Below, piece by piece: positions 1-44,940 of a stretch of 44,940 nt of DNA. Below the pieces are notes generated by a model that did not search any database, was not told the DNA's origin, and was given only the letters and a program-made list of their open reading frames with translations. The position numbers were made by a program, and so were the translations under genes. How positions within the stretch are numbered: position 1 is the first letter of the stretch; each line of letters opens with the position of its first letter. Source of the stretch: Vulcanimicrobiota bacterium (lineage in GTDB: Bacteria; Vulcanimicrobiota; Vulcanimicrobiia; Vulcanimicrobiales; Vulcanimicrobiaceae); the NCBI GenBank assembly GCA_028287525.1, contig JAQBPM010000132.1:1-44940 (forward strand), given 5' to 3'.

Positions 1-475
1 AGGCCACGTTGGCCCGATCACGGAGCAGACCGCGGAAAGCTATGCCGAGACATTCGACACGAATGTTCTCGGTGTGATCCTGAGCATGAAGCACGAAGTG
101 CGCGTCATGCAAGGACAGGGCAGCGGCAGCATTATCAACATCTCCTCGACCTATGGGCACGAGGGTGCGCCGGGGGCCTCCGTCTACGTCGGCAGCAAGC
201 ACGCCGTCGAAGGCATCACCAAGTCGGTGGCGCTCGAGATCGCCAAGTGGGGAATCCGTGTGAACGGCGTGGCGCCTGGACCTACGGACACCGGTATGTT
301 GACCCGTTTTACGGGTACGCCGGAGAACAAGGCGGCTCTCGTGACAACAGTTCCGATGGGTCGCCTCGGCCTCTCGGAGGAGCTCGCCGACGCGATCGTC
401 TTCATCGCATCGGACGACGCTTCATTCATCACCGGCCATATCCTCAACGTCGACGGCGGGAAGACCGCTAACTGA
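1..475 (+). CDS. SDR family oxidoreductase, 5'-truncated by the window edge
   Basis: This is the C-terminal two thirds of a classical short-chain dehydrogenase/reductase, an NAD(P)-dependent cytosolic enzyme. The reading frame is open from base 2, so the N-terminal Rossmann motif lies outside the window. Visible family marks are the N-x-S-S strand (NISSTYG), the catalytic Y-x-x-x-K (YVGSK, Tyr codon at about 184), the APGPTDT loop after the active site, and the usual C-terminal ITGHILNVDGG. The first internal start (GTG at 74) lies inside the fold and is not the true start. A VOC-fold gene follows after a 27-base gap, so the two may be co-transcribed. Substrate cannot be told. Family call is secure. 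Confidence 0.93.
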   Translation, partial: GHVGPITEQTAESYAETFDTNVLGVILSMKHEVRVMQGQGSGSIINISSTYGHEGAPGASVYVGSKHAVEGITKSVALEIAKWGIRVNGVAPGPTDTGMLTRFTGTPENKAALVTTVPMGRLGLSEELADAIVFIASDDASFITGHILNVDGGKTAN

Positions 476-502
476 CCCTGATGAGTCGTAAGGATACAGC
501 AA

Positions 503-895
503 ATGTCATCGCCAGTAACCCTTGGCCCCGTCGCGCATTTCAGTCTCGCTGTCAGCGATCCATCAAACAGCGCGCGGTGGTGGACGACGAACTTCGATCT
601 CGAGGAGTGGTCCAGCTCTGATGACAAGGTCGTGCTCGGAAACGATTCCGTCGTCTTCTCGATGATTCGCGGACGCCCGGACCCCAAGGTTTTGACCCAT
701 CTGGCATTTCGAGCGTCGGATATGAAGGCGCTTGCCTTCGCGCGCGACCGACTCCGCAACAACGGCGTCAGCCTGGAGGACCCGGGCGACGAGATCGGAG
801 CAGTCGCCCCGGGCTCGGCCAGCATGGGCCTATGGTTTCACGACGTCGACGGCTATCGCTGGGAGCTGTTCGTGCGGCGCGAGTCGGGCGAGTAG
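503..895 (+). CDS. VOC-fold (glyoxalase/bleomycin-resistance-like) protein
   Basis: A 130-residue protein, the usual size for a single vicinal-oxygen-chelate module pair. It opens with GPVAHFSLAVSDPSNSARWW, typical of the first beta-alpha-beta-beta-beta unit. It ends with GLWFHDVDGYRWELFVRR, the D-x-D-G-x-x-x-E-(L/F) pattern that usually supplies a metal-binding Glu. The start is ATG 503 with AAGGA eight bases upstream. It sits between an SDR gene and a peroxiredoxin-like gene, all on the plus strand. Members include glyoxalases, dioxygenases and drug-binding proteins, so no reaction can be assigned. Confidence 0.85.
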   Translation: MSSPVTLGPVAHFSLAVSDPSNSARWWTTNFDLEEWSSSDDKVVLGNDSVVFSMIRGRPDPKVLTHLAFRASDMKALAFARDRLRNNGVSLEDPGDEIGAVAPGSASMGLWFHDVDGYRWELFVRRESGE

Positions 896-938
896 CACAT
901 CGGTTGGAAAGGGGCGCACCCAGCGCTGAGGATTCCAA

Positions 939-1535
939 ATGCGATCTGACATCGTCCCCGGGGCTGTCTTCCCCGACTACGAGCTTTCCGACCACACCAC
1001 GAAACGCCGAAAGCTCTCCGAATTGCAAGGAGAAGATCCAATGGTTCTCGTCCTCAGTCGCGGAGGTTTCTGCCCCAAGGACCGCCGCCAGGCTGAAGGG
1101 CTTGTTGCACTCCATCGTGAGCTCGAGGTTGCCTACTGCCGGCTCGTCACGATCAGCACCGACAACATCACTGAGACGAATGAATATCGCAGCGGAGTCG
1201 GTGCCCACTGGCCCTTCCTCTCCGATGCGGGGCGCAGGGTCCAAAAGGATCTCGACATCGCCGAGTACACCGATCCCCTCCACGATCCCATGATTCCGCA
1301 CGTGATTGTGCTCGAGCCCGATCTTGTCGTTTATAAGATCTATAACGGCTACTGGTTCTTCGGCCGACCCACTGTGGAAGAGCTCCGTGGGGACCTACGT
1401 TCCGTTATCAAAAAATGCCGGCCGGACTGGGACATCACAACGGCCGAACTCAAAGCAGCATGGCAACAAGGTCGCAAGGAACGCTTCTATCCGTACGGCA
1501 AAACGTACGTCCAAACCCTCGCTGAGGAGGATTAG
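939..1535 (+). CDS. Peroxiredoxin-like (AhpC/TSA-type redoxin) protein
   Basis: A 198-residue thioredoxin-fold protein. The N-terminus (PGAVFPDYELSDHTTKRRKL) is the standard opening of redoxin/AhpC-TSA domains. A candidate peroxidatic Cys45 sits in RGGFCPKDRRQ. The canonical peroxiredoxin motif is PxxxTxxC, so this is a divergent member and peroxidase activity is not certain. Other cysteines lie at AYCRL and KKCRPDW. No signal peptide is seen, so it should act in the cytoplasm, reducing peroxides or transferring thiols. ATG 939 is preceded by GAGGA. The C-terminus ends 17 bases before the convergent sixA-like gene. Confidence 0.8.
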   Translation: MRSDIVPGAVFPDYELSDHTTKRRKLSELQGEDPMVLVLSRGGFCPKDRRQAEGLVALHRELEVAYCRLVTISTDNITETNEYRSGVGAHWPFLSDAGRRVQKDLDIAEYTDPLHDPMIPHVIVLEPDLVVYKIYNGYWFFGRPTVEELRGDLRSVIKKCRPDWDITTAELKAAWQQGRKERFYPYGKTYVQTLAEED

Positions 1536-1552
1536 GCCGTCACGTCGGGCCT

Positions 1553-2044
1553 TTAACGCCGCTCGTCCGCCAAGAGGGCGCGCGGCGGGAGCAGCCACTC
1601 CAGCTCGCCACTCAGTTGCGCGGGGTTCGGGACGTCGGTTCGCGCGAGGCCGCCTTTCTTCAGTTCGACCCTGCCGCCGCCGATTAGGCGCCCAATTGTA
1701 GCGCTCATCGATGGCTCGTGTCCTACCAGCATCAGATCGTGTACGTCCTGGTTGTCGCGCAGGATCTCGGCGAGACGCTCGGGTCCGAAGTCCGGACCGA
1801 GGCGCGAATCCGTCACGACGCGGTCCTTTCGCTTGAGCTCAACGGCCACGATCTCCGCGGTTTGCCGCGCGCGCAGGAGCGGACTCGTGATGACGCGGTC
1901 GACCCCCAGCTCGAGGCGCCGCATCGTCCGCGCCTCGAGCGCCATCCGCCTTCGGCCATCGTCGGTCAGCGGCCGTTCAGCGTCGTTGCCTTCCCATTGC
2001 GCCGGGTCACCGGCCTCGCCGTGACGGAGAAAGTACAGCTTCAT
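1553..2044 (-). CDS. sixA: SixA-type phosphohistidine phosphatase (histidine phosphatase superfamily)
   Basis: A 163-residue protein of the length typical for SixA. It begins MKLYFLRHGEAG, carrying the catalytic R7-H8-G9 motif; the second active-site His is H109 in LMLVGHEPSM. Other family marks are RPLTDDGRRR and ITSPLLRARQTAEI. SixA enzymes remove phosphate from phosphohistidine on HPt or phosphocarrier proteins. The reading frame continues 58 codons upstream, but ATG 2044 is chosen because GAAGAGG lies just before it and the fold starts there. It converges on the peroxiredoxin-like gene and diverges from the lipoprotein gene at 2408. Confidence 0.9.
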   Translation of the reverse strand: MKLYFLRHGEAGDPAQWEGNDAERPLTDDGRRRMALEARTMRRLELGVDRVITSPLLRARQTAEIVAVELKRKDRVVTDSRLGPDFGPERLAEILRDNQDVHDLMLVGHEPSMSATIGRLIGGGRVELKKGGLARTDVPNPAQLSGELEWLLPPRALLADERR

Positions 2045-2407
2045 CGTGTTGTCCTCTTCGAAACGCTGCGCGCCCAACGGGTGGAGGTCAAGACCGACGT
2101 TCTCAACCAGCGCTCGCGTAGCGTGATCACCGACAGCGGGCGTGTTACGGACGCGGTATATTTTTCGATTGTCGATACCGAGTGGCCCGACGTCAAGGCG
2201 CGATTGCTGGCTAGGCAATCGGCGATCGGGCGGTCATCGCGAGACCGTTTTCGTTTCATCGCCACTTTCGTACGGGACTTCGGGGACGTATCGACGGGAT
2301 CAAATACCCACACAACGGGTACGGGGGAAGCCGCTGTCGTTCCGTAAGGACGACGGCCGGACGCTTATAACGTCTTGCTTTCCTGGCCTTTGAGTAGGAG
2401 GACCTCA
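2045..2407. other. Intergenic region between divergent sixA-like and lipoprotein genes
   Basis: About 360 bases. The open frame upstream of the sixA start and the short frames on both strands show no family motif, so no gene is called. The region must carry promoters in both directions, but no clear -35/-10 pair was identified. The only strong signal is the ribosome-binding site of the gene at 2408. Confidence 0.5.
2396..2401 (+). promoter_or_regulatory. Ribosome-binding site that sets the lipoprotein start
   Basis: AGGAGG at 2396-2401 lies six bases before GTG 2408. This fixes GTG as the start rather than the upstream in-frame TTG at 2375, and gives a clean lipoprotein signal peptide. Confidence 0.8.
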
Positions 2408-3652
2408 GTGAGGATCTCGTCTTCAGCATTGGCCGGCGTTGCGTTTTCCGCAGCGCTGTGCGCCATCTCTCTGCCCGGGTGCTCTGGTGGTGGTACGTCG
2501 GTTGCGCCGCCGCCCACCAATGCGTCGGTGACGGCGCCGAACTCCGGTTCGGTATCGATCGACTCGCTCAACGTGTTACAGCCCGCGAGCACCATCCCCG
2601 TCAACGCGACCAGTTCGACGCCGGCGGGACCGACCGTCGACGTTTCCGACAAAGCGACGATCTCCGTCGCCTCCATCGGCGGCACAGCCTCGATCGGCGA
2701 TCATTCTGAACATGCGTTTGCCGGGAGTATCCGCGGCGCCCAAAGCTCGAGCGTTCGCCGTTCCCCGCAGGACGTCGCGGTGAACTCGCCGTTCGACCTC
2801 GGCTATCACGGTGGGAACGTGCTGGGCAGCGTGGTTTCGCACAACATTTTCGTGAACTATGACGCGACGACCCGCGCAGCGCTGAACTTCGATCCCGGCA
2901 AGTTTCTGAGCGATCTCGGGAACGATCGGTTCATCACGCTCCTCTACCAGTACCTCGCCACTCCGGGCGTCGTCATCAGCACGCCGTTGACCGGTCGCTA
3001 TACCAAAGGTACGGGCGCTGATGTGACCGCGACGTTCCACCCGCCGCTGGCTGGTGACAGTAATAAGTACTTCGGTCAGCTCGACATCTTCCTGACCGTC
3101 CTGAACGCGGCATCCCAGCCGGGTCTCGGCGGCGGCGGTGACGGTCACATCTACCACGTGTTCTTGCCGAAGGGTGTCGACACGTGCTTCGAAAACCCGC
3201 TCGGCACGGCAACTACGACCTGCTATTCGCCCGACAACTTCAGCACGTACGTTTTCTGCGCGTATCACGGGGCTTTCCGGGCGGGCGCACAAACGTACCT
3301 CTATTCGGTCGAACCGTATCAGGACGTGCCGGGGTGCCGCAACAACGTTCACAACCAACCGTTGCCGAACGCAGTGTCGCAAGCGCCGAACCTCGTCGAT
3401 CCCGCCGATCCGGGATATTCGACGCTCTCGCACGAGCTATTCGAAACACTCAGCGACCCGCACCTAAACGCTTGGTACCAGGGCCTGCAAGGCAACGAGA
3501 TCGGCGACCTCTGCGCCGACTTCGACAACTTCACGACCATCAACGGCCATCGCTACGTCACGCAATCGGAGTACTCGGACGTGAACCACCTTTGCGTCTC
3601 CGGAAGGTTGACGAGCGACCCGCAAACGCCTCAGGGTGGCTTCGGCAGCTGA
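2408..3652 (+). CDS. Secreted lipoprotein resembling EXORDIUM/phosphate-induced protein 1
   Basis: A 414-residue exported protein starting at GTG 2408. The signal peptide is hydrophobic and ends in a lipobox LPGC with Cys25, so it is probably lipid-anchored. A Pro/Ser/Thr-rich linker follows (about 26-110). The globular part starts near YHGGNVLGSVVSHNIFVNYD. Near the C-terminus SHELFETLSDPHLNAWYQG and NEIGDLCADFDNF match the pattern I know from the plant PHI-1/EXORDIUM family (H-E-x-x-E, N-A-W-Y, E-I-G-D-x-C). Those proteins are extracellular and linked to growth responses; their biochemistry is unclear. The HELFE segment could suggest metal binding, which is inference. Family call is moderately secure from motifs only. 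Confidence 0.65.
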   Translation: MRISSSALAGVAFSAALCAISLPGCSGGGTSVAPPPTNASVTAPNSGSVSIDSLNVLQPASTIPVNATSSTPAGPTVDVSDKATISVASIGGTASIGDHSEHAFAGSIRGAQSSSVRRSPQDVAVNSPFDLGYHGGNVLGSVVSHNIFVNYDATTRAALNFDPGKFLSDLGNDRFITLLYQYLATPGVVISTPLTGRYTKGTGADVTATFHPPLAGDSNKYFGQLDIFLTVLNAASQPGLGGGGDGHIYHVFLPKGVDTCFENPLGTATTTCYSPDNFSTYVFCAYHGAFRAGAQTYLYSVEPYQDVPGCRNNVHNQPLPNAVSQAPNLVDPADPGYSTLSHELFETLSDPHLNAWYQGLQGNEIGDLCADFDNFTTINGHRYVTQSEYSDVNHLCVSGRLTSDPQTPQGGFGS

Positions 3653-4092
3653 AAGCCGCACGCTGCCTTATTTCAACTGAGAGTGACGGCGGCATCGCCC
3701 AAAGGCTGAAGAACCGCGTGGTCACGCGGTTCTTCAGTCACGATTTATAGCGCGGAGCGGCCAGCGCCGCGGAACTCAAAGCCGCTGACCGGCCGGGATT
3801 CTTTCCCGCGCCATCTTCACACAGCGTAAACAGCCATTTGCGTGCGATCTTTGGGAAGCTGGCCGTGAACTCTCTCGTCCAACTCGTGCGTGTCCTCATA
3901 GATCGTCTCTCTCCGGCGCAGAGGTCGTAGCCGAAACCTCACGCGTTTAAGTGATGCGTCGGCGTCTTCGCCGATGCTACGACATGGGCATGAGTCCCTG
4001 ACGAACCTGTTTTGCCTTCCGCCGATGCGCTCGGCTTGTCTGCGCGCTCGATGGAACGCCGCGTCACCGCTCCTCGAAAACGAGACATCACC
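3653..4092. other. Intergenic region, 440 bases
   Basis: It holds the perfect inverted repeat at 3706-3737 and otherwise nothing recognisable on either strand. Short frames have no family motif. Confidence 0.5.
3706..3737. terminator. Perfect 15-bp inverted repeat, probable terminator
   Basis: CTGAAGAACCGCGTG at 3706-3720 is exactly mirrored by CACGCGGTTCTTCAG at 3723-3737 with two bases between, giving a stable stem of 13-15 bp. It lies 54 bases after the lipoprotein stop. No clear T-run follows on either strand, so it may be a factor-dependent terminator or a dispersed palindromic element. Confidence 0.55.
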
Positions 4093-4627
4093 ATGTTTGT
4101 GCCCCGAACGTTCCCATCCAGCCTTCGCCGCGCCGCCGGCGCCGCGGCGGTCGCCGTTGTCACTGCACGGCGACGCCCTCCGTAACGAGCGCCGGATCAG
4201 CGCACGGCGCGTCCGCGCACATCGACGCCTGCTCGTATCTCAGCGATGCTGCCGCGAGCGGGGCGCTGCGCGTGCCACCCAGCGACAACCTGCGGCACGC
4301 CCGGGTTTCGACCGACCTCTGCGTCTATCGAGCGCCAGGACGGCCCGGCTCTCTCGCCTTCGTCAACGTGGTAACGGGCAAACCTGCGGCGCTACGCCGC
4401 TTTGGCGAGCTCCTGCGACTTGCAGGAGATCGTTCGCAGGCGATCGCCGGTGTCGGCGACGTGGCCTATGCGATCGGAGCGAACGTGTTCGCGCTCGCGG
4501 CGATACCCTGATCGTGACGGGCGTTGGATACGCCGGCGCTTCGCGCTCGGCACTGCGCACAGCGTCGATCGAGCTCGCGCGCAGTGTTGCCGACAGCGGG
4601 ATCGCGACCAGCTGCACGCGCGGGTAA
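4093..4627 (+). pseudogene. Frameshifted lipoprotein gene (three-frame remnant)
   Basis: Three consecutive pieces in different frames join into one protein-like sequence. From ATG 4093, MFVPRTFPSSLRRAAGAAAV looks like a signal peptide and the frame stops at about 4185. The next frame, from about 4158, gives CHCTATPSVTSAGSAHGASA, then HIDACSYLSDAAASGALRV and DNLRHARVSTDLCVY, running to a stop at 4511. The third frame, from about 4500, gives RGDTLIVTGVGYAGASRSAL and ends with SCTRG at 4627. The D-A-C-S-x-L and G-V-G-D-x-A-Y pattern recalls small actinobacterial DUF3558-like lipoproteins, a weak resemblance. Both shifts are of the same sign. They may be real decay or sequencing/assembly indels. 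Confidence 0.55.
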
Positions 4628-4674
4628 GCCCTACGCCCGACACACGGCAGAGCGAATGAACAGGAGAGAGTCCC

Positions 4675-5109
4675 ATGCAGAATGACCTCCAGCGTTCGAC
4701 ACAGTCCATCCTTCCAGTCTGGAGGGCAGCCCTTTCCGACGAGACGGCCTTCGGCGAGGCGGTGACACCGCAGGTGAGGTTGGAGGGGAGCATCTATGCG
4801 GCGCCGCTAAGCGGGCGCGAGAAGGTGTGGATAGCTCTGCGCACTGCCGGCGGCATCACCGAAGCATTGAACTTCATCCACGAGTCGACGACGTCTGATC
4901 GCAGTTACCTCGAATGGGAGCTCGAAGCCCTGGGCCAGCGGTTCGAAGGCGTCACCGTCCTCAGCTTCGACAGCTCCGGCCTGATAGACAAGGTGGCCTT
5001 GCACCATCGGCCGCTCGGGGGCGTCCTGGCGTTCTCAGCTGAGATGGGTCGACGGCTCGGGAACTCTTTGGGCCCCGATATGTTCTTCCAAGCCCCTGAG
5101 GGAACTTGA
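4675..5109 (+). CDS. NTF2-like/SnoaL-fold protein
   Basis: A 144-residue single-domain protein of the nuclear-transport-factor-2 superfamily. The helical start (SILPVWRAALSDETAFGEAV), GSIYAAPLSGREKVWIALRT and the closing strand ALGQRFEGVTVLSFDSSGLI with following HHRPLG fit the alpha+beta barrel common to SnoaL-like enzymes and binding proteins. No signal peptide. ATG 4675 has AGGAGAG nine bases upstream. It stands alone between two broken genes. Function within the superfamily cannot be told. Confidence 0.75.
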   Translation: MQNDLQRSTQSILPVWRAALSDETAFGEAVTPQVRLEGSIYAAPLSGREKVWIALRTAGGITEALNFIHESTTSDRSYLEWELEALGQRFEGVTVLSFDSSGLIDKVALHHRPLGGVLAFSAEMGRRLGNSLGPDMFFQAPEGT

Positions 5110-5449
5110 CGGCGTCCCTCACGCTGGCGTCTTTGAACCGCTTGTTTCGCGGAATATTCGGATTACAGAAACAAGGCAATGGGTCACATGCGACCGAGGC
5201 GACGTCGCGCGCGCTGCGCGCAGGTGCCGCGGCCTTCCGCACAGCTCGTGCCGTGATGCTGTAGGCTTTCGCAGTCAGCCTGTAGCGGGTCGGCGCGATC
5301 GGGGTCGCTCGATTTGGCCGCGCCGGATTCCCGAAGTCGCCGGTGAGCGTGACGGCGCGCTCGACTGCGTAGGCGACGCGTCGGCGAACGGCGATGAGAG
5401 CGCCATAGCCGCGACCACGGCAATCGCTCCGGCGAGCGACGGGTGCACG
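5110..5449 (-). pseudogene. Possible remnant of a second secreted gene, minus strand
   Basis: GTG at 5449, two bases after the TAG of the neighbouring pseudogene, opens a frame reading VHPSLAGAIAVVAAMALSSP then FADASP, which is a good signal peptide. The frame becomes Arg/Pro-rich and out of character after about 35 codons. A second frame over 5110-5370 (VTLTGDFGNPARPNRATPIA) looks somewhat more protein-like. The spacing suggests former translational coupling with the gene at 5451-6021. No family is recognised, and the extent is uncertain. Confidence 0.3.
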
Positions 5450-5450
5450 G

Positions 5451-6021
5451 CTAGTTCGCCGTGGCGGTGGCGGTAAAGGCGCCGTTCGTGTACGTGTCGG
5501 CTGGCACCATGAACGCATCGATCGACGGCGCTGCAACTAGGCTATAATCCGACACGATCGCCCCGGTCCACGACTAGCAGGTGACGACCGCGAGCGAGAG
5601 CGCCGTGATCGTGGCGAGCGTTCCGGACGTACCGGCGTCGGAGTTCCGATCGTACCGCCGGTGCACCTCGTCTTGAGCGCCGAAGCGGGAATCGTACCCG
5701 AGGCGGCACCGGTGATCGCGGTGCCAGTCAGCGTTACCGACGTGCCACCGGTGTCGGCGACGGTGCTGCGAAAGCTGACCGCGATCGTCGCGGTGTTTGT
5801 GCAGGGAACGAGGCCGCTGACCGCGGAGCCGACTACGCTACGAGATGTTGCCGCCGTCACTATAGCTGACTCCGATCGTCGCCTCGGTGGCGGCGGTGAC
5901 CGCGACGGCGACGGACGCGGTATTCGAGGCTGCCGACGCTGGTACCGAAGCGAAAGCGATGCCCGCTGCGGCGACCGCAAAAGTGCGGAAGTTGTATTTG
6001 AATGGCTTTGCGCGTTCTCAT
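5451..6021 (-). pseudogene. Decayed secreted pilin-like gene (frameshifts and in-frame stop)
   Basis: From ATG 6021 the frame reads MRTRKAIQIQ. After a shift it reads NFRTFAVAAAGIAFASVPAS, a signal peptide, and then VTAATEATIGVSYSDGGNIS up to a TAG. A second frame continues SVVGSAVSGLVPCTNTATIA and DTGGTSVTLTGTAITGAASG through ALKTRCTGGTIGTPT. A third frame gives TSGTLATITALSLAVVTC, a TAG, then SWTGAIVSDYSLV and VPADTYTNGAFTATATAN up to the stop at 5451. The composition (Thr/Ala/Gly/Ser, paired Cys, VPA-x-TYT-x-x-x-TAT ending) recalls spore-coat-U-type pilin subunits, a tentative family call. At least two frameshifts and one internal stop mean it is not expressed as read. Confidence 0.6.
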
Positions 6022-6381
6022 CTATGGCCATGCGCGTTCAGTCGGAGCCGTACTATACAATCACTTCCGGTATACCATTGCTTCTGCCGAGCGCGACAAC
6101 GTGCATAAGAACGTTGGACGAACTCCTTGCCAAACAATGCTGCCAGACGACCTTTACACTCCAAGCCGACCGCGTCGGTGCGCTGTGCGAGGGATTCGAC
6201 ACTGAGAAAACCTTCAAAAAAGTTTTATTCCACGACGAATATCGACGACTAGGGTCTTGCCTGCTACCGGCGATATTGTCACCGTCACGCTGGCGCACTC
6301 TGAGCGAACGTGCGCCTGGCCTGTGAAACCGCCGACGACGTGGTAGGCCTCTTGTCGATTTGAACGTTTGCCGGTGGCTGT
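6022..6381. other. Upstream region of the EAL gene, no gene recognised
   Basis: About 360 bases with several short frames on both strands and no family motif. AT-richer patches occur around 6225-6240. It should contain the promoter of the EAL gene, but none could be singled out. Confidence 0.4.
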
Positions 6382-8565
6382 ATGGGACGACGAAACCATG
6401 CAATAGTGGAGGGCTGGCGCCGGCTATCAAATTTGCACGGCGCTGTTCTCATGTTCAGGGAGACTCTCTTGCCGCATAATTCGGGCTCCAGCGCTTCTTT
6501 CTCCGACGTCCTCTTCGACCTCAATCCCACCCCTATGTGGGTCTACGATGTGGAGACGCTTCGTTTTCTGAAGGTCAACGACGCGTCGATCGCCGCTTAT
6601 GGCTACTCGCGTGGGCAATTCCTCGCGATGACCATTCTGGATATCCGACCGCCCGAGGATCGGGACGACGTGGCCGCATGGGCGGCCGCGCGCGACACGA
6701 GCCAGGCCTTCCGCAGCACGGGGAGCTGGAAGCACCGGCGCTCTGACGGACTCCTCATCGACGTCGACGTCGCAAACTCGTCCCGCATTTCCTATGAAGG
6801 TCGCGCCGCCATTCTCGCGATGAGTTTCGACGTCACCGAACAGAACGACCGAATCGACGAGCTCGAGACGCATCGTGCCGCGCTGCAACAAGCGCAAGAA
6901 GCCGGAAACCTGGGCGGGTTCATGATGGACGTCCAGCAAGGCACCTTCCACCTCGCAGGCTTACTCGTTGGCGTTTACGGCCGTAAGGAGATCCCGCTTT
7001 CAGAGGCGGCGGCCGAAATAGCGCGCGTATGGGATCCCTCCGACGCTTCGGAGGGCGAACGCCTCATGCGTTCGTTCGAGCGCTTCGAGTCCTACGATGG
7101 TGAGTTTCGGATGGCCCTCGATGGAGAGATGCGGTGGTTCCACGGCCGTACCAGCGTGGTACGTGACTCGGACGGAAAGCCAACCGGCATCGTCGGCTTC
7201 GCGGGCGACGTGACCGACCGAAAGGCTGAGGCGGATCGCTTGTACGCGCTCGCCTTCACCGACGCTGCTACTGGCCTCCCGAATCGGGCCTCCCTCTTCG
7301 AGCACGTTGAGCGAAGCGGCTTTACGTTCGCTGCACTCGTCCTCATGCGCGTGACGTGGGTTGCCGAGGCTTCTCACCGATCGCAACAAGCGCGCATGCG
7401 GACTGCCAGCGCGATCGCGGCAAAGCTGCAGCGGTTGGCACCCGAAGATGCACTAGTATTCCGGTACAGCGAGAATACGTTTGCGATTCTCACCAAGAGG
7501 ACGGAGCGGGTTCGTGTGCCGGTCGCGCTTGCAAAACGGATCATCGTCGCGTTCGAACGGCCGGTATCCGAAGGCTGCGACGCCGAGTACGTCGTCATTC
7601 CGACGATCGGTGTAGCGGTCGCGGAGGGCTCGGGTTGCTCGATCGAAAAAGTCGCTCTTCGCGCTGAAGCTGCGCTCCACGAAGCGCAGCGCAGTCCCGA
7701 CGGTGTGGCGTTCTATACCGCAGAGCTCGAGAAAGTACACGATCGGCGAGCGACCATCGAACGAAATCTCAGGCACGCGATCGCGCAGCAGCGAGTCGGC
7801 GTCGTCTACCAGCCGATTTTATCGCTGAAGACGGGGCGAATCGCCGGCGCAGAAGCGCTGATGCGATGGGACTGTCCCGGCATCGGGCCAGTGCCGCCTT
7901 CTGAGTTCATCGCGATCGCGGAGGAGAGCGGCGTCATCCTGCGGCTGGGCGAATGGATCTTGCACGCCGCATGCCTGGAGGCGCGCAGCTGGCAGCTTCG
8001 CGGACTCGGACGCCTACGCATCGCGATCAATGTCTCGCCCCGACAGGTGGAACAGCGCGAGTTCGTGCGGCTCGTGTTGTCCGCGTGCGAGGACGTCGGT
8101 CTCGATCCGTGTGACGTCGAGCTTGAGATCACCGAGCGTGTCATGATGGACCGGGATGGGCCCGCTGTGCGGAACCTCGAAGCGCTGCGCCGCCGCGGTG
8201 TGCGCGTCTCCGTCGATGATTTCGGGACCGGCTACAGCGCCCTTAGTTACTTGGAATCGGTCCCGCTCGATGCGGTGAAGCTGGATCGCGCTTTCGTTGC
8301 GGCAGTGGGCGAAGGTGCGTTCCAAGGCGAGATCGCCGCGAGCGTCATCCGGCTGGCCCACGCTCGGGGGCTCACCGTTGTTGGCGAAGGCATTGAAACA
8401 GAGAGTCAAGTGGCCTGGCTGCGCGCAAACGGTTGCGACGAAGGACAAGGTTTCCTCTTCGCCCGCCCGATGGAAGGCGACGACTTCCAAGCGTTGGTGA
8501 GGCGATCGCAATCAGACATCTTTGCGGTCCTCGCGGCGGCGACTCCAGAGCTGCAGACGGCGTAA
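6382..8565 (+). CDS. PAS-PAS-degenerate GGDEF-EAL cyclic-di-GMP phosphodiesterase
   Basis: A 727-residue cytoplasmic signalling protein with no membrane segments. Order: PAS at about 35-150 (DLNPTPMWVYDVETLRFLKV), a second PAS-like module at 160-285, a GGDEF-type domain at 290-455 and an EAL domain at 465-715. The GGDEF signature is lost: the site reads RYSENTF near residue 360, so cyclase activity is not expected, although the LPNRASL start is kept. The EAL domain keeps E-A-L (near 490), INVS, ELEITE, DDFGTGYSAL (near 611), K-L-D and GEGIET (near 667), so c-di-GMP hydrolysis is likely. ATG 6382 is used; ATG 6451 is an alternative and neither has a strong ribosome site. A PAS-only gene follows. 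Confidence 0.92.
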   Translation: MGRRNHAIVEGWRRLSNLHGAVLMFRETLLPHNSGSSASFSDVLFDLNPTPMWVYDVETLRFLKVNDASIAAYGYSRGQFLAMTILDIRPPEDRDDVAAWAAARDTSQAFRSTGSWKHRRSDGLLIDVDVANSSRISYEGRAAILAMSFDVTEQNDRIDELETHRAALQQAQEAGNLGGFMMDVQQGTFHLAGLLVGVYGRKEIPLSEAAAEIARVWDPSDASEGERLMRSFERFESYDGEFRMALDGEMRWFHGRTSVVRDSDGKPTGIVGFAGDVTDRKAEADRLYALAFTDAATGLPNRASLFEHVERSGFTFAALVLMRVTWVAEASHRSQQARMRTASAIAAKLQRLAPEDALVFRYSENTFAILTKRTERVRVPVALAKRIIVAFERPVSEGCDAEYVVIPTIGVAVAEGSGCSIEKVALRAEAALHEAQRSPDGVAFYTAELEKVHDRRATIERNLRHAIAQQRVGVVYQPILSLKTGRIAGAEALMRWDCPGIGPVPPSEFIAIAEESGVILRLGEWILHAACLEARSWQLRGLGRLRIAINVSPRQVEQREFVRLVLSACEDVGLDPCDVELEITERVMMDRDGPAVRNLEALRRRGVRVSVDDFGTGYSALSYLESVPLDAVKLDRAFVAAVGEGAFQGEIAASVIRLAHARGLTVVGEGIETESQVAWLRANGCDEGQGFLFARPMEGDDFQALVRRSQSDIFAVLAAATPELQTA

Positions 8566-8618
8566 CTCGCCGGAATGCCATCCGGCGAACATGTCATCTT
8601 AACCGATATTCATTTGTG

Positions 8619-10472
8619 ATGACAAAGAAGTCACCGCCTCCGGGTGATCGCAGCGACGTGCCGTTAGTGGAATTGCTGGAATTCGCGATCGAGCAAGTCA
8701 ACGACGGCATCGCGATCATGAAATTCACGGGAGATGTAACCGTGCCGGTTCGCATCGTGTATGCCAACGAGACCATCGAACGGCTGAGTGGCTACTCGCG
8801 CGAAGAGCTTTTGGATCCTTCGAATCCTTTTCTCCAGGTTCAACCGCAAAATCGCGCGCTTTACGAAGCCCACTTTGCCGAAGTTCGGGCGGGGCAGCCG
8901 GTGCGGTTCGAGGTCGAACTCGGCGGAAAGGATCGCTCGACCTGGATGGATATCCGCTGGTCGCCGCTGCGGTATAGCACCGGTGGAGTAACGCATTACG
9001 TTGCGGTGCTGCGCGACATCACGGAGCGCCGCCAAATTCAAGCGGAGCAGGAGCTTCTCTATCGCGCGATCGAGCAGGCGCATGACGGGATCTGCATCCT
9101 CGAGTTCTCCGGCGGCGATCTGCATCGCCGCCACGTTACGTATGCGAATGACGCGGTCTGCGAGATGATGAAGCTGTCGCGCGAGCAGATTCTGACCCAG
9201 GGCTTGGCCCAACCCGTCTTTGCTGAGAATCCCGAATTACTCGAGCATTGCATCGCCGAGGTATCGCGCGGCGCTACGTTCGAGCACGACGTGCACGTAA
9301 GACGTGGCGACGATACGCTGCGGTGGCTCCACGTGACAGCCTCGCCATTCTACGTCGAACGCGACCGCGTCGGACGCTTGACCGTCACGTATCGTGACAT
9401 TGAAGATCGCAAGCGCAGCGAGGAACAGCTAACGCTCTTGCACTCGATCCTTTCGGAAACGTCGGATTTTATCGTGATCGCCAACACCACGCGACCATCG
9501 GAAGGCGGTCCACAGGTCACGTATGCCAATCCTGCCTTCGCGGAACTCGTCGGCCTCAAAGGCGACCGCGTCGTCGGTAGAGGGCTCCTAGAGTTTCTTA
9601 GCCCGCGCAACGAAGGGAAGCGGGTCGCCGGCGTCACATCGCGATTGGAGCGCCATCAGAGCATCGCGAACGAATTGCTGCTGCGGCGCATCGATGACGG
9701 CAACGATGTGTGGATCGAGCTGACCGGGCATCAGGTCCGCGGTGAAGGCGGTCGCCCCGTCTCGTGGTTCTTAATCGGAAAAGACATCAGCGTGCGCAAG
9801 CAGAGCTATGCGCAGACCGTGCAGCTCACGAAGGCGCTCGATCTGGCCGAGGAACCGATTGCCATCTACGGCGTGATCAAACCGTACGAGTTGAAGATGC
9901 AGCACATGAACGAGCGAGCTACGGCTTTCGATCAGCTGCTGTTTGAGAACGTGCTGCTAGATCCGTCGCAAGGCAAGTGGATCGAAAGCGTGTGGCCGGC
10001 GCTCGAGAGCGGGCGGAGCGTCAACCGGCTGGTCCGCGTGGCCGAGAACGATTCGCGGCGATGGGTAACGCTCGAGATTCTGCCGCTAAGTACGGGGAAG
10101 GATTCGCTTACCTCGATCATCGCGATCGAGCATGGGCTGCGGTTGGCTATGTACGACGGGCTGGCAGACGGCGTCGCAACCGCGCTCGCACTCGGCCGTG
10201 AGATATTACGCTACACGGATCTGGACGCGCGGCGCGATGCCTTCCTGGAGGTGCTGCGTGAAGAATGGTGCGCGAAGGGCTCATTTAACTTCACCGATCA
10301 CGTTGTCGATGTCGTGTTTCGGGTCAAAGATCGCAACGGCACCGCAGTTATGCCGGGGGGCGTGTTCTTCGAGCGATCGACTGCCGTAGACTTCTCTTGG
10401 TCAGGAGACAATCCGCCGCGCCGGCTCACTGCGCTACGAATCTTCTTGGAAACGCTGACCAGCTCTGACTAG
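8619..10472 (+). CDS. Multi-PAS sensor protein without an output domain
   Basis: A 617-residue protein starting at ATG 8619 (GTG 8616 possible). The open frame extends back to 8433 but that part overlaps the EAL gene and is Arg-rich, so it is rejected. Three clear PAS/PAC units follow one another: about 10-130 (DGIAIMKFTGDVTVPVRIVY through LRDITERRQ), 140-265 (DGICILEF to YRDIEDRKRSEEQ) and 270-395 (FIVIANTTRPSEGGPQVTYA to LIGKDISVRKQ). The rest (about 400-617) includes another PAS-like stretch and a tail with no recognised fold. No kinase, GGDEF, EAL, HTH or methyl-accepting domain is seen. It lies 53 bases after the EAL gene and may modulate it, which is inference. Confidence 0.85.
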   Translation: MTKKSPPPGDRSDVPLVELLEFAIEQVNDGIAIMKFTGDVTVPVRIVYANETIERLSGYSREELLDPSNPFLQVQPQNRALYEAHFAEVRAGQPVRFEVELGGKDRSTWMDIRWSPLRYSTGGVTHYVAVLRDITERRQIQAEQELLYRAIEQAHDGICILEFSGGDLHRRHVTYANDAVCEMMKLSREQILTQGLAQPVFAENPELLEHCIAEVSRGATFEHDVHVRRGDDTLRWLHVTASPFYVERDRVGRLTVTYRDIEDRKRSEEQLTLLHSILSETSDFIVIANTTRPSEGGPQVTYANPAFAELVGLKGDRVVGRGLLEFLSPRNEGKRVAGVTSRLERHQSIANELLLRRIDDGNDVWIELTGHQVRGEGGRPVSWFLIGKDISVRKQSYAQTVQLTKALDLAEEPIAIYGVIKPYELKMQHMNERATAFDQLLFENVLLDPSQGKWIESVWPALESGRSVNRLVRVAENDSRRWVTLEILPLSTGKDSLTSIIAIEHGLRLAMYDGLADGVATALALGREILRYTDLDARRDAFLEVLREEWCAKGSFNFTDHVVDVVFRVKDRNGTAVMPGGVFFERSTAVDFSWSGDNPPRRLTALRIFLETLTSSD

Positions 10473-10956
10473 CGTTCCGTCAGTGCTCGTTGATCACGCG
10501 GTCGCCATCTTGCGGAAGCGGAATGCCGCGACGTCAACGGTCAATTCGCTTCGCGGTGATGCACGTTACAAGGGAAGATCGAGTAAAAGACGGCCCGTTG
10601 AGGCGTTCGCGCGAGTGACGTCGAGCGACATTGCGAAGTGCGCGGCCCGTCGCTTTTCGGACCCTTCCATGCATCAAGCTATTCTGCGCGCGCGATCCGG
10701 CCGACCCACACTAGTGTGTCAGCGTATTACGGCTCCCGAGCTTGTGGAATCGTCGTCCTTGTCCCGCTATTCTTGTCGCTCGGCACGTTTGCCGTCGCGG
10801 GTACGAGTCCGCAGACGGCGACGTCGACGATCGCGGCGATGGTGCTCCTCTGGTGGTGCTGGGTATCGTCCCACGAAGAAAGCGATCCGTCTAGTGCTAT
10901 ACCGTGACCACTTGGATGAACGCGTTAGACGGCCCAATCCGTGGGCCAAACGACCG
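10473..10956. other. Region between the PAS gene and the tRNA-like fragment
   Basis: It holds one weakly supported small frame (10638-10907) and a hairpin GGCCCA/TGGGCC at about 10931-10947 just before the tRNA-like sequence. Nothing else was recognised. Confidence 0.4.
10638..10907 (+). CDS. Possible small membrane protein
   Basis: Up to 89 residues from GTG 10638, or about 63 from GTG 10717. Two hydrophobic stretches, GIVVLVPLFLSLGTFAVAG and STIAAMVLLWWCWV, would form two membrane helices with an acidic tail. No ribosome site is evident before either start, and no family is recognised. The frame may be accidental. Confidence 0.25.
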   Translation: MRGPSLFGPFHASSYSARAIRPTHTSVSAYYGSRACGIVVLVPLFLSLGTFAVAGTSPQTATSTIAAMVLLWWCWVSSHEESDPSSAIP

Positions 10957-11000
10957 GACTGTTAATCAGCGGGTCGTTGGTTCTAGTCCAACTCCGGGAG
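10957..11000 (+). other. 3' fragment resembling tRNA-Asn, candidate attachment site
   Basis: GACTGTTAATC (10957-10967) contains a GTT anticodon in a CTGTTAA loop. A perfect T-arm follows: GTTGG (10976-10980), loop TTCTAGT, CCAAC (10988-10992). Then comes TCCGGGA with discriminator G at 11000 and CC after it. The 5' acceptor partner TCCCGGA and a D-arm are absent at the expected place, and the anticodon stem is imperfect. It is therefore a 3' half, not an intact tRNA. On the other strand it translates as GVGLEPTTR, the familiar false peptide seen across tRNA 3' ends. Such 3' halves are commonly left by integrative elements. Confidence 0.55.
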
Positions 11001-11164
11001 CCGGATGAACGAAGGGACGCGGCGCGCTGCTACGGCCCTTCGTCCGTATCGGGGGCGCACTCGCACAAGTAACCCGCACATCTACAAAGCGTGCTGGTGG
11101 GCGGCGGAGCGGCGTGCCAGACTCGCCATGGAGTCCTTCGACTCCAGTCGTCGAGGAGCCCGGT

Positions 11165-12766
11165 ATGCACGTTTCATGGTCGCGTACGGTTGCCGCGTGT
11201 GCGGCGACCGTTGCCTGCGCCTTTCCCTCGCTCGCGTTCGCAGCCGCAGGCGGGGTTCGGATCATCGTCCAGCAGTGGACGCCCACCAATCCGGGCGTGC
11301 AGAGCAACGACATCGTGCTCGACCGTCCCGGCCTGATGAGCGACGCGCTCAACGAAGGCTGGGGGGCGGCGCGCAAGCCGGTCTGCGACGCGCTCGCGGC
11401 GGAGGCCGGGAAACCGGACCGATTGGGGAGCGGCTTCACCCTGTACAACATCGCGTGCCGCATGGCGCAGTCCGGTTCGCTCGCCGTGACCGGTCTTTCC
11501 GGGAGCCGCGTGACCCTTTCGTATACGCTCTCCGGCAACACGTTCAAGGCGACGTCGACGCAGCCGTCCGTCGCCGGAAGCTACGCCGACCCGTGCTTCT
11601 CGTTTTCCTACGACCTCACGGCGAGCACGACGCTCCATCTCGATACCCTCGCGGTGGACACGTTCAAGGTGAGCGTCGGCAACGTCAGCCGGCCCGACTC
11701 GTGCAACGCGGCGGGCGACATCGCGAAGTTCGCCGCGACGACGCTGAAGTTTTTCGGCGGCCCGGACTTCCTCGCCATGGCGCAGCAGGCGATCGAACGC
11801 ACCCAGAACGTCAGCACGGCCAAGCTCAACGTCGCGGTCGACTCGTTCGTCCGGCCGCTTCGCCAATATGCGGGCCAGTACGCCACGCAGCAAAATTGGA
11901 TCCGCCACGGCGATCTGTACTTCGCGTTCGCTCCCGCATACGTGCCGCAGCCGCTCTCGGCGGAGATCGGCGGCACGATCCGCATGCAGAAAGCGCAGTG
12001 GCTCGCCGCAGCGCCGGCCTGCAGCATCTTTTCGATCGTCGGGAACGTCCAGACTGGACCGGCGCCGATCACCGATCCCGAGCACGTGAGCGTCGGCGTG
12101 CCTCCCGCCGTCGACGTCGGCGTCGTGAGTGCGAACGGCACGGCGACCGACGCCGGGGACCGGTACGTGTGTACGTACGCGGAGCGGCAGCTTCCGGCGG
12201 GCGTTCCGGTCGCGTTTCGCGGCAGCGGCACGGTCCGCGGCGTCTCGCCGCACGGACACGTCGTGTACCCGGTGAGCGTGAAGCCGGACGGATGGTCGGG
12301 TACGGCGGCGCTCGCGGGCGTCACGCAGGGCAGGAATTTCTTCGCGACGACGTCGCCGCAGCTCGTGGGCTTCAGCGAGAAAGTGGCGCTGAAGCCGCGC
12401 GTGGACCTCGGCGATCCGGCGAAGAACACGACCGCCGTCGTGCGTTTCGCGAATCCCGCGGAGCGGGTCGCGCTCAACCCGCAGCCCTTGCCGCCGAGGT
12501 CCGCGGACACCCTCACGGCGAGGGGGAACGTCTTGTTCGCTCGCGGCGACTTCGCCGGCGCCGCCGCAGCGTTTCAACGCGCGGTCGACGCGAACGCGAC
12601 GAACGCGGTCGCATTACACAATCTCGCCATCGCTCACGCGCGACTCGGTCTGACTGGGCGCGCGACGACGGAACTGCGCCGAGCATCCGACCTCGCGCGT
12701 AACCAGGGTGACCTCGCGACGGCCCGCTCGGCCGACGGCGCGGTGCTGACGATCACCTCTCACTAG
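11165..12766 (+). CDS. Secreted protein with C-terminal TPR repeats
   Basis: A 533-residue exported protein. ATG 11165 is preceded by GAGGAG, and the signal peptide runs to about 27 (AATVACAFPSLAFAAAGG). The body (30-410) has no family I can name. It contains many Cys (about eight), consistent with disulfides outside the cytoplasm. Near 435 there is a proline motif ALNPQPLPPR, a peptide I recall from other bacterial proteins of unknown role. The last 90 residues form about two TPR units (GNVLFARGDFAGAAAAFQRA and NAVALHNLAIAHARLGLTGR). It lies 68 bases before the XRE-STAND regulator on the same strand. Role unknown; TPR suggests protein binding. Confidence 0.8.
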   Translation: MHVSWSRTVAACAATVACAFPSLAFAAAGGVRIIVQQWTPTNPGVQSNDIVLDRPGLMSDALNEGWGAARKPVCDALAAEAGKPDRLGSGFTLYNIACRMAQSGSLAVTGLSGSRVTLSYTLSGNTFKATSTQPSVAGSYADPCFSFSYDLTASTTLHLDTLAVDTFKVSVGNVSRPDSCNAAGDIAKFAATTLKFFGGPDFLAMAQQAIERTQNVSTAKLNVAVDSFVRPLRQYAGQYATQQNWIRHGDLYFAFAPAYVPQPLSAEIGGTIRMQKAQWLAAAPACSIFSIVGNVQTGPAPITDPEHVSVGVPPAVDVGVVSANGTATDAGDRYVCTYAERQLPAGVPVAFRGSGTVRGVSPHGHVVYPVSVKPDGWSGTAALAGVTQGRNFFATTSPQLVGFSEKVALKPRVDLGDPAKNTTAVVRFANPAERVALNPQPLPPRSADTLTARGNVLFARGDFAGAAAAFQRAVDANATNAVALHNLAIAHARLGLTGRATTELRRASDLARNQGDLATARSADGAVLTITSH

Positions 12767-12834
12767 GAGCGGTCGATTCCGTTCCATCGTAAAGAGGCGC
12801 CGAACGACAGGCCGGGAACGGTGCCGGGTCTACG

Positions 12835-15261
12835 ATGGAAGACGTCGCTTTCGGCGAGCTCCTGCGCGACCTGCGGGCGTCCGCCGGCCTCTCGCAGGAA
12901 GAGCTCGCCGAGCGCGCACGTCTCAGCCCCGGTGCGATCAGCGCGCTCGAACGCGGCGTTCGCCGCGCGCCGCAGCACCAGACCCTCGGCCTGCTGGTCG
13001 AAGCTCTCCAGCTCGCGGCGCCGGACCGCGACCGCATCGAGGCGGCCGCGTCTTCGGGTCGCCGCCGCGGCGCTCGCACCGCATCGAATGCCGGCGCGCC
13101 TCCGCACAATCTGCCGAACGTGTTGACGTCGTTTCACGGTCGCGCGCGCGATCTTGCCGACCTGGACCGGCTGACGGAATCGCGCCGCCTCATCACCCTG
13201 CTGGGCGCGGGCGGGGTCGGCAAGACCCGGCTCGCGCTGGAAGCGGCGCGCGCTCTGCTCGCGCAGTCCCGTTTCCCCGACGGCACGTGGCTCGTCGAGC
13301 TGGCTCCGCTCGGCGCCCCTGACCTCGTGACGAGCGCGATCGCGCAGGTGGCCGGCATCCGGGAGCACGCGGGTGAAGCACTGCTCGACACGCTCGCTGC
13401 GGCCCTGGCCACGAAAACGGCGTTGCTGCTCCTCGACAATTGCGAGCATCTGATCGACGAATGCGCGCGGGTTTCAGAGCGCCTTGCGCGTGATTGTCCG
13501 GGTTTGGTGATCATCGCGACGACGCGCGAGGCGCTGCGCGTCGACGGCGAATGCGTCGTGCGCATCGAGCCGCTCGCATACGACGACGAGCGGCGCGCCG
13601 ATCCCGCGCTGGATCTCTTCGTCGACCGGCTGATCGATGCCGACTTCGTTCGATTTTCCAGCCTGTCGGACGCGGATCGGGCGCACGCGGCGGCGATCTG
13701 CGTACGTCTCGACGGCATCCCGCTCGCACTCGAGCTCGCCGCCGGCCGCGCACGCGATCTCCCGCTCGCGCAGATCGTCGCGGGTCTCGACGAGCGCTTC
13801 ACGCTGCTCTCCAACGGCCGCCGCACCGCCGCTCCACGGCAGCATACGCTGCGGGGCATGATCGACTGGAGCTTCGCGCTTTTGAGCGCCGCCGAGCAAG
13901 AGCTGTTCGCGCGCCTGGGCCTCTTCGCCGGCACCTTCACTCCGGAAGCAGCCGCGCAGATCTGCGGCGAGCGTCCGCCGCTCGTACGCGACGGATTGGC
14001 CGCGCTGATCGCCAAGTCGCTGGTCACCGTCGTCGAAGACCGCGAAGGCCGCATGCGGTACCGGCTGCTCGAAACGATGCGCGCGTACGCACTCGATCGT
14101 TTCGCGGAGAGCGCCGGCGCCGACGCGGTCGCGCACCGCTTTGCGCGCTTTTTCCGCGCGACGGCGCAGGCCGCCGATCATCGCTACGGCCGGATACCGA
14201 ACCACGACTTCCTCGCCTCGGTGGAGCCGGAGCTCGACAACTTCCGCGCCGCCCTGATGTGGACGTTGGGCGCGCGCAACGACCTGCTGCTCGGCGCCGA
14301 GCTCGCCGGTGCGCTCGGATGGGTCTACCGGCAGACGTCGCTGTTCGCGGAAGGCACGCGCTGGTGCGAAAAAGCGCTCGAGGAGACCGCCGATCTGCCG
14401 AGCGTGGTCGCCGGCAGGCTGCACATGGCGCTGAGTTTCTTCTACTTCAACATGGGGCGGATGCAGCCGGCGTTCGACGCCGCACGGAGCGCGACGGCCG
14501 CGTACGACACGGGCGGGAACCCCACCGAGCTCGCCTGGGCGCTGACGCAGCAGGCATATTGCTTGTACCTCCTCGGACGTGCGGACGACGCACGTGACGC
14601 CGCCACCCGCGCCGTCGCGACGGCTCGCGGCCAGGACGATCCGCTGCGCCTCGCCGGTGCCCTCAACGCCTTCGCGCTGACGATTCCCCTCGAACGTGCC
14701 GCCGAACGCTTCGCGCCCCTCGAAGAAGCGATCCGCGCGTACCGCGCCGCCGGAGATCAGGGAGCGATCGTTCCGACTGCGAACTTGGCCGAGACGCACT
14801 ACGCGACGGGAAACTATGCAGCGGCGCTGGCGTGCGGCCTGGACGTCGTCGCGATGACGCGCAAGAACCGCGACCGGTCCAACCTCGCCGCCGCGCTGAC
14901 CAACGTCGCCGCATATGCCCTCACGGTGGACGACGTCGCACAGGCCGCCGAGGCGGCGGGCGAGGCACTGGGCTTGGTCCGCGACGTCGGCAAGACGCTC
15001 AACGCGATGTGCGCGCTGCAGCATCTCGGGAGCGTCGCGGCGCGCCGCGGTGCGTACGAGCGCGCCGCTCGGCTCGCCGGCGCCTCGAACCGCTTGTACG
15101 CGGAGTTCGGCCTGGCGCGCGAGTTCACCGAACAGTCGCTCTACGACCGAACGATCGCCGACATTCGCGGCGGACTCGACGACGCAGCGCTGCAGATTCT
15201 CCTGGACGAGGGTGCGGCGATGCCGCTCGAAGACACCATCGCGTACGCGCTGGCCGACTAG
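12835..15261 (+). CDS. XRE-HTH STAND ATPase transcriptional regulator with TPR-like tail
   Basis: An 808-residue regulator. Residues 5-65 are a Cro/C1-type HTH (LSQEELAERARLSPGAISAL). An NB-ARC-like STAND ATPase covers about 95-400, with Walker A GAGGVGKT near 124, Walker B LLLLDNCEHL near 197 and the sensor strand VIIATTREALRV. The winged-helix part contains RYRLLETMRAYALDRF. Residues 450-800 are Ala-rich helical repeats of TPR type. STAND regulators switch on ligand or partner binding to the repeats. ATG 12835 has only a weak ribosome site. Its stop overlaps the stop of the convergent gene at 15258. A paralogue of the same design is at 39609-42149. The surrounding exported-protein genes are possible targets, unproven. 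Confidence 0.92.
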   Translation: MEDVAFGELLRDLRASAGLSQEELAERARLSPGAISALERGVRRAPQHQTLGLLVEALQLAAPDRDRIEAAASSGRRRGARTASNAGAPPHNLPNVLTSFHGRARDLADLDRLTESRRLITLLGAGGVGKTRLALEAARALLAQSRFPDGTWLVELAPLGAPDLVTSAIAQVAGIREHAGEALLDTLAAALATKTALLLLDNCEHLIDECARVSERLARDCPGLVIIATTREALRVDGECVVRIEPLAYDDERRADPALDLFVDRLIDADFVRFSSLSDADRAHAAAICVRLDGIPLALELAAGRARDLPLAQIVAGLDERFTLLSNGRRTAAPRQHTLRGMIDWSFALLSAAEQELFARLGLFAGTFTPEAAAQICGERPPLVRDGLAALIAKSLVTVVEDREGRMRYRLLETMRAYALDRFAESAGADAVAHRFARFFRATAQAADHRYGRIPNHDFLASVEPELDNFRAALMWTLGARNDLLLGAELAGALGWVYRQTSLFAEGTRWCEKALEETADLPSVVAGRLHMALSFFYFNMGRMQPAFDAARSATAAYDTGGNPTELAWALTQQAYCLYLLGRADDARDAATRAVATARGQDDPLRLAGALNAFALTIPLERAAERFAPLEEAIRAYRAAGDQGAIVPTANLAETHYATGNYAAALACGLDVVAMTRKNRDRSNLAAALTNVAAYALTVDDVAQAAEAAGEALGLVRDVGKTLNAMCALQHLGSVAARRGAYERAARLAGASNRLYAEFGLAREFTEQSLYDRTIADIRGGLDDAALQILLDEGAAMPLEDTIAYALAD

Positions 15262-16439
15262 ACGCGGCGGAAGCCGGCGGGGACCTCGAACGCCGAGGGA
15301 TCGGCCGTACTCTGCTCCTGCAGGTTGCCGCGCTCGATGACGACCGTGTACTTGTCGGTACCCGCGGCCGTCTTTTTCTCGACGGTGTTCGCCTGATACA
15401 TCAGGAGCCGGTCGGCGGGGACGTGCGAGCCGGCGTGTTTGACGCTGCTCGTCGGGTCGCAGCCGCTCGAGTCGCCCGTCGGCGCCAACGGCGACGTATT
15501 TGCCGTGCCGGCGCCGATCTGGTAGCCGGAGAAGTACTCGATGCGGGTCGAGACGATCGTCGCGTCGGGACACGTGCCGCCAGCGCCGGCAACGTTCATA
15601 GTCGAGCGCGTACGAAAACCGGCGGCCGGGATACCGTCGAGCGTCGTTGGACCGAGCTGCTCGACGCGATCGTCGACCGTCGCGGTTCCGGCGGAGCCGC
15701 TCGGCGCCCCGCTCGTCGCTGAGGCTCGATCGTAGCTGCCCACATGAACTGTCTGTGAGCCGGCGTCCACAACGTACGTCTTGCCGATGTCCGGCTTGAT
15801 GATAAGCGCCATCTTGGTGTTCGGGTCGTCGACCCGAACCCAGCCGTTCGCGGCAACGGTGTAATGGCGAATGGTCCCCTTCGCGTACGGCGCGAGCTGC
15901 TGCGGGGGCGGCGCCTGCGCAGAGGGACCCCGCGAACCGAAATGCGCCTTGTACTCGGCCTGCGCGCTCAGGAAGCCCTGCAGCATCACGGCGCCGGTCG
16001 GGCTGACGCGCGGCAGCACGTACGTTTGGAGCAACGCGCCGAACTGGCGTCCGCCCGCCATTCCCATCGCCGTGGTGAGCGGCGCGAGGCGGGCGACGCC
16101 GTCCGCGATATTGAGCGCATGTCCGAGCTCGCCGCTCGAAGTGACGACGCTGCTCGCGTTGCCGAGCACCGTGCTGACGGTGCTGAGCGCGCCGAAGATG
16201 CTGCTGTTCCGTCGCGGCGGTTCCTGGGTCGGTGCCGGTGCCGCTGCCTGCGCAGATACGAGGCCCGCGTCCTGGCGGAACGTTCCGGGCGGCGGTACGG
16301 CCTCCGTCGTGTAGACGTGATCGATCTCGTCGAACTCGAGCGCGCCGAGCGCGGCGCCGGACGCCGGCGCGGCGGGCCCGCCGGCGGCCGCGGCGACGAC
16401 CAGGGCGAGGAGGGAAACCGAGATACGTGTGCGGCGCAT
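15258..16439 (-). CDS. Secreted Ala-rich protein of unknown function
   Basis: A 393-residue exported protein with a signal peptide ending near VAAAAGGPAAPASGAA. Residues 35-180 include an Ala/Pro-rich linker and helical stretches (SSIFGALSTVSTVLGNASSV). The C-terminal half (185-393) is beta-rich, with segments such as IRHYTVAANGWVRVDDPN, ALIIKPDIGKTYVVDAGSQT and GIPAAGFRTRSTMNV. It resembles periplasmic proteins that bind lipophilic ligands (DUF4412/LolA-like shape), a weak resemblance. One Cys pair is likely (C-PDATIV and SSGCDPTSS). Its stop overlaps that of the STAND regulator by a shared CTAG. Confidence 0.75.
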   Translation of the reverse strand: MRRTRISVSLLALVVAAAAGGPAAPASGAALGALEFDEIDHVYTTEAVPPPGTFRQDAGLVSAQAAAPAPTQEPPRRNSSIFGALSTVSTVLGNASSVVTSSGELGHALNIADGVARLAPLTTAMGMAGGRQFGALLQTYVLPRVSPTGAVMLQGFLSAQAEYKAHFGSRGPSAQAPPPQQLAPYAKGTIRHYTVAANGWVRVDDPNTKMALIIKPDIGKTYVVDAGSQTVHVGSYDRASATSGAPSGSAGTATVDDRVEQLGPTTLDGIPAAGFRTRSTMNVAGAGGTCPDATIVSTRIEYFSGYQIGAGTANTSPLAPTGDSSGCDPTSSVKHAGSHVPADRLLMYQANTVEKKTAAGTDKYTVVIERGNLQEQSTADPSAFEVPAGFRRV

Positions 16440-16579
16440 GGACGCATTGTGGGCCGGAGGGGAGCCCGTTTCCAGCGCGGGGCGTACTTGTGCGGGTTAG
16501 TTGTGCGGGTCGTTCTGGCGGCGGCGGTCCGGCCGTGGGATGGTCTCATCGTGCTCGAACGCGCCCGAGGAGATCGTCC

Positions 16580-16705
16580 ATGAAACGCATCCTGCCGCCG
16601 ATCGCCGCCGCAGTGCTCGTCGCGATGCCCGCCGGGGCGTACGCCGCGCCGGCCCTAGGGGAGACGGCGTGCACCAGCCCATCTCTCGAAATCACCTATT
16701 ACTAG
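16580..16705 (+). CDS. 41-residue exported peptide
   Basis: ATG 16580 with GAGGAGA eight bases upstream. The product starts MKRILPPIAAAVLVAMPAGA and continues YAAPALGETACTSPSLEITYY. That is a textbook signal peptide with cleavage expected after AYA or YAA, leaving a mature peptide of about 19 residues with one Cys and a Tyr-Tyr end. The next exported-protein gene starts 17 bases after its stop with its own GGAGG site, so they form a short operon. It could also be a truncated larger gene, although no matching continuation was seen downstream. Function unknown. Confidence 0.6.
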   Translation: MKRILPPIAAAVLVAMPAGAYAAPALGETACTSPSLEITYY

Positions 16706-16721
16706 AGGCCGGAGGATACCG

Positions 16722-17276
16722 ATGATCGCTCGACGTGCCGCGCTTTGCTCGATGCTCTTAGCCTTGGTGCTCGGCGCCGACGCCGCAAACGCTCTCGCAA
16801 AGCCGACCCCTGTTCCGGGCGGAGCGAACCAGCTCGCCGGCGTGAGCGGAACGCTCGCGCAAACGCTGTTCAACGGCACGCTGCGGCTGCACCGCATGTC
16901 GCTCAAGGACGCGGTGCCGGCCGATAACGTTCACCCGAACGCCCCGGGCGAACGCACGCTCGTGTTTCGCGCGATCGTCAACAACGGCACGCATCACGAG
17001 GACCACGGCTATTTTGACGCGACGCTCGCCGATGCGGACGGGATCACCGTCACCGGGCGGCCGCTCGACGACGGCTGGAGCCTCGAACCCGGCGCCGGCG
17101 CGCGCGTCGTGAACGGCTTCTCCGTACCGGCCGGTTTCGTCCCGACGAAGCTGCTGCTGGTCGAAGCCGCGCACCCCAAGTCGCGCGCGTTCCGCATCAC
17201 GCTCAAACCCGGCGATCTTTCGTCAGCCCCGGGAGCGCCCGGCGCACCGCCGCCCGCACCGACCGCCGCGCCGTAA
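16722..17276 (+). CDS. Exported Ig-like (DUF4352-like) protein
   Basis: A 184-residue exported protein. ATG 16722 follows GGAGG, and the signal peptide runs to about 26 (MLLALVLGADAANALA). The mature part is an all-beta domain: LFNGTLRLHRMSLKDAVPAD, ERTLVFRAIVNNGTHHEDHG, YFDATLADADGITVTGRPL and a closing FRITLKPGDLS, ending in a Pro/Ala tail. The order of strands and the 'long-term versus new' phrase pattern resemble DUF4352-type immunoglobulin-like domains. It is followed after 42 bases by the FnIII-cupredoxin gene. Likely periplasmic or surface-exposed; ligand unknown. Confidence 0.65.
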   Translation: MIARRAALCSMLLALVLGADAANALAKPTPVPGGANQLAGVSGTLAQTLFNGTLRLHRMSLKDAVPADNVHPNAPGERTLVFRAIVNNGTHHEDHGYFDATLADADGITVTGRPLDDGWSLEPGAGARVVNGFSVPAGFVPTKLLLVEAAHPKSRAFRITLKPGDLSSAPGAPGAPPPAPTAAP

Positions 17277-17318
17277 CGGGCAGCCTGACCGCCCAGATCG
17301 TCCCGGCACGACACTAGG

Positions 17319-18560
17319 ATGACGCGCACCGCCCGGCCAACCACAACCCTCGCGCGAGCAATCGCGGCGTTGCTTCTGGTCTGCATCCCGGAGGCGACCC
17401 TCGCCGGCCCCAATCTCGCCGGGTCGTTCGCGGACCCGCCCTACGCGCTCGCCGCGCACTGCGACCTCGCGCAACCGATCGCGTTCGTCAACCTCCTCGT
17501 CGTGAATCGCGGGGATGCGCGCACGGCGGCGATTCCCGTGACGGCGACGGACGGCGCCGGCGTTCTCCGCGGCTCGACGACGTTGCTACCGATACCGCCC
17601 GGAGCGCAGAGCGCGCTCCTCGTGCCGCTCCTCGACATGCCGTCGAATCCGGGTGCGCTCGGCGGTACGCACACCATCACGATATCGCTCGGCGCATTCC
17701 ACCTCGCACCGGTCGCAGTGACGGTTCCACCCACGTTCTGCGCGACGCAAGCGCCGGGCGCTGCGACGGGCGGCGTTTCGCGGTCGGCCGCCGAGCGCGC
17801 GGCGCACCTACCTCTTGCGGTGACCCCGGGGCCTTTGATCGGCGTCACCAAGCCCAGCTCGAACGTGGCGAGGATCACCGCCGAAAAGAGCACGCCGGCC
17901 GCCCCCGGCCAGATGTACATACCGAACTCCGCGAAGCAATGTGCGTGGCACGTGGGCGTGCTCGGTGCTTTTGCGTGCCCGGACTTGATCCGGTCGGGCG
18001 ACGTTCTGCTCGTCTGGGACTGGGAGCCGGGAAGCATAGGGCCGCGCGACATCGACGGCTTCCGCGTGTACCGCGTGGACGGCCACATGAAGAAACTCGT
18101 CTACACACGTGCGAACAAGAAAGACATCACGCTCTACGACCTGCCCGGACCATCGGGCACACACATCGGGCAGTGTTACGCCGTAGCCGCGTACGCCGGC
18201 TCTTTCGAGAGCGCGCTCAGCGGCATGGCCTGCCTGACCAGGCAAAACACGATATCGCTGGCGCAGCCGTCGGTAGTGCCTACGCCGTCGCCGACGCCGG
18301 TCCCGCGGCACGTCGTCATCCACATCACCGAGGATTCATTTCCGACCGATACGGTCGTGGCCGCGGGAGGCGACGTAACGTGGATCAACGATGACACGGA
18401 CGCCCATACGGTGGAGTTCGATGGAGGGAACTACGGCCGCGAGCTCGCGCCCGGCGGCAGATACACCCATACGTTCCCGGACAAGGGCGTAAATTACGTT
18501 GCGAACTATCTCTGCCGGTACCACATGAGCATGAACGGCAGGCTTACCGTCCTCCACTAA
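17319..18560 (+). CDS. Exported FnIII-like and cupredoxin fusion protein
   Basis: A 413-residue exported protein with a signal peptide ending near CIPEATLAG. Residues 35-150 form a beta domain (AFVNLLVVNRGDARTAAIPV). Residues 200-300 look like fibronectin type III (VLLVWDWEPGSIGPRDIDGF, RVYRVDGHMKKLVYTRANKK). After a Pro/Thr linker, residues 325-413 are a plastocyanin/amicyanin-type cupredoxin: DSFPTDTVVAAGGDVTWIND, H363 in DAHTVEF, C399 and H402 in YLCRYHMSM, and M405. All four type-1 copper ligands are thus in place, so it should carry an electron-transfer copper. It precedes a secreted di-haem enzyme on the same strand, a plausible redox partner. Confidence 0.85.
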   Translation: MTRTARPTTTLARAIAALLLVCIPEATLAGPNLAGSFADPPYALAAHCDLAQPIAFVNLLVVNRGDARTAAIPVTATDGAGVLRGSTTLLPIPPGAQSALLVPLLDMPSNPGALGGTHTITISLGAFHLAPVAVTVPPTFCATQAPGAATGGVSRSAAERAAHLPLAVTPGPLIGVTKPSSNVARITAEKSTPAAPGQMYIPNSAKQCAWHVGVLGAFACPDLIRSGDVLLVWDWEPGSIGPRDIDGFRVYRVDGHMKKLVYTRANKKDITLYDLPGPSGTHIGQCYAVAAYAGSFESALSGMACLTRQNTISLAQPSVVPTPSPTPVPRHVVIHITEDSFPTDTVVAAGGDVTWINDDTDAHTVEFDGGNYGRELAPGGRYTHTFPDKGVNYVANYLCRYHMSMNGRLTVLH

Positions 18561-18732
18561 CGGCAGGCACCAAGACCCTCGCGTTTGATGAAGTTCGTGA
18601 GAACATGGATCATCGCTAGGTAGTGGTACAAGCCGGAAAGCCAGATCGGATCGTACTGTGGCTCGGCGTTGGGGGGGCGGCGTGCGGGAATACTAGCCCG
18701 ACCAGATCTCTCCATCATGTCAGGAGACCACT

Positions 18733-21078
18733 ATGCGTCCATTTGTCACGATGGTATTGCTCGGTCTTTTTGCGGCAGTCGCTCCCTCGGGACCCGCCGC
18801 CGATGCCGCGGACGTGCCGAGCCTTGAAGCGCGGGTGGTGGCCGTCGGAATCCCGGGTGCCGGCGCGCTTAGTGCGGTCGGGGTGTTTCATCCCGGCGGT
18901 CCGATCCACGACAACCCGGCATTTGCGGCGATGACCGCACCGGGTCGGGTGCTCGACCCGGCCCGCGTCCTGGTCACGAGCACAGCGAATTTCGGCAGCC
19001 CGCGGATCCCCGGCTTTGCCGAAGGAGCGATCCTGTCGATCGATCCGAGTGGCACCACGACGATCGTCGTGCCGACGGCATTCGCCGCCGCGAGCGGACA
19101 GGCGACAGCCGTCGACGGGCGTGTCCAGCTCTTCAGCGCGGCCAGCCCAGCCTTCGTGAACGGCGTTAATTCACCGAAGGCTGTGACCGCCGAATTCCCG
19201 GCCGTCTCGAACCCGCTGGGGATCTCGATCAACAACGCCTTTGGTCGACTCTGGTTCCCGAGTTCGCCGCGCGGAGCGGCCGGTGCGGGGTTCGAGTCGA
19301 TCGTCGATCCGTCCGGAATCCCGCTCGCGAAGGCCCCTCATGTCGTCGCGGGCGGTGTTTTCACCGAAACGAAAACCAATCGTAGTCCGCAACTCGTCCA
19401 GGGCGCCATCGCCGGCGGCCTGATAGCGAACGCGTTCGTGGGGGCGTCCTCCGATGGAAGCAAACGCGCGGTGTTCGCCGCACTCGGGGCCGATGGCAGC
19501 CTCGTCCAAATCCACACCGAACAGGGACTCGACGGTCTCGCGCCCGCCGGAACGATCACGCCGCAGCGCGGAGGGGCCGAGCGTGCCGGGATGCTCTTCA
19601 ATTGGGTTCCCAATCGGATCTTGTATGTGACCGACGCCGCCGCGAACGCGATCCTCGCGATCCCGGTCGCCGACGACGGTAAGGTGTTTACGACCGGACC
19701 CGCACGGCGGATCACGGTTGCGGCACTCCACGCGCCCTTCGATCTCGCCCCCGCGGTCCCTGAATCGGCAAACGGCGTGTTCTCCAGCAACACCACCCTC
19801 GCAGGTGGTTCGGACCTCTACGTGCTCAACGGCGACGGAACGATCGCCCGCCTGCGGCAGGACGGCACCGTCGTCGCCGTCCGGCGCGTCTCGGTTCCCG
19901 GAGCCGGCGTCCTCGGTGCGGGACGTCTCGCCGGCATCGCTACCGCGCCTGACGCCGCGCATCTCTGGCTCACGGTCTCTGGATCGCTCGCCGCACAACC
20001 GGCAGGCGCGGTGATCGAGGTGCCGGCGTTCGGCGCGCGTGTCGCACGCGCCGCATTGCCGGCGACTCTCGCGCGGGCCGGCAATGCGGCATTTCGCCGC
20101 ACGTTCGATCCCCAATCGGGACTCGGTCCGTTGTTCAACGAGCGCTCGTGCATTGCGTGCCACCAAACGCCCTCCGCGGGCGGGATGGGACGCGATGGCC
20201 TCGCCGTCGTGCTACGCGTGGCGCATCTCGACCCGGCGTTCGACCCGCTGCTCGGCCACGGCGGTCCCGTGGCGCGCGCACATTCGGTGAGCGACCTTGG
20301 CTTCGCCTGCGGATTGACCGCGGGCGTTCCTGCGGAAGCGAACGCGATCTCGGTCCGGAACGCGCCCGCGCTGTTCAACATGGGCGCCATCGACGCGCTC
20401 GACGAGCGCGCGATCGTCGAGAGTGCGATCGCCTATCCCGACGGCGTGTACGGACGGCCGAATTGGATCGCAGCGCCGGACGGAACGCGCCGCGCGGGGC
20501 GCTTCGGGTGGAAAGCGGACACGGTAACCCTCGAAGCGTTCGTCGCGCAGGCGTTTCGCAACGAGCTGGGGGTGACGAGTCCCCTCGAGCCGCGCGACCT
20601 CGTCGAAAGCCGTCCAGGGGATCCTCGGTGCGTGGGCGAGCATGAGGCGGCGGAGGACGACGGAACGCTCGTGCGCGCGGTGACGGCGTTCGTCGCAACG
20701 CTCCAACCACCGTCCACCCCATGCGTGCGATGCGGCGCCGGAGCGTCGGTATTCGCATCAATCGGCTGCGCGGAGTGTCATGCGACGCGCGTACTCGCGC
20801 CGTCGCAGCGCCCGCTCTATTCCGATCTGCTGCTTCACGACATGGGTCCCGCTCTCGACGACGGCTTCGTGCAAGGAACGGCGCGCGGTGTCGACTGGCG
20901 CACGACGCCGCTCGCAGGTCTCGCGACCCGCCGACGCCTGCTCCACGATGGTCGCGCAATAACGGTCGCCGACGCGCTTCTTGCGCACGACGGAGAAGCG
21001 TCCCGTGCTGCACGCGCATTTCGAACGCTTGACGCGCAGAGCCGGTTTGCGCTGATCACGTTTCTGAACACGCTATAG
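18733..21078 (+). CDS. Exported beta-propeller/di-haem cytochrome c oxidoreductase (DUF1111-like)
   Basis: A 781-residue exported protein. ATG 18733 has AGGAG upstream and the signal peptide ends near GPAADAAD. Residues 35-445 are repeated beta blades (PNRILYVTDAAANAILAIPV, GSDLYVLNGDGTIARLRQDG), like NHL/SMP-30 propellers. Residues 455-781 are a cytochrome domain with two haem c sites, C473-I-A-C476-H477 and C679-A-E-C682-H683. The flanking LGPLFNERSCIACH, FGWKADTVTLEAFVAQAFRN and GAIDALDERAIVESAIAYPD patterns match di-haem 'thiol oxidoreductase' (DUF1111) proteins, relatives of MauG and cytochrome c peroxidase. It should act in the periplasm. The electron donor may be the cupredoxin upstream. 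Substrate unknown. Confidence 0.85.
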   Translation: MRPFVTMVLLGLFAAVAPSGPAADAADVPSLEARVVAVGIPGAGALSAVGVFHPGGPIHDNPAFAAMTAPGRVLDPARVLVTSTANFGSPRIPGFAEGAILSIDPSGTTTIVVPTAFAAASGQATAVDGRVQLFSAASPAFVNGVNSPKAVTAEFPAVSNPLGISINNAFGRLWFPSSPRGAAGAGFESIVDPSGIPLAKAPHVVAGGVFTETKTNRSPQLVQGAIAGGLIANAFVGASSDGSKRAVFAALGADGSLVQIHTEQGLDGLAPAGTITPQRGGAERAGMLFNWVPNRILYVTDAAANAILAIPVADDGKVFTTGPARRITVAALHAPFDLAPAVPESANGVFSSNTTLAGGSDLYVLNGDGTIARLRQDGTVVAVRRVSVPGAGVLGAGRLAGIATAPDAAHLWLTVSGSLAAQPAGAVIEVPAFGARVARAALPATLARAGNAAFRRTFDPQSGLGPLFNERSCIACHQTPSAGGMGRDGLAVVLRVAHLDPAFDPLLGHGGPVARAHSVSDLGFACGLTAGVPAEANAISVRNAPALFNMGAIDALDERAIVESAIAYPDGVYGRPNWIAAPDGTRRAGRFGWKADTVTLEAFVAQAFRNELGVTSPLEPRDLVESRPGDPRCVGEHEAAEDDGTLVRAVTAFVATLQPPSTPCVRCGAGASVFASIGCAECHATRVLAPSQRPLYSDLLLHDMGPALDDGFVQGTARGVDWRTTPLAGLATRRRLLHDGRAITVADALLAHDGEASRAARAFRTLDAQSRFALITFLNTL

Positions 21079-21317
21079 CAGCGCTCCTACGTCAAGTCGG
21101 AGTCCCCGTCACGGACGCCATTACACGCCCGGCGGTAACCGGCACCTTAGGGAACGACTTCATCACGATGCCGCCCTCCAATGTGCCACCCGAAGACGAT
21201 TGAATTGCCTCGACGAGCGATCGGGAGCGCTTTGCCTCGCGCAGCTCCCGTAGGCGCTTGTCTCGTAGTCCGGACAAGTGAACTTCGCGACCTGATCGGC
21301 CGTTACCGCGATTGAAG
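21079..21317. other. Intergenic region with a possible minus-strand gene end
   Basis: On the minus strand the frame ending at 21092 reads REVHLSGLRDKRLRELREAK and later GGTLEGGIVMKSFPKVPVTA before its stop. It has reasonable composition but no known family, and would need to start inside the glycosidase gene (ATG 21328). It may be a gene remnant or chance. Confidence 0.3.
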
Positions 21318-23024
21318 ATGGCCCTCATCGTACGCGTCTGCGCCGTAGTGGTCGCAGCCGTTCTTTTTTGCTTTTTTCCGATACCCGTCGCAGCCCAACC
21401 GTTGACGACGACGTTTTCGCTGGCCGGCGACCAAGCCTTGAGCACGCTCCTTCATGTCCTCTACACGGGCAGCGGCTTGTGGCGCGAATGCGACGCGCCG
21501 GCCTGTGCGCAAGCCAATAGTGACTGGGGAACCGACTCGACGACGGACGCTCTGTACCTGCGATGGACGGCGACGCACGATCCGACGATCCGCACGGTGA
21601 TGGCAAGGCTCGTAGAGACGGCGCAACGCTACCCGGAACCGTGCCCGCGCGCCGCGTGCCCGTGGTGGAGCGACACCCCGGCCTGGGACGCGGTCACGCT
21701 GATGCGCGAGTATGAGGTGCTCGGCAACGATCCGGGGGCGCTCGCGAGCGCGCAGCGCGCCTTCCGCTATCTCTCGCAATCGCAGAGCTTCACGGCCGGC
21801 GCCTGTCCCGAGATCCCGTACCAGCAGCCGCAGCCATCGGGGAGTGTCGTAAAGACGCTGGAGACCGACGCGAACGCGATCAAAGCGGCGCTGTTGCTGT
21901 ACGGTGCGACGCGGTATCCCTCGTATCTGAACTTTGCCCGCGCGCGTTACGCGGCGGACCGCCATTACTATTTGGATGCGGACGCGCCGCTTTACTCGGT
22001 CCACGTCGTGGATGACGGCACGCACTGCGAGCAGGTACCGCGCCGATTCTTTGCGTCGGTCAACGGCGACATGATCTGGAACGGGGTCGCGCTCTGGCGC
22101 GTCACGGGGGAGCAGCACTACTACGACGACGCGATCGCGACGGCCCGCGCCGTCGACCTTGACCTCTCCGACGGGCGCGGCGTCTTCGTCGACATCCAGG
22201 GGGAGAACGACGTCGTTGAGCCGCTGGTCGAAGCGATGTACGACCTGGCGGCGAACGAGCACCTCGCGTTCGCGCGCGACTGGATCGTCCGGAACGCCGG
22301 TGCCGCTCTCTCCGCCCGCGCGGCGGACGGCACCATTTCGCGCTTCTTCGACGGTCCGGCGCAACAGGTTACGTCGGTGTGGGAAACCAACGGCGGCCTT
22401 GCGCTCGAGATCGCCGCGGCCGCCCTCGACCCCGGGGGCATCGCGCCCGACGACGACACGTGGCAGGCCGCCCGGTTTGTCGGCAAGCCGGTCACGACGC
22501 TCCCCGCGACGATCGTGTTCGACGGGTCGGGGATCGCGCTGATCGGGACGATCGGCGAGGCATGCGGGAGCGGGCACGTGCGCGTCTTCATCGACGGCGT
22601 CGAGACGTTCGACCGCACCGGCCTCTGGCAAAATCCGTCGATGCCCGCCGGCGATTCGGTACTCTTCGCGTGGCGTTGGTCGAAGACCGGGACGCACACG
22701 ATCCGCTTGGAGCCAGGCAACGCCGCCGAGATCGGCCCGAGCGTGATGCATCTGAAGAGCTTCGTCCTCGCGCCGCTGTTGGCGCGCGAGGTCGCAACCC
22801 GGAAGATGCGAGCCTCATTGGGTATTGCGATCAGCGGGCGCCGCAATCGAGGTCGGGGTTCTCGCGCAGGAACGCCCGCAGCCGCCACGATTTTGATTTC
22901 GAGATCGGAAGCTGGGCGATCGCACCTTCGGGCTACGGCCACGTCGTGCGCAAGCCCTGGGACGGTGCGACGATCGCTCAGCTCGTCATTCGGAAGCCGG
23001 CGCCCGACGGCCGTCCGGTGCTGA
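21318..23024 (+). CDS. Exported six-hairpin glycosidase-like protein with carbohydrate-binding-like domain
   Basis: A 568-residue exported protein from ATG 21318, with signal peptide VVVAAVLFCFFPIPVAAQ. Residues 30-375 have the repeated helix pairs of (alpha/alpha)6 enzymes such as GH76 or AGE relatives: WWSDTPAWDAVTLMREYEVL, SVNGDMIWNGVALWRVTGEQ and NDVVEPLVEAMYDLAANEHL. Residues 385-485 form a beta module (IVFDGSGIALIGTIG, GHVRVFIDGVETFDRTGLWQ, GTHTIRLEPGNAAEIG) like the ligand-binding modules of secreted glycosidases. The last 75 residues (from about RKMRASLGIAIS) are Arg/Ser-rich and out of character. They overlap, in another frame, the remnant at 22886, so the natural stop seems lost through a deletion. 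Substrate unknown. Confidence 0.7.
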   Translation: MALIVRVCAVVVAAVLFCFFPIPVAAQPLTTTFSLAGDQALSTLLHVLYTGSGLWRECDAPACAQANSDWGTDSTTDALYLRWTATHDPTIRTVMARLVETAQRYPEPCPRAACPWWSDTPAWDAVTLMREYEVLGNDPGALASAQRAFRYLSQSQSFTAGACPEIPYQQPQPSGSVVKTLETDANAIKAALLLYGATRYPSYLNFARARYAADRHYYLDADAPLYSVHVVDDGTHCEQVPRRFFASVNGDMIWNGVALWRVTGEQHYYDDAIATARAVDLDLSDGRGVFVDIQGENDVVEPLVEAMYDLAANEHLAFARDWIVRNAGAALSARAADGTISRFFDGPAQQVTSVWETNGGLALEIAAAALDPGGIAPDDDTWQAARFVGKPVTTLPATIVFDGSGIALIGTIGEACGSGHVRVFIDGVETFDRTGLWQNPSMPAGDSVLFAWRWSKTGTHTIRLEPGNAAEIGPSVMHLKSFVLAPLLAREVATRKMRASLGIAISGRRNRGRGSRAGTPAAATILISRSEAGRSHLRATATSCASPGTVRRSLSSSFGSRRPTAVRC

Positions 23025-23158
23025 TCCGATTCGTCTATTCACACGTCACGCGGCGCTCGTTCCAAACGGTGCAGACGGTGTCGCACAATAACGGCCGGAC
23101 GTGGACCGCCCGCACGACACGGCTGTTCACGCGCATCGGTTCGGAGAGGCCGAATTGA
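22886..23158 (+). pseudogene. Internally deleted DUF1579-like gene remnant
   Basis: In a frame different from the overlapping glycosidase tail, 22886 onward reads HDFDFEIGSW, then HVVRKPWDGATIAQLV, then DGRPVLIRFVYSHVTRRSFQ and SHNNGRTWTARTTRLFTRI to a TGA at 23158. The opening DFDFEIGSW and the closing R-P-V-L-(I/V)-R-F-V-x-S plus N-G-(R/K)-T-W are the two ends of a family of about 150-200 residues I know from bacterial lipocalin-like (DUF1579-type) proteins. The middle section is missing and no start codon with ribosome site is visible. It is read as a 90-residue scar of a deleted gene. Confidence 0.6.
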
Positions 23159-23535
23159 CGAAGCTCGTCGAGCGTGAGCGCGCCGGCCACGACGTGCGAG
23201 GAAGAAGCTCGTGGCGGGTGGGGGCGTGGTCCTGAATCGAGCCTCTCGGACATCTGCTTAGCCGTCTGCACTGCGCTTGACGCGGCGGTCGATCTGCAGA
23301 AAGCTGCATCTCGCCGACCAGATCTCCGAATGCGTCCTGGGGGATGGACAGGCCGTTAATGATTGCGGCCGCGGCGGCGCGCGCCACGGTTGCACGAGGA
23401 TCAGGCATAAAAGCGCTCTGTTGACTCCGTCTGCTCCCGATGCCCTTCGTATGGAAATGGCACGTTCAACGTACGACGCGGAAGGTACATTGTCAGTTAG
23501 CAGACACGTCGACATCGCCGCACTACGATCCAAAC
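23159..23535. other. Region upstream of iorA-like gene with possible minus-strand remnant
   Basis: On the minus strand ATG 23408 opens MPDPRATVARAAAAAIINGL, continuing SIPQDAFGDLVGEMQLSADR. A different frame further on reads ASSSHVVAGALTLDELRQFG. Together these look like a frameshifted small gene of unknown family. The region must also carry the promoter of the iorAB-like operon, which I could not locate with confidence. Confidence 0.3.
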
Positions 23536-23985
23536 ATGGTTTCGATTAACGTAAATGGTGCTCACCACACCATCGACGGTCCACCGGACACGCCATTGTT
23601 GTGGGTTATTCGCGACGAGCTGGCATTAACCGGAACAAAGTTTGGCTGCGGTGTCGCACAATGCGGAGCGTGTACCGTCCACGTGAATGGCGAGGCAACG
23701 CGTTCGTGCTCGTTCCCCGTCTCCGGTGCCGTCGGCAAGGAAGTGCGAACGATCGAAAGTCTGTCGCGCGACAATTCTCATCCGGTTCAACAGGCATGGA
23801 TCGCGGAGCAAGTCCCGCAATGCGGATACTGTCAATCAGGTCAAATCATGGCAGCCGTAGCCTTGCTTCGTAAACATCCACATCCAAGTAACGAACAGAT
23901 CGATCAAACGATGACGAATATTTGCCGATGCGGCACATACGACCGCATCCGCAGTGCGATTCACCGCGCCGCGACGGAGCCGTAG
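23536..23985 (+). CDS. iorA: (2Fe-2S) subunit of a two-subunit molybdenum hydroxylase (isoquinoline 1-oxidoreductase alpha-like)
   Basis: A 149-residue electron-transfer subunit. The plant-ferredoxin-type cluster is bound by C38, C43, C46 and C58 ([18 protein letters not shown]). The second cluster is bound by C96, C99, C130 and C132 (QCGYCQSGQ and NICRCGTYD). The order and length match the small subunit of isoquinoline 1-oxidoreductase and aldehyde-oxidising relatives. The upstream open frame is rejected; ATG 23536 begins [14 protein letters not shown], the normal family start. The large subunit starts one base after its stop, so the pair is an operon. It passes electrons from the molybdenum centre. 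The symbol reflects subunit type, not proven substrate. Confidence 0.9.
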
Positions 23986-23986
23986 G

Positions 23987-26110
23987 ATGGAAGCGCACTC
24001 CTTGAAGCGGACCGACTTCATAAAACTGACCGGCGCCCTGGGCGCAGGTCTTGGCCTCGGGTTCATCATGCCGGCACGAGCACAAAATCAGTTGAGTAAT
24101 CGTACCGTCTTTGCTCCTAGCGTTTGGGTACGCATTGCGCCCGACGAGACGATAACGGTAATGCTCAGTAAATCGGAGATGGGTCAAGGCGTGATTATGG
24201 GGATGCCGACGATTCTCGCCGATGAGCTCGACGCAAACATCGACCACGTCCGAACAGAATTTGCGCCGCCCAACCTGCGCTACATCGATCCCGACATTGG
24301 TGATCAGGTGACTGGGGGCAGTACTGCGGCGCATAGCGGCTGGATGCCCTTGCGCCGTGCGGGCGCTGCGGCTCGCGCGATGCTCGTCGCCGCCGCGGCG
24401 AAGCAGTGGGGGGTTGAGCCGTCCGAGTGCACGACGCGCGCGGGCTCCGTGTACCACCGGAGGTCAAATCGCACCGCCACGTATGGCAGCCTCGCGATCG
24501 CCGCGAGCGCACTTCCGGTCCCGACCGACGTGCCGCTCAAGTCGCCGGATCGGTTCACGCTCATTGGGAAGCCCCGGCCACGTACCGACATCCCGCTGAA
24601 GGTCAACGGTTCCGCACAATACGGCATCGACGTCCGCGTCCCAAATATGAAGTACGCAGCAATAGCTCGCTCACCGGTCTTCGGCGGACGCGTCAAAAGC
24701 TTCGATGCTCGGAAGGCAAAGGCTGTCCCTGGCGTCATCGACGTCGTGCAAATCTCGAACGGGGTCGCCATCGTCGCTAAGAACACGTGGGCGGCATTTC
24801 AAGGTAAGAATGCACTAGCGATCGTTTGGGATGAAGGCCCAAACGCCAAGGTGAGCACAGAGTCGCTCTTTGCGGAAGCCGAGCACCTCGCGCGAACTCG
24901 GAAGAACGAGCGCGTGGCAATCTCGCGCGGCAAGCCTGACATGGCCGCCGGTACGGTTGTCCAAGCGGAGTATCGGGCTCCGTTTCTTGCCCACGCTGCG
25001 ATGGAGCCGATGAATACGACGGCCGACGTGCGGGACGGTCGGTGCGAAGTCTGGACCCCGACCCAGGTGCAGCTGCGCGCACAGGCCGCAGCCGCAAAGG
25101 GCAGCGGCCTACCGCCCGAGCGGTGCACGATTCACACCACGTTCCTGGGCGGTGGTTTCGGCCGGCGCCTTGAGGCGGACTACGTGCAAGAGGCGGCTGA
25201 GGTTTCGAAGGCGATTCAGGGGCCGGTCAAGGTGACGTGGACCCGCGAGGACGACATCAAAGGTGACTTCTATCGCGCGATGAGCCTGGACGTGGTGCGT
25301 GGTGTCGTCTCCGGCGGCGAGCTCAAGGCGCTGTCATATCAGGTCGTCCAACCCTCATGGATCCGCCGCTGGCATCCTCCGGAGTTCAAGAACGGTATCG
25401 ACGCTGAGGACCTGAACGAAGTCATCAACGCCCCATACTTCGTGCCGAATTTTCGCGTCACGTACATCGATCACGAGCATGGCATTCCGATCGGATCGTG
25501 GCGTGCAACGAATGCTAATTGGCACGGATTTGTGACGGAGACCTTTATCGACGAACTGGCTCACGCGGCGGGAAAGAACCCGCTCGCATTTCGGCTCTCG
25601 CTGTTAAAGGGTAATCCACGTGCAGCAAACGTCTTGGAGCTAGCGGCGGAAAAGGCCGGCTGGGGTCTCAAGCGCGACGGAATCGCTCAGGGCCTTGCCG
25701 TCACCTTCTGGCACGGAAGCTATGCGGCAATGGTGGCGGACGTTTCGATGCGCGACAAGATGCCGAAGGTGCATCGCGTCGTCGCCGTCGTCGACTGCGG
25801 TACCGTAATCAATCCCGACATCGTCGCCCAACAAGCGCAGGGTGCGACAAACTTCGGTCTATCGGCGGCACTCACCGGGAAGATCACGATTGCGGATGGT
25901 CGAGTTGTCCAAAGCAATTTCTATGACTACACGGTTCTACGGATGGCCGATGCCCCATCGATCGAAGTCCACATCGTACCGAGCAGTGCGCCACCTAAGG
26001 CGATCGGCGAGGTATGTACTCCGCCGATCGCGCCGGCTGTCGGCAACGCAGTAGCTGTGTTGACCGGCAAACGAGTGCGAATGCTGCCCTTTGTTGACGC
26101 ACTTGCATAA
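23987..26110 (+). CDS. iorB: Molybdopterin-binding subunit of the IorAB-type hydroxylase
   Basis: A 707-residue xanthine-oxidase-family large subunit of the IorB type. The N-terminus LKRTDFIKLTGALGAGLGLG resembles a Tat signal with Lys-Arg in place of Arg-Arg, so export is possible. Family marks include MGQGVIMGMPTILADELD, GGGFGRRLEADYVQEA, the IorB signature GSWRATNANWHGFVTETFID, and a closing IGEVCTPPIAPAVGNAV whose E675 is the catalytic Glu of the G-x-G-E motif. It hydroxylates carbons next to nitrogen in heterocycles, or oxidises aldehydes, using molybdenum-cytosine cofactor. It starts one base after iorA and is followed after 23 bases by a membrane-protein gene. Substrate unproven. Confidence 0.9.
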   Translation: MEAHSLKRTDFIKLTGALGAGLGLGFIMPARAQNQLSNRTVFAPSVWVRIAPDETITVMLSKSEMGQGVIMGMPTILADELDANIDHVRTEFAPPNLRYIDPDIGDQVTGGSTAAHSGWMPLRRAGAAARAMLVAAAAKQWGVEPSECTTRAGSVYHRRSNRTATYGSLAIAASALPVPTDVPLKSPDRFTLIGKPRPRTDIPLKVNGSAQYGIDVRVPNMKYAAIARSPVFGGRVKSFDARKAKAVPGVIDVVQISNGVAIVAKNTWAAFQGKNALAIVWDEGPNAKVSTESLFAEAEHLARTRKNERVAISRGKPDMAAGTVVQAEYRAPFLAHAAMEPMNTTADVRDGRCEVWTPTQVQLRAQAAAAKGSGLPPERCTIHTTFLGGGFGRRLEADYVQEAAEVSKAIQGPVKVTWTREDDIKGDFYRAMSLDVVRGVVSGGELKALSYQVVQPSWIRRWHPPEFKNGIDAEDLNEVINAPYFVPNFRVTYIDHEHGIPIGSWRATNANWHGFVTETFIDELAHAAGKNPLAFRLSLLKGNPRAANVLELAAEKAGWGLKRDGIAQGLAVTFWHGSYAAMVADVSMRDKMPKVHRVVAVVDCGTVINPDIVAQQAQGATNFGLSAALTGKITIADGRVVQSNFYDYTVLRMADAPSIEVHIVPSSAPPKAIGEVCTPPIAPAVGNAVAVLTGKRVRMLPFVDALA

Positions 26111-26133
26111 CACTTCTGTTAGAGAGAGATCTG

Positions 26134-26694
26134 ATGAAAGTACAAGACTTTGGCGAGAAAACACGAGGCTTTGGCGACCCGTCGCCGAGAGGCGAGACGA
26201 GCATGGTACCCAGCAGCCGCCGCGTGATGTGGCTTGGCATGTTTCTGTTTCTGCTGGGAATGCTCACGGCCTTTGTCGAGCCACACCTCATCAACGTGCG
26301 CATGGGGCTTGCAGCGCACTTGGTGGGCTTGCTGAACGGTATCTTTCTGGTTGCGCTGGGTGCCATCTGGACCGAGGTGAGACTGCGTCCCCACGCAAAG
26401 GCGATCGCGTTCTGGACCGCGATGTACGGCACCTATGTGAACTGGGCGTTCACCATTATCGCTGGGGCGTTCGGTACCGGGGCCGTGTCTCCAGTCTTGG
26501 CACCAGGCCGTACTGCGCAAGTCTGGCAAGAGGGCTTTGTGATGGCTGGATTTATCAGTGTGTTCCCTGCGATGCTCATCTGCGCCGTGCTCGTTCTCTG
26601 GGGTCTTCGGGGTGACCGCGGCTTGGAGAAATCGCAGCCGCAGCGAGAAAATGCGGAAATGTCAACGCCCATCGTTGCTCGACGCGCTACGTGA
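26134..26694 (+). CDS. Hydroxylaminobenzene mutase-like membrane protein (HabA/HabB family)
   Basis: A 186-residue integral membrane protein with four predicted helices: WLGMFLFLLGMLTAFVEPHL (about 32-52), LAAHLVGLLNGIFLVALGAI (59-78), AFWTAMYGTYVNWAFTIIAG (92-111) and MAGFISVFPAMLICAVLVLW (138-157). The phrases NVRMGLAAHLVGLLNGIFLV and YGTYVNWAF are close to my memory of HabA/HabB, enzymes that rearrange hydroxylaminobenzene to 2-aminophenol during nitrobenzene breakdown. It follows iorB by 23 bases, so co-transcription with the molybdenum hydroxylase is likely. The first 25 residues are extra and polar; ATG 26203 could be an alternative start. Mutase activity is an inference. Confidence 0.7.
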   Translation: MKVQDFGEKTRGFGDPSPRGETSMVPSSRRVMWLGMFLFLLGMLTAFVEPHLINVRMGLAAHLVGLLNGIFLVALGAIWTEVRLRPHAKAIAFWTAMYGTYVNWAFTIIAGAFGTGAVSPVLAPGRTAQVWQEGFVMAGFISVFPAMLICAVLVLWGLRGDRGLEKSQPQRENAEMSTPIVARRAT

Positions 26695-26788
26695 ACATTG
26701 GCATCGCGAATCTAGTGACTGAAAAGTGCCTGCATTACAAGCCACAATCGGCGTGACATAATCGGCGCCAAAAAAAAGGAGAGAAAGA

Positions 26789-27250
26789 ATGTCAGCCAGC
26801 CCTATTGAGGTCGTGGGTCAGTGGTTACAAAACGTCGCAAACCCCGATGTGGTCAACAAGATCGTCGCCCAAGACGCCACCTTTGTCTCGCTCAACACCG
26901 AGGACGCGGAACTTACGAAAATCCTACCGTGGGCCGGCACATGGTTCGGCCCGAAGGCGTTCCTCGACGTCCGCGCCGGAATCTCTTCTCAGTGGGACAT
27001 CGAGGCGTTCAATGTAACCACCATGTTCGCTTCCGATGAGAACGTGGGCGTCTTCGGCGACTTTCGGTACAAATCGAAGTCACTCGGAAAAGTGGTCGCG
27101 TCCCCGTTCGCTATCCTGGTCAAAGTCGTCGACGGTAAGGTCACCTATGTTCAGTTCATGGAAGACACCTACGCCGCGGCGTCCAGCTTCCGGAAACAGG
27201 GCACGTGGACCGTCCAAACCAAAGCAGATGCAGAGCCGTTCCAAGTCTGA
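26789..27250 (+). CDS. NTF2-like/SnoaL-fold protein
   Basis: A 153-residue single-domain protein of the SnoaL/ketosteroid-isomerase type. It begins PIEVVGQWLQNVANPDVVNK, then IVAQDATFVSLN, TWFGPKAFLDVRAGISSQWD, DENVGVFGDFRYKSKSLGKV and KVTYVQFMEDTYAAASSF, the helix-strand order of the fold. ATG 26789 has AGGAGAG eight bases upstream after an A-run. It lies in the oxidoreductase island and could act on a ring intermediate, an inference from neighbours. No signal peptide. Confidence 0.82.
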   Translation: MSASPIEVVGQWLQNVANPDVVNKIVAQDATFVSLNTEDAELTKILPWAGTWFGPKAFLDVRAGISSQWDIEAFNVTTMFASDENVGVFGDFRYKSKSLGKVVASPFAILVKVVDGKVTYVQFMEDTYAAASSFRKQGTWTVQTKADAEPFQV

Positions 27251-27513
27251 AGCCTAACCGTGGACGAACAAAAACGGCGGAACGCCGGAAATTGCGCCGG
27301 CGATGCAGGCCGCATCGACGAGCGCAGTGATGTCACGCGACGCTGATTGAACGCAATTGCCGCCGCGGCGAAACGGGCCTTGTCCCGCCGCATTGGGACA
27401 TCGGCGAACGCAATTAAAAAAAAGGTAGCTTCAAGGGCACAAGATTCGAAACGCCTACGGAGATCGTCACAGCGTTTTACGATGATCGACGTGCTAGGGG
27501 TCGCTGGAGATAT

Positions 27514-28455
27514 ATGAAGGCTCTAATCGTTCAGGGTTACGGTCAAGACGCGAGCATCGGCCAGATCGACATGCCGCATGTGAGAGACGGTTATCTGCTC
27601 GTTCGGATGCAGGCGGCCGCGGTGAATCCGTGGGACTACAAACTTATCAGCGGCATGGTAAAGGATCTTTCGCCGATCACGTTTCCATACGTTCCGGGGA
27701 TGGACGGCGCGGGCGTCGTGCTCGAAGTCGGTGCGGGCGCCGATGAATGGAACAAGGGTGACGCCGTGCTCGGCATGTTCGCGACCGGAACGCTCGCACA
27801 ATATGCGTTGATTTCGGCCGCGGACACGCGCCTTGCGCGAAAACCGGACGATTTGGACTTCGAGCACGCGGCCGCCGTTCCGGAGGCCGGGCTGACTGCG
27901 AAGACGATACTGCGCGCGGCAAACGTGCGTGACGGGCAAGATGTGCTCATCATCGGCGCAACCGGGGGCGTCGGGCTGTATGCCACACAGCTTGCGAAGG
28001 CCCAAGGCGCGTGCGTGATTGCAACCGGCAAGAGCGAGGATGCCGATTATCTCCAACGGCTCGGCGTGACCAATGTCATCGACTACGCTTGCGTCGACCT
28101 TACCACGCAGATGCGAAAGCGGTATCCCAGCGGAGTTGATGTCGTCATCGACCTCATCAATACAGGAGACGCTCTGATCCGCGACGCCGACGTCATGCGC
28201 AGGGGCGGGACCCTCGTGTCGTCGCTCTTCGGTCCGGATAAGCGCGCCTATCCGAATGACATCACGGTGCACTATATCCAGCTGCAGGCACAAAAAGGCG
28301 ACCTCGAGGGCCTCGCGCGGCGTGCTGCGATCGGTGAGCTTCAGGTGGAGATCGGACGAACGTACGAGTTTGTGGATGGAGCACAAGCCTTAGCCGACTT
28401 GCGCGACCCGGCGAAGCACACGCGCGGCAAGCTCATCGTTCGCGCGGCGCCCTAA
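27514..28455 (+). CDS. Zinc-independent MDR family quinone oxidoreductase-like protein
   Basis: A 313-residue medium-chain dehydrogenase/reductase. The N-terminal GroES-like domain includes MQAAAVNPWDYKLISGMVKD and PYVPGMDGAGVVLEVGAGAD. The coenzyme domain includes IIGATGGVGLYATQLAKAQG, the A-x-x-G-x-G-x-x-A NADPH motif. The structural-zinc cysteines and catalytic Cys/His ligands of true alcohol dehydrogenases are absent, so it belongs with NADPH:quinone or enone reductases. ATG 27514 has GGAG six bases upstream. An unrelated 263-base gap lies before it. The next gene is an SDR on the same strand. Confidence 0.9.
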   Translation: MKALIVQGYGQDASIGQIDMPHVRDGYLLVRMQAAAVNPWDYKLISGMVKDLSPITFPYVPGMDGAGVVLEVGAGADEWNKGDAVLGMFATGTLAQYALISAADTRLARKPDDLDFEHAAAVPEAGLTAKTILRAANVRDGQDVLIIGATGGVGLYATQLAKAQGACVIATGKSEDADYLQRLGVTNVIDYACVDLTTQMRKRYPSGVDVVIDLINTGDALIRDADVMRRGGTLVSSLFGPDKRAYPNDITVHYIQLQAQKGDLEGLARRAAIGELQVEIGRTYEFVDGAQALADLRDPAKHTRGKLIVRAAP

Positions 28456-28562
28456 ATCGAAGGGGCTGCTCGCGTGCGCAGGCGTGAGATACTTTCAAAG
28501 CATGGCAACGGCGCGCAACGCGGAGCTTGCGCCGATCCTCAAATCACATAGGGAGGACCATC

Positions 28563-29294
28563 ATGGCAGCCAGCAACCGAGACCCTTTCGTCAAGAGGGC
28601 AAGCATGTCAAAAACTATCGTGATCGTCGGGTTCGGGCCCAGCACCTCGACCGCCGTCGCCGAAAAATTCGGCACGGAGGGCTTTTCCGTTGCACTCGTC
28701 GGCCGGAACAAGGACCGCCTCGACGCGGGAGTTTCGGGCTTAAAAGCCAGAGGGATCGTGGCCGGCGCGTTCCCGGCTGACGCCGCCGACCCGGCAGCCA
28801 TCGTCGCGGCAATTCGTAGCGCGCGCAGCGAACTCGGCCCCATCGCTGCAATCCACTGGAACGCGTATGGAGGCACGGAAGCCGGAGATCTTCTCACCGC
28901 CGATCCGGCCGCGCTGCGCGGGATTTTCGACATCGCCGTCTTCGGGCTTCTCGCCGCCACCAGCGAAGCGCTTCCCGATCTCAAGAGCGCCGGCGACGGA
29001 GCCATTCTGATAACGAACGGCTACTTCGGCGAACTGTCGGCGGACATAGACGCAACCGTAACTTCTCTTAACGTGATGGGCGTCGCGCTTGCTGCGGCTG
29101 CGAAAAATAAGCTGGCCGGTATGCTGGCGCAGCGGCTAAAAGGCGACGGCGTCTATGTGGGCGAGGTCATGGTTCGCGGGTCAATCAAGGGCACACCGAC
29201 GGATAGCGGCAATTCGATCGACCCCTCGAAGATCGCAGACAAGTTTTGGGAGGTCTACAAGGCTCGCGGCGAGACGCTCGCAGCCGTCAGCTGA
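28563..29294 (+). CDS. Divergent SDR-fold protein lacking the catalytic Tyr-Lys motif
   Basis: A 243-residue Rossmann-fold protein from ATG 28563, which has GGGAGGA six bases upstream; an alternative ATG is 28605. The nucleotide-binding strand is IVIVGFGPSTSTAVAEKFGT, followed by VALVGRNKDRLD and the Asp-rich turn FPADAADPAAI. Where a classical SDR has Y-x-x-x-K the sequence reads NVMGVALAAAAKNKLAGMLA, with the Tyr missing. The active-site Ser is replaced around ILITNGYFGEL. It is thus likely a non-classical or non-catalytic SDR. It lies between the MDR gene and paoA, all on the same strand. Confidence 0.85.
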   Translation: MAASNRDPFVKRASMSKTIVIVGFGPSTSTAVAEKFGTEGFSVALVGRNKDRLDAGVSGLKARGIVAGAFPADAADPAAIVAAIRSARSELGPIAAIHWNAYGGTEAGDLLTADPAALRGIFDIAVFGLLAATSEALPDLKSAGDGAILITNGYFGELSADIDATVTSLNVMGVALAAAAKNKLAGMLAQRLKGDGVYVGEVMVRGSIKGTPTDSGNSIDPSKIADKFWEVYKARGETLAAVS

Positions 29295-29386
29295 CGGCGG
29301 TTCGTTTGAGCGGGCGCTGTAGGCAGGTGACCAAAACGTAGCATTCCGCCGACGAGTGACGACCGCGACCGGACGGTGTTTGGAGC

Positions 29387-29953
29387 ATGAGTATGTCCAA
29401 CGTTGTTGACAGAAATAGCGCTGACATTGCGGCGAAGACCACGCAGATCGCGCTGACCATCAACGGTCTCGATCGGCGTCTCGAGCTGGATCCGCGCACA
29501 TCGTTGCTTGACGCGCTGCGTGAACATCTCCATCTGACGGGCACCAAGAAGGGCTGCGATCACGGGCAATGTGGTGCTTGCACGGTGCTGATTAACGGCC
29601 GGCGCATCAACGCGTGTCTGACGCTCGCGGTCATGCACGAGGACGACGACATCCTGACGATCGAAGGTCTCGGGTCGCCGGGCGCCCTTCATACCCTGCA
29701 AGCCGCCTTCGTCGAGCGCGACGCCTTCCAGTGCGGCTATTGCACCCCGGGCCAGATCTGTTCGGCCGTGGGTATGCTGGCTGAAGCGAAGGCGGGGTGG
29801 CCGAGCCACGTCACGGCCGACGTCGGATCGCGCGACATCGTGTTGACCGACGGAGAGATCCGCGAGCGGATGAGCGGCAACATCTGTCGGTGCGCAGCCT
29901 ATCCGAACATCGTCGCGGCCATTCGCGATGTCGCGGAGGATGCTCGCACATGA
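29387..29953 (+). CDS. paoA: (2Fe-2S) subunit of PaoABC-type aldehyde oxidoreductase
   Basis: A 188-residue iron-sulfur subunit with both clusters: [16 protein letters not shown] with a downstream Cys (INACLTL), and [17 protein letters not shown] with GNICRCAAY. This matches the small subunit of PaoABC (YagTSR) and related three-subunit aldehyde oxidases. Unlike E. coli PaoA no Tat signal is present; the N-terminus is short and polar ([20 protein letters not shown]), suggesting a cytoplasmic enzyme. ATG 29387 has GGAG just upstream. Its stop overlaps the next start (ATGA), so translation is coupled. Confidence 0.9.
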
Positions 29954-30945
29954 GACCCTTCACCTACGAGCGCGCGACGGATTCGCGAGCGGCGGTGACC
30001 GCGGTGTCCAGAGCCGGCGCGAAATACATCAGCGGCGGCACGAACTTGCTCGATCTCATGAAGCTCGATATCGAGCAGCCGAGCCATTTGGTCGACATCA
30101 GCCGTTTGCCGCTGAAGGACATCGACGAGCTGCCTGACGGCGGATTGCGGATCGGCGCGCAGGCGGTGAACTCCGACGTTGCCGCTGATGGCCGCGTGCG
30201 TACGCGCTACCCGGTGCTCTCACAAGCACTGCTCGCGGGCGCGTCGGGCCAGTTGCGCAACAAGGCATCCGTCGGCGGCAATCTGCTGCAGCGCACCCGC
30301 TGTCCGTATTTCTCTGATACGGCCGCGGCGTGCAACAAGCGCGAACCCGGGTCTGGGTGCTCCGCAATCGGCGGCTTCAACCGCATCCACGCGATCCTTG
30401 GCGCGAGCGACGCCTGCATCGCGACACATCCTTCCGATATGGCCGTCGCGATGACCGCGCTCGACGCGCAGGTCGAACTGCTCGGTGCCGACCAGGCGGT
30501 CAGGCACGTCGCCCTGGTGGATTTCCACCGCCTGCCCGGCAACACGCCGCACATCGAGACCGTGTTGCAGCCGGGCGAGATGATCACGGCCGTCGTGCTG
30601 CCACCGCCGCCACCCGGCCGGCAACTGTATCGCAAGGTGCGCGACCGCGCTTCGTACGCCTTCGCGCTGGTGTCGGTCGCGGCGATCGTCGCGGCAGAGC
30701 GGGGAACGATCACCGCCGCGCGCGTCGCGTTCGGCGGAGTGGCGCACAAGCCGTGGCGCGGCACCGAAGCGGAGGCTGCGCTGATCGACCACCCCGCATC
30801 CGGAGCCACCTTCCGTGCCGCCGCCGATGCCGCTTTCGCGAGCGCCGTCGGACGGGGGCACAACAACTTCAAGATCGAGCTGGCAAAGCGCACCCTCTAC
30901 CGCACGCTGGCGCAAGTCACCCAGCCGGATGAGGACACACCATGA
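29950..30945 (+). CDS. paoB: FAD/4Fe-4S subunit of PaoABC-type aldehyde oxidoreductase
   Basis: A 331-residue FAD-binding subunit of the molybdenum hydroxylase family. ATG 29950 overlaps the paoA stop. The flavin site appears as [20 protein letters not shown] and [20 protein letters not shown]. The loop [20 protein letters not shown] followed by CSAIGG has the Cys pattern of PaoB, which binds an extra 4Fe-4S cluster. This distinguishes it from CoxM/XdhB types. It relays electrons from the 2Fe-2S subunit to the acceptor. Its stop overlaps the paoC start (ATGA). Confidence 0.9.
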
Positions 30946-33089
30946 CTGCGATGATCGGGAAGCCCGTGAATCGCGTCGACGGCCCGTTGAAGGTGAGCGG
31001 TCAGGCCACCTACGCGTACGAACACTGGGAGAATGACGTCGGCCAGCCGCTCTACGGCTTCATCGTCGGCGCCACGATCGGCAACGGACGTATCGCGCGG
31101 ATCGATACCACCCGTGCCGAACGCGCCGCCGGCGTGCAGCTGGTGATGACACATCTGAATGCACCTGTGCAAGGCATCCCCACCCCCGACCCATCCGTCC
31201 CCTTGCCATACTGGGTCGCGAAGCCGGAACTGAGCAGCCCCGACATTCACCATTACGGCCAGCCGGTGGCGCTCGTCGTCGCGACGACGTTCGAGCAGGC
31301 ACGAGCGGCATCCAATCTCGTCGACGTCGAGTACACCGCGGAGCCGGGACACTACGAATTCGCCGCACGCCACGATCAGGCGTACGCCCCGAAGACGCTG
31401 GTCATGGGAATTGCGACCGACACCGCGGTGGGCGATTTCGACTCCGCCTTCGCCGGCGCCGAGGTCAAGATCGATCAGCGCTTCACGACGCCGTATGAGT
31501 TCTCCCAGCCGATGGAACCGAATGTTTGCCTGGCAGTGCCGCATCGGGACGGGGAGGAGCTGACGGCCTACGTCAGCACGCAGATCGTCTCTGCGGCCCG
31601 TGCCAGAATTGCCAAGACGCTCCTGATGGACCCGCAGCGGATCGACATCGTCGCGCCGTACATCGGCGGGGGATTTGGCTCGAAGCTGGCGGTCCACGCC
31701 GAGACGATCCTCGCGCTCCTCGCGGCTCGGCAGTTGAAGCAGCCGGTCAAGGTCGCGATGACCCGGCAGCAGATCTTTCAACTGGTCGGTATGCGCACCA
31801 CGTCGAGCCAACGTGTGCGCCTTGGCGCGGAGCGTGATGGACGACTGGTCGCCCTTGCCCATGAGGCGACGATGTACGCCAACCCCCAGGAGGAATGGGC
31901 CGAGCCGATGGCCGCCTTCCTGCGCAGCCTTTACGCCGCGCCCAACCGGCTGACGCGCCATCGGCTGGTGCCGCTCGATCTGCAGGGTAATGAAGATGTC
32001 CGAGCGCCGGGTGAGGCGCCGGGCTTGCTGGCGCTTGAGTCGGCGATGGACGAACTCGCGCATGCGCTCGCGATGGACCCCGTCGAGCTGCGGATCGGGA
32101 ACGAGCCGACGCGCGATCCCGAGCGTGACGTGCCCTTCTCGGACCGCCGTCTCGTCGAGTGCATGCGCGAAGGGGCGCACCGCTTCGGCTGGGAGGGCCG
32201 CCCCGCTCGACCCGGGAGCCGGCGCGACGCGCGGTGGCTGGTCGGCTACGGCATGGCGGCGGCCAGCCGCGGGCATCCCCAGGCGCCGACCAAGGCGCGC
32301 GTTCGCATCGGAGCCGACGGGAACGCCGTCGTCCAGTCGGACATGACCGACATCGGGACCGGCACCTACACGATCCTGACCCAGGTCGCCGCCGAATGCC
32401 TCGGGCTGCCGATGGACCGCGTCCGGGTCGAGCTCGGACGTTCGGAGTTTCCAACCAGTTGGGGTTCAGGCGGCTCGTGGGGCGCCGCCAACTCGAGCAA
32501 TGCGGTCCGCCGCGCGTGCGAGGCGCTGTGCGAGAAGCAGCGAACCGCGGATGGTCGCATCCCGGCCGAAGGGCTCGAAGCGGAAGGCGAGATCGTCGGC
32601 GCGTCCGATGATCCGAACTTCACAAACTACTCGATGAGCAGCTACGGGGCCCACTTCGCCGAAGTCGGCGTCGACATCGACACCTGCGAGATCCGGCTCC
32701 GCCGCATGCTGGGCGTGTTCGCGGCAGGGCGCATCCTGAACCACAAGACCGCGCGCTCGCAGCTGATCGGCGGCATGATTTGGGGGGTGGGCGCGGCGCT
32801 GCACGAAGAGGCCGTCATCGACAGCCGCTCCGGCGCCTTCGTCAACCGTGATCTCGCCGAATACTTGGTGCCGGTGCACGCCGACATTCCAGAGATCGAC
32901 GCCATCGTGCTCGACGGCTTCGACGACAAAGCGAACGCACTCGGCGTTAAGGGCATCGGTGAGTTGAGCATCTGCGGCGCCGGAGCGTCGATCGCGAATG
33001 CGGTGTTCAACGCCACCGGCGTGCGGGTGCGCGATTTCCCCATCACGCTCGACAAGGTGTTGCCCGGCTTGCCGCTCGCGGAGGTCTGA
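30942..33089 (+). CDS. paoC: Molybdopterin subunit of PaoABC-type aldehyde oxidoreductase
   Basis: A 715-residue large subunit. ATG 30942 overlaps the paoB stop. Marks include [58 protein letters not shown]-type turn ([12 protein letters not shown]), [20 protein letters not shown] and the closing [20 protein letters not shown], in which E674 is the catalytic Glu. It oxidises aldehydes, often aromatic, to acids with molybdopterin cytosine dinucleotide. The last 65 codons and downstream DNA are repeated at about 34395-34605, where only the 3' end remains. Confidence 0.92.
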
Positions 33090-33250
33090 CATCGCCCCCG
33101 ATTTTCGGATCGCTATTGCGACCGCGATGAGACGCAACCCGAGAGAGCGAGCGATGTGAGGTCCGCGAGCGTGCTCAGCTGCGCGCGCTCGATCTCGGAA
33201 TACGTGCGGGCGGTGGTGTGGAGTACGTTCAGCCGCCCGACGAACCCGCG
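32882..33250 (+). repeat. Direct repeat, copy 1: paoC 3' end plus regulator 3' end
   Basis: This stretch contains the last 65-70 codons of paoC, the 20-30-base junction and the C-terminal 45 codons of an HTH-GAF regulator on the minus strand. It is repeated in the same direction at 34395-34775 with roughly nine in ten bases matching by eye. In this copy paoC is complete and the regulator is truncated. Confidence 0.85.
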
Positions 33251-33255
33251 TTGTA
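33113..33255 (-). pseudogene. C-terminal remnant of an HTH-GAF regulator
   Basis: Read on the minus strand this gives QRGFVGRLNVLHTTARTYSE and, further on, LADLTSLALSGCVSSRSQ before a TAG. It is nearly identical to the C-termini of the full regulators at 34628 and 36015. Nothing of the HTH or the rest of the GAF domain lies upstream (33256-33424). It is the third copy of the family within 4 kb and has lost more than 80 percent of its length. Confidence 0.85.
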
Positions 33256-33424
33256 CTTTTCGACAACCCGACGCTTTTTGTTCGGGCGCCGAGCAAAGGC
33301 GCGACCGAACGCCGCACTTACAATATGCGACAAGTCGTTGCGCTTGAAGCTTACTTGCTACCGACGATCCGGCATACCGGCGATCGTCATGACTTTAACA
33401 TGAATGCGAAGAGGAGAATTACTC

Positions 33425-34222
33425 ATGAAAGAGGCCGATATCCACACCGTTGCGGGCGCCACAGAAACCTCCACGCAGAAGTCCGGCGTCATAGCCATGC
33501 TCCTGTCTGTCGGGGCCGGGGCAAGCGGCTCGCTAGATCCATTTGACGCTCACTACAAGCAACACAATATTAATCTCGCGGATGGCTTGGAGGGTCTCAG
33601 CGGCTGGGTTGAGACGCTTCCGAAAGACGCCGATCTCGTCTCGCCGATCCGCATCTTTGAGGACGAAGATTATGTCTTCACCCATTCCACGTTCGTCTTT
33701 GGCGAGTTGCTGGTCGGCTTCGATGTCTACCGATTCGAGAACGGAAAGATCGTGGAGCATTGGGACAACCAGCAGCCTATGGCCCAGGCTAATGCGAGTG
33801 GGCATACCATGATTGACGGTCCGACGCGTTCGACCGGTGGCAATAACAGGACTAATAAGACACTGGTGCGTGCGTTTGTCGACGAGTTCTTCGTTCAAGG
33901 ACGCATGGACAAGGTGGCCGGCTACTTTGACGGTGACCATTATATCCAGCATAACCCGCTAGTCGCAGATGGCCTGTCGAGTTTGAGGGCAGCCGTTCTG
34001 ACTGCAGCCAAAGCCGGCGTCGTTACTAAATACGACACCATCCACAAAGTGTTGGGCGAGGGCGATATGGTGCTGGTGCTGGGCGAAGGCCGTTTTGCCG
34101 GAATGCCGACGGCTTTTTACGATTTGTTCCGCGTCGAGAACGGCAAGATTGCAGAGCACTGGGATGTGCTTGCGACGATTCCTGACCGCAGCGCGTGGAA
34201 GAACCTGAACGGTAAATTCTAG
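33425..34222 (+). CDS. Tandem two-domain SnoaL-like protein
   Basis: A 265-residue protein of two consecutive SnoaL/NTF2-like domains related to the 'predicted SnoaL-like aldol condensation-catalysing' group. Domain 1 (about 25-125) contains HYKQHNINLADGLEGLSGWV and VYRFENGKIVEHWDNQQPM. Domain 2 (about 145-260) contains HYIQHNPLVADGLSSLRAAV and LFRVENGKIAEHWDVLATIP. The Y-x-Q-H-N and E-N-G-K-I-x-E-H-W-D phrases recur in both, showing internal duplication. ATG 33425 has AAGAGGAG nine bases upstream. It lies between the two copies of a 370-base direct repeat, as if inserted there. Substrate unknown. Confidence 0.87.
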   Translation: MKEADIHTVAGATETSTQKSGVIAMLLSVGAGASGSLDPFDAHYKQHNINLADGLEGLSGWVETLPKDADLVSPIRIFEDEDYVFTHSTFVFGELLVGFDVYRFENGKIVEHWDNQQPMAQANASGHTMIDGPTRSTGGNNRTNKTLVRAFVDEFFVQGRMDKVAGYFDGDHYIQHNPLVADGLSSLRAAVLTAAKAGVVTKYDTIHKVLGEGDMVLVLGEGRFAGMPTAFYDLFRVENGKIAEHWDVLATIPDRSAWKNLNGKF

Positions 34223-34394
34223 TCATGGCACTGTATCGAAAAGCCGTGTGGGAATAGTCCGCGTCGGAAATTGCGCGCTCAACGGGGTCGTGAGATTGTT
34301 CGACCAGGGCACATTCGTCGTTTCAGGCGCGAGGTACGCGGTCGGACCGCACCGTCTAGCTGTAAGGACCGCGAGCATTGATAACAGGGGACTC
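34223..34394. other. Spacer between tandem SnoaL gene and repeat copy 2
   Basis: A 170-base stretch with a short frame (from GTG 34248) that runs into the paoC fragment. No family is recognised. Its end at about 34395 marks where similarity to the paoC 3' end begins, so it contains one junction of the rearrangement. Confidence 0.4.
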
Positions 34395-34605
34395 GCCGAC
34401 ATCCCAGAGATCGACGCCATCGTGTTCGACGGCTTCGACGACAAGGCAACGCGATTGGCGTCAAGGGCATCGGTGAGCTGAGCATCTGCGGTGCCGGAGC
34501 GTCGATCGCGAATGCGGTGTTCAACGCCACCAGGGGTGCGGGGTGCGCGATTTCCCCATCACGCTCGACAAGATGCGGCCCGGCTTGCCGCTCACGGAGG
34601 TCTGA
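34395..34605 (+). pseudogene. 3' fragment of a paoC-like gene
   Basis: The stretch reads [17 protein letters not shown] as in paoC. A one-base loss then changes the frame, and [20 protein letters not shown] is recovered in the next frame. A second small indel follows near TRGAG, and the end reads FPITLDKMRPGLPLTEV with a TGA at about 34605. It has no start and at least two indels compared with paoC at 32882-33089. It is a dead copy of the last 70 codons. Confidence 0.85.
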
Positions 34606-34775
34606 CATTGCCCCGATCCTCGGATGGTTACTGCGACCGCGATGAGACGCAACCCGAGAGAGCGAGCGACGTGAGGTCCGCGAGCGTGCTCAGCTGCGCG
34701 AGCTCGAGCTCGGAATACGTTTGGGCGGTGGTGGTGCGGAGTATGTTGAGGTGCCCGACGAACCCGCGTTGTGAT
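34395..34775 (+). repeat. Direct repeat, copy 2: paoC 3' end plus regulator 3' end
   Basis: This matches 32882-33250 across both the paoC end and the convergent regulator end, including the intergenic junction (GGAGGTCTGACAT and following). In this copy the regulator is complete and paoC is the truncated partner, the mirror image of copy 1. Confidence 0.85.
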
Positions 34776-35545
34776 CGGATGTTCGCCATGGCGAACGAAT
34801 GGTCGTCCAAGCCGACGGCATCGAGTGCTTCGCGGTTCTTCGCGGCGAGGTCGGGGAAACGGGCCTCGCGCTCGGAACGGGTCACCAGGTCGCCGGGCCG
34901 TGCCATGAGCGTGTAGCAGCAGAGGTCATCGATGACGGCGCCGCCCCAGCGCTCGCGGACCAGCGCTTCGAACCGCTTCAGGCGATCTCCGTCTTCGTCG
35001 AAATCGCCGGTCGCCGCCAAATCCCAACGGCCCTCCCCGACCCTCGTGGATGTCAATATCACGGCCGGCGCGAACTGCATCATCGCGTAGTCCCGAACGA
35101 CCGTCAGCACTTCCGCTTCCGTCGTCGCAGCCCACAGGTGCCGCGTGAGACGACGCAACGATCCGAACGCGTCGAGCATCGCGGTCGAACGGTCCATTAA
35201 GGAAACTGAGCGAAGCTCGGGGACGGCGAGCCGGAACAGCGCCGCGCGTTCGGCGGGGTTCATCATCAGCGCGTCGGCGACCCGAGCTAGGATGGCTGCG
35301 GAGACGTGCACCGCGTGGTCGCCCTCCATCAGCAGGTACCACTGGCGGCTGATCCCGACGACTTCGGCGACCTCCTCCTGGCTGACGGTCTTCCCGATGC
35401 GCATTGGCGGGCGCAGGTACTGGCCCAGCGACAGACGGTCAGGACCGATCCGTGCGCGGCACCGCTTGAGGAGCCCGCCCAGCCGATCCTGCACTTCCTC
35501 GGTGTAAACGTTCAAGGTCGCCGACGATGTCGCATCGCGTCCCAT
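34628..35545 (-). CDS. HTH (XRE/MmyB-type) regulator with GAF-like domain, paralogue 1
   Basis: A 305-residue regulator. Residues 10-100 form the Cro/C1-type HTH: VSQEEVAEVVGISRQWYLLM, then VSAAILARVADALMMNPAER and FRLAVPEL, as in MmyB-like regulators. The C-terminal two thirds (about 120-300) is GAF-like rather than the usual MmyB ligand domain: FGSLRRLTRHLWAATTEAEV, LTVVRDYAMMQFAPAVILTS and AQTYSELELAQLSTLADLTS. ATG 35545 is chosen; upstream codons are non-homologous in frame to paralogue 2 and overlap the promoter at 35556-35584. It converges on the paoC fragment. It is close to 36015-36950 throughout. Confidence 0.87.
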   Translation of the reverse strand: MGRDATSSATLNVYTEEVQDRLGGLLKRCRARIGPDRLSLGQYLRPPMRIGKTVSQEEVAEVVGISRQWYLLMEGDHAVHVSAAILARVADALMMNPAERAALFRLAVPELRSVSLMDRSTAMLDAFGSLRRLTRHLWAATTEAEVLTVVRDYAMMQFAPAVILTSTRVGEGRWDLAATGDFDEDGDRLKRFEALVRERWGGAVIDDLCCYTLMARPGDLVTRSEREARFPDLAAKNREALDAVGLDDHSFAMANIRSQRGFVGHLNILRTTTAQTYSELELAQLSTLADLTSLALSGCVSSRSQ

Positions 35546-35555
35546 TGAGGGACGA

Positions 35556-35584
35556 ATGATCGCACGACCGCGAAACGGCGTCAA
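35556..35584 (-). promoter_or_regulatory. Candidate sigma-70 promoter of HTH-GAF paralogue 1
   Basis: On the minus strand TTGACG (complement of 35579-35584) is separated by exactly 17 bases from GATCAT (35556-35561). The same hexamers with the same spacing occur at 36941-36969 before paralogue 2. Similarity between the two loci ends just upstream, at CAAACAACC. The predicted start lies within about ten bases of ATG 35545, giving a very short or absent leader. Confidence 0.5.
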
Positions 35585-36014
35585 ACAACCCCCTCTTTGT
35601 CGACGGATAATCCGTCACTTCTCGAATCGAAGCTGCGGCGGCGGCCCTCCAAGGGTCTGGGAGAAGCTGCAGCGGAGCATCCGAGATGGCGGTCGTAAGG
35701 ATGAGAGACGGTAATGCGTACGGATTGGAGCGCGGCGTCGAAAAAAAGGGATGGTGGAGATCGATCCGGGCGCGATCAAGACGATCGACTCAAGGGCTCG
35801 TAGGTCTCCGGATCCCTGGCGCAACTCGAACCTCTAACGCGAAGCGAAGGGCCCCGCATTTACCGGAGCCCTCACCCGTTATGTCACCTCTCTGCCTGAT
35901 ACGGCAGGCCGCTCGTGGGACGCGCCCGACGGAGGTAGCTGATCGACGACACCGCTCCCAGATGCGGCACCTCCCCGCCTGACTAGCGGACGCGTGAGCG
36001 TCCAAGCCGGATAG
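35585..36014. other. Intergenic region between the two HTH-GAF paralogues
   Basis: About 430 bases without a recognised gene. Near the 3' side there are small hairpins: AGGGCCCCG/CGGAGCCCT (35848-35871, one mismatch), CTGCC/GGCAG (about 35890) and GGACGC-GTGA-GCGTCC (35988-36003). The last is close enough to the paralogue 2 stop to act in termination. No T-run follows. Confidence 0.4.
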
Positions 36015-36950
36015 TTATTGCGACCCCGATGAGACGCAACCCGAGAGAGCGAGCGACGTGAGGTCCGCGAGCGTGCTCAGCTGCGCGAGCTCGATCTCGG
36101 AATACGTGCGGGCGGTGGTGGTGTGGAGTACGGCGAGCCGCCCGACGAACCCGCGTTGTGATTGGATGCTCGCCATGGCGAACGAATGGTCGTCCAAACC
36201 GACGACCTCGAGTGCTGGGCGTTCCTTCGCGGCGAGGTCGGGGAAACGGGCCTCGCGCTCCGAACGGGTCATCAGCTCGCCGGGTCGTACCATGAGCGTG
36301 TAGCAGCAGAGGTCATCGATGGCGGCGGCGCCCCAGCGCTCGCGGACGAACGCTTCGAGCCGCTTCATGCGATCTGCGTTGTCGGAGTCGCCGGTCGCCG
36401 CCAAATCCCAACGGCCCTCCCCGACCCTCGTGCATGTCAGCATCGCGACCGGCGCGAGCTGCGTCATCGCGTATTCCCGGACGACCGTCAGCGCTTCCGC
36501 TTCCGTCGTCGCAGCCCACAGCGGCCGCGTGAGAAGGCGCAACGATCCGAACGCGTCCAGCATCGCGGTAGAACGGTCAGTCAGCGAAGCGGAGCGAAGC
36601 TCGGGGACGGCGAGCCGGAACAGCGCCGCGCGTTCGGCGGGGTCCATCATCAGCGCGTCGGCGATCCGAGCGAGGACGGTTGCGGAGACGCGTGCCGCGC
36701 GGTCGCTCTCCATCATCAGGTACCATTGGCGGCTGATCCCGACGACTTCGGCGACCTCCTCCTGGCTGACGGCCTTCCCGATGCGCATCGGCGGACGCAG
36801 GCACTGGCCCAGCGACGGGCGCTCGGGACCGATCCGTGCGCGGCACCGCTTGAGGAGCCCGCTCAGCCGCTCCTGCTCATCCTGGGTGCAAACGTTCAAG
36901 GTCGCCGCCGATGCCCCATCACGTCCCCTTTGAGAGACGAATGATCGCAC
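36015..36950 (-). CDS. HTH (XRE/MmyB-type) regulator with GAF-like domain, paralogue 2
   Basis: Up to 311 residues; the paralogue of 34628-35545 with the same domain order: HTH (VSQEEVAEVVGISRQWYLMM) and GAF-like part ending QLSTLADLTSLALSGCVSSG then SQ. The start is uncertain. The position matching the ATG of paralogue 1 reads AGG here, and one extra base upstream puts the first 10-12 codons from GTG 36950 out of register with the paralogue. That region also overlaps the candidate promoter. TTG 36899 or another downstream start may be used. An IS481-like scrap lies directly upstream. Confidence 0.85.
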   Translation of the reverse strand: MRSFVSQRGRDGASAATLNVCTQDEQERLSGLLKRCRARIGPERPSLGQCLRPPMRIGKAVSQEEVAEVVGISRQWYLMMESDRAARVSATVLARIADALMMDPAERAALFRLAVPELRSASLTDRSTAMLDAFGSLRLLTRPLWAATTEAEALTVVREYAMTQLAPVAMLTCTRVGEGRWDLAATGDSDNADRMKRLEAFVRERWGAAAIDDLCCYTLMVRPGELMTRSEREARFPDLAAKERPALEVVGLDDHSFAMASIQSQRGFVGRLAVLHTTTARTYSEIELAQLSTLADLTSLALSGCVSSGSQ

Positions 36951-36969
36951 GCCCGCGAAACGACGTCAA
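36941..36969 (-). promoter_or_regulatory. Candidate sigma-70 promoter of HTH-GAF paralogue 2
   Basis: TTGACG (complement of 36964-36969), 17-base spacer, GATCAT (complement of 36941-36946), identical in layout to the site before paralogue 1. If it is used, transcription starts near 36934, which argues against translation from GTG 36950. Confidence 0.5.
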
Positions 36970-36981
36970 ACAACCACCACG

Positions 36982-37074
36982 AACGCTGCAGAGAAGGTCG
37001 TTCGCAAACGCTTGACGGTGCTCCAACTTGCCGAGCAGCTGGGGAACGTCTCGGAAGCCTGCCGGCGCGGCGGT
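36982..37074 (+). mobile_element. Fragment of an IS481-type transposase HTH
   Basis: The plus-strand frame at 36982-37074 reads NAAEKVVRKRLTVLQLAEQL then GNVSEACRRGG. This is the recognisable N-terminal helix-turn-helix of IS481-family (IS3-like) transposases, where KRL-(T/S)-VL-x-LA-x-x-LGNVSEACRR is typical. No start codon precedes it in frame and the sequence leaves the family after Gly-Gly, so only about 31 codons survive. It marks an old insertion or deletion junction between the regulator and the pseudogene at 37128. Confidence 0.75.
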
Positions 37075-37127
37075 CCAACGACGGTGTCGAGCATATCGAA
37101 TTCCGGAGGAATCTAGCGAATATGCTA

Positions 37128-37485
37128 TTACATCGGTGGAACGACGCCCTGTTCGCCGACAGTGATCTGTGCCGCCGTCAGGCGATTATTCACCAGCTGC
37201 GCCGCTGCAAAGAGGTGCGCACCCGGCGTAAGTGTCTTCCACGACGCGGACGACAGGCGTATTCGGAGGAATCTCCGCATCAATCGAACCGCCGTTATAA
37301 CTGACCGTGACCCGCAGCGGGCCCCCGTGCGAAGCTTGCGAGACCGTTCCGTTGGTCATTCTCGACGCGAGCGACACGTTGCCGTTTGTCATCCTTGACC
37401 CCACTGACACCTGGCCATTCGTCATCCTCGAGCTACCTACGCCGGTGCCCGGATAATCCCAAGGGAAGCTTCCAGCGCGCTGGAT
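37128..37485 (-). pseudogene. Frameshifted, N-truncated gene of the 'PWD...TNATV...PPM' secreted protein family
   Basis: The minus strand reads FPWDYPGTG, three SRMTNG units, then GGPLRVTVSYNGGSIDAEIP and PNTPVVRVVEDT. After a frame change near 37240 it continues TPGAHLFAAAQLVNNRLTAA then QITVGEQGVVPPM and TAA at 37128. I recall an exported bacterial family (often mis-named, DUF5666-like) whose C-terminal half runs R-P-W-D, MTNATV, (L/V)TVxYxGG, VPPxxPVV, L-x-PGAxVFVxA, LTAxxVxVG, PPM, matching in order. The signal peptide and first half are missing: upstream lies the AraC stop at 37504. Truncation and frameshift make it non-functional. Confidence 0.7.
37333..37431 (-). repeat. Three 33-bp coding repeats (SRMTNG units)
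   Basis: Within the pseudogene, three consecutive 11-residue units begin SRMTNGQVSVG, SRMTNGNVSLA and SRMTNGTVSQA. The family normally has a single TNATV-type motif here, so the tandem copies are a local expansion. The DNA units differ at several third positions, so the repeat is not recent. Confidence 0.7.
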
Positions 37486-37503
37486 GCACAAGCGCAGAGC
37501 CGG

Positions 37504-38088
37504 CTACGACGCGAGCCCAATCGCGCTGTTTCTCGACGGCGGAATAGCGCTTTGGCTCTGGAGCGAGCGCCACTTAAACGGCGTAACGCCGACAGATCGA
37601 ACGAACGTACGTGAAAAGTGCGATTGATCGCCGAAGCCGCTTCGAAGCGCCACCTCGGATAGCGGCAAATCGGTCTCACTCATAAGCTGCATCGCGGATT
37701 CCAATCGCAAGCGAACCACGTACGCGGTAAACGTCACTCCGAGGCTGGCGCGAAACGAGCGCGAAAAATGCGAGGCGCTGATCCCTAAGAGTTCTGCGAT
37801 TGCACCGATCCGCACGCCAGTCGGGAGCCGAGTCTTTATAGCCTCGTGCGCGCGCTCGATCTCCTCCCGACTCAATTTGCGAACCTGCCGCTGGCTCGCC
37901 GGAATGGGAAGCTCGTCGAACCGCCGGACGGAAACGAAAAGGCGGCCATGCTGCCCGTCGATTTTCGCCGGCAGCACGAGTTCAAGTCCGGTGAGGTCCC
38001 GCCCGTCGACTTCATCATGGACGACATCCCTAAGGATTGTTAGCATGCGTTCTCCGATGCGTTCCGCAGGGAGCGACGTCGAGGTCAT
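37504..38088 (-). CDS. Short AraC-family transcriptional regulator
   Basis: Up to 194 residues from ATG 38088 or 180 from ATG 38046. The C-terminal 105 residues are a standard AraC DNA-binding domain with two HTHs: IGAIAELLGISASHFSRSFR and LPLSEVALRSGFGDQSHFSR, with GVTFTAYVVRLRLESAMQLM between. The N-terminal part is only about 80 residues (LTGLELVLPAKIDGQHGRLF), shorter than usual effector domains. The region before ATG 38046 overlaps, in another frame, an iorA-like 5' stub at 38066-38119, so the original start may have been replaced by a rearrangement. It diverges from the AraC gene at 38348. Confidence 0.83.
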   Translation of the reverse strand: MTSTSLPAERIGERMLTILRDVVHDEVDGRDLTGLELVLPAKIDGQHGRLFVSVRRFDELPIPASQRQVRKLSREEIERAHEAIKTRLPTGVRIGAIAELLGISASHFSRSFRASLGVTFTAYVVRLRLESAMQLMSETDLPLSEVALRSGFGDQSHFSRTFVRSVGVTPFKWRSLQSQSAIPPSRNSAIGLAS

Positions 38089-38119
38089 GTTCCACGCCGT
38101 TTATCGTGATTGAGATCAT
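38066..38119 (-). pseudogene. 5' stub of an iorA-like (2Fe-2S) subunit gene
   Basis: ATG 38119 on the minus strand reads MISITINGVEHDLDVAP, then leaves the family. This is the standard N-terminus of IorA-type iron-sulfur subunits (compare [17 protein letters not shown] at 23536). The frame stops soon after. The stub is fused, out of frame, to the start of the AraC gene. It suggests that an iorA-like gene once stood here and was deleted. With only 17 residues the call rests on pattern similarity. Confidence 0.5.
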
Positions 38120-38347
38120 GCTCTTCACCTCAGAGCCTATCTGGTGCCGGTACTTCAAGTGCAACCGCTCGCGCTACAGTAGCAACTCGAGCTTCGCGTG
38201 TCCGGTCATTAAAAGTGTGCAAATTTCGCCTTGCCGGGGTTCGCGATCGCCAAGGTGGGCGTACGGCGGTCGGAAGCGGTATTTACGTCGTTGGCCGTGT
38301 CCCAAGGGCATTTTGCAAAGTTTCACTGACCAGACCGCGATCGTAGG
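38120..38347. other. Divergent promoter region between the two AraC genes
   Basis: About 230 bases between the iorA-like stub and the plus-strand AraC gene. It should hold promoters in both directions; none could be singled out. No gene is recognised. Confidence 0.35.
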
Positions 38348-39229
38348 ATGTGTTACGTTGAACGCGTGTCGCTGCAAATTGCGAAGAACTCTACCTGTGA
38401 CGTAGAAGGCACTTTCGCCGTCGGCGGCCTCAGGTGCCGTGTCATATCATATTCGTACTCCGGCGCGATTGGGTTCGAGATGCTTTCGTCGCGACACATA
38501 TTCGTCTGTGGATTGGATCGCGATCATGGGGCTATCGGTTGCTCTTTAGACGGAAAACACTACGATGCACGCGGTGCGTACGGGCAGAATTCGCTACTCC
38601 TGCCTCGCGGGCAACATTGCGTCGGTAAGCTCGGAGACGGTGCCGTTTCGCGATACCTCTTTTGCGAGTTAGAACACTCAGCATTTGCGCTGGTGCTGGG
38701 CGAGAAGATTGGCGATTTTGATCTTCGACCGCATGTCGGTCCGAGCCCCATAGCACCGGGCCTTTTGGAGCGGCTTGAATCGCTCTGCCTAACGCCCAAT
38801 CACTTTCCACGTGTATATGCTGAGTTATTAGCATCGATGCTTGTTGTCGAGCTCTTCCAAGCAAGTGCCACGAAGCCCATTCCGCCCGAGCTCAGTGCAA
38901 AGGCGGGAACCGCGCGGTTCAACGTAGTGCTCGAGTTCATCGAACACCATGTTTGTCGCAATATTCGTCTGGGCGAGCTGGCGTCTCTCGTTGGTCTGAG
39001 CGTCGACCATTTCTCTCATGCATTCAAGGAGTCATATGGCGTTTCTCCCTATCGCTATTTGCTGCAACGCCGTATCAAACGAGCGCATACATTATTGCAG
39101 ACTACCGATGACACGATAGCGACAATCGCCGCGAGTGTTGGGTTTTCAAGTCAGAGCCGCTTCAGTCAGACCTTCGCGAGCCTCATCGGTGCGTCTCCCT
39201 CCGCCTGCCGCTCTAACCTTGAGCTCTGA
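38348..39229 (+). CDS. AraC-family transcriptional regulator
   Basis: A 293-residue regulator of normal AraC length. Residues 1-180 are a cupin-like effector domain (YGQNSLLLPRGQHCVGKLGD). Residues 190-293 are the DNA-binding domain with HTH1 IRLGELASLVGLSVDHFSHA and HTH2 DTIATIAASVGFSSQSRFSQ, with YLLQRRIKRAHTLLQ between. Several Cys residues occur in the N-terminal domain (five or so), which might sense redox or metals, an inference. ATG 38348 has no clear ribosome site. A short palindrome GGCGC-ATT-GCGCC lies just after its stop. Confidence 0.88.
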   Translation: MCYVERVSLQIAKNSTCDVEGTFAVGGLRCRVISYSYSGAIGFEMLSSRHIFVCGLDRDHGAIGCSLDGKHYDARGAYGQNSLLLPRGQHCVGKLGDGAVSRYLFCELEHSAFALVLGEKIGDFDLRPHVGPSPIAPGLLERLESLCLTPNHFPRVYAELLASMLVVELFQASATKPIPPELSAKAGTARFNVVLEFIEHHVCRNIRLGELASLVGLSVDHFSHAFKESYGVSPYRYLLQRRIKRAHTLLQTTDDTIATIAASVGFSSQSRFSQTFASLIGASPSACRSNLEL

Positions 39230-39608
39230 AACCGGCCAGGGGCGCATTGCGCCGTCCTGGATTGACTCGCGGCCCGCAAGCGGGCGAGCGCGGTGCGGAG
39301 ACTTTGTGGAGTGCCTCGATCTTGGGCATCGTCATGCGATCATCGTCGGCAAAACACGCCGGCGGCCAGCTTGTTGACGACGCCACCGTCGTGGTTTCGT
39401 CCCTTTAGGCGCCCTCGCGCACTGCTCATCTTGCTGGTCAGTACGGCGAGTAAAACATCGGTCTCCTTAGTGGGCTGATAGCCGGGCGTTCCTGCGGAGC
39501 GATAGGGCTAAACCTAGCCATCCCTTGATCGCTGCCTGCTCCGTGGCAGGTTGTGCGACGGCCGCAAAACAGGCATTATACTGTAATGCAAGTGGCGGCG
39601 CCGGCCTT
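39230..39608. other. Intergenic region before the second STAND regulator
   Basis: About 380 bases. It contains the small palindrome GGCGC-ATT-GCGCC (about 39240-39253), a possible weak terminator for the AraC gene. The upstream in-frame extension of the STAND gene (39525-39608) is Ala/Cys-rich and not homologous to its paralogue, so it is left out. No other gene is recognised. Confidence 0.4.
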
Positions 39609-42149
39609 ATGTCCGACTATCGATCTGATGTCTTCGGAGATCTCCTCAAGCAGTATCGCTTGGGTGCGTCTTTCTCTCAGGAAGAGCTTGCCGAACGCGC
39701 GAACGTTAGTCAAAACACGGTAAGCGGGCTTGAACGGGGCGTACGCCAGGCTCCGTATTCCCACACGGTCGAGGCACTGGCGAAGGCGCTCGGTCTTTCG
39801 CCGGCTGATCGTATGCATTTACACTCGGTTGCCGAGCGTGCTAGACGGCGCGGTCCGACCGCTCGCCTTTCACGTGCAGCGGATAATCCGCCAACGCCGA
39901 ACAGTCTTCCGACAGAGCTTTCGAGCTTCGTAGGCCGTGAGGATGATGTCGCGAAGGTCGTGCAGCTCCTAGCGAGTCATCGCCTCGTGACCCTGGTTGG
40001 TTCGGGTGGCGTCGGCAAGACGCGCGTCGCGCTGCACGTCGCGGAGTTGGTCGATGGTTCAGGTCAGGGCGCGTGGTTCGTGGACTTCGCGCCGCTCACC
40101 AATGCGTCGCTGGTCCCAAACGCGATTGCATCGGCCTTGAACGTGCAGGAATCGCTCGATCGTCCTATCCTGGAAACACTCGCCGCATATTTGAAGAACA
40201 AATATCTGCTGTTGGTCCTCGATAACTGCGAGCATCTTATTGAAGGCGTGGCGAGAGCGGTCGAAGCACTTTTGCAGTCTTGCCCACGCGTGCATATCCT
40301 AGCCACCAGCCGTGAAGCACTTGGAATTCGAGGTGAACAAACATACCGCGTTCCCTCGTTGAGCCTCCCGCCGCAAGACGGACTGCGTACGCTTACTGTT
40401 GACGAGGCGCTGCAATATGACGCCGTTGCGCTCTTCGTGGCACGGGCCGAAGCTGCAGATAGCCGTTTCGCACTAACCGAGGAATTGGTGCCGACCGTTG
40501 TGGAGGTCTGCCGGAGACTTGACGGCATCGCGCTCGCGATCGAACTGGCCGCGGCACGTGTCAACGTGTTGTCTGCGGCGACGCTGGCGAACAAATTGAA
40601 CGAACGCTTTTTGGTCTTGACCGGTGGAACTCGCACCGCGTTGCCTAGGCATAGGACGATGCGCGCGCTGCTCGATTGGAGTTACGACCTGCTCGAAGAA
40701 CGGGAGCAAAGCTTCTTTCGCAAGCTCTCGATCTTTACCGGCGGGTTCACGCTCGAGCTGGCAACAGCTTTATGCGCGCAGGACGAAAGCATCCCGGAAG
40801 ACGGGGTGCTCGATCTGCTTGCGTCGCTTGTCGATAAGTCCCTCGTGCTGAGCGAGACGGCAACCGACGAAACTATGCGCTATCGCCTGTTAGATTCGAC
40901 GCGGCAGTACGCGTTCGAGAAACTCCATGAACGCGGAGAGTATGCGGCCGCCGCGCGGGGGCGTGCGCTTGCAATGCTTACGCTGGCCGAACGCTTCAAT
41001 TCCGGGTCGAAGCTTATACCGGATCGCATCTGGGCGGCGCAGGTGAAGCCGGAGGTCGAGAATTGGCGCGCGGCCCTAACATGGGCTTTCGGATCGCAGG
41101 GTGAGACGAGCATCGGGCAGCAATTGGCGGGATCGTTCGGCGAAGTTTGGCGCTACGAGCCGTTCGAGGGCCGGCATTGGGTGACCACCGCGCTGAGGAC
41201 GTGCGATGACGCCACTCCCGCGAGAGTGCGAGCGAAGCTGCACCTTGCAGAAGCGGTTGTCGCCTGGACGCTTCGCCAAAACGAAACGGTGCTTGCCGCG
41301 GCCGACGCAGCGTTGCAGCTCTTTCAACGCGCAGACGATCGTCCGGGCGCCGCCGCAGCCCAAATATTGCTCGGTACGGGGCTCATTCGCGACCGCCGCC
41401 TCGTAGAAGGCGAGGGTCTCGTGAGAGCGGCGCTGGCGTTAGCCCGCGCCTGGGGTGCGGAGGGGCTGATTGCCCTGGCCACGCACGCCTTGGCTCTCGC
41501 ACGTCTTCTTGACGGCGATCTCGCGGCTGCCCGGACCTTGTATCGAGAAGAATTGACGCTTTTCCGCACGGCCGGACGCGATCGCAGCGCCGCAGTATTG
41601 GCTCAAAGCGTTGCGGAGGTCGAGTTCCGAGCGGGGAACATCGAGACGGCGCTGCAGCTTTGGCGTGAAGCGACCGAGGTGCTCGGCGCGAACAGCAACT
41701 GGGCTTCCTTCCCCGGCTGGCTTTCCAACGGATCCGCGTATTTGATCGCTCTTGGGCGCTTCGAGGAGGCTCTTGGCTACGCCCGAGAGGCTGTCGTCCT
41801 CGCGCGGGAGGCCGGTTTCGAGGCACAACGCGGATTCGCGTTGCAGCATCTTGCGGCGATTGCCGTCCTGCGCGCCGGCGATTGCAGCGCGGTCCGACTT
41901 GTGGAACTTCAGCGAGCCGCAAGCGTGCTGGGGTTTGTCAACGCGCGCATGGCGGAACGGGGACAGCTACGCGAATATACGGAGCAGCAAGAGTACGACA
42001 AGATGGTGCCCGTTCTTCGCAATGAGCTTGGCGCGGATCTTGATGCGCTTATGAATGAAGGAAAACAGTGGTCCGACGATCAGGCCGTCGCCGAGGCGCT
42101 CAAGATCGAGGCTCCGGACATCGGTCGCCCTTCGACGAGTTCAGGCTGA
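39609..42149 (+). CDS. XRE-HTH STAND ATPase transcriptional regulator with TPR-like tail, paralogue
   Basis: An 846-residue regulator of the same architecture as 12835-15261. HTH residues 8-65 (FSQEELAERANVSQNTVSGL), STAND ATPase with Walker A GSGGVGKT near 131 and Walker B LLVLDNCEHL near 200, VHILATSREALGIRGEQTYR as sensor strand, and MRYRLLDSTRQYAFEKL in the winged-helix part. Residues 470-830 are helical TPR-like repeats (AGRDRSAAVLAQSVAEVEFR). ATG 39609 is chosen because the HTH begins there. The gene ends before a strong hairpin shared with the convergent cupin gene. Ligand and targets unknown. Confidence 0.92.
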   Translation: MSDYRSDVFGDLLKQYRLGASFSQEELAERANVSQNTVSGLERGVRQAPYSHTVEALAKALGLSPADRMHLHSVAERARRRGPTARLSRAADNPPTPNSLPTELSSFVGREDDVAKVVQLLASHRLVTLVGSGGVGKTRVALHVAELVDGSGQGAWFVDFAPLTNASLVPNAIASALNVQESLDRPILETLAAYLKNKYLLLVLDNCEHLIEGVARAVEALLQSCPRVHILATSREALGIRGEQTYRVPSLSLPPQDGLRTLTVDEALQYDAVALFVARAEAADSRFALTEELVPTVVEVCRRLDGIALAIELAAARVNVLSAATLANKLNERFLVLTGGTRTALPRHRTMRALLDWSYDLLEEREQSFFRKLSIFTGGFTLELATALCAQDESIPEDGVLDLLASLVDKSLVLSETATDETMRYRLLDSTRQYAFEKLHERGEYAAAARGRALAMLTLAERFNSGSKLIPDRIWAAQVKPEVENWRAALTWAFGSQGETSIGQQLAGSFGEVWRYEPFEGRHWVTTALRTCDDATPARVRAKLHLAEAVVAWTLRQNETVLAAADAALQLFQRADDRPGAAAAQILLGTGLIRDRRLVEGEGLVRAALALARAWGAEGLIALATHALALARLLDGDLAAARTLYREELTLFRTAGRDRSAAVLAQSVAEVEFRAGNIETALQLWREATEVLGANSNWASFPGWLSNGSAYLIALGRFEEALGYAREAVVLAREAGFEAQRGFALQHLAAIAVLRAGDCSAVRLVELQRAASVLGFVNARMAERGQLREYTEQQEYDKMVPVLRNELGADLDALMNEGKQWSDDQAVAEALKIEAPDIGRPSTSSG

Positions 42150-42159
42150 ACGGGTTCCA

Positions 42160-42208
42160 AAAAGAAAAAAAGGGCATCGCCGTGGGGACGGCATCTCGCC
42201 GTCCCCAC
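42160..42208 (-). terminator. Terminator of the cupin gene (possibly bidirectional)
   Basis: GTGGGGACGGC (42182-42192) pairs perfectly with GCCGTCCCCAC (42198-42208) around a five-base loop. On the minus strand the stem is followed by a T-rich tract (complement of the A-run at about 42158-42172), a classical rho-independent layout. It lies just after the cupin stop at 42215. The plus strand lacks a T-run. Confidence 0.75.
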
Positions 42209-42214
42209 CGAATT

Positions 42215-42811
42215 TCAGCCGCCGAAGCCACCTGTGGCCGTGGTCATCATGATCGCGCCGTTGAGCGTCGGGAGATCACCCTTCTTGAACTGCTTGATCA
42301 ATTCAATGACTCCGGGCATCGCCTCCGAGTATGGTGAATTACCCTCGTTGACGGCGAGCAAGAGGCCTTCTTCGTAGGTTTCCGGCGGCGTCAGACACTC
42401 GAAGCGACGCGGGATCCCGGGCGGGAACGAGATCGTGTCATACGGGCCGAGATCGACGAACTCGTCGTGCGCGGGGCCCGCCTCCCAGACGAAGCGCCAC
42501 GTCCCTTGCATCGGGATGAAGGTTTCGTTTGTGTCGTGGTTGTGCAAAACGGGACCGTTCCCGGGCTTCGCCTTGAGGAAGCCGATGCTGAAGCCGGGCC
42601 TCGGCGATATGGTGGCTTTCGCGTCGTCGCCGACTGGATTGACGGCGGCGCTTCCCTGCGGCGGCTCGTACCCGAAGACGTTGAAGATCGTCTTCTTGTG
42701 ACCCGGAATCTCGCTATCGGGCAGCCCGGTATCGGCTCCGTGCAAATCCTTGAAGCGGGCGACGTACTTCGAAAGCAGTTCCTCTTTCGAGCACCAGCGG
42801 ATTGGCAGCAT
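42215..42811 (-). CDS. Cupin-domain protein
   Basis: A 198-residue protein from ATG 42811; the 28 codons upstream in frame are unlike the family. The cupin motif 1 is seen at about 83-105 (GPVLHNHDTNETFIPMQGTW) with candidate metal ligands H90, H92 and E96. Motif 2 is at about 118-132 (DLGPYDTISFPPGIPRRFEC). An N-terminal helix region and a C-terminal helical tail (PGVIELIKQFKKGDLPTLNG) flank the barrel. It probably binds a metal and a small acid or aromatic substrate, as dioxygenase-type cupins do, but the reaction is unknown. It converges on the STAND gene across the terminator. Confidence 0.85.
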   Translation of the reverse strand: MLPIRWCSKEELLSKYVARFKDLHGADTGLPDSEIPGHKKTIFNVFGYEPPQGSAAVNPVGDDAKATISPRPGFSIGFLKAKPGNGPVLHNHDTNETFIPMQGTWRFVWEAGPAHDEFVDLGPYDTISFPPGIPRRFECLTPPETYEEGLLLAVNEGNSPYSEAMPGVIELIKQFKKGDLPTLNGAIMMTTATGGFGG

Positions 42812-43202
42812 AAAAAACGTCTTTCTTTCGTGTGAGGCGAGCCACGCGTGTGCGCGTGCTAGTGAATCGGGCCCGCGAACATGGCGGTTGCTCAATCAGA
42901 GATCGATGTGAAGCCGACGTTTGTTTATCGCGCTCGTCGTCGACCAGGATCGAATCATGCGTATACTTGTACCGGAAATACGCTGGCGCCGTATTGTATC
43001 GAAATCCGAGAAATTGGTCGAATTGCGCGGCCGCCCCGGCGAAAGCAGAAACGTGAAAGAAATGCTGCACAGTTGACAAGACACGTGGGTCGCTCGTATG
43101 CCTAAAATAAAGCGCAGGCCGCCTGAAACGGGTTGGGGAGCGGCACCGTTTCCCTTGGACATTTGCCGATAGGACTGAACGTCGTATGCTGCGTGCGCTG
43201 CT
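42812..43202. other. Divergent region between cupin and alpha/beta hydrolase genes
   Basis: About 390 bases. It holds no recognised gene. A consensus TTGACA at 43073-43078 with an imperfect TATGCC 18 bases downstream is the best promoter candidate for the hydrolase gene. Promoter for the cupin gene not located. Confidence 0.4.
43073..43102 (+). promoter_or_regulatory. Weak promoter candidate for the hydrolase gene
   Basis: A perfect -35 hexamer TTGACA at 43073 and a poor -10 (TATGCC) at 43097, spacing 18. It lies about 100 bases before ATG 43203. The -10 is weak, so support is limited. Confidence 0.3.
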
Positions 43203-44099
43203 ATGAAGAACAAGGTCGAGAAGGAGGGCGCAGGCGAGGCATCGTCCGGCCTCCCGAAGGGCGTCGTGGACTCTTTACGCGCGGAGACGCTCGCGCGGCT
43301 TGACACGTTCAAGCGCGACGTCGCGGAAGCGTCGGTCGAAACGCGTGGCGGCGTGTGGCGCTACCGGAGAACGGCCGGTAGAGGCTCGCTTCCGACTCTG
43401 CTTCTGCCCGGAATTCAAGGCGGCGGCGAGGTGTTCTACGAGCTCGCTCTTCGAATGGGGGACTCCGTTCCGCTCGTCGTCGCCAGCGCCCCTGACATCG
43501 AGGACGTCGGTGCGATGGTCGACTCGACGCTCCAGTTCGTCGACACGCTCGGATTCCAGCGGATCAATTTATTGGGCTCCTCGCTCGGCGGCTATCTGGT
43601 GCAGGCCGTCGCATTGGAGCAGCCGTGTCGGGTCAACCAGCTCATCATCGCCAACGGATTCTACGATCCCGCTCCGTTCCGGAAATCGCTCCCTCCGGTA
43701 TCCGTCCTCGCCTCGACTCCCGCCGCCGAGCTCGTCGGAAAGGGGCTGAAGTCGATCCTGGAGACGCCGGACGACGATCCGGGACGCGTCGCGCTCAAGA
43801 CCGTGATGCAGGCGCTGGTCGGCCCGGTGCAGCCGGTCGAGAACTACCGTTCCCGCACTCTGCTGCTCGCGTCCGCGGGAGCGCTCCAACGTCCGGGCGT
43901 CCCCGACGAACACGTCATGGTAATCGATGACGATCGCGACCCCATGATGCCGGCCGCGATGAGAAACGCGTTGCGCGAGCGGTACGCGCAGGCCGAGCAC
44001 CACCCAATCGCGGGTGGCGGCCATCTGCCCGCGATACAGCGACCGCAAGAGTTCGCCGGCTTCGTCGCATCGCGCTTGCGGGGTGAACGTCCCGCTTAG
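43203..44099 (+). CDS. Alpha/beta-hydrolase fold protein
   Basis: A 298-residue hydrolase-fold protein. The nucleophile elbow is GSSLGG with S127 (INLLGSSLGGYLVQAVALEQ). The oxyanion region reads LLLPGIQGGGEVFYELA. The acid is probably in VMVIDDDRDPMMP and the His in AGGGHLPAIQRPQEF near 277. The PGIQGGGEVF strand and overall layout recall maspardin/SPG21-like proteins, a small branch of the fold. The first 45 residues are charged and precede the fold. No signal peptide. Substrate unknown. Confidence 0.85.
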   Translation: MKNKVEKEGAGEASSGLPKGVVDSLRAETLARLDTFKRDVAEASVETRGGVWRYRRTAGRGSLPTLLLPGIQGGGEVFYELALRMGDSVPLVVASAPDIEDVGAMVDSTLQFVDTLGFQRINLLGSSLGGYLVQAVALEQPCRVNQLIIANGFYDPAPFRKSLPPVSVLASTPAAELVGKGLKSILETPDDDPGRVALKTVMQALVGPVQPVENYRSRTLLLASAGALQRPGVPDEHVMVIDDDRDPMMPAAMRNALRERYAQAEHHPIAGGGHLPAIQRPQEFAGFVASRLRGERPA

Positions 44100-44269
44100 G
44101 AGTACCACAGACTCTTAGCGGGCGCTCGGCTGTAACGATTCGCCGTGTGGTGCCAGTGTGTGTGCTTACTGTACGAGTCGCCATGGTTTTAGCCGCGCCG
44201 TTTGACCACAATTGCGGCACAATGCTGAGTCCCACGCCGTTTCCGAACGAAGCCGTTCGGGGTCAAATC

Positions 44270-44692
44270 ATGAGTTCAAATGAATCGTGCGCGAGGAGCG
44301 ATCACGGCGAACCATTCGCCTGCGTACGCTCATACCTTGGCGAGTATCTCAAGGCTCTCCGTCGACGCCTCAATAAGCACGTGACGGCGCTCGGAGCATT
44401 AGACCGGCTACCATCGAAAGTCGGGCGCCGCATAACGCAGGAAGAGATCGCCGAAGTCGTTGGCGTGAGCCGTGGCTGGTACCGCATGCTCGAGTCGAAG
44501 AATACGATTCGACCGTCGCCTAGACTGCTCGCTCGCATTGCCAATGCGCTGATGCTGTCAGTCTCGGAGCAGGCACATCTTTTCCATTTAGCGTTTCCTG
44601 AGTTAGCCGTGCTGGAGACGGCGTGCACCCTTTGCAGCGATCCGTTTTCGAGAACAACGCGCTCACTCACGATAACATCGAATAGCCGATAA
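44270..44692 (+). CDS. Short HTH (XRE/MmyB-type) regulator without GAF domain
   Basis: A 140-residue protein from ATG 44270. Its HTH part (ITQEEIAEVVGVSRGWYRML, LLARIANALMLSVSEQAHLF, HLAFPEL) is clearly related to the regulators at 34628 and 36015, including the same VGRxITQEE and AFPEL boundaries. After residue 120 it departs (CTLCSDPFSRTTRSLTITSN) and ends, so the GAF-like domain is missing. It may be a genuine short form or a truncation. Upstream codons from 44147 are not family-like. Confidence 0.75.
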   Translation: MSSNESCARSDHGEPFACVRSYLGEYLKALRRRLNKHVTALGALDRLPSKVGRRITQEEIAEVVGVSRGWYRMLESKNTIRPSPRLLARIANALMLSVSEQAHLFHLAFPELAVLETACTLCSDPFSRTTRSLTITSNSR

Positions 44693-44715
44693 AACGATGG
44701 AATGCGATCGAGCCT

Positions 44716-44934
44716 GTGCGAGAACTCCGCGATTTGCGAACGCGAGGAGAAGAAAATGAGTTTTACGTATGCGATTGGGGGACCATGCTAGTGTTGATTT
44801 TTCACTCGCTAGCCGACGCATTACAGCAGGGGTATCATGTGTGCGATCGCACCGCTACGGGTTATCTCGTTCGCACCAAGACCCCGCGCGGTTGGGCCCT
44901 CGCGCTCGTGGAGCCTTGGGACAGAGTGCTGTGA
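44716..44934 (+). CDS. Small hypothetical protein
   Basis: A 72-residue protein from GTG 44716, or about 50 residues from ATG 44785. The C-terminal part SLADALQQGYHVCDRTATGY followed by LVRTKTPRGWALALVEPW has the composition of a real small domain: a short helix and three strands. It lies 23 bases after the short HTH gene, so they may be co-transcribed. I do not recognise a named family. ATG 44785 has no strong ribosome site, while GAGGAGAAGAA lies at about 44744-44754. Confidence 0.55.
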   Translation: MRELRDLRTRGEENEFYVCDWGTMLVLIFHSLADALQQGYHVCDRTATGYLVRTKTPRGWALALVEPWDRVL

Positions 44935-44940
44935 AGCCTA

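Follow-up and report, generated by a model that had tools for sequence, protein, structure and literature searches.

A beta-propeller and a DHOR-related di-haem domain form a recurring unit beside a local cupredoxin gene in a Vulcanimicrobiota genome

The window, by which we mean the whole analysed stretch of 44,940 nucleotides from a Vulcanimicrobiota bacterium, encodes a 781-aa protein with an N-terminal beta-propeller and a C-terminal di-haem domain of the DHOR (DUF1111) type, preceded by a 413-aa protein with a cupredoxin domain (Table 1). The unit that recurs in other genomes is the propeller with the DHOR, rather than the cupredoxin with the DHOR. We consider it probable (roughly 0.6) that this unit is a di-haem c oxidoreductase that is exported, belongs to the bCCP/MauG/DHOR superfamily and has a beta-propeller dedicated to it, either in the same chain or as the product of a separate gene close by. 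The protein encoded upstream, which carries the cupredoxin, is likewise exported; it appears to be modular, with a C-terminal module that can be exchanged, and it stands outside the recurring unit.

Table 1. Features of the cupredoxin and propeller-DHOR genes, in window positions.
Feature	Position	Strand	Remark
184-aa protein, signal-like start	16722..17276	+	gene 42 bp upstream of cupredoxin gene
413-aa cupredoxin fusion, signal-like start	17319..18560	+	ORF open
Cupredoxin domain	18306..18551	+	place of PF13473 match
His363 codon, candidate copper ligand	18405..18407	+	sequence position
Cys399-x2-His402-x2-Met405, copper ligand loop	18513..18533	+	aligned with amicyanin loop
Intergenic gap, 172 bp, cupredoxin gene to propeller-DHOR gene	18561..18732	+	no terminator-like site
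781-aa propeller-DHOR fusion, signal-like start	18733..21078	+	open ORF, same strand as cupredoxin gene
Beta-propeller domain without Pfam family	18814..20037	+	75 residues invariant in 11 rows; core GISINNAFGR-W
First haem c motif CIACH, residues 473-477	20149..20163	+	
Cys526	20308..20310	+	invariant in 9/9 propeller-linked DHORs
PF06537 (DHOR/DUF1111) match, residues 539-781	20347..21075	+	model positions 212-499
Cys633	20629..20631	+	invariant in 9/9 propeller-linked DHORs
Second haem c motif CAECH, residues 679-683	20767..20781	+	
His752, candidate sixth ligand of haem II (putative role)	20986..20988	+	invariant in 9/9

A scan of species genomes yielded at least ten other propeller loci in seven phyla; a hit had to reproduce one or other of two 8-residue patterns exactly, so the number is a lower bound. 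At five of these loci the propeller is fused to the DHOR, at two the genes are adjacent (L063 and L069, with overlaps of 11 and 17 bases for the chosen start codons), at one (L072) a porin gene separates them, and two loci have the propeller only. One of the latter (L068) is on a 5.8-kb contig, and its genome carries only distant DHORs; the other (L071) has 10-kb flanks, and its genome (G163) has no DHOR match. Eight of the ten loci come from metagenome bins; two of the carriers are named Calidithermus strains. The porin gene of L072 is also found at L069 (45.8% identity), and a further gene of L063 matches one of L072 at 25%. Among the 149 genomes of the window's phylum, propeller matches were found only in the window's own genome (G000) and in G028, which both have the fusion. 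No propeller beyond the two already known was found in 111 genomes of the Calidithermus phylum. In the phylum to which L068 belongs, 297 genomes yielded, apart from the one with L068, a single match of 19 bits. Searches of plasmids and of viral contigs returned no propeller relatives. Across the nine genomes that have both halves, including the window's, domain distances of propeller and DHOR correlate at r = 0.94 (36 non-independent pairs); such parallel distances are also expected of any two co-inherited genes.

As originally predicted, the second protein is of the DUF1111 type, with CxxCH motifs at residues 473 and 679 and a PF06537 score of 94.2 bits, where the cut-off is 22. The best-matching stretch begins at model position 212, leaving positions 1-211 at the N-terminal side unmatched, and therefore we term the protein a DHOR-related variant. 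It shares with PF06537 proteins the score above the cut-off, the two CxxCH motifs and the signal-like start, but differs from them in the propeller in front and in the restricted model match. All 11 rows of the DHOR half passed PF06537 (E ≤ 0.001), and nine of them are propeller-linked. In all nine, both CxxCH motifs, His702, His738, His752, Cys526 and Cys633 are invariant. In the alignment the peroxidase 3o5c has a Met at the position of His752, and 1eb7 has one shifted by a single position. Compared with solved chains, the DHOR-half profile matched bCCPs (best E 3.5e-6), hydrazine synthase gamma (5c2v chain C, E 4.7e-6, with the bCCPs scoring alike) and MauG (E 0.007). The top row of this search was a cytochrome c555 trimer, which matched only around one haem motif.

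The predicted beta-propeller is borne out at the level of the modelled fold. A structure model of this half, built from 11 sequences (mean pLDDT 71.6, pTM 0.80), aligns to DFPase, phytase and NHL propellers with Z of 17-19 over 230-263 of 408 residues. The fold appears to be common to the DFPase/SMP-30, phytase and NHL beta-propellers, at an identity of 9-14% that implies no shared function. The model falls below pLDDT 50 at residues 120-138 and 144-191, weak stretches that bear on the blade count and on the comparison with the seven blades and blade-six insert of the hydrazine synthase propeller. A model of the complete fusion protein, at a mean pLDDT of 58.6, is too poor to place the domains. 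The assignment of the propeller to a known Pfam or NCBIfam enzyme was rejected. The profile search gave only weak matches, the best in Pfam being FG-GAP_3 (E 0.022), DUF6383 (0.078) and DUF4394 (0.1), each in one of 11 rows, and the score with ScyD/ScyE was 18.9 bits against a cut-off of 80. This half is a domain of about 410 residues absent from the family libraries searched.

The fusion had been called unusual; this is fair for this propeller, but enzymes combining a di-haem domain and a propeller exist. In PMC12758564, hydrazine synthase is described as having a cofactor-free beta-propeller together with a bCCP/MauG-like di-haem gamma subunit, the beta and gamma parts are fused in 'Ca. Scalindua japonica', and wider beta-gamma relatives are mentioned; the fusion is a precedent for the layout seen here (PMC12758564 and PMC12607021). 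As in the window protein, a propeller accompanies a di-haem c domain, the two are fused or encoded by separate genes, and the haem motifs are C-terminal. The propeller profile found no solved-chain match at E ≤ 10, though the collection includes the hydrazine synthase entries 5c2v and 5c2w, and hydrazine synthase was not among the best 50 matches listed per fold search, an absence that carries no weight against a relationship. The alpha subunit had no Pfam match in the window, where the scans took in 37 of the 38 called genes (37186-37491 was left out).

If the unit is a di-haem oxidoreductase with its own propeller, electrons would enter at the C-terminal haem II, apparently bis-histidine (His683/His752), and would then go to the N-terminal haem I (His477, with a vacant or replaceable ligand position on the opposite face), the site at which turnover of a small oxidant or substrate would take place. 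By analogy with hydrazine synthase, the propeller could cover or complete the haem I site and select or scaffold the substrate. Among the open PMC papers listed by literature searches, we recognised none that describes a propeller-DHOR family. More speculatively, propeller-DHORs could be an undescribed, horizontally spread family in which the beta-gamma design of hydrazine synthase was independently reached or is shared. Cys526 might then hold haem I by a third covalent link, the propeller might form part of a substrate channel, and in Vulcanimicrobiota both they and other DHORs could have recruited copper proteins as donors; we hold this extended proposal only tentatively. If the propeller belongs to the active site, this would be a small two-haem system that bacteria have fused or split, and it would lend itself to studying how a cofactor-free propeller alters the action of a peroxidase-type di-haem protein. 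For this question hydrazine synthase must be studied in anammox bacteria, which are known from enrichment cultures.

The type-1 copper site claimed for the 413-aa protein is in place at the level of sequence: His363, Cys399, His402 and Met405 form the candidate ligand set in the right order, and by eye the relatives in G009, G004 and G013 retain it. By eye, too, the protein consists of an Ig-like N-terminal part, an FnIII-like middle with four conserved cysteines, and the C-terminal cupredoxin; the FnIII-like domains of the original prediction are plausible on this view, but had no family match in Pfam or in the solved-chain profile search. A local profile built on 22 rows, the cupredoxin domain itself among them, gives this domain 115.8 bits, and PF13473 gives it 20.2 bits, under the 27-bit cut-off. 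Solved relatives were found nevertheless; the best are a copper nitrite reductase, at E 3.6e-4, and amicyanin, at E 0.0033. Among 148 related genomes, the fusion is near full length in the window's genome and G009, while its middle-plus-cupredoxin part is present in G004 and G013. At the closest syntenic locus (L056 in G017), the fusion protein has a different C-terminal end, and no DHOR is found there.

The cupredoxin looks like a local, exchangeable neighbour of the propeller-haem enzyme. It may act as an electron donor to that enzyme in the window's genome, but we doubt that the cupredoxin fusion is its dedicated donor. Cupredoxins are periplasmic electron carriers, and the two genes are on the same strand, 172 bp apart, with no intervening terminator-like site. 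Moreover, in the window's bacterial family four of six other genomes (G008, G034, G046 and G059) have a DHOR no more than 5 kb from a PF13473 match, against 0.09 expected, giving a Poisson P of 2.5e-6 if independent, a value too small because the four loci are related. This wider proximity is what stood of the redox pair proposed originally, whereas the specific pair did not: co-occurrence in other genomes, named beforehand as a test, was absent, as the cupredoxin fusion and the propeller-DHOR co-occur in one of 148 related genomes, the window's. No cupredoxin was seen at the ten other propeller loci in the surrounding DNA examined, four of the contigs being shorter than 8 kb, and the cupredoxin-DHOR pair was rejected as a conserved unit. 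In addition, the cupredoxins near the other family DHORs are of another sort: three have a CuA-like C-x3-C-x3-H-x2-M loop, and the fourth (G008) is separated from the DHOR by one gene and has a COX2-like gene close by on the opposite strand. This proximity of a DHOR to a PF13473 match is missing from G028, which has the other propeller-DHOR fusion, and from G037, which has a weak DHOR match only (E 0.001) and is absent from the PF06537 matches; without these two the count is 4/4. G001 and G052, with weak PF06537 matches, were left out of the genome-wide PF13473 search; around the DHOR, G001 has no cupredoxin, and G052 has a truncated one (uncounted) and a COX2-like gene 3 kb off. The 16 genomes from outside the family include G163 without a DHOR, and G119 and G094 with the DHOR on contigs shorter than 9 kb. 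Every genome of the ten other propeller loci has a PF13473 match elsewhere, and therefore a remotely encoded donor is possible.

Less probable still is a maturase similar to MauG or MbnH, with the DHOR oxidising side chains of a partner protein, be it the propeller or exported neighbours, and not a small molecule. MauG relatives modify proteins, the solved chains matched by the DHOR half include MauG, and two of 14 rows weakly match a MauG model (best E 3.5e-4). However, the window row itself has no match to that model (NCBIfam TIGR03791, TTQ biosynthesis), an enzyme fused to its own substrate would be odd for a maturase, and the only likely partner gene common to different genera is the porin gene, besides the 25% match. 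The methylamine dehydrogenase, MauG and amicyanin system combines a propeller subunit, a di-haem enzyme and a cupredoxin, the same types of component as the window pair, with amicyanin a solved relative of the window cupredoxin; the latter scores 16 bits with the amicyanin model (NCBIfam TIGR02657) against a cut-off of 110.2, and the scanned window genes have no match to methylamine dehydrogenase. We regard as very improbable an iron-uptake DHOR of the imelysin/Efe kind, that is, a DUF1111 di-haem protein working with metal-binding exported proteins. PMC3143127 does report imelysins alongside DUF1111 genes in operons under Fur control, and a cupredoxin-like domain in EfeO, but no imelysin match was found in the scanned window genes or in ten scanned neighbouring genes of the propeller loci.

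The 184-aa gene upstream of the cupredoxin gene was not found by direct search beside the second fusion gene at G000:C496. In G017, a protein 70% identical to the 184-aa protein adjoins the related fusion gene, with the order swapped, and the family is present in 31 of 118 related genomes.

We found both exported-type proteins of the original prediction as open reading frames on the same strand, each with a signal-like start. The first, a cupredoxin fusion, carries the complete type-1 copper ligand set (His363, Cys399, His402, Met405) in its C-terminal cupredoxin. As proposed, the propeller of the second is followed by a di-haem c domain (DUF1111, PF06537; DHOR), with CxxCH at residues 473 and 679. 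The part in front of the cupredoxin looks both Ig-like and FnIII-like by eye, which none of the libraries or solved structures searched confirmed. The cupredoxin domain scores 20.2 bits in Pfam, below the cut-off of 27, and its sequence relatives among solved chains include a copper nitrite reductase and amicyanins. An AGGAG precedes the start codon of the propeller-DHOR gene at 18733. No terminator-like site was found within the 172-bp gap between the two genes, and no promoter-like site in 16400-21400.

Features of the window and of related loci (taxa are those of the locus)
Feature	Location	Strand	Remarks
184-residue protein	window 16722-17276		42 bp upstream of the cupredoxin fusion gene
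Cupredoxin fusion, 413 residues	window 17319-18560	+	exported family with exchangeable C-terminal modules
Propeller-DHOR protein, 781 residues	window 18733-21078	+	signal-like start
Relative of the cupredoxin fusion	L055 3364-4932		same exported family
Relative of the cupredoxin fusion	L056 3901-5457		same exported family
Small CuA-like cupredoxin	L060 8441-8806 (G046)		signal-like start
Small CuA-like cupredoxin	L059 about 8607-8969 (G059)		signal-like start
Small CuA-like cupredoxin	L061 up to 10209 (G034)		signal-like start
Propeller	L063, Chloroflexota		separate DHOR gene follows; overlap 11 bases (start codons as chosen)
Propeller-DHOR	L064, Burkholderiaceae		fused
Propeller-DHOR	L065, Candidatus Eremiobacterota		fused
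Propeller-DHOR	L066 and L067, Calidithermus		fused in both
Propeller	L068, Acidobacteriaceae		no nearby DHOR
Propeller	L069, Gemmatimonadaceae		separate DHOR gene follows; overlap 17 bases (start codons as chosen)
Propeller-DHOR	L070, Betaproteobacteria		fused
Propeller	L071, Chloroflexi		no nearby DHOR
Propeller	L072, Epsilonproteobacteria		gene order DHOR, porin, propeller

The finding worth keeping is the propeller-DHOR unit. With an alignment of two Vulcanimicrobiota propellers as the query, a species-genome collection was scanned for two short peptide patterns, which confirmed ten other loci; seven phyla are represented, including that of the window. The halves are fused at five of the ten (L064-L067, L070). 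The L068 genome has only distant DHORs among those found, and a search of the L071 genome for DHOR found none. The porin of L072 is a DcaP match (34.4 bits, cut-off 27); its counterpart in L069, 45.8% identical and without a Pfam match, lies directly upstream of the propeller gene. Further upstream in L069 (5277-8508) are two tandem related proteins, also without a Pfam match, which may be vanadium haloperoxidase relatives. In G028, the other Vulcanimicrobiota genome with the fusion, a divergent LodA/GoxA-type oxidase gene (L050 6047-8032; LodA_N, 239 bits) adjoins the propeller-DHOR gene, and amine oxidase and PQQ dehydrogenase genes lie on its other side.

The propeller and the DHOR belong together. 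Pairwise distances of the two halves are correlated (r = 0.94, nine genomes with both, the window's included), and in both half-trees the window pairs with L065, and the two Calidithermus with each other, at 100% bootstrap. Most deeper branches have weak support in both trees; the node uniting these four reaches 88% bootstrap for the propeller and 44% for the DHOR half. The family is rare: in the window's phylum 2 of 149 genomes carry it, and in two other phyla 2 of 111 and 1 of 297, the last with an additional 19-bit match; all strong matches of these three single-phylum searches were loci known already. As it is both rare and scattered over seven phyla, the family has probably moved horizontally, with the caveat that most carriers are metagenome bins.

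Seventy-five propeller residues are invariant in 11 rows, none of which has a Pfam match better than E 0.022. The modelled fold resembles propellers of the DFPase, phytase and NHL types, aligning over 230-263 of 408 residues at Z 17-19. By sequence, the DHOR half is assigned to the bCCP/MauG superfamily: a profile of nine propeller-linked and two stand-alone DHOR rows matched solved bCCPs (E 3.5e-6), hydrazine synthase gamma (4.7e-6) and MauG (0.007). Across the nine propeller-linked rows, both CxxCH motifs, His702, His738, His752, Cys526 and Cys633 do not vary. His752 aligns with a Met in 3o5c and lies one position away from a Met in 1eb7; as this Met is a haem ligand, a bis-His haem II is probable. 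The two Calidithermus proteins have six cysteines, namely the four of the haem motifs plus Cys526 and Cys633, suggesting that the latter two may form a disulfide or, more boldly, that one of them may link to haem as a third cysteine. Among described systems, the closest analogue of the whole unit is the part of hydrazine synthase that comprises the propeller and the di-haem domain; PMC12758564 describes a third cysteine linked to haem in the gamma subunit and reports distant fused relatives of this part as prevalent.

Together, the two window genes were found in the window's genome alone. Of the 148 relatives compared, G009 encodes an almost complete cupredoxin fusion, and G004 and G013 share the middle and the cupredoxin of this protein; all three lack the propeller-DHOR gene. 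The syntenic locus L056 in G017 has counterparts of five genes from the window's 11114-18560 stretch and no DHOR, and its fusion-protein relative ends in a different C-terminal module. This end aligns with that of a second copy in the window's own genome (contig C496, L055), where the end region is weakly CBM96-like (17.9 bits, cut-off 26). Hence the C-terminal module is a cupredoxin in some members and a weakly CBM96-like end in others, and the cupredoxin is an exchangeable end module. Local profiles found no cupredoxin in the flanking DNA of the ten other propeller loci (four on contigs under 8 kb). A protein search gave a match to the window's cupredoxin in three of these ten genomes, and the Pfam cupredoxin model PF13473 matched somewhere in all ten (23 of 23 genomes searched), so a donor may be encoded elsewhere in them.

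Within the window's bacterial family, a PF13473 match lies less than 5 kb from a DHOR in G008, G034, G046 and G059 and not in G028 and G037, that is, in four of six genomes other than the window's (0.09 expected; the P value of 2.5e-6 is too small, as the loci are related). In 16 genomes from outside the family, no DHOR with a cupredoxin closer than 5 kb was found (0.12 expected); one of these genomes lacks a DHOR, and two have theirs on short contigs. Local cupredoxin profiles, run on DHOR flanks as a second test, yielded five complete cupredoxins, among them that of the window, plus one truncated cupredoxin at nine family loci, one at 30 DHOR loci of "same domain" genomes, and none at six DHOR loci of other Vulcanimicrobiota families. 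The cupredoxins of G034, G046 and G059 have a CuA-like loop, C-x3-C-x3-H-x2-M, and that of G046 scores above the cut-off of the COX2 model (27.2 bits, cut-off 22). These small proteins directly adjoin stand-alone DHOR genes, with which they possibly form a copper-haem pair in their own right. In G008, one gene separates DHOR and cupredoxin, and a COX2-like gene is nearby on the opposite strand. The copper company of the family's DHORs is therefore real, but it consists of other kinds of proteins than the window's. Of the extracytoplasmic redox pair originally predicted, the exported redox enzyme is well supported, while the copper-haem pairing is the neighbourhood of one genome, with indirect support from the lineage.

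Elsewhere in the window, we observed two distinct molybdenum hydroxylase gene sets, xanthine/aldehyde oxidoreductase-like (23440-26110 and 29387-33089), and a tandem repeat at 37345-37431 (33-bp unit, 2.7 copies). Two big regulator-like proteins with helix-turn-helix, ATPase and TPR regions (12835-15261 and 39525-42149) share one relative in G017, at 58% and 36%, respectively.
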